Shown here: piece by piece, positions 1 to 40,779 of the stretch | Position numbering within the stretch: the first letter of the stretch is position 1 | How the letters are laid out: every line of letters starts with the position of its first letter | Source of the DNA: Candidatus Peregrinibacteria bacterium GW2011_GWF2_38_29 | Lineage (GTDB): Bacteria; Patescibacteriota; Gracilibacteria; UBA1369; UBA12463 | Direction of reading: 5' to 3' | Assembly: GCA_000992695.1 (NCBI GenBank) | Contig: LBUS01000008.1 | Location: 1-40,779, forward strand | Length of the DNA: 40,779 bases | Notes under the pieces: model-generated | Database searches by the model: none | Told to the model about the DNA's origin: nothing | What the model saw: only the letters and a program-made list of their open reading frames with translations | Translations under genes and position numbers: made by a program

Positions 1-1149
1 ATCTTTTTCTTTAATGCTTTTTTCAAGGTCCTTGAGGTATTTGTCTTTTTCTCCGATCGCTTTGTCCAAGCTCGCAATGTATTTTTCTTTATCTTGAACA
101 TCTATTTTTAATGTTTTTGCATAAATTTCTCTTTCTTTGCTTATTTTTTCCAAATTTGCCGCGTAATCACTTTTTCCCGTTATTTTTATGAAATCTTGAT
201 ATGTGAAATTGAATTTTTTATTTATTTTTTTTGCTAATTTTGGATTGTTTAGTAATGTGAAAAAATTATTTAACGCAAAATATTGATATTCAAATTGAAG
301 TGTATTTGTTGTTTCTAAGGCCAAAGTTGATATGCAGAATGGTATTAAGTCCGCATCGCCTTCGTCTAAATCATTGAATGTGTTTGGGAATATTCCGTTT
401 AGATCATCAATGGATTGAATATTAAGGTAGTTTTTGAGAATTTCTCTGAATTCGATAGATCCTCTTATTTTCGTTTCCGGTCTTAATCCGCTTAAATTAG
501 CCTCGTTTTTTCGAATTCTGAATTTTATGAGATTTTCCGGCATTATATATATTTCATATTTCATGCAAAGTTTTATCCACATATCAAAATCCGGTAATTG
601 AGCATATCTTGGGTCATAAAGCCCTGTGTTGTCGTAGCATTCTTTGCGTATTAGCATGCTTGGATGACAAAGGCAGTTCCATTTATAAAAAAAATAATTT
701 AACCATTCAAATCTTGTTCTATTTGGCTGTTTAAATATGTCGTAATAAAAATGCGTTTTATCGGTGAAGTCTTTTCCGTCTTCGTTTATTATTTTTGCGT
801 ACCCAAAGACCGCTCCAATATTTTCATGTTCATCTAAAAATTTAACTTGTTTTTCAAGCTTATCCGGCAGAAAAACGTCATCGGAGTTTAATATTGCTAT
901 ATATTGGCCATTGGATTGCTCTATACCGTTATTTACAGCAACCGATCCTCCTTGATTCTTTCCAAAACATATTAATTTTATTCGCGGGTCTTTGATTTTT
1001 TTTATTTCCGCAACCGTGTTATCCGTAGATGCATCGTCCGTTATTATTATTTCAAAATTTTGATACGTTTGATTGAGCGCGCTTTGAATGGCTTCTTTAA
1101 CGTATTTTTCATGATTGTAGGATGGCATTACTATGCTGACTTTTGGCAT
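1..1149 (-). CDS. Family 2 glycosyltransferase, 3' end cut off by window edge
   Basis: The frame is open from an ATG at 1149 to base 1 (383 codons), so the C-terminus is missing. The N-terminus reads MPKVSIVMPSYNHEKYVKEA, the classic GT-A start. It is followed by ITDDASTD (nucleotide-binding aspartates), an NSDD stretch that fits the metal-binding DxD position, and DFDMWIKL near residue 200, matching the usual acid/base region. These enzymes transfer a sugar from a nucleotide sugar at the cytoplasmic membrane face. From about residue 330 the protein becomes a charged heptad-like coiled coil built on EKDKY-type repeats, continuing off the edge. It lies 1 bp downstream of the aminotransferase gene and is probably the last visible gene of the glycan operon. 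The family is certain; donor and acceptor cannot be told. Confidence 0.9.
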   Translation of the reverse strand, partial: MPKVSIVMPSYNHEKYVKEAIQSALNQTYQNFEIIITDDASTDNTVAEIKKIKDPRIKLICFGKNQGGSVAVNNGIEQSNGQYIAILNSDDVFLPDKLEKQVKFLDEHENIGAVFGYAKIINEDGKDFTDKTHFYYDIFKQPNRTRFEWLNYFFYKWNCLCHPSMLIRKECYDNTGLYDPRYAQLPDFDMWIKLCMKYEIYIMPENLIKFRIRKNEANLSGLRPETKIRGSIEFREILKNYLNIQSIDDLNGIFPNTFNDLDEGDADLIPFCISTLALETTNTLQFEYQYFALNNFFTLLNNPKLAKKINKKFNFTYQDFIKITGKSDYAANLEKISKEREIYAKTLKIDVQDKEKYIASLDKAIGEKDKYLKDLEKSIKEKD

Positions 1150-1150
1150 A

Positions 1151-2281
1151 TTATTTTTTAAAACTTTTTAAAATACTACAAATATTTTCGATATCTTTTT
1201 TAGACAAACCTTCGTGCATAGGCATACATAATATCTCCTTCCCGATTTTTTGCGCAATTGGCAGATTTGTATTTTTGTTTGATTGCAGGTGCTTATAGTG
1301 TTGATATTCGCTACACAATGGATGGAAATATTTTCTGGTGAAAATGTTATATTCTTTGAATTGTTGATAAACTTTATTGCGGGAAACGCCAAATTCTTTT
1401 TTGTTTATTCTAATGGCAAAATATTGATAACTTTTTTCTATATTAGTTTTGTTTTCCAGTAACCTTATTCCGTTCATGTTTTTGAGGTGTTTTTCATAAG
1501 TTTCATGTATGAATTTTCTTGTTTTTTTAGCTTTTTTCATCATATCTAATACCAGCAATCCGATTCCTGCTTGCACTTCATTCATTTTACCGTTTATTCC
1601 GGGCAATAGTATTGTTTCTTCGTTTTTAATTCCAAAATTTTTCAATAAACTGATTTTTTCTTTTAAATTTTTATTGTTGAATGTCAAAGCGCCACCTTCA
1701 ATGGTATGAAAAAGCTTTGTTGCATGAAAACTAAACATCGTAATATCGCCGAAATTTCCTATACCTTTTCCGTTTATTTCTGTGCCAAAAGCATGAGCGG
1801 CATCATATATTACTTTTAACTTATATTTGTTTGCTATTTTTTGTATTTTTTCTACGTCGCAAGGTGTGCCGAATACGTGAACCGCTAAAATCGCACTTGT
1901 TTTTGGAGTTATTAATTTTTCAATTTTATCGGCGTCGATATTCATTGTTTTGTCGTCTATATCACAAAAAACTGGTGTAATGTTGTTCCACGTTAAGCTG
2001 TTTGGCGTTGCCGGAAAAGTGAAGGGAGTCGTTATAACTTCTCCGGTCAAATTTAATGCTTTTATTGCGATCATTAATGCATTTGTGCCGTTATTGAAGA
2101 GTGATATATGCTGTACGTTTAAATATTTTTTTAACTTTTTTTCCAGCAATATATGTTGTGCTCCAAAGTTTGTAAGCCAACCCGAATCCCATATTTCTTT
2201 GAGTTTTTTATTTACATTTTTTAAATCAGGCAATAATGGCTTTGTTATATATATCGGGTTTTTAAACGGTATATTCGTCAT
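1151..2281 (-). CDS. DegT/DnrJ/EryC1-type PLP sugar aminotransferase
   Basis: This 376-residue protein has the length and fold order of the DegT/DnrJ/EryC1/StrS family, which transaminates 4-keto (or 3-keto) nucleotide sugars. Visible family features are FNNGTNALMIAIKAL near residue 63 (phosphate-binding region), IYDAAHAFG with Asp160 that should contact the PLP ring nitrogen, and SFHATKLFHTIEGGAL with the expected Schiff-base Lys189. The ATG at 2281 gives a full-length protein, with a 6-bp gap to the upstream methyltransferase. Being next to glycosyltransferase, methyltransferase and Wzm/Wzt genes, it probably makes an amino-deoxy sugar for an exported surface glycan. The exact substrate is not deducible. 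Confidence 0.92.
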   Translation of the reverse strand: MTNIPFKNPIYITKPLLPDLKNVNKKLKEIWDSGWLTNFGAQHILLEKKLKKYLNVQHISLFNNGTNALMIAIKALNLTGEVITTPFTFPATPNSLTWNNITPVFCDIDDKTMNIDADKIEKLITPKTSAILAVHVFGTPCDVEKIQKIANKYKLKVIYDAAHAFGTEINGKGIGNFGDITMFSFHATKLFHTIEGGALTFNNKNLKEKISLLKNFGIKNEETILLPGINGKMNEVQAGIGLLVLDMMKKAKKTRKFIHETYEKHLKNMNGIRLLENKTNIEKSYQYFAIRINKKEFGVSRNKVYQQFKEYNIFTRKYFHPLCSEYQHYKHLQSNKNTNLPIAQKIGKEILCMPMHEGLSKKDIENICSILKSFKK

Positions 2282-2287
2282 TTGTAG

Positions 2288-3037
2288 TTATTTTTGAAAA
2301 ATCCATAGTCTTAACCTTGAACATTGTGCGCCTATTTTTAAAAAATCTGCAAGTTTTTCACTTGAAGCGATTTTATTAAAATGACAATCCCAATTTAATT
2401 TTTTATCGAAAATAGGCCTTATACCTCTTGTTAATAGAAAATATGCTCCCAGCCCGCTTGTGTTTATTAATCTAAATTTATTTTCTTTCATAAAATTTAT
2501 AAGCTTGGTGTCGTTTAAAAAGTAATTATGCCATTGTATTGGTATTGGATTTAAGTTGTATATTTTTCTAAATTTATTTAAATCATCTGCGCCGTTTTCG
2601 CTTCCTTCCAGCATTATGAGTTGTCCGCCGTTTTTTAACATGTTCATAAAACCTAACAAAACCTGTTTTTGCAATTGCCATTTGGGGATGTTGATGATGA
2701 ATCTTTGAGAGATGATAATGTCATAATCTTTATCCAATTCATATTTATTTAGAAAATCAATTTTTTTTAGTGTTACATTTTTCTTTCCCTTCAATTTAAG
2801 TGAAGCTTTTTTTAGTCTTGTGTCAGAGAAGTCAACTGCGTGTATTTTTACATCTTTTATTGAAGAGTAAGCATAAGTTCCTTCACCTTCTCCACATCCT
2901 GCGTCAAGTATTTTTGAACCGGCGGGAATGTGTTTTTTGATTAAATTTATTTCCGCATTTAACAAATTTTTATCATACATAGACTCAACGTTTTTCTCAT
3001 TCCAGTGGTCCAATATTGATTTTTTATTTTTTTTCAT
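2288..3037 (-). CDS. Class I SAM-dependent methyltransferase in glycan cluster
   Basis: A 249-residue protein with a Rossmann-type SAM site: ILDAGCGEGEGTYAY (motif I) near residue 43, then AVDFSDTRLKKA (acidic residue after strand 2), DIIISQRFIINIP (motif IV-like) and MLKNGGQLIML (motif VI region). The remaining C-terminal 90 residues have no feature I recognise and may form a lid for the acceptor. It sits between another methyltransferase and the sugar aminotransferase with gaps of only 6-8 bp, so modification of a nucleotide sugar or glycan is the likely role. A small-molecule or lipid substrate cannot be excluded. Confidence 0.85.
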   Translation of the reverse strand: MKKNKKSILDHWNEKNVESMYDKNLLNAEINLIKKHIPAGSKILDAGCGEGEGTYAYSSIKDVKIHAVDFSDTRLKKASLKLKGKKNVTLKKIDFLNKYELDKDYDIIISQRFIINIPKWQLQKQVLLGFMNMLKNGGQLIMLEGSENGADDLNKFRKIYNLNPIPIQWHNYFLNDTKLINFMKENKFRLINTSGLGAYFLLTRGIRPIFDKKLNWDCHFNKIASSEKLADFLKIGAQCSRLRLWIFQK

Positions 3038-3045
3038 AATTATTA

Positions 3046-3576
3046 TTATTTTATGGCTTCCAGAATTAATTTGGAGTCTTTTCTCGTTTCCCTGTTTTTT
3101 AATTCTTCGAAACCGCTTTTATTAAATTTTACACTTTTTATTTTTTTAAATCCCGCTTCTTCGAGCCTTCTTTTAAGCTCTTCTTCATTGTATAAATATT
3201 TATGTCCCCATTCGTGAAAACAAATGTTCATCATTTCCGCTTTTGTTTTGATCCATTGGTATTTATGCGTTTTGATCCAATCTTGATTTTTCCAAAAAAA
3301 ATTATATTTATGGACTATGTAATTCAGGTCTATTGTCGCAATGCGGAGAACTCCTCCTTGTTTTAAAATTTTGTAAAAATTTTGCATTACTCTCAATCCC
3401 TCCTCGACCGTTAGGTGTTCTATGAAATGTTCATTGTATATAAAATCTATTGAATCGTATTCATATGGTAGCGGATTTAGCATATTCCATTTTAAGTCGG
3501 CTTTGTTTGATTCCAAGTCGATATTTATCCATCCTTTAAAATATATATCTCCGCATCCTATGTGTAATTTTTGCAT
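3046..3576 (-). CDS. Small SAM-dependent methyltransferase
   Basis: This 176-residue protein opens with KLHIGCGDIYFKGWINIDLE, a SAM-binding start common in methyltransferases of polysaccharide clusters. It continues with a DSIDFIYNEHFIEHL stretch (motif IV with the EHxIEH signature) and ILKQGGVLRIATIDL (post-strand region). The length is short but typical of this subgroup. The gene begins 3 bp after the Wzt stop codon, so it is almost certainly co-transcribed with the exporter. In some O-antigen systems a methyltransferase next to Wzt caps the glycan terminus and defines chain length; whether that happens here is an inference from position only. Confidence 0.85.
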   Translation of the reverse strand: MQKLHIGCGDIYFKGWINIDLESNKADLKWNMLNPLPYEYDSIDFIYNEHFIEHLTVEEGLRVMQNFYKILKQGGVLRIATIDLNYIVHKYNFFWKNQDWIKTHKYQWIKTKAEMMNICFHEWGHKYLYNEEELKRRLEEAGFKKIKSVKFNKSGFEELKNRETRKDSKLILEAIK

Positions 3577-3579
3577 AAT

Positions 3580-4854
3580 TTAAGATGATATTTCTTGTAT
3601 ATTGATTATATTGTTCCAATGTACATTCCCGTATAGATAAGATTTTTTTCTAGGTTCCGTTTTAAATTGTGTTGCTATGGGTATAAAATCTACAAAATCA
3701 ACCTTAGAGCTTGCTGTATCGATTGGGATAGATAGCACACATGCGATATTGTATATTCCATGAATTAGCGAATTCTTAAATTTCCAGTCTATAATATATT
3801 TATTTCCTTTTTTTAGATTTAATAAATTTTTATCTTCTATGATGCTGTCCGAGTATACGACATCAACACCGTTTTTGTCTCTTATGTGATATCCATAAGC
3901 TAATTTTTCCATATCATTATTAATTTGTAATGCCATTCTTAAAATTACGTTTTGTTCGTATTCTGCATGCTGTATGACATTTTCGTTTTCATCAAGTAGT
4001 TGTACGTTTATAAAGTTTGCCATGCCGTTTTGTATTCTTTGGTAGGAGGCGCGTTTAATAAATTGATCGGAATTTGAGAAGATTTTGTGTTTAGTCTGTA
4101 TATGTATTGTCTTTTGATTGTTTTGCACTTTCATTGAAAAATATTTTTCTACGATTTTATCCGATTTATCGAAATCAACTATAGTTCCTTCATCTAATAA
4201 TATGCTTTTTTGACATATGCTTTTTATTGCTCCCGTATCATGGCTTACGAATATAAGGGTTATTCCTTTGTTTATCATTTTTTTCATTTTTGCCATGCAT
4301 TTTGCTTGAAAAAACATGTCTCCAACGGACAGCGCTTCATCAATTATTAATATTTCGGGATCAACATTTGTAGCAACCGCAAACGCTAACCTGACAAACA
4401 TGCCGCTCGAATATGTTTTTATAGGTTGTTCTATAAATTCTCCTATATCCGCAAAAGCTATTATATTACTCAGTTTTTTATCTATTTCTTCTTTTGTATA
4501 TCCCATTATTGCGCCATTGAAATAGATATTTTCCATTCCGCTCAATTCCGGATTGAAGCCGGCTCCCAGCTCCAGAAGTGCTGAAATTTTACCTTTTGTT
4601 ATTACGTGGCCTTTAGTTGGTGTTAAAATTTTTGTAATGATTTTTAATAGAGTTGACTTTCCGGAGCCGTTTTTGCCGATTATCCCTATTGTTTCGCCTT
4701 TTTTTATTTCAAAATTTATATTTTTTAAGGCGAAAAAATCGTGATGATATTTTTTGCGAAATGGATTCAACGATTCCTTAAGTCTGTCTATAGGATTTTT
4801 ATATAGTTTATATGACTTGGATAGATTTTCCGTTTTTACTGCGATATCTGACAT
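3580..4854 (-). CDS. wzt: Wzt-type polysaccharide ABC transporter ATPase with glycan-binding tail
   Basis: This 424-residue protein is the ATPase of a polysaccharide exporter. The nucleotide-binding domain (about 1-240) has Walker A GIIGKNGSGKSTLLKI, signature region TYSSGMFVRLAFAVA, Walker B ILIIDEALSVGD and the H-loop FVSHDTGAIK. The extra 180 residues after about 250 match in position and size the C-terminal beta-sandwich domain of Wzt proteins, which binds the non-reducing end of the glycan before export. It lies 19 bp downstream of the matching permease gene. The glycan would be made in the cytoplasm, exported on a lipid carrier, and possibly attached to the cell surface or S-layer. The tail assignment rests on length and a plausible beta-rich sequence. 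Confidence 0.93.
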   Translation of the reverse strand: MSDIAVKTENLSKSYKLYKNPIDRLKESLNPFRKKYHHDFFALKNINFEIKKGETIGIIGKNGSGKSTLLKIITKILTPTKGHVITKGKISALLELGAGFNPELSGMENIYFNGAIMGYTKEEIDKKLSNIIAFADIGEFIEQPIKTYSSGMFVRLAFAVATNVDPEILIIDEALSVGDMFFQAKCMAKMKKMINKGITLIFVSHDTGAIKSICQKSILLDEGTIVDFDKSDKIVEKYFSMKVQNNQKTIHIQTKHKIFSNSDQFIKRASYQRIQNGMANFINVQLLDENENVIQHAEYEQNVILRMALQINNDMEKLAYGYHIRDKNGVDVVYSDSIIEDKNLLNLKKGNKYIIDWKFKNSLIHGIYNIACVLSIPIDTASSKVDFVDFIPIATQFKTEPRKKSYLYGNVHWNNIINIQEISS

Positions 4855-4873
4855 AATGTTTTTGACTTAATTT

Positions 4874-5674
4874 CTATAACACATCTGCAAAATGCGGTTT
4901 TAATTTTCTAAAAATTATAATCCCAATAAGTAGAATTATTATAGCGGTAACCCAGAAATATATTGTTTCATTTTTTGATTCCCAGAAGGGGACGTGATAA
5001 ATGAAGCTGTTTCTGTAGCCTTCTATTATGTACGACATGGGATTCATTTTATATATATAATTATATTTTTCCGGCAGTATGTTGAAGTCCCATAGGATTG
5101 GCGTTAACCAAAATCCAAATTGCAATATCACGTTTATTATTTGAGCCGTATCTTTAATAAAAATTTGTATGCTTGATGTTATCCAGCTTAATCCGATTAT
5201 CAGAATCGACATTGCTATTGTGTAATAAATGGCTTGTATCCAATATATCGAAAAATTAATATCGCTTATAAATAAAATTATTATTCCTATAATTATAAAA
5301 ATAACATGAGTTATAAATGCTGATAATAGTTTTATTATTGGCAATATAGCCGTTTGAAATTGTATTTTTTTAACAAGATATGAGTATTCTTGAAGCGCAT
5401 TTGTTGACGATGTTAGCGTTTCCGAAAAGAAATACCATGGTATTAGCCCTATTGTTAACCATGCGCCAAAAGGCGCGTCTTTTATCGGTCCGTTGTGAAA
5501 TGCTTTTGTGAATACAAACCATAGTACAAAAATCATTACCAGCGGTTGGATTATTGTCCATATAAAGCCTAAAAATGAGCCTATATACTTATTTTTATAG
5601 TCTCTTTTTGTGAGTTGATATATGATAAATCTATTTTTATATATTTCTTTTATAAAGCTGAAAATCATTTTCAT
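4874..5674 (-). CDS. wzm: Wzm-type polysaccharide ABC transporter permease
   Basis: A 266-residue membrane protein of the ABC-2 type. Near the N-terminus LTKRDYKNKYIGSFLGFIW is the typical cytoplasmic entry helix of Wzm/TagG permeases. About six hydrophobic segments follow, with conserved-looking FGFWLTPILWDF and MNPMSYIIEGYRN in the last third, as in the family. It is the first gene of the minus-strand operon and forms the transmembrane channel for the Wzt ATPase encoded 19 bp downstream. A second ATG two codons into the gene is an equally possible start. The promoter is probably in the 146-bp divergent region, where a TGTAAAAT-like -10 can be read on the minus strand upstream. Confidence 0.93.
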   Translation of the reverse strand: MKMIFSFIKEIYKNRFIIYQLTKRDYKNKYIGSFLGFIWTIIQPLVMIFVLWFVFTKAFHNGPIKDAPFGAWLTIGLIPWYFFSETLTSSTNALQEYSYLVKKIQFQTAILPIIKLLSAFITHVIFIIIGIIILFISDINFSIYWIQAIYYTIAMSILIIGLSWITSSIQIFIKDTAQIINVILQFGFWLTPILWDFNILPEKYNYIYKMNPMSYIIEGYRNSFIYHVPFWESKNETIYFWVTAIIILLIGIIIFRKLKPHFADVL

Positions 5675-5759
5675 ATAGCGTTGGTCAATAACAGCGTTAT
5701 TTTACACTAAAGTATCGTTTACTAAAATATAAAAACGTACCATCCTCAAGCTTTATTCT

Positions 5760-5795
5760 TTGACATTGTTCGCGGTATGTATAATCATTTCCGCG
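5760..5795 (+). promoter_or_regulatory. Probable promoter with inverted repeat flanking the -10, upstream of the epimerase operon
   Basis: TTGACA at 5760-5765 and TATAAT at 5780-5785 lie upstream of the plus-strand operon. The spacer of 14 bp is shorter than optimal, so the -35 is doubtful. CGCGG (5771-5775) and CCGCG (5791-5795) form an inverted repeat exactly around the -10 hexamer, which could be an operator. It is the only gap between the two divergent glycan-related operons. Confidence 0.45.
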
Positions 5796-5820
5796 GTAAA
5801 ATCTTTAATATTAACTTTAT

Positions 5821-6447
5821 ATGAAGATAATTGAGGTAAAACCTTTGGGGTTATCAGAGGTTAAAGTTGTTAGATTTGAACGTTTTTTGGACGATAGAGG
5901 TTATTTTACGGAGCCTTTTAGGAGAAGTGATTTTGATAATAATGTTGATACCGGATTTTTGAAAAATGTTCAGTTTTTACAGTGTAATGAAAGTTTTTCA
6001 AAGAAGAATGTGATGCGCGGATTGCATTTTCAATGGAATCCTTTTATGGGCAAATTGGTTCGGCTTGTTTATGGTAGAATGTTTGATTTTGCTCTTGATA
6101 TACGTAAAAATTCGCCTAATTTTGGAAAGATTGTCGGTTATGAATTAAAATCGTCTTCAGATCAGAATTATGGAGAGTGGGTTTGGGTTCCGGTTGGTTT
6201 TGCTCACGGGGTGTGTTTTCTTGAAGATTCTTTGATTGAATATTTTTGTTCCAGTGAATATAGTCCCGGATGTGAGGCGTCAATTTTGCCGATTTCAGGC
6301 GATATTGATTGGTCTTTGTGCGATATTGATGTTAAAAGTACGTTTGATAAAATGTCTAAAAATATTATTTTATCCGAGAAAGATAAGCAAGGCTCGTCTT
6401 TGTCTACATGGAAAAACGATGATAGATCAAACTATTTTGTATGTTGA
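5821..6447 (+). CDS. dTDP-4-dehydrorhamnose 3,5-epimerase-like protein (RmlC family)
   Basis: This 208-residue cupin protein matches RmlC/RfbC over its whole length. FLDDRGYFTEPFRRSDF and ECNESFS-like QCNESFSKKNVMRGLHFQ contain the conserved RGLHxQ with the catalytic histidine. GKLVRLVYGRMFDFALDIR contains the strand that carries the active-site region, and WVPVGFAHGVCFLEDS contains the second conserved histidine. The family epimerises C3 and C5 of 4-keto-6-deoxy nucleotide sugars on the way to rhamnose or related sugars. No rmlA, rmlB or rmlD is in the window, so it may act on another hexose. The stop codon overlaps the next start (ATGTTGA, 7 bp), so it is translationally coupled to the large CotH-like protein. 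A role in preparing sugar for the surface glycan is likely. Confidence 0.88.
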   Translation: MKIIEVKPLGLSEVKVVRFERFLDDRGYFTEPFRRSDFDNNVDTGFLKNVQFLQCNESFSKKNVMRGLHFQWNPFMGKLVRLVYGRMFDFALDIRKNSPNFGKIVGYELKSSSDQNYGEWVWVPVGFAHGVCFLEDSLIEYFCSSEYSPGCEASILPISGDIDWSLCDIDVKSTFDKMSKNIILSEKDKQGSSLSTWKNDDRSNYFVC

Positions 6448-9400
6448 AAAATGTTATTTTTAAAAATAGGCGTACTTTTTTGGCTCTTTTTTTGTTGATT
6501 TTGACATTTTGCAGTGTATTATTATTTATTTTTTCAAATGGACCCGTTGATATCAAAGTTGTAAAAAATATCGATATCGATAATTTGAATTTGCGTGAAT
6601 ATAATGCGGAAATATTGTCATATAATATTCCTTCCAAGATGATCAAGGGCGAAATATATTTAGCCTCTGTGACTATTAAAAATTTGGGAGATAGCTCATG
6701 GACCGTTTTAGATAAATATTTTCTTGGTGAAGTTGATAATAAATTCGACTTTAGACCTTATAGAATTTATCTGCCAAGGTCTGTTCGCAAAGGCGAAATT
6801 GTGGAGTTTAAATTTCAAATGAAGGCTCCTGAAAAAGAGGGTGTATATAATCAAAAATTCAGGATGGTTCGTGAATTTGTCGCCTGGTTTGGAGATACCT
6901 TGGATATGAATATAGAAGTTACAAAAGATGAGCAATATAAGCCGACTTATAAAATTGAAAAAAGCTTGAGTGATAGCGTTGATTATTCTGCTGAAATTGT
7001 TGATTTTTCCATACCGAAAAGAATGGTTGCCGGTAAAACGTATCCCATATATTTAAGCATTAGAAATAATGGAGGTTTTTTGTGGAATAAAGCTAACAAT
7101 GTTTTTCTTGGTTTTTCAGAAGATAAAACGCAATTTTCATCTTCTATAAGGATTGATTCTTATGAAACTCGAAAGAACGAGATTATGAGTTTTAAATTTC
7201 AGATGACCGCTCCCGTAAGTAAAGGTTTATATATGCAGAAATTTCAGATGGTGCGTGAACTCGTTGCGTGGTTTGGAGATACTATAAGTATTCCAATTGA
7301 GGTTGTTGGTGCTATTGGTGATGAAAATTTTAATATAATTAAAGATTCAACCGGGAATACGGATTATGCCGGTGAAATTGTTGGTTTTGATTTTCCACGT
7401 GAAGTTATTGCCGGTAAAGTGTATTTAGCCAGTCTTTTTATAAAGAACGCCGGAACTAAGACGTGGATTAGCGGTGATGATTATTATTTGGGTTCAGTTG
7501 ATGGTGAAAGTAATTTTGGAATTGATAGAATACCGATGCCGAAAATTATTTACCCCGGCGATATAGTTTGTTTGAATTTTTCTTTAGTCGCTCCTCCAGA
7601 AGAAGGTTTATATATGGAGAAGCTTCGTATGGTGCAAGAGCTCGTTATTTGGTTTGGAGATACTTTTGAAATACAGATTGACGTGAAAAAAAATAGCGAA
7701 ATTTTATCTACGCAGATTGATAAATTTACCCTGTTATTGTCTCGCAATGACTTGAAGCACTTTGAAGATTTTTCCAATGCGAGTATTGAACGGGCCGTGA
7801 AGGTCGATGATTTAAACGATTGGAGAAAGGCTAAGCTAATTTTTGATAATCATGCTTATGACGTTAAGGTGAAAATTCATGGTGATAGCATGAATCATTA
7901 CGATACCAAAATTAAGTCTTATAGAATTAAGCTTGCAAAAAACGAATTTATAAATGGTTCAGGCGAATTTAGTTTAATAATATTTAGCGATCGCAGTTAT
8001 ATACCTATTTTGTTCGATAATTTTTTGAAGAAATTTAATATACATTTTTTAGAGCAAAAATTAGTATTTTTTTCTTTAAACAGTAAGAAATACTTGCCTT
8101 ATTATTTTAGGCCTGCAAAAAATATTGATTTTGTTGAAAAAAATGAATTTTCAAATAGTTATTTTATTGAAAAGCCGATTGTTGATCATCTTTTTTCAGT
8201 TTTTATTTCCGCGGAAGGGCATCAATCATTTTTGGACTACAATCTTTCTCATAATGAAATAAAGCCGGCTGAAAATACTGAAAAAATAAATTATTCTTTG
8301 TACTTATTGAGGCGATTATTTTTAGATAAATCAAAAAGATTATTTGATTATTTTGATCGCGAGTATTTGCTGAATTTTGAAGCTATAACCACTTTATTTC
8401 TAAATACGCATGATATTGTTGGCGATAATTTGGCGATGATTTATAGATCTACAAATGGAAAATTCGTTCCAATGCCGAGTGAGGAATTTATGTTTATATA
8501 TAGAAATTTGTTAGTTGAGGTTGAGTCAAATCATGTTTATTGCGATAGGTTGTCCGGTTATAGATTAGCCGATTTTGTAAAAATATTTTCTTATTTTAAT
8601 TCCGATCCCGGGTTTAGACAAGAAAAATATAAAAAAGTTTTTGATGCCGTTAAGGATGATACATATTTCAATAAAGCCGTTGTTGACTTTGAAAATAGTA
8701 TTTTAGCCATGATGCGCGAGGGGATTGATTATAGGCAATTCGGTAATCCGGTTCATTTGGTTTATTTGAAGCATAATATGGAGTTTTTAAAAAATGAATT
8801 GTCGTCTTCCAAGTTTTTAATTTTTCCGAAAGCCATGGGGTCTTCCAGGTCCTTGATTAAGTTAAATCCGATTTCCATTTCCGAGATAAAATTTAATAAT
8901 TTTAAAATTAATTTTAAAAATAAATTTTTACCGGGAGAAACTATAAGGTTAAATTTAAAAAATAAAGATAAAGAAGTTGTTAGTTTTTTAAAAATCGCCA
9001 GTGCATCAAGTGAAATCGATATAGTCGGCTTATTAAACTCTTCGCATTTTTATTTAAATTTAGATAAAGATCTTTATCCCGGGATTAATGAATTTGAGCT
9101 GACGTTGGATTATCCACATAATTTTATAAATAACTTTGCTTTTAATGCCAAGAATGAGATTTCCAATTTAAATTTGATAAATAATGAAGATATTTTTGTT
9201 GTTAATGATTTTAACGGCTATCGCGCGTTGATTGATAGATATTTTAAGTATCAAGACAATAAAACCAATAATATGGTTTGTGTTCCAAGATATGACAATG
9301 ACCTTAAGGACTTTGATAAATCATTATTGATCGACAACTCCAAGTTGCAAAATTTATATAAAAAGCTTATCGAATTTATAAAAAGTTCCGATGCTAATTT

Positions 9401-11078
9401 TGAAGATTTGAAGAAAAGATTTTTAAGCGCTGCGTTGACTTTGCAATTGTACGCTTCGCCCGACGTTATTAGCGCTGAGCTTAATAGTGTTTCTTCCTCC
9501 AATCCCGATCGTAATTTAGATTTTTTTGAGTCTTTGAAGAAAAGAATTGTTTATGATTTGAATTTTGGCAAGATATTTATGAATGTATTTGAAAAAGAAA
9601 ATTCAATTGATATCGCCCTGTTGCCAATATCATTATCTGACATTAAAATTGATCGTTTTATTATAAATTTAAAAAATTCAATTTCATCGAAATTAACAGT
9701 TGATGTTGAATTGAGAAAATTTGGCGGTTCCGTATTGTATAGTAAAAAATACACATTTGATAATGGAATCATGGATTTAACGAACTTTTTTAATAATTTG
9801 ACTTTTAATAGTGATCTGAACGAGAAATTAAAGGTACAGAGGACTGAATATGATTTGCATATTTTAACAAATTTCAGAGGGCATGTTGCAATCGATTCAA
9901 TTGATTTGAGTGCCATAAATATGGTTACCGGGCTTAAATTGTCTTCTGACGATGTTAAATACGCCGTGGCTGATGCTAATCAGCATTATGATGACGAGAG
10001 GTATTTCGGCTTTGTGGAGACTTTTAATAAGTATAAAATTTTTAATTTAAATAACGGTAACTTGGTTTTAAACGGGAATGTTTTTGTTTCCGAGGACGTT
10101 ATTATTCCTTATAATACAACTTTAATAATAAAACCCGGTACAAAAATTATTATGGCGCCCGGAGTTTCAATTTTGTCTTATTCCAAGGTGGTTGCTGAAG
10201 GTACGGAGGTTTTGCCCGTTTATATAAAAGCTGAAAATTCCGAACAGCCGTTTGGCGTATTCGCCATTGTTGAAGATGGCGCCAGTGGAAGCTCATTTAA
10301 ATATTTTAATGTAGAAAACGGTAGCGAAGCCTATATAAACGGGCTTTATTTATCCGGTATGTTTTCCGCTTATCACACCAATGATGTCGTGATTGATCAT
10401 TCTTCTTTTAAATTTTCTCATTCAGACGATGGAATTAATCTTAAATATTCAAATTCGAAGGTTTTAAATTCTTATTTTTATAAAAATAGCGCGGATGCGA
10501 TCGATTTTGATTTTATGTCCGGTGAAATTATTGGTAATAAATTTGAGGAAAATGGTAATGACTCTGTTGATATTTCCGGCGGTACAACGCTTATAAAAGA
10601 TAATTATATGTATAAATCCGGCGATAAAGGCGTTAGCGTTGGAGAAAATAGTAAGCCGTTAATTTTGAATAATCTCATGAATGGTTGTCATATTGGTATA
10701 GAATCAAAAGATTCGTCTTATCCAATCATCGTAAACAATACAATTATTAATGGCGATATCGGGATGAATGCTTATCAGAAAAAAGAAATTTTTGGTTCTG
10801 CGGGAGGAGAGGTTTGGAATACTTTGATTTTTGGCAATAAAGAACAGATCGTATATAAAAATACTTTTAAAGGCGAAAAATTGAGCACCGATTATAGTGA
10901 GATTTTCGTAAAGCATTCAGATGTTGAGGGTGGGTTTAGTGGGACAGGGAACGTTGATGTTGATCCAGGTAAAGACGTATTTTGGCTGGATGACATTGGG
11001 AATTTTAATATAATGATGAAATATTTCCCCGGCTATGCGGGAAACGGCAGAGTTGGCATTTTAAATAAATTAAATTGA
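6441..11078 (+). CDS. Giant membrane-anchored protein: three NBR1-like Ig domains, CotH-like domain, beta-helix
   Basis: This 1545-residue protein has one N-terminal hydrophobic segment (about residues 13-32), so most of it should be outside the membrane. Residues about 53-415 contain three repeats of about 105-125 residues, each ending in MV(R/Q)E(F/L)V(A/I)WFGDT plus a beta strand, resembling the NBR1 (four-tryptophan) Ig-like domain. From about 428 the sequence FTLLLSRNDLKHF, then VKVKIHGDSMNHY and KSYRIKL, matches the start of CotH-type protein kinase domains. The later LFLNTHDIVGDNLAM and KFVPMPSEEF correspond to the CotH region that normally ends in PWD, here PSE. Residues about 1210-1520 are short Asn/Gly-rich turns (for example DGINLKYSN, DAIDFDF, DSVDISGG) typical of a right-handed parallel beta-helix. 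VTC and DUF4956 genes follow at once, a neighbourhood known for CotH-family genes. Kinase activity is uncertain. Confidence 0.72.
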   Translation: MLKNVIFKNRRTFLALFLLILTFCSVLLFIFSNGPVDIKVVKNIDIDNLNLREYNAEILSYNIPSKMIKGEIYLASVTIKNLGDSSWTVLDKYFLGEVDNKFDFRPYRIYLPRSVRKGEIVEFKFQMKAPEKEGVYNQKFRMVREFVAWFGDTLDMNIEVTKDEQYKPTYKIEKSLSDSVDYSAEIVDFSIPKRMVAGKTYPIYLSIRNNGGFLWNKANNVFLGFSEDKTQFSSSIRIDSYETRKNEIMSFKFQMTAPVSKGLYMQKFQMVRELVAWFGDTISIPIEVVGAIGDENFNIIKDSTGNTDYAGEIVGFDFPREVIAGKVYLASLFIKNAGTKTWISGDDYYLGSVDGESNFGIDRIPMPKIIYPGDIVCLNFSLVAPPEEGLYMEKLRMVQELVIWFGDTFEIQIDVKKNSEILSTQIDKFTLLLSRNDLKHFEDFSNASIERAVKVDDLNDWRKAKLIFDNHAYDVKVKIHGDSMNHYDTKIKSYRIKLAKNEFINGSGEFSLIIFSDRSYIPILFDNFLKKFNIHFLEQKLVFFSLNSKKYLPYYFRPAKNIDFVEKNEFSNSYFIEKPIVDHLFSVFISAEGHQSFLDYNLSHNEIKPAENTEKINYSLYLLRRLFLDKSKRLFDYFDREYLLNFEAITTLFLNTHDIVGDNLAMIYRSTNGKFVPMPSEEFMFIYRNLLVEVESNHVYCDRLSGYRLADFVKIFSYFNSDPGFRQEKYKKVFDAVKDDTYFNKAVVDFENSILAMMREGIDYRQFGNPVHLVYLKHNMEFLKNELSSSKFLIFPKAMGSSRSLIKLNPISISEIKFNNFKINFKNKFLPGETIRLNLKNKDKEVVSFLKIASASSEIDIVGLLNSSHFYLNLDKDLYPGINEFELTLDYPHNFINNFAFNAKNEISNLNLINNEDIFVVNDFNGYRALIDRYFKYQDNKTNNMVCVPRYDNDLKDFDKSLLIDNSKLQNLYKKLIEFIKSSDANFEDLKKRFLSAALTLQLYASPDVISAELNSVSSSNPDRNLDFFESLKKRIVYDLNFGKIFMNVFEKENSIDIALLPISLSDIKIDRFIINLKNSISSKLTVDVELRKFGGSVLYSKKYTFDNGIMDLTNFFNNLTFNSDLNEKLKVQRTEYDLHILTNFRGHVAIDSIDLSAINMVTGLKLSSDDVKYAVADANQHYDDERYFGFVETFNKYKIFNLNNGNLVLNGNVFVSEDVIIPYNTTLIIKPGTKIIMAPGVSILSYSKVVAEGTEVLPVYIKAENSEQPFGVFAIVEDGASGSSFKYFNVENGSEAYINGLYLSGMFSAYHTNDVVIDHSSFKFSHSDDGINLKYSNSKVLNSYFYKNSADAIDFDFMSGEIIGNKFEENGNDSVDISGGTTLIKDNYMYKSGDKGVSVGENSKPLILNNLMNGCHIGIESKDSSYPIIVNNTIINGDIGMNAYQKKEIFGSAGGEVWNTLIFGNKEQIVYKNTFKGEKLSTDYSEIFVKHSDVEGGFSGTGNVDVDPGKDVFWLDDIGNFNIMMKYFPGYAGNGRVGILNKLN
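6597..7686 (+). repeat. Three tandem NBR1-like Ig repeats inside the giant protein
   Basis: Three coding repeats share the order (N/S/G)(A)E(I) strand, IP or FP turn, KM/RM/EV with (I/V)xGK/GE(I/T)Y, then a W core, (Y/V)FLG or YYLG, a KxEI(V/M) linker with FKFQM or LNFSL, and finally the WFGDT ending. They lie at about residues 53-157, 174-285 and 304-415. The repeats differ clearly in nucleotide sequence, so the duplication is old. Confidence 0.7.
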
Positions 11079-11081
11079 CTT

Positions 11082-11822
11082 ATGAAGTTAAAATCGAGTA
11101 AAAATATTGTTTTATCGTTTAGAAGATTTGAATTTAAATATCAAATTCCAAAAACCATAGTCGGTAAAATCATTCCTCAGTTAATGAAGTACATGATTTG
11201 GGATGAATATGCCGGAAGCAACGGTTATTATGAAGTACATAGCTTATACATGGATTCGCCGCATTTTAAATGTTATCACGAAAAGCTTGACGGTTTTATA
11301 GATAGAAAAAAAATTCGTATAAGAAGTTATAAAAAAACGCTTAATAGCGACGATATCGTGTTTTTTGAATTGAAACGTAAAAGCGGTTCAGTCATATTAA
11401 AAGACAGATCTATGGTTAAAGTTAAGGATTTTAAATTATTTGCCGGCAATCCTTTTGCATTTTTCAGTATTGAAAATTATAAAAATGATTTTTTTAATGA
11501 ATTTGTTTATGATTTTTCCAAATATCATATGAAGCCCGTTACCCTTGTGTCTTATAAAAGGAAGCCGTTTTATTCGAAATTCGATAAGAATTTTCGTGTT
11601 ACTTTTGATTATGATTTGAGTTTTGCAAAAATAAAAGATTTTGATTTTAGCGTCAAATCCGAATGCGCGTATCATGATTTAGCTGTCATGGAAGTTAAGT
11701 TTAACGGCGCCATGCCAAGGTGGTTTCATGATATAATTGAGATGCATGGTCTTACTCATGATACATTTTCGAAATATTGTGGAGCCGTTGAGTTTTGCTA
11801 TGGCTTGCCTGATTATTTTTAA
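11082..11822 (+). CDS. VTC-domain protein, polyphosphate polymerase-like
   Basis: A 246-residue protein that fits the VTC domain (tunnel-shaped triphosphate-binding fold). Key stretches are RRFEFKYQIPK at the N-terminus, VHSLYMDSPHFKCYHEKLDG, then RKKIRIRSY with the basic residues that should line the tunnel, VFFELKRKSG, VSYKRKPFY with the next basic pair, RVTFDYDL, and LAVMEVKFNG with the acidic metal-binding residue. In eukaryotes the domain makes polyphosphate from ATP; in bacteria it often stands beside DUF4956 and CotH-family genes, as here. It starts 3 bp after the giant CotH-like gene and 18 bp before the DUF4956 gene. It lacks a signal peptide, so it should face the cytoplasm. Whether it is an active polymerase or a sensor cannot be told from sequence alone. 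Confidence 0.85.
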   Translation: MKLKSSKNIVLSFRRFEFKYQIPKTIVGKIIPQLMKYMIWDEYAGSNGYYEVHSLYMDSPHFKCYHEKLDGFIDRKKIRIRSYKKTLNSDDIVFFELKRKSGSVILKDRSMVKVKDFKLFAGNPFAFFSIENYKNDFFNEFVYDFSKYHMKPVTLVSYKRKPFYSKFDKNFRVTFDYDLSFAKIKDFDFSVKSECAYHDLAVMEVKFNGAMPRWFHDIIEMHGLTHDTFSKYCGAVEFCYGLPDYF

Positions 11823-11840
11823 TTTTTTAACTAAAAACAT

Positions 11841-12524
11841 ATGGATATTTTTAAAAAGAAAGCCTTGGTGCTGATTTTCGGAGATCCTTTACAATTAGCC
11901 ATTTTACTCTTGATCGCTACCGCACTCGGTTTTGCTATAGCTTGGACTTACAAGAAAACACATAAAGGATTTTCCTATTCACAGTCATTTAGCGTTTCCA
12001 TTATTCTTATGACCGTTGTAACTGCTTTAATTATTACTTTGATACAAGACAGTATAGCTAGAGCAATTGGTATTTTTGGAGCATTTTCGATAATTAGATT
12101 TAGAACTGCCGTTAAAGATGTTCGCGACATTGCTTTTATATTTTTCGCTTTAGCAACCGGACTTGCGGTCGGTGTTAAATCTTTCGCAAGCGGCGTTGTT
12201 GGCGTAATCATAGTGTGTGGTTTGGTTTTTGTTTTATATAGAACAAATTTCGGAGGGCTTAGAAGGTTTGAGTATGTTTTATCATTTAGAATGGAATCCA
12301 AACATCATTCCGGGAATTTATTTAAAGATTTATTTGATCGTTATACAAAAACTCAATCTTTGCTTAATGTTGACGCTAAAGATAAGGGGGCTTTTTTATT
12401 TTTTACATTTCATGTTAAATTGAGAGATGAGGAGAAGCTGAATGAATTTATAGCCGAAATGAATAAAGTAAATGGAGTTAGTGATGTTAATATAGTTTCG
12501 TCCGATAATGATTTGGAATTTTAA
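11841..12524 (+). CDS. DUF4956 family membrane protein
   Basis: This 227-residue protein has four predicted hydrophobic segments in its first 140 residues, with the highly typical FRTAVKDVRDIAFIFFALA between the second and third. A soluble C-terminal half (about 145-227) has a mixed alpha/beta look, ending EMNKVNGVSDVNIVSSDN. DUF4956 proteins occur beside VTC-domain proteins and CotH-family proteins in many bacteria. Their function is unknown, although membrane partnering of the VTC protein, for example as a channel or anchor, has been the natural guess. Gaps to both neighbours are below 20 bp. The family is quite certain, the role is not. Confidence 0.88.
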   Translation: MDIFKKKALVLIFGDPLQLAILLLIATALGFAIAWTYKKTHKGFSYSQSFSVSIILMTVVTALIITLIQDSIARAIGIFGAFSIIRFRTAVKDVRDIAFIFFALATGLAVGVKSFASGVVGVIIVCGLVFVLYRTNFGGLRRFEYVLSFRMESKHHSGNLFKDLFDRYTKTQSLLNVDAKDKGAFLFFTFHVKLRDEEKLNEFIAEMNKVNGVSDVNIVSSDNDLEF

Positions 12525-12530
12525 TATTTT

Positions 12531-14129
12531 ATGGATATATTTTTAAAAAAACTTGGGATTACGAAGCCGTTTATCGTTAAATATTGGCCTTATTTGGTTC
12601 TTGTTCCGTTCCTTATTTATTTCAGTTTTTATTATCCTTGGTATTTTCAATTGATATTTTTGGGTTTTTCAGCCGCGATTGTCGGACTTTATTTTAAATT
12701 GCATAAATCCGATGCGCTTGATATTCCAATTTGGCCTTTGCTTGTTTTGAGTTTGGTGGTTTTGATTTTTAGCAGGGTTTATCCGTTTTTTTTGAGTGAT
12801 TGGCCGCTTGGATATGACACAGGTATATATAAGTGGCATTTCGAGAAAGCGTTTTCGATTTTTCCAAGCTTTAATACGGGGCTTTATCCCGGCGTATTTT
12901 TGATTACGGATTTGCTTTATGCCGTTGGGTTTAAAAGTGTATCGATTTTGGGCGGTTGGTATGCTTTTTTTGATTTGTTGATTCCTGTTGCATTGTTTTT
13001 CTATTGCAAGAAAGAATTTGGTATAAAAGTTGCGGCGATAAGCGTATTTTTATTTGCTATTTCTTTAGCTCAAGCACAAGCTTATTCGTTTATTCTATAT
13101 AAAAACATCATTGCTCTTTCTGTAATGCTTTTTGCATTTTTATTGATGGAAAAAAGATCGTATTTTGCGATATTCCCCGCTGTGTATTTGGTATTTTTAC
13201 AACCTCCGGATTTTTTGATTTTCGTACTTACCGTTGCGGTTTATTTTGTTTTAAATATAAAAGACAAGGCAAAAAGAAATTATATTTTAATTTGTATGCC
13301 GATCGTTGCCGCTCTTGGGGCAATCATGTTTATTGTGAGTCCAAATGTTATGAAGGAAGGCTTGAACGCTCTTATAAATTTTAAAGAGATGGGGGAATCC
13401 GCAATGAAAGAGGGTATGTTTATGGATCCTGCGAAGTATCTTGGGCTTTCAATCTTATATGTTCCGTTTGCAATGTTTGGGTTTGCGTATCTTATAAATG
13501 GAAGAAAATTTAATTTGGCGTTCAGTTACTTTTTTGTTGTTTTTCTATTTATCGCGTTTAAATTGATTTTCTATAAGAGATTTTTGATTGAATTTGATCT
13601 TGGCGTGATTATGCTTGCGAGTCTTGGTGCATATTTGATTTTTAGGAAATTTTATTTATCCGTGTCGGGGAAAATTACGCTTTATGCTATTGTTTTTGCT
13701 TTGATTGCGGCAACGCTTTATGGGACGCTTTTGTATAAGCCGTTTATTTCCAAGGCTGAGCTTGATGATATACAATCGCTTTCAAAAACCGAGAAAACCA
13801 GTGTTGTTGTTGCAACAAGCAGTTTGCACGCTCCGTGGTTGTTGGGTTTTAGTGAAAGGCCGACAATCGCGCCCGGGATGTTTGATATGAATAGGTGGGA
13901 TTTTGGTGATTGGCAAAGATTTTGGAGAGGGAGTATGGCGGATCATTTGATTCTTTGGCAGGATTATAAGGATATTCAGGGACCTTTATATTTATTTTAT
14001 GGCTTGCGTGAGCCATGGCCTGATTTTAAAAATTTTCCTATTTATAAAAGAATTTCAAATTTTGTTTGGAGATACGTTCCCGGAGAAGTTGTTAATCAGG
14101 AAACGAGCGATAAGTCTGTCAAAAAATAA
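12531..14129 (+). CDS. Polytopic membrane protein, GT-C glycosyltransferase-like
   Basis: A 532-residue protein with about eleven to thirteen hydrophobic segments over residues 15-410 and a soluble C-terminal tail of about 110 residues, probably on the outer face. After the third hydrophobic segment comes DWPLGYDTGIYKWHFEKAF. An acidic residue in this first outer loop is the hallmark of GT-C transferases that use lipid-linked sugars. The tail is rich in Trp and Pro (for example NRWDFGDWQRFWRGSMADH). I do not recognise a named family, so the transferase role is a guess from topology. It starts 6 bp after the DUF4956 stop codon and ends the operon. It could modify a surface protein or glycan made by the neighbouring clusters. 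Confidence 0.6.
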   Translation: MDIFLKKLGITKPFIVKYWPYLVLVPFLIYFSFYYPWYFQLIFLGFSAAIVGLYFKLHKSDALDIPIWPLLVLSLVVLIFSRVYPFFLSDWPLGYDTGIYKWHFEKAFSIFPSFNTGLYPGVFLITDLLYAVGFKSVSILGGWYAFFDLLIPVALFFYCKKEFGIKVAAISVFLFAISLAQAQAYSFILYKNIIALSVMLFAFLLMEKRSYFAIFPAVYLVFLQPPDFLIFVLTVAVYFVLNIKDKAKRNYILICMPIVAALGAIMFIVSPNVMKEGLNALINFKEMGESAMKEGMFMDPAKYLGLSILYVPFAMFGFAYLINGRKFNLAFSYFFVVFLFIAFKLIFYKRFLIEFDLGVIMLASLGAYLIFRKFYLSVSGKITLYAIVFALIAATLYGTLLYKPFISKAELDDIQSLSKTEKTSVVVATSSLHAPWLLGFSERPTIAPGMFDMNRWDFGDWQRFWRGSMADHLILWQDYKDIQGPLYLFYGLREPWPDFKNFPIYKRISNFVWRYVPGEVVNQETSDKSVKK

Positions 14130-14163
14130 TTTGATGATTTTGTGGACGAGATCGTTAAGCTAG

Positions 14164-14209
14164 TGGTAAAATATTTTGGTGGTTGCTCAAGAACTATTTT
14201 GAGTTACCA
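14164..14209 (+). promoter_or_regulatory. Extended -10 and leader hairpin upstream of first SLH gene
   Basis: TGGTAAAAT at 14164-14172 is an extended -10 (TGn plus TAAAAT); no good -35 is visible. Immediately downstream, TGGT-CTCAA (14180-14190) and TTGAG-ACCA (14199-14209) pair with a small internal loop, so the transcript should begin with or near a stem-loop. The leader would be about 65 nt. S-layer-type transcripts often have structured leaders that stabilise the message. A run of six C lies at 14234-14239, just before the start codon. Confidence 0.5.
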
Positions 14210-14245
14210 TTAATAATAAAATATATATTTTAACCCCCCTGTATT

Positions 14246-17086
14246 ATGTTCAAGAAACTATTCTTGAATGAGAGAATGCAGAAGTTCACCGCTGTACTTA
14301 CAGCTTTGAGCGTTTTTGTGTTTTCCGTTTACGCGGCACCTGCGGTATATGGTGCATTTTGGAGAATCAATCCCGATACTTTAGAGTGGGATAGCACTCC
14401 GGACGATGATAGTGAGTTTATAGCCGGTTATGGTTATGGTTATAGTTTTGAAGATGGAGAATATATTTATGGTTATGGTTATGGCTATGGCTACGGTTAT
14501 GGTTATGATAGCGGAGAATATTCATATGATGATGAAGGCGATGTGACAATTGATGGGGACATGACTTCTGTCAATATGTATAGCTATGGTTATCTTTTGG
14601 TTCCCGCTGCGTCCGCGTCTGCAGTTAGTGATGCAACAGTTTTTTATACAGTTAGAAGTCTTACTATAAATGATGGTTCTGCATCTGTTACGATTCCAAC
14701 GGGGACACGTATAACTCTTACGGGTGGTACTGCGAACGATTTGAAAATGCAAGTTGATGCAGCTCCTTCCGGAGACGGATTTAGTTATGCAGGTTATACG
14801 AATTATGGTTTGATGGAGTTTAGCGATAAGAATGGTATTATTACGGGCATGGATTTTAGTCCAAGCATTGAAGTTACGATTCCTACGACCGGTGTTGCGG
14901 ATAGTACTGTGCTTGAGGTTTTTTATAGCACAGATGATGGAGCTACGTGGGTTGATGATTCTAACACCTGTACGGTTTTAAGTAACGAATGTACGTTTGA
15001 AATAGATCACGCAACGCAATATGCGGTTGGTAATGATGTAGTCGGACCAACGGTTTCGAATGTTACCGCTACAACGTCAAATGGTTCGTATAATGCCGGT
15101 GATGCCGTTGCCATTACGGTTACGTTCACAGAAGCCGTCACGGTTACCGGTACTCCAAGAATTGAACTTGAGACCGGAGATACAAATAGATATGCTACAT
15201 ATGCTTCAGGTTCAGGTACAACAATTTTGACATTTACTTATACCGTCCAGTCCGGTGATACATCGAGCGATTTGGATTATGTTGCTACAAGTTCTCTTGG
15301 TTTGAATAGTGGCACAATCAAGGACGATGCAAATAATGACGCAACTCTTACTCTCGCGACTCCGGGCGCAACATATTCTCTTGGTGCAAACAAGGCGCTT
15401 GTGATTGATACAACGGCGCCTACGTTTACCGTTCAATATTATTCAGATTCAGATCTTGCGACTTCACTTGGTGATAATCCCGATTTGAAAGCCGGAACAT
15501 ATTATTTGAAGATTACCGCAAGCGAAACATTAGGTGCGGCTCCAACAGTTGCAATAGCGGCTGAAGGAACAGCAAACGATGTTACAACGGTTTCCGCGAC
15601 AGCTGTTAGTGGACTCGATTATAAATATACAAGAACAATTGCATCTGATGCGGCTGCTGTTGGATCGGTTTTGGAAGACCTTACAATAACGGGTAGCGAT
15701 TCCGCCGGTAATGAAGGAACTACTGTCAGCAACGAATCTACAAAAGCGGGTTATACAGATACAACCGCACCTTCTGCTCCGAGCCCAAGCCCTGCGGCCG
15801 GAACTTATTCAACAACTCAGAGCGTGCAATTATCTTCGACGGGTAGCACGTCTATCAGATATTCCACATCTTCCGCTCCTACGACTTGTTCCGAAGGCAC
15901 CGAATATACGACTTCAATAACCGTTTCTTCAACAACCACGATATATGCAATCGGTTGTGATGATGCGGAAAACGTTTCTTCAAGCTCAACTTCCACATTT
16001 ACAATTGGCGGAGGTGGAGGTCTTGGTGGAAGTGGTGGAAGCGGAGATTCCGTTGGACTTCCCGTTTATGGACTGCCAACAACTTCTTCAAATACACCTC
16101 TTGAGATAAAACAACCAATTGATTTGCCTCCAACGGGTTTGTTCTCAAGACCGGTTGTTTTGTCCAGTACATCGGGTAACGTTTCAGTCAGTATTCCAAA
16201 AGATACGATTGCTACAGATGATGCCGGCAAACCTTATTCCGGAGTTATCAATCAACCACAAGTTTTGCCTCTTGGAAGCGCTCCAGCATTAGCACCTGCG
16301 GGTAATCAAACAGTGTATGTGGTTTCCGTTAAGACTGATGTTCCCGTACATTTCTCAAAGAAAATCAAGATTACAATACCTTTGCCTTCAACGGTTAATC
16401 CTAATAGCGCGTCCGTTTATTATTATAATGAGCATACGGGTGTATATGAGTTGCTTGTAGGAACGCCTACGGCGGATGGAAAAGGCATTGAAGTTGAACT
16501 TGATCATCTTACGAAATTTATCGTGACTGTGCCTGAGACATATGTTGCGGGATCATTCCTTGATTTGCCTGCAAGTCATTGGGCAACTGAATATGTAAAG
16601 AAGCTTGTTGATAAGGGCATTGTTAAGGGAAAACCTGGAAATAAATATGAACCTTCAGCCGTTTTGACTCGTGCTGAAATGGTGAAGATTGCAATGCTCG
16701 CATTTGGTAAAAAAGTACCTGCAAGTGTTACAAAAACTTCGTTTAAAGATGTTAAAACAAGTGATTGGTTCGCGCCTTATGTTGAGATCGCAAAAGAACT
16801 TGGAGTGGTTGGAGGATATGATGATAATACGTTTAGACCCGGCGCATCCGTTTCAAGAGCGGAAGCATTGAAAATATTACTTGTTGCCGCGGCTAGAACT
16901 TTGACGACAGATAAAACCATATCGTTTAAAGATGTCGCCGCTAACGCATGGTTTGTTCCATATCTTAAATTCGCGGTTGCAAATAGTGTTGTCGCCGGTT
17001 ATACGGATGACACATTTAGGCCTGTAAATTCCGTTAATAGAGCGGAAATTGCAAAGATGACCGTTAAGTTGATGGAGCTGAAGTAA
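14246..17086 (+). CDS. SLH-domain surface protein with Tyr-Gly tract
   Basis: This 946-residue protein starts with an N-terminal signal-like segment ([20 protein letters not shown], about residues 12-31). A Tyr-Gly-rich tract follows (about 60-92), then an Ig-like beta domain (about 270-390) ending [17 protein letters not shown] chitobiase/hexosaminidase C-terminal-like module lies at about 511-582 ([17 protein letters not shown]) with a [13 protein letters not shown] linker, then a ZU5-like stretch (about 635-760). Three SLH domains end the protein (about 768-945), each with the FxD...W...Y start and (L/V)(T/S/N)RAE ending. SLH domains bind pyruvylated or other secondary cell-wall glycan, so this is probably an S-layer or adhesin anchored to the glycan layer. 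It has its own promoter and is followed by a terminator. Confidence 0.9.
14426..14506 (+). repeat. GGTTAT hexamer repeats encoding a Gly-Tyr tract
   Basis: GGTTAT occurs three times in a row at 14426-14443 and six times at 14471-14506 (two copies as GGCTAT or GGCTAC), separated by 27 bp. Each hexamer encodes Gly-Tyr. In-frame tandem hexamers can change copy number by slippage without breaking the reading frame. Confidence 0.9.
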
Positions 17087-17171
17087 ATAACAAAATCTAA
17101 AATCCAAATTGTTCCAAATGAATTGAAAATGACAAATGAGTGATAGAGATTAAAGATTGAAACTGAAATTG

Positions 17172-17204
17172 AAGGAAGGGTTCTCAAAAAGGACCCTTCC
17201 TTTT
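17172..17204 (+). terminator. Rho-independent terminator after first SLH gene
   Basis: A 13-bp stem with one G-U pair joins 17172-17184 (AAGGAAGGGTTCT) and 17190-17202 (AGGACCCTTCCTT) over the loop CAAAA, with a T-run at 17201-17204. It is 86 bp after the stop codon. The stretch 17087-17171 between stop and hairpin shows no gene, only A-rich short repeats such as AAAATCTAAAATCCAAA. Confidence 0.85.
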
Positions 17205-17324
17205 AAATAATTAATTTTTAATTTTCAAGAAGAGAATGAAGGCAGTGTGATTATCTAATAATGCAGTAGTTGCCAAAATTACCATTGATATTTTAATAAA
17301 TTTATGTTAAGATATTAAGAATTG

Positions 17325-17370
17325 TATTAAAAATAAAAATTAATATATAATTATTAAAAATAAAAATTAA
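17325..17370. repeat. 19-bp direct repeat in leader of second SLH gene
   Basis: TATTAAAAATAAAAATTAA occurs at 17325-17343 and again at 17352-17370, a 27-bp period. It lies 13 bp upstream of the start codon of the second SLH gene in a very AT-rich leader. It may be a protein-binding or RNA-stabilising element, or an A/T-rich UP-like element. The rest of 17205-17324 shows no gene. Confidence 0.75.
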
Positions 17371-17382
17371 CAAATTTGTTTT

Positions 17383-20300
17383 ATGCACACTTTAAACACG
17401 TTTTTTAAAAAAGCCAGAAGTTTTTTGGTAAAGACTTTAATTTTTGCCATGGTTTTTTCGGTATTGAATTTGCCTATGCCGCAAGCTTTTGCGGTTGGTG
17501 AGACCGGAACAATTTCAGGAACCGTTACTTCAGGAGGCAGTCCCGTTGAAGGCGTTGAAGTTAATATTCTTTTAATGAGTGATTCCGGTCCGGACGCATG
17601 CGATATTGGGGAATGCGTTGCAACCACTGATGCGAGCGGAAATTACAGTATTTCCAGTATACCCGTCTATGCGGACTGGAGTGTTTTTGCCAGAAAAACA
17701 GGATATTTGGGGTCTATGTCTCATGAGATTCCCGTTACAGATGGTGGCACAACCGATGTTGATGTTTCTTTGACCGAGGGAGTTGGAGATAGTGTTTCCG
17801 GTACGATTACGGATGGCACAAATCCCGTTGAGGCTTTTGTTATATTTTTTGGTGACAATGGAACTTGGAATATGGGGAATAGTTCCGTGGACGGTTATTA
17901 TAGTTTTTCGGGACTTTCAGCCGGTACGTTTTTTGTGTATTCCGGCACTGACAGCATGGGATATTTTAATGATGCCGTTGTTATTTCCAGCGGATCGAAC
18001 GATTTTGACATTATTCTTGTGGGAGAACCGCCACAAGTGGTTTACATGGGTCCATCTAATGTTATGGCAACTTCCGTGGATTTGACGGGCACGATAAGTT
18101 CTAATGGAGGTTCTGATATTACGGAAATTGGTTTCAATTATGGTTTGACAACCGGTTATGGTGACAATGTTTCCGCTACCGCAGGCGCGCCTTATACCGG
18201 TAATTTCACGCTTAGCATTACGGGTTTGGCTTGTAATACAACGTATCATTGGCAAGCTTATGCTGTTAATTCAAGTGTGACCGGGAGCAGTAGCGATAAT
18301 ACTTTTACGACCGGCGCTTGCGTTAGCACTCCGACGGTTCTTTTCGGTTCCGTTACAGATGTTACCACTACAAGTGCAACTTTGAACGGAAATATAACCA
18401 GTGTTGGTAGCTCAAGCGTTATCGAACGCGGTTTTAATTATGGTTTGACAACGAGTTATGGTACAAATGTTTCTTTGACGGCAGGCGCGCCTTATACGAC
18501 CGGCACATATTCTTCCGCCATATCATCTTTAACTTGCGGTACAACTTATCATTATAGGTCTTACGCGATTAATTCAGTTGGAACGAACTATAGCGCCGAT
18601 GCTAATTTTTCAACTTCTTCATGTGTCGGTACCGCTCCAACCGTTAGTACCGGTGCGGCAACATCCATTACGACAACAGGCGTGACTTTGAGCGGAAATA
18701 TAACAAGCACCGGAAGCACTGACGTTATCGAGCGTGGTTTTGAATGGGGGCTTTCAAATACTTATGGTTATTCACAGGCTTTTACCGGATCGGGTCCTTA
18801 TTCCGGTGGTTATTCATATGAGTGGCTTAGCGCTATTTGCGGCACAACTTATCATTATAGGTCTTACGCGATTAATTCAGTTGGAACGAGCTATGGGAAT
18901 GATGTTACGTTTGCTACGGCCGCGTGTGAAGAAAGTGAAGAAGGAGTTGGCAGTATTCGCGGCGTAGTCGCAAGAGCCGCCGGAGGAATTATGCTTGGAG
19001 GGGTTTCCGTGACGGTTAATCCCGGGAATTATACAACTACAACGAATGGCAGTGGCGTGTTTACCGTTACCGATTTAACGGCCGGTGAATATACCGTAAC
19101 CGTAAATAGTTCCGGTTTTACGGCTCAAACCCAGGAGGGCATAACTGTTACGTCCGATAATGAAGCTTCTGTTTCATTTTCTCTCGGCAGAGATGAAAGC
19201 GGTAGTTTTGCAGTTTCGGAGGTCAAAATATATACCGATAGAATTATCGTTAGATTTAATCATGGCGCGATTGATGGTACTTTTGATTGTTCAAATTATT
19301 TGATTGATGGTGAATCTCCGGAATGTATGTGGGGAGGCGGAACTGCGGCTACCGGATTTAACAGTACGTCCGCATTTGAGAAAAAACCGTTTGTTGAATA
19401 TATGGGAGACAATGTTGTAATTAAAAATCTTGAGATTTCAGGTGAAGTTACGTTTGCCATTCCGGCGGATAACGGTATTAAAGATGGTTCAAATAATTTT
19501 TTGGAAGCTTATACCGTAACTGCTACAGCTGAAGAGTTAAGTCTTCCAATTATTTCCGATATTACTCCGGATAACGGATCTGTTGGCGATACTATAACCA
19601 TCACGGGTACTAATTTTGGAGTACTTGGTGAAAGTGATTATATGGGTGATGATAATCATAAAGTTTTATTTGAAGCAGGATGGAATCAGACGACATATCA
19701 ACCAAATCTTCCGGTTGAAGCGACTTATCTTGGATGTACCGGTGGTTGTTCTTGGGGTGCTACGCAGATTAAAGTTAAAGTTCCTACCGGCGCGAAATCC
19801 GGCCCTTTGAAAGTTTTCGTGAACGGAAATATGAATGATGCCGATTATAATGCGTTTTTTGATGTAGCCGGTTCATATGCGTTTAAAGTTTATTATGGAC
19901 AAAATGATGATACAAGCACTCCAATGCCCGACGCGGACGCAGGTAATATACGTGCGCATATTGGTGGCATGAACGGAGAAGAATCACATTATGTTGGAGA
20001 TGGAAACATGACGTATGATACCGATTCCGATACCTTTACGGTTGCCGGAGTTTCTTCCATGGGTTGGACTTTTGCGTATGACGTTACGGGAGCGCATTTA
20101 AGTTCCGATGGCAACGAAATTACAACAACCGAGACGAGGAATATATTTATTCCGACAAGCTATAGGACAATTTCCGGTACGATTACTCTCGGGTCAACTT
20201 GTACAAGTGCCGGACAAAATAAACAAGTTGTTGTTTTTCCATCGCCTCAGCAGGTGGATTTTGGCTCGGAAGGATTTAAATCCACACAACCGATTTTTGT

Positions 20301-23300
20301 GACAACGAATTCGGAATGTACTTCCAATTATACAGTCGGTGTTTCAACGGCCGGTATTTATCGTATGGAATCTCATATACCGCCGGATAAAGGCGGAACT
20401 ACCGTTTCCGCTTCGCAGTTTGTTGATCCGGATGCTTTAACGGTTACCGTTAACGGCGAAAATATTACAGGACAAAATTTTACTTACACTTCCGCGACGC
20501 ATAAAATCGTTGGTACGATTACAAAGCCTTCGGGCTCATTCGGAGATGATGAGAGGGATATGCTTTGGGTTTGGGCTTATCAGCCAAGGGAAAATGGAAG
20601 AGGTACAGGCACACAAGTTAATGATGATAATACGTTTACGCTTTATGTAACTCCCGGCGTTTGGAAGGTTGGTGTCGGTGGTTCAAATATACAATATCCA
20701 ATTGAAGTGAGCGTTGAAGTTGATGGCACATATGCGATTGATCAACCTGATAAAGGTCCAAATATCGTTATCGCTCCTCCGTCTGATTTCATTGAGGGTT
20801 ATGTTAAAGATGCAAATGGCGTAGGGCTTTCAAATTCAAGTATTTATGCATGGAGAGAGGGTGGTTCCGGAGGAGGGAATTCTATGACTAATAGTGATGG
20901 TTATTTTAAGATGTATGTTCAAGAAGGATCCAATTACCATGTTGGTGCGAATGCCAAGCGATATGGATATCTTGGGGAGTATACAGGTATAAACGTTAGT
21001 TCTTCAGAGCATCCGACTGTTAATTTCGTTGTTTCTTCATCGAGTTTTCATGCAGTGTCCGGAGTTATTACAAAGAATGGGAACGTTTTACAAAACGCTT
21101 TTGTTTATGTGACGGAAGGTGAATGGGGGCAAGGCGTTGCAAGTGGTGGAACGGATTCGAGCGGAGTTTATTCTCTTACGCTTCCGGATGGGAATAATCG
21201 ATATATTCACGTTGGACTTCCGGGTTCGGGAGATGTTTATAAAGCAAGTTTGGGAGCAACGAGTGCCGATGCAACTCACAACGTAACAATCGTGACATCT
21301 GCGATTACAGTTCGTATTTCTCCCGCAAGTCTTTTTGATCAAGCTTTTGTTGGAGCTGATGATCCTACGAACCAAACAGGGTCATTCTCGAATACAAATG
21401 TCGCATCCGGAGATGCATCTTATAAAGAATATCAAATTGATGTTAGACGTCCTTCTTCAGGGTCAAATACACTTTATGTTCATGGGAATATTCCCGGATT
21501 TGGCCCTCTTGGGGAGCCGGAATCCGTGACGATAAACAGTGCCGGTTCGTTTACAGAATCAAGTGGAACCGCAAATGACGGAATTATTGAATATTCTTTG
21601 ACCGGTTATCAAACCGTTTCAGGTACAGTTACCGGCGATAATGTTGTTGGTGCGTGGATATGGGCAGGCGGTTCAAATGGCGGTGGAGGATCTCCTGTTA
21701 ACGATGATGGAACATTTTCATTTAAATTGAAAAATGGCACTTACGATATTGGAGTTGATAAGCCCGGATATATTGGAGGAAAAACCGAGATAACGGTTAG
21801 CGATGAAGATATAACCGATATTTCTTTAACTCTTACATCTGCATCGGATACAATCACGGGGATAATTTATTATCCAACAAGTTCCGCCGCATCGGGTGCA
21901 AGAGTTTGGGCTGAAAACGGTTCCGGTGGACATGCATTTGCAATGTCCAATGCTGATGGCACTTATACATTAAACGTTACCGCCGGAGATTGGACCGTTA
22001 TGGCGGGACACGATGGATATTATTCGGATAGAGCGTCTATTACGGCTCCAGCAACAGGGGTAAATATTACACTTGTTCAAGACGCCGGATTTAATCCGCA
22101 GCTTAAAAATGAGCCTATTATTCCATCAGATGGTGGAGTTGTAAATGGAACAGGTATTAAGGTTAATGTTCCAAAAAACGCTCTTGGCACAGGCGCAACC
22201 GCCGGTACGGTTGAGGTTAAAAACACAACAAATATTCCCGTAACTTCGAGAACAAAACTTGTTGGTACCGCAAAAGAAATCACAGCTAAAAATGAGTCAA
22301 ATCAGGACGTTAAAAATCTTGAAGGAGAGGCAACAATCGAATTCACTCTTTCAAGACAAGATTTGATTGATGAGAATGTCGACACTATTGCTGAAGCCAG
22401 TCGAATAGAAATATATTCATGGGACGATACGGCTAATAACTGGGTCGCTCTCTCAACTGTTGCAACGTTAAATCCCACGTCCGCCGCAACGATAGCTGAG
22501 CTTGATGAAACGTCTGCTGTTACTTTAACCGCATCCACAACTCACTTCTCGGCATTTGCTCCAATGTTGCCAACAGGTGAAGATGCTCCTGACGCACCTT
22601 CAAACCTTGAAGCTGCTGCCGGCGATGCAAGTGTTACACTGACTTGGGATGCCGTTTCCGGTGCTTCAAAATATTATGTTTATCAAAAGTCGGGAGACGT
22701 TTATCCTTATTTGAATGAGACAACTTCAACCAGTTATACCGTTAGTTCGTTAACCAATGGTACGGCTTATTATTTTAAGGTTTCCGCTGTTAGTTCCGGA
22801 GACGCCGAATCTTCCGCAAGCGGACCGGTTACAGCAACTCCTGTTGCCGCGGCCGTTAAAGGCGTTACAGTTACAGAATCGAGCGGTTCAACCGCTGTTG
22901 CCGAAGGTGGCGCTACCGATACTTATACTGTTGTTCTGGACGCTTTGCCTTCCGCAACGGTTACCGTTGCGGTTAGTGTTGGTGCCGATGTGACCGTTTC
23001 TCCAACTTCATTATCATTTACAACCGGCAACTGGGCCACTCCACAAACAGTTACGGTTACCGCTGTTGATGATTCAACTTATGAAGGGGCTGAAGTTTCA
23101 ACTATTACGCATTCCGCTACAAGTTCAGATACGGATTATAATGGAATATCGATTAGTAGTGTTGTTGCTGCTGTTACAGACAACGAATCCGCTCCTACCG
23201 GTGGTCTTGGTGGAGGCTATATCGCGAACGAACTTCTTATTACTGAAAAGACTGAGATAGAAGTTAAGAAAACGGAGTTGATAGCGAAGGAAGTAATTAA

Positions 23301-23895
23301 GCAGGAAGTCGTGAAGAAAAATTTGCTTCCAAGGGTTACGGGTAAAGTAATTGTATTTAAAGATGTTCCTTCTTCGCATTGGGCGAGTGATTATATTAAA
23401 GTTCTTGCTGAAAGAGGGGTTTTGACCGGAAGGGCTGAGGCTCAATTTGATCCGGATGATTTTGTAACGCGTGCCGAGCTTACAAAGATTGTTACAACGT
23501 CTTTTTATTCCGATATTCCGGGTGAAACAGATACGCCGTTTATTGACGTGAAATTTAATAAATGGTATGCGCCTTATATTAAATTCGCTTATGAAAAAGG
23601 CATTGTTAAAGGCGCTTCTGATAATAGGCTTTTTAGACCTGATGATTTTGTAACGCGTGCCGAGGCTATTAAAATGGTACTTTCGGCTGCCGGAACAAAG
23701 CTTGCCGTTGACGTTGAGGCTGCATTTACAGACATTGACTACAGCGCTTGGTACATGCCATATCTTAACTATGCCACTGTTAATAATATTATTAGTGGAT
23801 ACAAAGATGGGGCGTTTGCGCCGGAAGGACGCATAACGCGCGCGGAAGTTTCAAAGATTGTGGCGAAGTTGATTGAAATGAACGAATCCAAATAA
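17383..23895 (+). CDS. Giant multi-domain SLH surface protein
   Basis: A 2170-residue secreted protein. The signal peptide is about residues 1-37 (LVKTLIFAMVFSVLNLP then PQAFA-VG). Two carboxypeptidase-regulatory-like modules come first (about 41-125 and 130-210, SGTV/SGTI starts). Three 100-residue fibronectin-like repeats follow (about 215-515, each with GFNYGLTT or GFEWGLSN and CGTTYHYRSYAINS-type ends), then another carboxypeptidase-like module, an IPT/TIG domain (about 722-830, ITPDNGSVGDTITITGTNFG), and further SGTI/SGVI/SGTV-type modules to about 1565. A ZU5-like region, a fibronectin type III domain (about 1735-1822) and a Calx-beta-like stretch come next. A charged linker and three SLH domains (about 1985-2168) end the protein. 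This is a long stalk or adhesin anchored by SLH domains to the wall glycan. Confidence 0.9.
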   Translation: MHTLNTFFKKARSFLVKTLIFAMVFSVLNLPMPQAFAVGETGTISGTVTSGGSPVEGVEVNILLMSDSGPDACDIGECVATTDASGNYSISSIPVYADWSVFARKTGYLGSMSHEIPVTDGGTTDVDVSLTEGVGDSVSGTITDGTNPVEAFVIFFGDNGTWNMGNSSVDGYYSFSGLSAGTFFVYSGTDSMGYFNDAVVISSGSNDFDIILVGEPPQVVYMGPSNVMATSVDLTGTISSNGGSDITEIGFNYGLTTGYGDNVSATAGAPYTGNFTLSITGLACNTTYHWQAYAVNSSVTGSSSDNTFTTGACVSTPTVLFGSVTDVTTTSATLNGNITSVGSSSVIERGFNYGLTTSYGTNVSLTAGAPYTTGTYSSAISSLTCGTTYHYRSYAINSVGTNYSADANFSTSSCVGTAPTVSTGAATSITTTGVTLSGNITSTGSTDVIERGFEWGLSNTYGYSQAFTGSGPYSGGYSYEWLSAICGTTYHYRSYAINSVGTSYGNDVTFATAACEESEEGVGSIRGVVARAAGGIMLGGVSVTVNPGNYTTTTNGSGVFTVTDLTAGEYTVTVNSSGFTAQTQEGITVTSDNEASVSFSLGRDESGSFAVSEVKIYTDRIIVRFNHGAIDGTFDCSNYLIDGESPECMWGGGTAATGFNSTSAFEKKPFVEYMGDNVVIKNLEISGEVTFAIPADNGIKDGSNNFLEAYTVTATAEELSLPIISDITPDNGSVGDTITITGTNFGVLGESDYMGDDNHKVLFEAGWNQTTYQPNLPVEATYLGCTGGCSWGATQIKVKVPTGAKSGPLKVFVNGNMNDADYNAFFDVAGSYAFKVYYGQNDDTSTPMPDADAGNIRAHIGGMNGEESHYVGDGNMTYDTDSDTFTVAGVSSMGWTFAYDVTGAHLSSDGNEITTTETRNIFIPTSYRTISGTITLGSTCTSAGQNKQVVVFPSPQQVDFGSEGFKSTQPIFVTTNSECTSNYTVGVSTAGIYRMESHIPPDKGGTTVSASQFVDPDALTVTVNGENITGQNFTYTSATHKIVGTITKPSGSFGDDERDMLWVWAYQPRENGRGTGTQVNDDNTFTLYVTPGVWKVGVGGSNIQYPIEVSVEVDGTYAIDQPDKGPNIVIAPPSDFIEGYVKDANGVGLSNSSIYAWREGGSGGGNSMTNSDGYFKMYVQEGSNYHVGANAKRYGYLGEYTGINVSSSEHPTVNFVVSSSSFHAVSGVITKNGNVLQNAFVYVTEGEWGQGVASGGTDSSGVYSLTLPDGNNRYIHVGLPGSGDVYKASLGATSADATHNVTIVTSAITVRISPASLFDQAFVGADDPTNQTGSFSNTNVASGDASYKEYQIDVRRPSSGSNTLYVHGNIPGFGPLGEPESVTINSAGSFTESSGTANDGIIEYSLTGYQTVSGTVTGDNVVGAWIWAGGSNGGGGSPVNDDGTFSFKLKNGTYDIGVDKPGYIGGKTEITVSDEDITDISLTLTSASDTITGIIYYPTSSAASGARVWAENGSGGHAFAMSNADGTYTLNVTAGDWTVMAGHDGYYSDRASITAPATGVNITLVQDAGFNPQLKNEPIIPSDGGVVNGTGIKVNVPKNALGTGATAGTVEVKNTTNIPVTSRTKLVGTAKEITAKNESNQDVKNLEGEATIEFTLSRQDLIDENVDTIAEASRIEIYSWDDTANNWVALSTVATLNPTSAATIAELDETSAVTLTASTTHFSAFAPMLPTGEDAPDAPSNLEAAAGDASVTLTWDAVSGASKYYVYQKSGDVYPYLNETTSTSYTVSSLTNGTAYYFKVSAVSSGDAESSASGPVTATPVAAAVKGVTVTESSGSTAVAEGGATDTYTVVLDALPSATVTVAVSVGADVTVSPTSLSFTTGNWATPQTVTVTAVDDSTYEGAEVSTITHSATSSDTDYNGISISSVVAAVTDNESAPTGGLGGGYIANELLITEKTEIEVKKTELIAKEVIKQEVVKKNLLPRVTGKVIVFKDVPSSHWASDYIKVLAERGVLTGRAEAQFDPDDFVTRAELTKIVTTSFYSDIPGETDTPFIDVKFNKWYAPYIKFAYEKGIVKGASDNRLFRPDDFVTRAEAIKMVLSAAGTKLAVDVEAAFTDIDYSAWYMPYLNYATVNNIISGYKDGAFAPEGRITRAEVSKIVAKLIEMNESK
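18541..18889 (+). repeat. 46-bp perfect direct repeat within fibronectin-like modules
   Basis: The 46-bp sequence starting ACAACTTATCATTATAGGTC is identical at 18541-18586 and 18844-18889, 303 bp apart, in two adjacent 100-residue modules. The preceding module pair also shares GCAGGCGCGCCTTATAC at 18181-18197 and 18481-18497, exactly 300 bp apart. This points to recent module duplication or gene conversion. Confidence 0.9.
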
Positions 23896-23922
23896 CTCAA
23901 AAGTCAAAACTCAAAAGTCAAA
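23895..23922. repeat. Tandem 14-bp intergenic repeat (ACTCAAAAGTCAAA)
   Basis: ACTCAAAAGTCAAA is repeated twice head to tail, beginning at the last base of the second SLH gene. A related element lies at 30459-30493. Both sit at the 3' end of a plus-strand gene facing a minus-strand gene. Confidence 0.8.
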
Positions 23923-23950
23923 ACCACAACTTAAAGTTCAAAACTAAATA

Positions 23951-23987
23951 AAAAAGAGGCCGCTTGGAGAAATTCGAGCGGCTTTTT
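23951..23987. terminator. Bidirectional terminator between SLH and mtnP genes
   Basis: GCCGCTTGGA (23959-23968) pairs with TTCGAGCGGC (23973-23982, with G-U pairs) over a 4-nt loop. Five T follow on the plus strand and an A-run (23951-23955) precedes it, so it can end transcripts from both sides. The plus-strand T-run overlaps the mtnP stop codon. Confidence 0.85.
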
Positions 23988-24831
23988 ACGATAAAAATGC
24001 GTCTTTCATGGCTTTGTCGCAGTCGCAAGAGTTTGAATGAATTTTATCAATGTTTTTTATAGCTTCAATAACAACCTTTTTAACTTTTTCGTTGTTCTGT
24101 TTGAATACGCGGAGAACTTCTGTGCTTGTGACAGGCTTGATGTTTTTGTTTCCTTCAAGACCGGCGTCGTAGTCTGTGATAAGCGCAATATTCGCGTAGC
24201 ACATTTCAAGTTCGCGAGCCAAAATGCATTCGGGATATTGGGTCATATTAATAACTTCCCAGTCTTGAGAAGAGAACCAGCGACTTTCGGATTTTGTGGA
24301 ATAACGCGGACCTTCAATAATAACGACTGTACCGGTTTTGTGCGTTTTGATTTTGTTTTTTAGACATGATTTGTATAAAAGTTCGCGCAAAGAAGGACAA
24401 TATGGGTGCGCTGATGAAACGTGCGCAACGTGTGGACCTTCAAAAAATGTATCTGCGCGATTTTTTGTGCGATCAACAAATTGGTCGCAAATAACGAACT
24501 CACCCGGTTTGATATTTTCTTGAAGACTTCCGCATGCGCATGGTGCAATGATTTGTTTAACGCCAATGCTTTTTAAAGCCCAAAGATTGGCCCTGTAATT
24601 GATTTTATGTGGTGGCGTGGTGTGAGATTTCCCGTGACGTGGCAAGAAGGCTACGGCGTGATTTGCGATCTTACCGATTGCGATTTTGTCACTTGGTTTT
24701 CCATATGGAGTTTTTATTTCAATCCATTTTGGATTTTCAAGGAGGTCGTAGAAGCCGGATCCCCCAATTACTGCGATTTTTGCGAGTGGCGCTGGGTTTT
24801 TCGCGGGAGTTTTTGAGGTTTTTTTAATCAT
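23986..24831 (-). CDS. mtnP: 5'-methylthioadenosine phosphorylase
   Basis: This 281-residue protein cleaves methylthioadenosine to adenine and methylthioribose-1-phosphate. It has the full family pattern: IAVIGGSGFYDL (phosphate loop), FLPRHGKSHTTPPHKINYRAN (the RHG and NYRAN motifs), IAPCACGSLQENIKPGEFVI, EGPRYSTKSESRW and INMTQYPECILARELEMCY around the substrate methionine, then ITDYDAGLEG with the base-binding aspartates. Only one ATG is available, so an 18-residue basic N-terminal tail precedes the fold. The start overlaps the upstream apt gene by 8 bp, so adenine released here can be converted directly to AMP. The MTAP subgroup, rather than purine nucleoside phosphorylase, is favoured by the DYDAG signature and the apt neighbour. 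Confidence 0.93.
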   Translation of the reverse strand: MIKKTSKTPAKNPAPLAKIAVIGGSGFYDLLENPKWIEIKTPYGKPSDKIAIGKIANHAVAFLPRHGKSHTTPPHKINYRANLWALKSIGVKQIIAPCACGSLQENIKPGEFVICDQFVDRTKNRADTFFEGPHVAHVSSAHPYCPSLRELLYKSCLKNKIKTHKTGTVVIIEGPRYSTKSESRWFSSQDWEVINMTQYPECILARELEMCYANIALITDYDAGLEGNKNIKPVTSTEVLRVFKQNNEKVKKVVIEAIKNIDKIHSNSCDCDKAMKDAFLS

Positions 24832-25339
24832 ATTTCAATAAGCTAAAAATTTTATGTGGTTGCAGTTTTTCTGCGCCTTTTAAGAATGCGAGGTTGATTA
24901 CAAATGCGATTCCTGCTACGATTCCGCCTTGTTTTTCAATAAGATTGCATGCGGCTTTCATCGTTCCGCCGGTTGCGAGAAGGTCATCAACGAGTAAAAC
25001 TTGCTCGTCTTTTTTAATTGCGTCTGTGTGCATTTCGATTGTATTTGAGCCATATTCAAGATCATAACTTTCGGAAACAACTTGATATGGAAGTTTGCCT
25101 TTTTTGCGAATCGGTACAAATTTTAAACCGAGTTTATATGCAACTGCCGCGCCAAAAATAAAACCGCGCGATTCGATTCCGGAAATTACTTGTGCGTTTA
25201 TTTGTTTTGCAAAATCGCAAAACTGGTTGATCACTTCTTCAAAAGCTTTTGGTTCTGCAAGAAGAGGGGTTATGTCTTTGAATACGATTCCTTTTTTTGG
25301 AAAATCCGGAATGTCTCTAATGAAGGGCGCTATGTTCAT
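24824..25339 (-). CDS. apt: Adenine phosphoribosyltransferase
   Basis: The protein (171 residues from the ATG at 25339) turns adenine and PRPP into AMP. It shows IRDIPDFPKKGIVFKDITPLL, the typical N-terminal APRT sequence, ISGIESRGFIFGAA (flexible-loop region), IRKKGKLPYQ, and the PRPP-binding VLLVDDLLATGGTM. An upstream in-frame start at 25369 would add ten residues (MRLALSNFFA) with no family match, so I prefer the internal ATG. It overlaps mtnP by 8 bp. Together they form a two-step methylthioadenosine-to-AMP salvage route, useful in an organism that may lack purine synthesis. Confidence 0.94.
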   Translation of the reverse strand: MNIAPFIRDIPDFPKKGIVFKDITPLLAEPKAFEEVINQFCDFAKQINAQVISGIESRGFIFGAAVAYKLGLKFVPIRKKGKLPYQVVSESYDLEYGSNTIEMHTDAIKKDEQVLLVDDLLATGGTMKAACNLIEKQGGIVAGIAFVINLAFLKGAEKLQPHKIFSLLKYD

Positions 25340-25346
25340 AGCGAAA

Positions 25347-25392
25347 AAATTACTAAGTGCTAAGCGCACTAATTACTGTTAAATTACTAAGT
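25347..25392. repeat. Direct repeat AAATTACTAAGT and hairpin upstream of apt
   Basis: AAATTACTAAGT occurs at 25347-25358 and 25381-25392. Between them AGTGC (25356-25360) and GCACT (25366-25370) can pair over a 5-nt loop. The element lies just upstream of the apt start and could be part of its leader or a small dispersed intergenic repeat. Confidence 0.6.
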
Positions 25393-25410
25393 TCCAATAA
25401 CCTAATGGAG

Positions 25411-25433
25411 GAGTGCTAAAATTTTTAGCACTC
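25411..25433. terminator. Perfect palindromic hairpin between DUF5679 gene and apt
   Basis: GAGTGCTAAAA (25411-25421) and TTTTAGCACTC (25423-25433) form an 11-bp stem around a single base. It starts 6 bp after the DUF5679 stop codon on the minus strand. No T-run follows, so it may attenuate or protect the transcript rather than end it fully. Confidence 0.5.
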
Positions 25434-25439
25434 TATCTA

Positions 25440-25586
25440 CTATTTCATTGGGAGAATCTTGTACATTCCTGTGCCGCATTTCGCGCATTTTCCTTTCATA
25501 GCTTTTCGGCCTTTTTTGCCGAATTTTACTTCTTCCGCTCCAAGCATTTCTCTTTTTGCTTTGCATTTTACGCAATATCCTTCCAT
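25440..25586 (-). CDS. DUF5679-type small zinc-ribbon protein
   Basis: A 48-residue ORF, starting ATG at 25586 and ending TAG at 25440-25442. It begins MEGYCVKCKAKREMLGAEEV and continues with GKKGRKAMKGKCAKCGTGMYKI. Two CxxC pairs (YCVKC and KCAKC) at a spacing of about 25 residues should bind one zinc. The layout matches DUF5679, small proteins frequent in archaea and candidate-phylum bacteria, with no known function. The protein is very basic, which would fit RNA or ribosome contact, but that is inference. It lies in the same minus-strand cluster as the RlmI-like and salvage genes, 29 bp downstream of the cysteine-cluster gene. Confidence 0.85.
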   Translation of the reverse strand: MEGYCVKCKAKREMLGAEEVKFGKKGRKAMKGKCAKCGTGMYKILPMK

Positions 25587-25615
25587 GTTTTTTAGGTTAA
25601 GAAATATTGTGTTAA

Positions 25616-26392
25616 TTATACTTCGAAATCAAACACAAGTGAATACGAGTTGAGCTCAAGATTTTTAGGCGTGAGCTTAGACGTGAAGAATTTATTCCAG
25701 TCAAAAGTCGAATAATCCCTTAGGATAGGCATAAACGGAGTTGTGAGATAGCGAACTGACCTGTATTTTTCATCTCCGGTGAGATAAAAAATTGAGCTTG
25801 CGTCAAGGTGGATTTTCTCTTTATACATAAAATTGTGCGGAATGGCTTCTGCTTCAAATTTTTTTCGATTTTCGCCTGAGAAGATTTCTTTGTGGCGATG
25901 GCAGCCGAGAATTTCATTTGTATTTTTGTCATATGCAAATCCGTGAATTCTGCAATCTGTGTTTCTATGAGGATAAATTTGGCATAAATTTTTATCTAAA
26001 AATGGGCAATCGGTTTTTTGAGAGTGAAGAAATTTTGTTATGGATTGTTGGGCGGAATTGTGGGTCTCATAATCTGTATTTGGGTAAATTAATTTGATGA
26101 TTGGCGTGTCTGATTTTGAATTAAATTCAGCGATGTGTTTGATCAAAGTGGTTTGTGATTTTTCCGCATGTCTTTCAAGGTCGCGACGAACCGATCTGTC
26201 TAATTTTTTAACGCCAAGTGAAATATAATAAGCTTCAACGAAGCATAATGGGAAAATTTGTTTGCAACAAACAACTTCATCAGAACATTTTGGAAGGCAA
26301 GGGTGCGATGTGAGTTTTTGGCACATAGAAGCGCAGGAACGCTCTATTTCAAGTCCGAGAGATTCGTATTTTTTGAGGATTTGGTCGATCAT
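25616..26392 (-). CDS. YkgJ-type cysteine-cluster protein
   Basis: This 258-residue protein has an N-terminal cysteine cluster (CASMCQKLTSHPCLPKCS followed by VVCCKQIFPLC) and the family-typical CPFLDKNLCQIYPHRNTDCR near residue 120. This pattern defines the YkgJ (CxxxCxxCC, putative zinc- or iron-chelating) family, which includes proteins of unknown function and the flagellin lysine methylase FliB. No flagellar gene is in the window, so the general family name is safer. The C-terminal 80 residues are not recognised. It lies 19 bp after the RlmI-like gene on the same strand, so probably in one transcript. A metal-binding or redox role is all that can be suggested. Confidence 0.8.
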   Translation of the reverse strand: MIDQILKKYESLGLEIERSCASMCQKLTSHPCLPKCSDEVVCCKQIFPLCFVEAYYISLGVKKLDRSVRRDLERHAEKSQTTLIKHIAEFNSKSDTPIIKLIYPNTDYETHNSAQQSITKFLHSQKTDCPFLDKNLCQIYPHRNTDCRIHGFAYDKNTNEILGCHRHKEIFSGENRKKFEAEAIPHNFMYKEKIHLDASSIFYLTGDEKYRSVRYLTTPFMPILRDYSTFDWNKFFTSKLTPKNLELNSYSLVFDFEV

Positions 26393-26411
26393 TTTTGATA
26401 TTTTTGAGGAT

Positions 26412-27605
26412 TTATTTTTTAACGAGGCAAATAAAAGTCTTTAAATAAGAGGACTCCGGAAAATAGACGGAAAGTGGATGATCTGGCGCTTGGCGAATAA
26501 TATTTAATATCGAAAGGCTTGTGTTATTTTGAACTGACGCGCGTCTTAGCATGTATGAAAAATCTTCTTCATTCATATAATGAGAACAGCTCGATGTGAC
26601 GAAAATCCCATTATTTTTGACTAGTCGAAGTGCGCCGCGATTGAGGAAGTGATAGGCTTTTTGGCCTTGTGCGATGTCTTTATTTGATTTGATGAGTGCC
26701 GGTGGATCCATGATTACCATGTCGTATAAATTTGTATCTTTTTCCGGCATATAATTAAAAATATCCGCGTTTTCGGTTGTGAAATCTTTTGATTTTATCT
26801 TGTTGAGTTTGGCATGTTTTTCGCAGAGGAGAAGCGCTAAATCAGAGCTGTCTACGTTGTGAACAGAGCTTGCGCCGTTTTTCATTGCGTATATTCCGGA
26901 TGCGCCTGAATAAGAAAATAAATTTAGGATTTTTTTATCTTTTGAATGTGTTCCAATTTTTGCACGGAGGTCTTTTTGATCGAGAAAATATCCTGTTTTT
27001 TGGCCATTAATTGGATCGGAAATAAATTTGTAACCGTTTTCTTTGAATTCAATTTCGTTTTGATTTTCGAGTTCGCCGTATAAAATTTCATGCGTTTCTT
27101 CCATGTTTTCTTCTTTGCGGGTTGGCATTCCCGACTTTTCGATTATGGCTTTTGGATCGTATAAATCGATGAGGGCTTGTTTGATTAAATTACGTAGGTT
27201 TTCTGTTCCGGGCGTTGAAATTTGGAGAACGAAAACGTTTTCATATCGGTCGATAACTAGCCCCGGCATGCTATCGGATTCGCCGAAGATAAGCCTGAAC
27301 CCAGTTGTTTCGGTTTTTGGGCCATATCCAAGAAGTATGCGTTTTTCGTTTGCTTCGATTAGGCGATTTTTAATCCAGTCGAGATTTATTTCGGTTTGAT
27401 TGAAGTCGAAAATTCGTACTGCAATCATGGAATTTTCAGAATATGTTCCTGTGCCAATTATATTATTGTTGGCGTTTTTGACGTAAACAAGCGCGCCGTT
27501 TGTGATTGTTTCATCAATTTTCTCAATAGCTCCGGAAAAAACCCAAGGATGGCGGAAAATTACGTTGGTTTCTTTGCGGGGTTTTAGGGTGACGATAGGG
27601 TACAT
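26412..27605 (-). CDS. rlmI: RlmI-like 23S rRNA (cytosine-C5) methyltransferase
   Basis: A 397-residue protein, as long as E. coli RlmI. The N-terminal PUA-like domain (RHPWVFSGAIEKI, GALVYVKNANN, IIGTGTYSENSMIAVRIFDF) is followed by an EEHD-like middle region. The SAM domain then shows LNLFSYSGASGIYAMKNGA (motif I), VDSSDLALLL and VIMDPPALIKSN (the DPP motif IV), and ends with TSSCSHYMNEEDF carrying the conserved SCS cysteine. The family methylates C1962 of 23S rRNA in E. coli; the exact site here is unproven. The start ATG at 27605 is preceded by TGTTAAAAT only 6 nt away, suggesting a leaderless transcript. It leads the minus-strand cluster with the cysteine-cluster, DUF5679, apt and mtnP genes. 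Confidence 0.88.
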   Translation of the reverse strand: MYPIVTLKPRKETNVIFRHPWVFSGAIEKIDETITNGALVYVKNANNNIIGTGTYSENSMIAVRIFDFNQTEINLDWIKNRLIEANEKRILLGYGPKTETTGFRLIFGESDSMPGLVIDRYENVFVLQISTPGTENLRNLIKQALIDLYDPKAIIEKSGMPTRKEENMEETHEILYGELENQNEIEFKENGYKFISDPINGQKTGYFLDQKDLRAKIGTHSKDKKILNLFSYSGASGIYAMKNGASSVHNVDSSDLALLLCEKHAKLNKIKSKDFTTENADIFNYMPEKDTNLYDMVIMDPPALIKSNKDIAQGQKAYHFLNRGALRLVKNNGIFVTSSCSHYMNEEDFSYMLRRASVQNNTSLSILNIIRQAPDHPLSVYFPESSYLKTFICLVKK

Positions 27606-27611
27606 GGTTGT

Positions 27612-27620
27612 ATTTTAACA
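27612..27620 (-). promoter_or_regulatory. Extended -10 element placed for leaderless transcription of rlmI
   Basis: On the minus strand the sequence TGTTAAAAT ends 6 nt before the ATG at 27605. With the usual 6-7 nt between -10 and the start of transcription, the transcript would begin at or next to the start codon. No convincing -35 is seen, which is acceptable for a TGn extended -10. Confidence 0.55.
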
Positions 27621-27653
27621 TATGATGCGCTTCAATATGTCGTAATTTAAGGG

Positions 27654-27659
27654 TAGTAT
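27654..27659 (+). promoter_or_regulatory. -10-like TAGTAT upstream of methyltransferase start
   Basis: TAGTAT ends 9 nt before the ATG at 27669, so a transcript would have a leader of only about 3 nt. The match to TATAAT is 4 of 6. It faces the rlmI promoter within a 63-bp divergent gap. Confidence 0.35.
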
Positions 27660-27668
27660 GTTTTTGAC

Positions 27669-28316
27669 ATGAGTTATAAATCCAAATTACGTTCAAAATT
27701 GTATGCGCCTGAAGAGGGGTATGATTTGTATGCGGAAGAATATGCGACGGCTAAAAGTTATCAATCTTTAGATGAATTTGAAGAGGGCGTTTTGATGGAA
27801 ATGGTTAATGGTCTTGGTGATAGTGGTTTTTTGAAAGGTAAAAATGTGCTTGATGCCGGATGTGGGAGCGGCCGTATTATTGGTAAACTTAAAAATCTTG
27901 AGGCAAATATTACGGCGATTGATATTTCTGAGAAGATGATTGAAATCGTGCGCAAGAAAAATTCCGGAGTTGAAGTAGTTAAAGGGGATGTGCGAAAAAT
28001 GCCTTTTGAAAGCGGAAAATTTGATATTGTGATTGCGCCGTTTGTTATTGTACATATGAAAAAATTGGATGCGTTTTTTGAAGAATGCTATCGAGTTTTA
28101 AAGACCGGTGGAACTTTTATTTTTACGAATGTTAATCAAAGGAAAGCGCCGAAATTAAAAATAAAACATCATGGAGAAATTTGCATCGAGTCCTATTATC
28201 ACATTCCGGAACAGGTGAGGGAGGCGGTTAATAACGCATTTTTTGTGATTGAAGAAGAGAAGTTCGTATATAATGGAGAAGTTTGGATTAACCAGATAAT
28301 TAAGGCTAGAAAATGA
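27669..28316 (+). CDS. Class I SAM-dependent methyltransferase
   Basis: This 215-residue protein has a complete class I SAM core: VLDAGCGSGRIIGKL (motif I), AIDISEKMIEIVRKK (motif II), VVKGDVRKMPFESGKFDIVI (motifs III-IV) and CYRVLKTGGTFIFTNV (motif V-VI region). It resembles UbiE/small-molecule methyltransferases, but substrate-side residues give no clear hint. It is transcribed alone, divergent from rlmI, and ends with TGA at 28314-28316. It has no visible terminator before the convergent PEBP gene. A metabolite or RNA base could be the target. Confidence 0.87.
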   Translation: MSYKSKLRSKLYAPEEGYDLYAEEYATAKSYQSLDEFEEGVLMEMVNGLGDSGFLKGKNVLDAGCGSGRIIGKLKNLEANITAIDISEKMIEIVRKKNSGVEVVKGDVRKMPFESGKFDIVIAPFVIVHMKKLDAFFEECYRVLKTGGTFIFTNVNQRKAPKLKIKHHGEICIESYYHIPEQVREAVNNAFFVIEEEKFVYNGEVWINQIIKARK

Positions 28317-28369
28317 GATTTTTAGAGATGGACGGGACGGATTGCTTATGTGAATAAATGGTTCGCTTT

Positions 28370-28810
28370 TTATGTATGTGAAAATAGGCCGATGAGTTCT
28401 GCGGAATCTATGATGTGGCTTTTCATTGCGGATTTTAATTGGTCTGGATTTGTTGAAGAAGGCAGGTCGAGATGTGTATTTAGTGCGAAAATTTTGAAGA
28501 AATATCTGTGGGTTCCGGAAGGTGGGCATGGTGGATGCCAGCCGTTTGTTTGCGCACTTGTGATCCCTTCTGTGGCGTTTGATGGAACCGAATTTTCTTT
28601 TATTTCAGTCGTTTTTGGATCAATGTTCCAAGCCGTCCAATGCGTCCATAAGCCAACCGGTGCATCCGGGTCGTCGACTATTAAAACGAGACTTTGTGCG
28701 GTTTCTGGTACGCCTGAAACTACGAGTGGGGGATTAATTCCTTCGCCTTTGCATGTGTATTTTTCGGGAATAGGTTTATTGTGCTCAAATGCTGTGCTCG
28801 TTATTTTCAT
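28370..28810 (-). CDS. YbhB/YbcL-type PEBP family protein
   Basis: A 146-residue protein of the phosphatidylethanolamine-binding-protein family (bacterial Raf-kinase-inhibitor-like). It contains IPEKYTCKGEGINPPLVVSG near the N-terminus, LVLIVDDPDAPVGLWTHWTA (the DPDAP and HW motifs of the ligand pocket), NGWHPPCPPSGTHRYFFKIF (the GxHRY motif) and ALNTHLDL. Length and motif order are normal. The natural ligand and function of bacterial members are unknown. Its ATG at 28810 is only 22 bp from the divergent rlmN start, and a TATAAT on the minus strand (28817-28822) ends 6 nt before it, suggesting leaderless transcription. Confidence 0.93.
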   Translation of the reverse strand: MKITSTAFEHNKPIPEKYTCKGEGINPPLVVSGVPETAQSLVLIVDDPDAPVGLWTHWTAWNIDPKTTEIKENSVPSNATEGITSAQTNGWHPPCPPSGTHRYFFKIFALNTHLDLPSSTNPDQLKSAMKSHIIDSAELIGLFSHT

Positions 28811-28816
28811 GCTTTT

Positions 28817-28824
28817 ATTATAAT
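28817..28824. promoter_or_regulatory. Overlapping divergent -10 hexamers for PEBP gene and rlmN
   Basis: TATAAT is readable on the plus strand at 28819-28824, 8 nt before the rlmN ATG, and on the minus strand at 28817-28822, 6 nt before the PEBP ATG. The two -10 elements overlap by 4 bp in a 22-bp gap, so both transcripts should be leaderless and the polymerases would compete. Confidence 0.6.
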
Positions 28825-28832
28825 ATACAAAT

Positions 28833-29951
28833 ATGAATTTGAGTGCATTAAATGAAATTTTGAAAAATGAGCCTGCGTTTCGAATGAATCAGGTTAAAAA
28901 AGCGCTTTTTCAAGAATTTAAAGAAACTTGGCATGAAGTTACGAATCTTTCTTTGAGTTTGCGTGATGTTTTGGCTGATAGATGCGATTTAAGCATTACT
29001 GCGCAAATGAATATTTCTAAAGACGGAAGGTCTGAAAAGGCTTTGATAACCCTTGCTGATGGTGCGAAAGTTGAAACGGTTTTAATGCGACATGGTCATG
29101 GTACAGGAGGGCAGGGGGCTTCAAAGGTGCAAGAAAATGGTGATGATTTTGATTTTGAAGATGATGGTGCGATCGAAAACTCCGGCGCGACCGAAGGGAG
29201 CGCCAAAGAAAGTCCAAAAGGGCGCAATACGGTTTGTGTTTCTTCACAAGTTGGATGTCCGCTTGCGTGTGAATTTTGTGCAACCGGGAAGCTTGGATTT
29301 ACGCGCGATTTAACTACTTATGAAATCTTGGAACAGGTTATTTTTTGGGCGAGGCTTTTAAAAAAAGAAGGTGCGAAAATTAGAAATATTGTTTTTATGG
29401 GCATGGGTGAGCCACTTTTAAATTACGATAATGTTCTTGCGGCTGTGAAATTATTGAATGATCAAAATGCTTTTGGGCTTGCCATAAGGCATATTTCGAT
29501 TTCGACGGCTGGTATTGTTGAGAATATTCGCAAATTTGCCGATGAAAAAATGCAAGTTAATTTGGCGATTTCTTTTCACGCGCCTGATGATGAGCTTCGA
29601 AGAAAATTAATGCCTATCGCGAGGAAATATACGATAAATGAGCTTTTGGATGCTGTTAATTATTATGTCAAAAAAACGAATAGGCGAGTGATGTTTGAAT
29701 ATATTATGTTGAGTGGAGTGAATGATACGGAAGAGTGTGCGATTAAACTTGCAAAATTAATGTCTCGACCTTTATATTTTGTGAATTTGATAAATTATAA
29801 TCCGACAGGAGTCTTTAAACCTTCTTCTGGAAATCATATAAAGATTTTTAAAGATTTTTTAGTGAGCAAGGGAGTGGTTGTTACGGAAAGATTTCGATTT
29901 GGGACTGATATAGATGCGGCTTGCGGGCAGTTGGCGTGCAAAAAATATTAA
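28833..29951 (+). CDS. rlmN: 23S rRNA A2503 / tRNA A37 methyltransferase RlmN with acidic insertion
   Basis: A 372-residue radical SAM enzyme that adds a C2 methyl group to A2503 of 23S rRNA and, in some species, A37 of tRNA. The N-terminal RNA-binding region is followed by the radical SAM motif CPLACEFC (Cys142, 146, 149) in VSSQVGCPLACEFCATGK. Downstream are MGMGEPLLNYDNV, ISISTAGIV and SFHAPDDELRRKLMP. The last region VTERFRFGTDIDAACGQL contains the second catalytic cysteine (Cys364). Unusually, residues 87-131 form a Gly/Asp/Glu-rich insertion (from HGHGTGG to SPKGRN) between the N-terminal domain and the Cys motif. It is absent from typical family members, where the link is only a few residues. 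All catalytic motifs are intact, so the enzyme is probably active. Confidence 0.95.
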   Translation: MNLSALNEILKNEPAFRMNQVKKALFQEFKETWHEVTNLSLSLRDVLADRCDLSITAQMNISKDGRSEKALITLADGAKVETVLMRHGHGTGGQGASKVQENGDDFDFEDDGAIENSGATEGSAKESPKGRNTVCVSSQVGCPLACEFCATGKLGFTRDLTTYEILEQVIFWARLLKKEGAKIRNIVFMGMGEPLLNYDNVLAAVKLLNDQNAFGLAIRHISISTAGIVENIRKFADEKMQVNLAISFHAPDDELRRKLMPIARKYTINELLDAVNYYVKKTNRRVMFEYIMLSGVNDTEECAIKLAKLMSRPLYFVNLINYNPTGVFKPSSGNHIKIFKDFLVSKGVVVTERFRFGTDIDAACGQLACKKY

Positions 29952-29969
29952 TTAATAAAACAAAATAAA

Positions 29970-30497
29970 ATGCTTATCATCATTGCGAATGTGTTGGTTT
30001 TAGTCGTGACGATTATTTTGCTTTATTATGTTACGAGCGGCGCACCTTATTTGCCAACGACTGATAAAAATGTTTTGAAGATGGTGAAATTTGCGGGTAT
30101 GAAACGCGGGCAAAAAATTCTTGATGTTGGATCCGGTGATGGAAGAATCGTTATTGCTTTTGCGAAAGCGGGTGCGGAAGCGCATGGGTTTGAGATAAAT
30201 CCAATTCTTGTTTGGATGTCACGCAGGAATATAAAGAGGGCCGGGCTTCAAGGAAAGGCGTTTATTCATTTTGTAAATTTTTGGAAAAGAGATTTTTCGC
30301 CTTATGATTTGGTGATTGTTTATCAGATTACGCATTTGATGAAAAAGTTTCAAAAAAAGTTTGAAAAAGAACTTAGACCAGGTACAAAAATACTTTGTAA
30401 TTCATTCTTTTTACCTGATTGGAAAGCGATAAAGTTTGATAAGCCGCTTTATCTTTACGAGAAAGTCAAAATGAGAAAGTCAAAACTGAAAAGCTAG
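29970..30497 (+). CDS. Membrane-anchored FAM173-like SAM methyltransferase
   Basis: This 175-residue protein has an N-terminal membrane helix (residues about 1-24, IIANVLVLVVTIILLYYV), then PYLPTTDKNVLKMVKFAG, KILDVGSGDGRIVIAFAKAG (motif I), HGFEINPILVWMSRRNIKR (motif II) and VIVYQITHLMKKFQKKFE with no obvious catalytic NPPY. The P(Y/T)xPT start plus DxGSGDGR is characteristic of the FAM173/ATPSCKMT group of lysine methyltransferases; the bacterial members are uncharacterised. It follows rlmN by 18 bp and probably shares its transcript. It ends 4 bp before the convergent hydrogenase-like gene. The last codons lie inside a short tandem repeat. Confidence 0.75.
   Translation: MLIIIANVLVLVVTIILLYYVTSGAPYLPTTDKNVLKMVKFAGMKRGQKILDVGSGDGRIVIAFAKAGAEAHGFEINPILVWMSRRNIKRAGLQGKAFIHFVNFWKRDFSPYDLVIVYQITHLMKKFQKKFEKELRPGTKILCNSFFLPDWKAIKFDKPLYLYEKVKMRKSKLKS
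30459..30493. repeat. Tandem 13-bp repeat GAGAAAGTCAAAA at gene end
   Basis: GAGAAAGTCAAAA occurs at 30459-30471 and 30473-30485, a 14-bp period like the repeat at 23895-23922. AAAGTCAAAACTGAAAAG at 30476-30493 matches AAAGTCAAAACTCAAAAG at 23900-23917 in 17 of 18 bases. Here the repeat is inside the last codons of the FAM173-like gene (KVKMRKSKLKS). Confidence 0.7.
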
Positions 30498-30501
30498 ATT
30501 T

Positions 30502-31662
30502 TTACGGCCACTGGCAAGTAAAATTTTCCGATTCTTCTTCGCTACGGTCGATATATTTTGCATGGAGAATTTCGTGTGCTTTTTTGCTTCCCAGTTTTCC
30601 AAAATATTCTTTATAAAGTTGTTTTACAAATTCATTATCATGAGAAGTGCGGTATTTGTGTTCTTTGTCGTATGCAAATAATGCGTTTCTGCGTTTCGCG
30701 AGAACTTCTTGATCATTTGTCCATTGGCCTGTGCCACCGATGCAACCTTTTGGGCAGTTCATAACTTCAATAAAGTGATATTTGCTTTTGCCGGTTTGTT
30801 TGAGCTCGTTTAAAAGAGGTGTTATTTCTTTAAGGGAATTTACAGTTAAAATATTGAGTTTGTGCCCTCCGATTGTTAGCTTTCCTTCGCGCTTAAACTC
30901 GGAGTTGCGTATTCCTTGAATTTCAAATTTTTCCAGATTTTTCCCGGTTAAAAAGAAATATGCGGTTCTGAGTGCGGCTTCCATGACTCCGCCTGTTGTG
31001 CCAAAAATTGCTCCTGCGCCTGACGCAAGGCCAAGAGGGGAATCAAAGTCGAGCGATTGTGGATTTTTCGGATTTTCACCCGCTGCTTTGAAGTCGATTT
31101 TTAACGTATTTATAAGTTCAACGGTTTCTTTTGTTGTTAAAACGTAATCAAGATTTGGAATATCTTTATGAACCCATAGGTCAGGCTTTTTTGCTTCTTC
31201 TTTTTTCATTTCACATGGGGCGATAACAACGTGCACAAGCCTTTCTAAAGGAATTTTATTTTTTTCTGCGAAATAAGTTTTTACAATGCTTGCAAGAATC
31301 GCTTGCGGTGATTTTACAGTTGAAAGATGCGGAATTAATTCCGGATAAAGACGTTCGATGTATGTATACCAGGTTGGACAACATGTTGTGAACATTGGAA
31401 GATTTTTGTTTTTCGTAAGGCGATAAACGAGTTCATTCGCTTCTTCCATAATTGTTATATCTGCGCCAAGATTTGTATCAAAAACATAATCAAAACCCAT
31501 TTGGCGAAGTGAACCGATTAAATTTTTAATGACGTTTGTGCCCGGCTCATAGCCAAGATATTCGCCGATTGAAACGCGAACCGCGGGTGCGATTTGGACG
31601 GTTAAGATTTTGTCACCCTTGTTTTTTAACAGATTTAATATTTCTTCGATCGTTTTTGCCAT
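30502..31662 (-). CDS. [FeFe]-hydrogenase-like catalytic protein lacking ferredoxin domains
   Basis: A 386-residue protein matching the H-cluster domain of [FeFe] hydrogenases. The N-terminus VQIAPAVRVSIGEYLG and FDTNLGADITIMEEANEL is typical. The three H-cluster motifs are present in altered form: FTTCCPTW (Cys94, Cys95; usual TSCCPxW), IAPCEMKKEEA (Cys150; usual MPCxxKxxE) and EVMNCPKGCIGGTGQ (Cys303, Cys307; usual MxCPGGCxxGGG). All four cluster cysteines, the proton-path cysteine and the EVM methionine remain. SGAGAIFGTTGGVMEAALRT is well kept, and the tail HDNEFVKQLYKEYFG to AHEILH matches the small-subunit module. There are no N-terminal iron-sulfur domains, unlike most bacterial enzymes, and no hydE, hydF or hydG nearby. 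It may be a true hydrogenase with separate ferredoxin or a sensor/variant. The TATCAT at 31668-31673 may drive it. Confidence 0.85.
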   Translation of the reverse strand: MAKTIEEILNLLKNKGDKILTVQIAPAVRVSIGEYLGYEPGTNVIKNLIGSLRQMGFDYVFDTNLGADITIMEEANELVYRLTKNKNLPMFTTCCPTWYTYIERLYPELIPHLSTVKSPQAILASIVKTYFAEKNKIPLERLVHVVIAPCEMKKEEAKKPDLWVHKDIPNLDYVLTTKETVELINTLKIDFKAAGENPKNPQSLDFDSPLGLASGAGAIFGTTGGVMEAALRTAYFFLTGKNLEKFEIQGIRNSEFKREGKLTIGGHKLNILTVNSLKEITPLLNELKQTGKSKYHFIEVMNCPKGCIGGTGQWTNDQEVLAKRRNALFAYDKEHKYRTSHDNEFVKQLYKEYFGKLGSKKAHEILHAKYIDRSEEESENFTCQWP

Positions 31663-31667
31663 TTTGT

Positions 31668-31701
31668 ATGATAAAATTGGTTTGTCTTAATACATTATAC
31701 A
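31668..31701. promoter_or_regulatory. Divergent -10-like elements for hydrogenase-like gene and membrane protein
   Basis: TATCAT on the minus strand (31668-31673) ends 5 nt before the ATG at 31662; TATACA on the plus strand (31696-31701) ends 7 nt before the ATG at 31709. Both spacings fit leaderless transcripts. The whole divergent gap is 46 bp. No good -35 was found for either. Confidence 0.4.
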
Positions 31702-31708
31702 ATTTTTT

Positions 31709-32251
31709 ATGATTAAAACACTAAAAGCTGTTTATGCGCATGATTTTGTTGGGAGTAGCGCGTTTTCCGCCGCGGATTTGAAATATTTTATTGCGAACGT
31801 GATTGTTATTGCTGTGCCACTTCTTTTTGCGCATCCGCAAATTGTTGTTGGAGCTATTGTTAATTTTGTTTTGATCTATGTTGCTATGAACTTTAAAGGA
31901 GGAAGGTTAATTCCGATTGTTATTTTGCCTTCGTTGGCCGTGCTTTTACGCGGAATTTTATTTGGACCGCTGACCTATTATGTTTTGATTTTTGCGCCTT
32001 TTATTTGGCTTGCTAATGCGATTTTTGTGATGGGTATAAGATATTTTTTGATGAAGAAATGGACGAATTATTGGTCGTTTGGAATGAGTGCGTTACTTAA
32101 AACCGCATTTTTATTTTCGATTGCTTTAATCTTTGTTAATTTATTCAAATTTCCTGCAATGTTTTTGCAAGCGATGGGGGCTCTTCAGCTTGGAACGGCG
32201 TTGATTGCGGGGGTGGTTTATTTGGGCCTTGAGAAAGTCCGAAAAATTTGA
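31709..32251 (+). CDS. Small polytopic membrane protein, ECF S-component-like
   Basis: This 180-residue protein has about five to six hydrophobic segments. Two stand out: FIANVIVIAVPLLFAH with VVGAIVNFVLIYVAMN, and LIPIVILPSLAVLLRGILFG. The size, the helix number and the LPSLxxLxRGxLFGP-type loop resemble substrate-binding S-components of ECF vitamin/metal transporters or a related small family. I do not recognise a specific one, and there is no ECF ATPase or T-component in the window. It is transcribed divergently from the hydrogenase-like gene with a shared 46-bp gap, so it may serve the same pathway, for example by moving a cofactor or iron-related compound. The stop codon TGA overlaps the -35 of the next gene. 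Confidence 0.6.
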   Translation: MIKTLKAVYAHDFVGSSAFSAADLKYFIANVIVIAVPLLFAHPQIVVGAIVNFVLIYVAMNFKGGRLIPIVILPSLAVLLRGILFGPLTYYVLIFAPFIWLANAIFVMGIRYFLMKKWTNYWSFGMSALLKTAFLFSIALIFVNLFKFPAMFLQAMGALQLGTALIAGVVYLGLEKVRKI

Positions 32252-32276
32252 CAGGTTGAGAGGAGTCTAATATAAT
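32248..32276 (+). promoter_or_regulatory. Consensus sigma-70 promoter of the interrupted gene
   Basis: TTGACA at 32248-32253 and TATAAT at 32271-32276 are both perfect, with the optimal 17-bp spacer. Transcription would start near 32283, giving a leader of about 23 nt. AGGAG (32261-32265) and CTCCT (32281-32285) form an inverted repeat around the -10, possibly an operator. This is the best promoter in the window. Confidence 0.85.
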
Positions 32277-32305
32277 TTACCTCCTATATTGTAAAAATAT
32301 ATTTT

Positions 32306-33190
32306 ATGTCACAATCAAACGTAGATAGAAGGGATTTTGTTGTAACACATGATAGGGTTTTCGATGATTCGTCGCGACTTCGTGAGTTTACAGGTACGGA
32401 TACTGAATACGCTCCAAAAGGAATTGAATTTGGTGTGGGCAGAGGAAATGATCCTATAAGTTGGTTTCCCGGTTCGCAAAATCTTGTTCGTCCAATATTT
32501 AGTCCTGATCGTTGTCTTGCGATTGACGTTGATGATTTAATGAGGAATTTGGCCGGCGTTAGGGGTCAATTGAAGAGGGCAACCGCTAGGGTTGGATTTG
32601 GTACAGATTTAAGCGTTTTAAGATATATTTTTAGTGATGAGTTTAGAGCGATGATCGCTGCTGATGGGGCGGATAACGTTGAGCTTGTTTTATCGAGTTC
32701 GAGCCCTAATCAACTAAGGGCGCTTAAGTCTAAAGGTATTAAGGCGGACGTTTGGCAATAAGATCTTACTCGAGAAGTTTTTGCTCGTAAGGGAAACATT
32801 GCGCATGATATCCAGGTCGTTTTGCAAGAAGGTGATCTTGTTAAGGAAGCAGAGCTTGCATTTCCGGTGTTTCCAGAGGTTTATCGTGATGCTTACGGTG
32901 AAGTATCTGATGATGGTTTGATTTTTCGTGGCATACTTGAGCGTCAGGATGATCCACATGATGGTTTATGGAATAGAACTGGTCATGATTCATATTTAAC
33001 GTGTGTTTCAAGTCCGGAAGCCGTGGAGAGGGCTATTTCTATTGTTAGTGATATAAATTTTGGGGCTAACGCCAGACATCGTACGGCTAGAATGAGAGGA
33101 TTTAGGATTAGTAATACTGAGGTTTTGTCTGGTTGGAATTCATCATTAGCGGCTTTGGCTACAACTTTAGATGCACCTAAAAGAGGTTAG
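32306..33190 (+). pseudogene. Unknown protein split by one in-frame TAA stop
   Basis: Two ORFs in the same frame, 32306-32761 (151 codons plus TAA) and 32762-33190, read as one 293-residue protein apart from a TAA at 32759-32761. The first half starts MSQSNVDRRDFVVTHDRVFD and includes GIEFGVGRGNDPISWFPGSQ and CLAIDVDDLM, vaguely like a nucleotide- or SAM-binding Rossmann start. It ends GIKADVWQ. The second half continues directly with DLTREVFARKGNIAHD and ends DAPKRG. The second half has no ATG near its start, only a TTG at 32822. A single CAA-to-TAA change would explain the break, so a recent nonsense mutation is most likely. Readthrough or sequencing error remain possible. I recognise no family. 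The promoter upstream is a perfect consensus. Confidence 0.65.
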
Positions 33191-33239
33191 GGATTTTTCA
33201 TGAAAAGTTTAGAGCATTTTAATGTTGATGTGATTTTAT

Positions 33240-33737
33240 GTGTGCGTGAAAATTTATGCGTTTATAGATAGTCAGAATTTAAAACTTGCAATTAAAAGCG
33301 CCGGGTGGAAGCTGGATTTTGAAAAGTTCAGAGTCTATTTGTGGCATAAATATCACGTCCAAAAGGCGTTTATATTTATGGGGTATTTACCTGAAAATAA
33401 GAAATTTTATGCTTATTTGAGGCGCGTTGGGTATATTTTGGTTTTTAAACCGATTTTGAAATATAAAAATGGCATTATTAAGGGTAATTGTGACGGGGAA
33501 TTAATTTTGCATTGTATGTTGGAATATGCAAATTTTGATAAAGCTGTAATCGTGAGCGGGGATGGTGATTTCCATTGTTTGATTGAATGTTTAAAGCAAA
33601 GAGGCAAATTATTGGCGATTGGAGTTCCAAACAGGAATCAGTATTCTTCTTTATTTAGAAAATTTTTAAAATATTGTTTTTATATTGCTGATCAAAAAAG
33701 TTTTCTTGAATATAAAAGCGAGAGGCATGTGGATTAA
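33240..33737 (+). CDS. NYN (PIN-like) domain protein
   Basis: A 165-residue protein with the NYN fold of PIN-like ribonucleases. The first acidic residue is in KIYAFIDSQNLKLAI (usual FIDGxN), the middle region IKGNCDGELILHCM corresponds to the usual KGxDxxL, and VSGDGDFHCLIECLKQRG contains the acidic SGDGDF motif. The protein ends with a region that fits the family's last helix. These residues should coordinate a divalent metal and cut RNA; the targets are unknown. The start is GTG at 33240 or a second GTG at 33246, since no ATG is in frame. It follows the interrupted gene by about 50 bp. Its last codons lie within a stem-loop. Confidence 0.82.
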   Translation: MCVKIYAFIDSQNLKLAIKSAGWKLDFEKFRVYLWHKYHVQKAFIFMGYLPENKKFYAYLRRVGYILVFKPILKYKNGIIKGNCDGELILHCMLEYANFDKAVIVSGDGDFHCLIECLKQRGKLLAIGVPNRNQYSSLFRKFLKYCFYIADQKSFLEYKSERHVD

Positions 33738-33763
33738 GGACGTTCCCTTAAACTTAGCCTCTC
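33720..33763 (+). other. Nested stem-loop at end of NYN gene
   Basis: GAGAGGC (33720-33726) pairs with GCCTCTC (33757-33763), and inside it TTAAGG (33734-33739) pairs with CCTTAA (33746-33751). The inner stem contains the NYN stop codon. No T-run follows, so it may protect the mRNA end rather than terminate. Confidence 0.5.
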
Positions 33764-34029
33764 ATCGTGATAACGTTTTGATTTTATTACGCGGAATTTG
33801 AGAAGTCAATAAGGGTGGATAAATTTTTGTTAAATTTTTCGTGAATTTTTCGTTGGTTTTTTATTTTTGTAAAAGGTTTATGTGTAACCCCGTGTGCACA
33901 AGGGAAAAACTGAAAAAACTTGAAATAAATCTTCACTGCGTTTGATTAATTTCTGCGTTTTTTCTTCTTCGCTTCAGGCATGCTAAATACGCATGCCTTG
34001 CGCTACGAACCGTTTTTCTCGCATGTATT
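33764..34029. other. Non-coding gap with palindromic hairpin downstream of tRNA-Pro
   Basis: About 265 bp with no convincing ORF, T-rich in the left half. AGGCATGC (33976-33983) and GCATGCCT (33991-33998) form an 8-bp perfect hairpin with loop TAAATAC. On the minus strand it lies about 31 nt after the tRNA CCA end, so it may act in 3' processing or termination of the tRNA precursor, although no U-run follows it. Confidence 0.5.
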
Positions 34030-34105
34030 TGGTCGGGATGCTCGGATTCGAACCGGGGGCCTCAGCGTCCCGAACGCTGCGCGCTACCAACTGCGCTACA
34101 TCCCG
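34030..34105 (-). tRNA. tRNA-Pro, anticodon CGG
   Basis: Read on the minus strand the 76-nt gene has acceptor stem CGGGATG/CATCCCG, discriminator A and an encoded CCA end (34030-34032). The D-arm is GCGC-AGTTGGTA-GCGC, the anticodon stem CAGCG/CGCTG with loop TTCGGGA (anticodon CGG, reading CCG), and the T-loop TTCGAAT. The C1-G72 pair is typical of bacterial tRNA-Pro. One oddity is the T-stem CCCGG/CCGAG, which has a C-A mismatch at its second pair. The gene starts one base after the penicillin-binding protein stop codon and is probably processed out of that transcript. Confidence 0.95.
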
Positions 34106-34106
34106 T

Positions 34107-36905
34107 TTATGGATTGAATAAAGGAATTGGCTCAGGTTGCGGGAAAATTACATTTGGAGCTTCTCCTTTTAATTTTATTTCAACGGCTGATTCTGCTGTG
34201 TATCCTAATTTATCGTGAACTTTCACTGAAATCAAATATTTTTCTCCCGGATTTGAATATTTCGGAACTTTGAGTGAAATGCGATTTGCGCCCATTGTGT
34301 CTGCACGGCGTAACATTCCATCAAAATAATATTCGATTACATCAACGCCAAGTGGTGCTGTGTAAGATATTTCTATGTCTATATTGCCGCTTACTTCGCT
34401 GTATGCCGTAGGGTAGAGAATTGATACTGTTGGTTTGCGATTTTCGGATGTTATCGTGTGAACGTCGCATGTTTCCGTTGGGGGAGTGCTGAGAACCGTT
34501 GGTGCTTGCGGTGCGGCTGGATCAGCAGGGGCTTCTGGCACCGGCGTGTTTGGATCCGTTGGAGGTGGCAGATTTAGACTTGGATCCGCCGGATTTTTTT
34601 GCATAATTGCGATCCAATCTTGGATTCCTTGTTCCCATGCCGGATTTGAGATTGGGTCTTTGTGGCTCTGAAATAAGCGTTTTTCCACAATTTCTTTAGG
34701 GCAAAATTCAGTCGCAATTTTATTTGTTTTCGTGTCTACTTCAAGCTCGTAAATGGAATTATCAATTTCTGTTGGCACTGCAAAACTGGCGAAGATTTCG
34801 TTCTTTATTTTGTTTGAAGGAGTTTGATTTGAAGGTAAAAGTCCGGAAAGTGTGCTGATTGCGACGTGTTTTATTCCGGACGGCGGCAAGAATTGTTCAT
34901 CGGTTTTATCTTTTAAAATAAAGCTCATTACTTCTTTCCAAATTGGTGCTGAAATCGTGTATCCGTCTGCTGAATACGAGGTTGCAGAGCCATCGCTGTT
35001 TCCAGACCAAACCGCGACAACGTAACTTGGTGTATATCCGATGGTCCAAAGATCGACAGGATATGCCGTACCTTTTGATTTTGTTTTATTCGTTGAAGTT
35101 CCTGTTTTTGCGGCGTTTACATGTCCGTCGATATTGAGATTCGTGCCTACGTTAACCGATCTGTCTGATAAAATACTATTTATTAAATATGCAACTTGCG
35201 TATCTAATGCTTCTTTTGGTTCTTTATCTTTCCATTCTTCAATTATGTCGCCTTTTGCATTTTCAATTTTTAAAATTGGATAAAGATCTTGGCGATAGCC
35301 GCCTGTTGCAAAAGTTCCATATGCGGTTGCCATCTCCATCATTGTTACTTCACCTGCTCCGATTGCGAGAGGGTAGCCATAATCGTGGTTTTGGTCGAGA
35401 GTTGTTATGCCAAGTTGTGTCGCTAAATCAATAATTTGTTTTTGTTCGCCGGCTAAGAAATAAGCTTTAATCGCGGGGATGTTTCGGGATTTTCCGAGTG
35501 CTTGTCTTATGCTTACAGGTCCCATCCATTTGCCGTCAAAGTTCGATGGCTTGTCCGGACCAATTTTCGTCGGGACATCGTATAATACCGTTGATGGGCT
35601 GTATCTGTTTAAAAATGCTTGTGCGTATACAATTGGCTTGAAAGATGAACCCGGAAGACGTTTGTGTGTTGCTACATTAACCTTGCCGTCTATGTCATCA
35701 TTAAAATAATCGCGTGAGCCAACCATTGCGAGAATTTGGCCTTTTTTTGGATCGGTTGCGATTAACGCACTATTTGAAACTTTGAGTTTTTCGTTGTCTT
35801 TTGCGCGTGCATCTATGGCTTTTTCTGCGGCTTCTTGTATTGTCCAATCAAGCGTTGTATAAACCTTTAAACCGCTTTGTTCCATTATTTCTTTTCCATA
35901 TTTTTGTTCCAAAAGTTCTTTAACATAAAAGACAAAATGAGGTGCTTTTATGATATTTTTCATTGGATTAAAAGCGATTTTTTGTGTTTCTTGCCATGCC
36001 GCATTTTTTTCAAATGGAGTGATGTATCCAAGTTCAACCATGCGTCTTAAGACGATATCTGCGCGGCCTTGTATATATAATTTATGAGTTGTATCGAGAT
36101 CGTATGTTTTTCCTATTAAACCTCTATTAAATTCATTGTCTTTTAAATCCGCTTCGGTTTTTATATTCCTTTTTTCGAGTTCTTCCGGAGTGAAAGTTTT
36201 TGTTAAAGTTGAAAATTTATGTTCGCCATATGGATTATAATAGCTTGGAAGTTGAGGAAGGGAAGCCAAAAGCGCACTTTCACCAAGAGTTAATTGATCG
36301 GGTGTTTTGTTAAAATAAATTTCAGAAGCTTTGCCAATTCCATATGCATTGTTTCCGTATGGGATTTGGTTTAAATACAGTTCAAGAATTTTTTGTTTTG
36401 GATAATATTGTTCAAGTCTAATCGCCAAAATCAATTCTTTTAATTTTCTAACGTAACTTCTTTCACGCGATAAGAAAAAGTTTTTTACGTATTGTTGTGT
36501 GAGAGTTGAACCACCGCGTTGGGCTAACAATCCGGTTAATTCATGTATTATTGCTTGCGCAATTCCGCCCATATCAAATCCTTTGTGATTCCAAAAGTTT
36601 TCATCTTCGATGCTTATTGTTGCGTTGACTACATGCGTTGAGATTTTTTCGTAATCTGTATATTTGCGATTCTCTTCGCCGAAAATTGAGTATAAAGAGA
36701 CTCCATTTCTATCAAAAATTTCAGTTGAAAGAGTTGGTGAAAGGCTTTGTATATCTTTTACGTCCGGTAAACCGATTGAGAAAATGGCTATTAATAAAAA
36801 GAATAAAATTACTCCTGCTATGAAAAGAGATATAAATACTTTGAGCGCAAAAATAAGCGCGTGAATTATTTTCAGATGAATTTTTTCCTTGTTTAATTTT
36901 CTCAA
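34107..36905 (-). CDS. Class A penicillin-binding protein (transglycosylase/transpeptidase)
   Basis: A 932-residue bifunctional peptidoglycan synthase. After a basic N-terminus and one membrane helix (about 20-45) comes the GT51 domain with ATISIEDENFWNHKGFD (catalytic Glu near 97-99), RGGSTLTQQYVKNFFLS, KELILAIRLEQYYPKQKILELYLNQIPYG and ASEIYFNK. The transpeptidase domain has LPGSSFKP (SxxK, Ser near 418), KSRNIPA (SxN) and AAKTGTS (KTG, near 599). A Pro/Ala-rich linker (about 768-812) and a C-terminal Ig-like domain (about 820-920, RKPTVSILYPTAYSEV to SVKVHDKLGYTAES) follow, an unusual extension for PBP1A. It builds the wall that the SLH proteins would attach to. It is 10 bp downstream of pheT and 1 bp upstream of tRNA-Pro. 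Confidence 0.95.
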   Translation of the reverse strand: MRKLNKEKIHLKIIHALIFALKVFISLFIAGVILFFLLIAIFSIGLPDVKDIQSLSPTLSTEIFDRNGVSLYSIFGEENRKYTDYEKISTHVVNATISIEDENFWNHKGFDMGGIAQAIIHELTGLLAQRGGSTLTQQYVKNFFLSRERSYVRKLKELILAIRLEQYYPKQKILELYLNQIPYGNNAYGIGKASEIYFNKTPDQLTLGESALLASLPQLPSYYNPYGEHKFSTLTKTFTPEELEKRNIKTEADLKDNEFNRGLIGKTYDLDTTHKLYIQGRADIVLRRMVELGYITPFEKNAAWQETQKIAFNPMKNIIKAPHFVFYVKELLEQKYGKEIMEQSGLKVYTTLDWTIQEAAEKAIDARAKDNEKLKVSNSALIATDPKKGQILAMVGSRDYFNDDIDGKVNVATHKRLPGSSFKPIVYAQAFLNRYSPSTVLYDVPTKIGPDKPSNFDGKWMGPVSIRQALGKSRNIPAIKAYFLAGEQKQIIDLATQLGITTLDQNHDYGYPLAIGAGEVTMMEMATAYGTFATGGYRQDLYPILKIENAKGDIIEEWKDKEPKEALDTQVAYLINSILSDRSVNVGTNLNIDGHVNAAKTGTSTNKTKSKGTAYPVDLWTIGYTPSYVVAVWSGNSDGSATSYSADGYTISAPIWKEVMSFILKDKTDEQFLPPSGIKHVAISTLSGLLPSNQTPSNKIKNEIFASFAVPTEIDNSIYELEVDTKTNKIATEFCPKEIVEKRLFQSHKDPISNPAWEQGIQDWIAIMQKNPADPSLNLPPPTDPNTPVPEAPADPAAPQAPTVLSTPPTETCDVHTITSENRKPTVSILYPTAYSEVSGNIDIEISYTAPLGVDVIEYYFDGMLRRADTMGANRISLKVPKYSNPGEKYLISVKVHDKLGYTAESAVEIKLKGEAPNVIFPQPEPIPLFNP

Positions 36906-36915
36906 TTTAAAATTT

Positions 36916-39378
36916 TTACGTTCCGCGGATTATGCCGCCATTTGATTTAAGTGAGGAAAATATTTTCTTTTGATCTTCAGCCATTTCCTCCAGAGTGAGT
37001 GTTTTTTCGTCTGATCTAAGCGTTATTTTGAACGCTAATGCTCGAGAATTTTCGCCGAGACTTTTGTCCATGAACACATCAAAAAGTTCAACCTCTTTTA
37101 TATGTAATGCACCTGATGATTCTATCATTTTTGTAACCTCTTGTACAGTTTTGGATTTAGGAAAAACGATTGAAATATCAATTTTTATTTCAGGAAATTT
37201 TTGGATAGGGGTATAGGTTTTTTTCTGAGTGTTTAGTTGTGCGAGTCTTGTGAAGTTTATTTCAAAGCATGCGATTTTTACATCTTCCAATCCGAAGTTT
37301 TTGAGAACGACCGGGTTGAGTTCGTAAACGGTTGCGATTTCGATTGCGTTTTGTTCTACATTTTCACTAACCGTTTTGTATGAAATGCATTTTGCAGGAT
37401 TTGTATATGAATGATGTGATGTGTTTTTTTCACTTTTCAATTCAGTTGAGCCAAAAGCGCTTAAGAAAGCCTCAAATGCGCCTTTTGCTTCATAAAAAAG
37501 TTCTTTGTTTTTTGCCGTTTTTTTATTTTCAACAATAATTCCGCAGATATAATTTTCTTCAATTGGGAAAAAGCTTTTGTGTTCGATGAATGTGTGTCCG
37601 ATTTCGTAAATTTTAAATCCATTAAATGATTTTATGTTTTGTTCAACAGCTTTTAGCATGTTTGGGATTAAACTTGTTCGGAGATGTGTTTGATCTTCGG
37701 ATAAATGATTTTCAAGTTCAATGTGTAATTCTTGTGGAAGCTTTGCGTTTGTAATTTCTCGTTTTCCATAGAATGAATAAGTTTGAACTTCTGTGAAGCC
37801 TAAGCCAAAAGATAAGATGTCGCGTGCGCGATATTCAAGCCTTCTTTCGGCATTTTCAATAGGAAGTTTTGATGGAATATTTGGAAGAATTGGTTCAATT
37901 TTGCCATATCCATAAATGCGCGCAACTTCCTCGACAAGATCTTCCGCGATTGAAACGTCTTTTGTTGCGCGGAAAGATGGAACTGTGACTTTTATTAAAT
38001 CTTTACCTTTCATTTTTGCTTTGAATTCGAGTTGTTCAAGAATCTTTATCATTTCTTTTGCAGAAATCTCCGCGCCGATTTTTGAACACGTTTTTGAAAC
38101 ACTCATTTCAACTTCTAAAGGCTTTTCGTTAAAGTTTTTAATGTCTGTAATTGGTCCGATTAGGTGGGCTTTTGGGCAAATTTGAAGAATTAATTCGCAA
38201 GCGCGAAGCAATCCTTGCTCTGCCAGTAGCGGATCCAGGCTTTTTTCAAATCTTTGAACGGCTTCTGTGCGAAGATTGAGTTTTGTGCCGGTTTTTCTGA
38301 CAGATGTGGCATTGAAAGTCGCTGATTCTATAAATATTGTTTTGGTTTTTTCTGTAATTCCGGAATTTTCTCCTCCCATTACTCCTGCAATTGCGAGAGG
38401 TTTTTCTTTATCTGCAATAACTAACATTTCTTTAGATAAAATTCTTTTTTCTTTGTCGAGAGTTGTGATTTTTTCTTTATCTTCGGCTGTTCGTACGATT
38501 ATTTTTTCGGAAATATTGTTTATGTCGAATGCGTGAAGAGGTTGTCCGAGCTCTTCTGTGACGTAATTTGTGACATCAACTATGTTATTGTGCGCACCTC
38601 TGCCAACGGCGTTTAGCTTTTTAGCAAGCCATTCCGGAGATTGTTTTACGTCTACGTTTTCTATAATAATTCCGCAATATCTTGGACAGAGTGTTTTATT
38701 TTTCACTTCAACTTCCATTTTTTGACCTTTCCATGGAACTTTTACTTTTGGCGTTGCTTTGCGAAGTTTTGTGCCAAGAATTACTGCAAATTCGCGCGCA
38801 ATTCCATAGTGGCTCCAAAGATCCGGACGATGGGTGAGTGATTTATTTTCGATTTCGAAAATTACATCGGTGCGATTTAAAGCTTCTTTAAGCGGTATTC
38901 CGAGTTTTGGTTTTATTTCGGTTAAATCAAGAATTCCGCCCGGAGTTTGTTTAAATCGTGAATCTTCCGATAGCTTTATTCCGATTTCTTCTGCTGCGCA
39001 AATCATTCCTTCGCTTTTTACGCCCCTTATTTCAACGGTTTTTAATTCCATTAAATCTCCTTCGCCGTGCCATCTTGCTTTTGCGCCCGGAAGTGCGACT
39101 GCGACATACATTTTTTCATATAAATTATTGCCACCACAAACAAGAATAGTCGTTTTAGTTTTGCTTAAAGCTATAGTTGCGAGTTTTAGCTTTGTGGCAT
39201 TTGGATGCGGATTTAATTCGATGATTTGGCCTGTAATAATATTTCCCCATTCTGCGCCTTCTTCATGCACGGATTCAACTTCCGCAACTTTTACACTAAA
39301 TAAGTGCGCAAGTTCTTTTGCGTTTACATCTTGTGGTATATCAACGAATTCCCTGAGCCAATTTAGCGATATCTTCAT
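36916..39378 (-). CDS. pheT: Phenylalanyl-tRNA synthetase beta subunit
   Basis: An 820-residue protein with the usual bacterial PheT order. MKISLNWLREFVDIP opens the protein, followed by the tRNA-binding OB fold (ITGQIIELNPHPNATKLKLA, about 47-66). The B3/B4 editing region contains FEIENKSLTHRPDLWSHYGI, then the B5 domain, the core with VARIYGYGKIEPILPNIPS, and a C-terminal anticodon-binding fold (about 720-815) with FPEIKIDISIVFP and ending SNGGIIRGT. It forms a heterotetramer with PheS to charge tRNA-Phe; the beta subunit supports editing and tRNA binding. The pheS stop codon is immediately before this start (0 bp gap), and the gene is followed by the penicillin-binding protein after 10 bp. 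Confidence 0.97.
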   Translation of the reverse strand: MKISLNWLREFVDIPQDVNAKELAHLFSVKVAEVESVHEEGAEWGNIITGQIIELNPHPNATKLKLATIALSKTKTTILVCGGNNLYEKMYVAVALPGAKARWHGEGDLMELKTVEIRGVKSEGMICAAEEIGIKLSEDSRFKQTPGGILDLTEIKPKLGIPLKEALNRTDVIFEIENKSLTHRPDLWSHYGIAREFAVILGTKLRKATPKVKVPWKGQKMEVEVKNKTLCPRYCGIIIENVDVKQSPEWLAKKLNAVGRGAHNNIVDVTNYVTEELGQPLHAFDINNISEKIIVRTAEDKEKITTLDKEKRILSKEMLVIADKEKPLAIAGVMGGENSGITEKTKTIFIESATFNATSVRKTGTKLNLRTEAVQRFEKSLDPLLAEQGLLRACELILQICPKAHLIGPITDIKNFNEKPLEVEMSVSKTCSKIGAEISAKEMIKILEQLEFKAKMKGKDLIKVTVPSFRATKDVSIAEDLVEEVARIYGYGKIEPILPNIPSKLPIENAERRLEYRARDILSFGLGFTEVQTYSFYGKREITNAKLPQELHIELENHLSEDQTHLRTSLIPNMLKAVEQNIKSFNGFKIYEIGHTFIEHKSFFPIEENYICGIIVENKKTAKNKELFYEAKGAFEAFLSAFGSTELKSEKNTSHHSYTNPAKCISYKTVSENVEQNAIEIATVYELNPVVLKNFGLEDVKIACFEINFTRLAQLNTQKKTYTPIQKFPEIKIDISIVFPKSKTVQEVTKMIESSGALHIKEVELFDVFMDKSLGENSRALAFKITLRSDEKTLTLEEMAEDQKKIFSSLKSNGGIIRGT

Positions 39379-40419
39379 CTAGAATTGATTTAAAAATTTT
39401 AAGTTTCCGCTCATAAGCAAGCGGATATCATCGATGTTGTATTTCATCATTGTTAACCGCGTTAGGCCAAAACCAAACGCCCATCCTTGATAAATATTTG
39501 GGTCTATTCCGCCGGCGCGTAACACATTTGGATGCGTCATTCCTGCGCCCATAAATTCCATCCATCCGGTGTGTTTGCAAACGCGACATCCTTTTGCGTC
39601 GCACAGCAAACACGAAAGATCGAGTTCAATTCCCGGTTCAACAAAAGGGAAATATCCAGGGCGAAAACGTACTTTTACAGGTTTTCCAAATAAGCGAGTC
39701 AAGAATTCCGTCATAACTCCTTTTAAATGTGCGAGTGAAATATTTTTATCAATAAGCATTCCTTCAACTTGATTAAATGTTGCGTCATGCGATGCGTCTG
39801 TTGCTTCATAACGGAAAACGCGGCCCGGAACAATGATTCTAAGCGGTGCGCCATATTTTTCCATTGAGCGAACTTGAAGCGGTGACGTGTGTGTTCGCAT
39901 AACCATTCTTTTGTGAAAATCGTGATATTTATCTTTGATGAAAAACGTGTCTTGCATGTCACGCGCAGGGTGAGTTTCCGGAATATTGAGGCTTTCAAAA
40001 TTATAATATTCGCTATCCATTTCAAGGCCATCGATAACTGCAAATCCCATTTGTCCAAAAATTCTTTCAACATCGCGTTGAACTTGGAAAAGGGGATGCA
40101 AATGTCCTATTTGAAACTTTGTTCCTGGCATGGTTGTGTCAAAATCGTCATTACTGCATGCTTTTGCGAGATTTTCTTCTTCAAGAAGTTCCATTCTGCC
40201 TTTAAACGTTTTATCTATATCGATTTTTACCTCGTTGGCGAATTTGCCGATGACGGGTTTTTCTTCTGCGGAAAGGTCTTTAAGGCCTTTTAACATTATT
40301 GTTAATTCGCCGTTTCTTCCGAGATATTTTATTTCTATATTTTTGAGCTCATCTTGTGTCTTTGCGGATTCAATTTCTTGAATGATACGAGCTCGCAACT
40401 GTTCGAGAAGGGATTTCAT
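39379..40419 (-). CDS. pheS: Phenylalanyl-tRNA synthetase alpha subunit
   Basis: A 346-residue catalytic subunit of phenylalanyl-tRNA synthetase. The N-terminal coiled coil (about 1-85) is followed by motif 1 (GHLHPLFQVQRDVERIFGQ), DGLEMDSEYYNFESLNIP and THPARDMQDTFF, then motif 2 (IIVPGRVFRYEATDASHDATF) and motif 3 (GWAFGFGLTRLTMMKYNI) of a class II synthetase. Between motifs 2 and 3 a cysteine insert CLLCDAKGCRVC gives two CxxC pairs, a variant that also occurs in other bacteria. It is the first gene of pheS-pheT-pbp1A-tRNA-Pro. Upstream there is an AAT/TA-rich stretch and a perfect 20-bp palindrome about 110 bp away. No Phe-rich leader peptide was seen. Confidence 0.97.
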   Translation of the reverse strand: MKSLLEQLRARIIQEIESAKTQDELKNIEIKYLGRNGELTIMLKGLKDLSAEEKPVIGKFANEVKIDIDKTFKGRMELLEEENLAKACSNDDFDTTMPGTKFQIGHLHPLFQVQRDVERIFGQMGFAVIDGLEMDSEYYNFESLNIPETHPARDMQDTFFIKDKYHDFHKRMVMRTHTSPLQVRSMEKYGAPLRIIVPGRVFRYEATDASHDATFNQVEGMLIDKNISLAHLKGVMTEFLTRLFGKPVKVRFRPGYFPFVEPGIELDLSCLLCDAKGCRVCKHTGWMEFMGAGMTHPNVLRAGGIDPNIYQGWAFGFGLTRLTMMKYNIDDIRLLMSGNLKFLNQF

Positions 40420-40527
40420 ATGAGTAATTTATCTCAAAAACGATCATTTGTCTATGGTTTTGCTTCAAAAAATCCGTCATGTCATGGGAATCTATGCAAT
40501 GAAATAAATTAAAAATTGCGTAATATT

Positions 40528-40547
40528 TTTTTGCCCCGGGGCAAAAA
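40528..40547. promoter_or_regulatory. Perfect 20-bp palindrome TTTTTGCCCCGGGGCAAAAA
   Basis: The two halves TTTTTGCCCC and GGGGCAAAAA are exact reverse complements with no spacer. It lies about 110 bp upstream of the pheS start in the gap between pheS and the HU gene. With a 4-base minimal loop it could also fold as an RNA hairpin, but a palindromic protein-binding operator is equally likely. The remaining parts of 40420-40587 show no gene. Confidence 0.5.
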
Positions 40548-40587
40548 GTTGTTATCAAAAATGGGATTTATTATTAAATTTGTACAT

Positions 40588-40612
40588 AAAAAAGCCCCGA
40601 TTACTCAGGGCT
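40588..40612 (-). terminator. Rho-independent terminator, third of three hairpins after HU gene
   Basis: On the minus strand AGCCC (40612-40608) pairs with GGGCT (40597-40593) over a 10-nt loop, followed by TTTTTT. The orientation fits termination of the minus-strand HU transcript before pheS. Confidence 0.7.
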
Positions 40613-40633
40613 GAGTCTGTCCTTACGGATCAT

Positions 40634-40663
40634 AAAAAGGCCTCGATTGCTCGAAGCCTTTTT
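40634..40663. terminator. Bidirectional terminator hairpin after HU gene
   Basis: AAAAAGGCCTCGA (40634-40646) and TCGAAGCCTTTTT (40651-40663) form a 13-bp stem with one mismatch and loop TTGC. A/T-runs at both ends make it active in either direction. Confidence 0.85.
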
Positions 40664-40672
40664 AATGTGAAC

Positions 40673-40699
40673 GGGACAGGCTTCTTCGAAGACTGTCCC
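40673..40699 (-). terminator. First hairpin after HU stop codon
   Basis: GGGACAG (40673-40679) pairs with CTGTCCC (40693-40699), with a possible inner stem in TCTTCGAAGA. No T-run follows directly, so it may protect the message or act together with the next two hairpins. Confidence 0.5.
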
Positions 40700-40709
40700 T
40701 GTTTGTTGA

Positions 40710-40779
40710 CTATCGGACTGCATCCTTCAATGATTTTCCGGCTTTGAAAGCTGGGAGTTTCATTGCAGGGATCTTGATC
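40710..40779 (-). CDS. HU-family DNA-binding protein, C-terminal fragment
   Basis: Only the last 22 codons are inside the window, reading IKIPAMKLPAFKAGKSLKDA then VR and TAG at 40710-40712. This matches the C-terminus of HU/IHF-family proteins (the IKIPA...PAFKAGKxLKDAV pattern). HU proteins bend DNA and compact the chromosome. The start and the DNA-binding arms lie beyond the right edge. It is followed by three hairpins, consistent with a highly expressed short transcript. Confidence 0.88.
   Translation of the reverse strand, partial: IKIPAMKLPAFKAGKSLKDAVR

What the first reader, a model, noticed from the sequence alone, without database searches (positions are those of the whole stretch)
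6441..12524. CotH-like / VTC / DUF4956 trio with a giant anchored protein, coupled to a sugar epimerase
Seen: five genes on one strand with gaps of at most 18 bp. The RmlC-like epimerase overlaps the CotH-like gene by 7 bp, and the VTC, DUF4956 and polytopic genes follow. Known: VTC polyphosphate-polymerase-like, DUF4956 and CotH-family genes occur together in many bacteria without an agreed function. Inference: here the trio may couple polyphosphate or a phosphate-driven reaction to modification of an exported surface structure, because it lies between a glycan export operon and SLH protein genes. This is the best candidate for an undescribed system.
Basis: partly seen in the sequence, partly recalled or inferred. 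Interest (0 to 1): 0.65.

Follow-up and report, generated by a model that had tools for sequence, protein, structure and literature searches.

The report
VTC–DUF4956 module with CotH/beta-helix protein
A tiny-genome bacterium carries a compact set of genes that probably makes a phosphate chain inside the cell and passes it across the membrane to a large enzyme-like protein on its surface, and the same set recurs in many of its relatives, which makes its long-unknown purpose testable.

Summary
Window 6441-12524 encodes a 1545-aa anchored protein, a VTC-domain protein and a DUF4956 protein in one tight operon of a Peregrinibacteria-type CPR genome. The large protein misses the Pfam CotH model, but its family profile and predicted fold match solved CotH (5JD9/5JDA). 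It also carries three N-terminal Ig-like domains and a C-terminal beta-helix. VTC and DUF4956 co-occur almost perfectly across 287 phylum genomes (Fisher 2e-25), usually beside CotH and glycan genes. In CPR the usual third gene is a CotH–beta-helix fusion, which I found in no paper. The helix carries a charged ladder (8 Asp, 4 Lys, 1 Glu) conserved in every VTC-positive locus examined. In one genus that lacks VTC but keeps the fusion, the ladder and the CotH catalytic Asn are lost. This ties the surface protein's active features to VTC. Best mechanism: cytosolic VTC makes polyphosphate, DUF4956 passes or gates it, and CotH–helix uses it outside on a surface glycan; these steps are inferred. 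The epimerase and polytopic genes are not conserved partners. The trio itself is known (Pel accessory genes), so this is a new variant of a known kind.

The parts
6441..11078 (+). 1545-aa surface protein: N-terminal membrane anchor, 3 Ig-like domains, CotH domain, middle region, right-handed beta-helix
6567..7715 (+). three N_BRCA1_IG-type Ig-like domains (residues 43-425); one such domain also in the G013 homologue
7716..8795 (+). CotH kinase-like domain (residues 426-785); keeps H486, H657, D658, N663; catalytic metal Asp replaced by E681
   Evidence: dN/dS 0.044
9999..10925 (+). beta-helix domain (residues 1187-1495) with conserved ladder D1330 D1352 D1355 D1357 D1374 D1377 D1395 K1396 E1402 K1423 D1424 K1447 K1448
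11082..11822 (+). VTC-domain (polyphosphate polymerase-like) protein, no membrane segment, tunnel residues conserved
11841..12524 (+). DUF4956: MgtC-like membrane domain with invariant R86/R88, plus ACT-fold C-terminal domain
5821..6447 (+). RmlC-like epimerase; overlaps the large gene by 7 bp but adjacency seen only in this genus
12531..14129 (+). 532-aa polytopic protein of unknown family; adjacency seen only in this genus

Best explanation
The core is a two-gene transmembrane unit, VTC + DUF4956, paired with a secreted executor protein. VTC, a cytosolic tunnel enzyme, makes polyphosphate from ATP. DUF4956, an MgtC-like membrane protein with an invariant basic motif and an ACT-fold (sensor-type) domain, gates or conducts the chain outward. 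This would be the bacterial counterpart of the channel-plus-sensor arrangement of the yeast VTC complex. Outside, where ATP is not supplied, the CotH domain and the beta-helix of the anchored protein use or bind the delivered phosphate to modify, or link to, a surface glycan. Shown here: the co-occurrence and gene adjacency, the conserved VTC tunnel residues, the CotH and beta-helix folds, and the joint loss of VTC, the helix ladder and the CotH Asn. Inferred: that polyphosphate is the product, that DUF4956 carries it, and that a glycan is the substrate.
For: VTC and DUF4956 occur in the same 18 of 287 phylum genomes (one VTC only, two DUF4956 only, the latter two at contig ends), and in 10/10 of the relatives that have either at cut-off. 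Gene order varies between loci, so selection rather than inherited order keeps them together. VTC/DUF4956 distances correlate at 0.86, against 0.66-0.67 with CotH. The VTC residues equivalent to R264/R266/E426 of Vtc4 (mutated in the variant used in PMC9911596), plus the tunnel Lys/Arg set, are invariant in 24 proteins. No PPK1 in any of 59 relatives. Strong helix hits: 12 in 287 genomes, all in VTC/DUF4956 genomes (these were mostly seed rows). Held-out set of 17 genomes: VTC present in 12/12 outside genus g372, next to the helix gene in 11. Genus g372 (5 genomes) has no VTC, keeps the CotH-helix protein, but retains only 15% of the invariant charged cells against 49% of other conserved cells (Fisher 2.5e-7), and N663 is Glu in all four that have the domain.
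Against: No activity is shown for any bacterial VTC in what I read. In S. intermedius, deleting the VTC gene gave no reported change in aggregation or Pel, while deleting the CotH or DUF4956 gene did (PMC12345266). The window's CotH has Glu in place of the metal-binding Asp. The g372 loss is one clade, so one event, and its five genomes are not independent; absence of DUF4956 there was checked only near the gene. That DUF4956 is a channel rests on analogy. Two loci in CPR and one in Paenibacillus replace CotH with a Cthe_2159 protein, so CotH is not obligatory.
Confidence: 0.42

Rival explanations
1. VTC and DUF4956 form a signalling or regulatory unit: the VTC product or the ACT-bound ligand adjusts the output of a surface-glycan pathway, and CotH-helix is a phosphorylation-controlled or scaffold protein. 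No phosphate crosses the membrane.
For: DUF4956 ends in an ACT-like regulatory fold. In S. intermedius, loss of DUF4956 raises Pel and loss of CotH lowers it (PMC12345266), the sign pattern of regulators. The window CotH lacks the metal Asp.
Against: Does not readily explain why the extracellular helix ladder is lost when the cytosolic VTC is absent, nor why the CotH domain is under strong purifying selection (dN/dS 0.044).
Confidence: 0.25
2. VTC is not a polyphosphate polymerase here but a tunnel enzyme acting on another phosphate donor or acceptor, such as a lipid-linked or nucleotide sugar. DUF4956 then flips or positions it for the CotH-helix protein.
For: The tunnel-metalloenzyme fold has many activities (PMC4641920, PMC8233210). 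One locus carries a second, CYTH-type tunnel protein (L017). Loci are rich in sugar-nucleotide genes.
Against: The Vtc4-like catalytic residues are kept; the only solved structures hit are VTC subunits.
Confidence: 0.18
3. VTC and DUF4956 serve ordinary phosphate storage or Mg/phosphate homeostasis, and CotH is a frequent passenger.
For: VTC means storage in yeast; MgtC affects phosphate metabolism (discussed in PMC12345266). Bacteroides ihuae has VTC and DUF4956 without a Pfam CotH hit.
Against: 17 of 18 CotH-bearing genomes in the phylum sample also have DUF4956; adjacency persists despite shuffled order.
Confidence: 0.1
4. Chance adjacency of unrelated genes.
For: None beyond the compact genome.
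Against: Fisher 2e-25 for VTC with DUF4956 and 2e-23 for DUF4956 with CotH.
Confidence: 0.01

Closest known systems
cotH-polyphosphate polymerase-DUF4956(-DUF4832) accessory genes of Gram-positive pel clusters (PMC7112168; SIR_1592-1594 in PMC12345266)
   Same: The same three families, adjacent; secreted CotH, VTC, MgtC/ACT-type DUF4956; linked to an exopolysaccharide
   Different: No PelG in this genome and none over cut-off in 58 relatives; here CotH is fused to a beta-helix with a conserved ladder; found across CPR. PMC12345266 reports finding the arrangement nowhere outside the Pel locus; these CPR loci are such cases
Yeast VTC complex (Vtc1/3/4; PMC9911596)
   Same: Same catalytic tunnel domain with the same key residues; membrane partner with basic residues; separate sensor domain
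   Different: No SPX or VTC-type membrane domain on the enzyme; the membrane partner is DUF4956 with an ACT fold; destination would be the cell surface rather than a vacuole
Bacillus CotH spore-coat kinase (5JD9/5JDA)
   Same: Fold over about 330 residues; catalytic-loop D658/N663 kept
   Different: Metal Asp is Glu here; group-specific His486/His657; membrane-anchored, fused to Ig and beta-helix domains; about 12% identity
AlgG/AlgE C5-epimerases and PL6 lyases
   Same: Right-handed beta-helix fold (Z 24-30)
   Different: About 13-15% identity, no convincing sequence-level hit, own D/K ladder; activity unknown

Membership tests
CotH kinase family | CotH fold | tested here: met
   Foldseek 5jda E 3.7e-10; Z 24.4, rmsd 3.5, 328 aligned; family profile hits 5JD9 E 5e-35
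CotH kinase family | Direct Pfam PF08757 match | tested here: not met
   No hit at E 0.01 for the window protein or at 0.001 for its genome; homologues do match
CotH kinase family | Catalytic-loop Asp and Asn (D228 region) | tested here: met
   D658 and N663 align with 5JD9 'DGFVHN'; residue roles are from memory of the B. subtilis work
CotH kinase family | Second, metal-binding Asp (PW-D) | tested here: not met
   E681 in the window; Asp in most relatives
VTC polyphosphate polymerase | VTC domain over cut-off | tested here: met
   151.8 bits, cut-off 23
VTC polyphosphate polymerase | Tunnel catalytic residues | tested here: met
   R79, R81, E96, K98, K107, R160, R172, E204, K206, K231 invariant; align to Vtc4
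VTC polyphosphate polymerase | polyP synthesis from ATP | not testable with these tools
   Needs the purified protein
DUF4956 | Pfam PF16316 over cut-off | tested here: met
   57.5 bits, cut-off 30.6
MgtC/SapB | MgtC membrane domain with C-terminal ACT domain | tested here: inconclusive
   NCBIfam PRK09977 E 2e-5 but 24 bits against a cut-off of 214; ACT-like fold matches
Pel accessory module | Adjacent to a pel operon | tested here: not met
   No PelG in own genome, none over cut-off in 58 relatives
Beta-helix C5-epimerase / PL6 lyase | Beta-helix fold | tested here: met
   AlgG Z 30.1, AlgE6 Z 28.6
Beta-helix C5-epimerase / PL6 lyase | Family catalytic residues | not tested
   No sequence hit below E 0.03; active-site superposition not done

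The most novel reading that the evidence does not exclude
A bacterial transmembrane phosphate-polymer pathway: VTC and DUF4956 make and export polyphosphate, and an extracellular CotH-beta-helix enzyme uses it in place of ATP as phosphoryl donor to modify surface glycans.
Probability: 0.25. Interest if true: 0.88.

Novelty: new variant of a known kind. Interest (0 to 1): 0.57.

Why it matters
VTC, DUF4956 and CotH genes travel together across distant bacteria, and the one knock-out study I found left the mechanism open. The CPR loci add a further clue: a beta-helix whose charged residues are conserved wherever VTC is present and lost in the one lineage seen to lack VTC. That turns a vague gene association into a specific prediction, namely that the VTC product is what the extracellular CotH-helix protein handles. 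If true, it would explain how an extracellular kinase-like enzyme works without ATP.

Tried and rejected
Epimerase and polytopic gene as conserved partners: own-profile searches found them at the module only in this genus; BLASTP of the polytopic protein against a PMT_2 neighbour gave nothing, PDB and NCBIfam nothing. A Pel-type system: PelG absent. tblastn of the helix domain against plasmids: no match. Genome-contig scan with VTC returned only the sister genome. General decay of the CotH domain in g372: its conserved charged columns taken together do not stand out statistically; N663 and the helix ladder do. The middle region (residues 786-1185) modelled at low confidence and was not interpreted. 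A naive, ungapped dN/dS for the downstream SLH gene is not meaningful and was dropped. A first attempt at the conservation script failed on a coding error and was rerun.

Full report
What is there. Five genes lie on the + strand as described: an RmlC-like epimerase, a 1545-aa protein, a VTC-domain protein, a DUF4956 protein and a polytopic protein. The genome is 1.23 Mb; its closest named relative is Candidatus Peregrinibacteria GW2011_GWC2_39_14 (VTC 93% identical). All five genes are the same length in the sister genome and under purifying selection.

The large protein. Pfam sees three N_BRCA1_IG domains and a NosD-type beta-helix but no CotH. A homologue in G012 (936 aa) is called CotH plus beta-helix by Pfam and aligns along the CotH and helix regions at 29% identity. 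The family profile hits the solved CotH 5JD9 at E 5e-35. An AlphaFold model of residues 426-1545 gave CotH as the top Foldseek hit and Z 24.4 for the CotH part, and Z 28-30 to AlgG/AlgE epimerases for the helix part. The window protein keeps the catalytic-loop Asp and Asn (D658, N663) but has Glu681 where most relatives have the metal-binding Asp. Two histidines (486, 657) mark the helix-type CotH group. The CotH region has dN/dS 0.044 against the sister genome, so it is not a relic.

VTC and DUF4956. The VTC residues that form the Vtc4 tunnel are invariant in 24 homologues and align with yeast Vtc4. No PPK1 exists in this genome or 58 relatives. DUF4956 has a membrane domain with invariant R86 and R88 and an ACT-like C-terminal fold; a weak NCBIfam hit and the literature (PMC12345266) relate it to MgtC.

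Recurrence. In 59 relatives VTC and DUF4956 occur in the same 10 genomes at cut-off level, and in 287 phylum genomes in the same 18 (Fisher 2e-25); 17 of 18 CotH-bearing phylum genomes have DUF4956. Among 27 loci read in detail the third gene is a CotH-beta-helix fusion in twelve, CotH without an attached helix in several, CotH plus a separate helix in one, and a Cthe_2159 beta-helix protein in two. Gene order varies (CotH-VTC-DUF, DUF-CotH-VTC, VTC-DUF-CotH). Neighbours are rich in glycosyltransferases and sugar epimerases, but the three compact loci L014-L016 were left out of that scan and seem to sit among other kinds of genes. Six hits in the plasmid collection show VTC outside CPR, next to DUF4956 in five: with CotH adjacent in Planococcus and Pseudobutyrivibrio, CotH 2.3 kb away in Enterococcus, Cthe_2159 in Paenibacillus and neither in Acetoanaerobium; in the sixth, Nonomuraea, a CotH gene follows VTC and my ORF caller listed no DUF4956.

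The helix ladder. The beta-helix has 20 invariant columns in 315, against 3 in 360 for CotH, among them charged residues (8 Asp, 4 Lys, 1 Glu), several about 22 residues apart, as expected for stacked rungs. In 287 phylum genomes strong hits to this domain (E about 1e-99 or better) occur in 12, all VTC/DUF4956-positive; the next hit is 8e-8. Those 12 were mostly seed rows, so a further class sample was searched, which gave 17 new genomes. Outside genus g372, VTC is present in all 12 and next to the helix gene in 11 (G468 and G514 by coordinates, G514 with about 1 kb between; G013 has it on another contig). In genus g372 five genomes keep the CotH-helix gene but have no VTC. There the ladder is gone (15% of invariant charged cells kept, against 49% of other conserved cells, p 2.5e-7) although fold and other positions persist, and N663 is Glu. 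More divergent VTC-positive pairs (24% identity) keep the whole ladder; only the preceding D1329 varies, to Glu. This is one clade and hence one event; the p-value counts sequences, not events.

Reading. The VTC product, or something that depends on it, is what the extracellular CotH-helix protein most likely handles. By analogy with the yeast complex, where a tunnel enzyme feeds a basic channel under control of a sensor domain (PMC9911596), I propose VTC + DUF4956 as polyP synthase and translocator and CotH-helix as the surface executor acting on glycan. The S. intermedius deletions (CotH: less Pel; DUF4956: more Pel, less aggregation; VTC: no reported change) support a role in exopolysaccharide but not a strict dependence on VTC (PMC12345266).

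Novelty. The trio is published as Pel accessory genes (PMC7112168, PMC12345266), and VTC and CotH genes are listed in the C. perfringens locus NELoc-2 (PMC2879425). The CotH-beta-helix form, its ladder, its link to VTC and its spread through CPR away from Pel were not found in the held literature.

Noticed in passing
L017:7692-8738 (G017): A second tunnel-type protein (CYTH domain, E 1e-5) sits between CotH and VTC in one relative's module.
   Followed up: no
L093:8438-11755 (G360): One protein carries two helix copies; the first has lost much of the charged ladder, the second keeps it.
   Followed up: partly
L043, L059, L096, L098, L102, L103: Tandem CotH genes: a CotH-only gene next to the CotH-helix gene.
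   Followed up: no
L091:7783-11982 (G013): A 1399-aa relative has an Ig domain near its C-terminus and Ser-Glu in place of Trp-Asp in CotH as in the window, with VTC/DUF4956 on another contig.
   Followed up: partly
L053:7281-8717, L057:10019-11602, L114:7461-9359: A Cthe_2159 beta-helix protein takes the place of CotH next to VTC and DUF4956 in two CPR genomes and in Paenibacillus.
   Followed up: partly
window 6441-11078, residues about 826-870 and 1075-1115: The middle region seems to contain two similar segments (ISISEIKFNNFKINFKN / ISLSDIKIDRFIINLKN).
   Followed up: no
window 14246-23895: Two large SLH-domain proteins directly downstream; SLH proteins also lie near the module in L017 and L019.
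   Followed up: no
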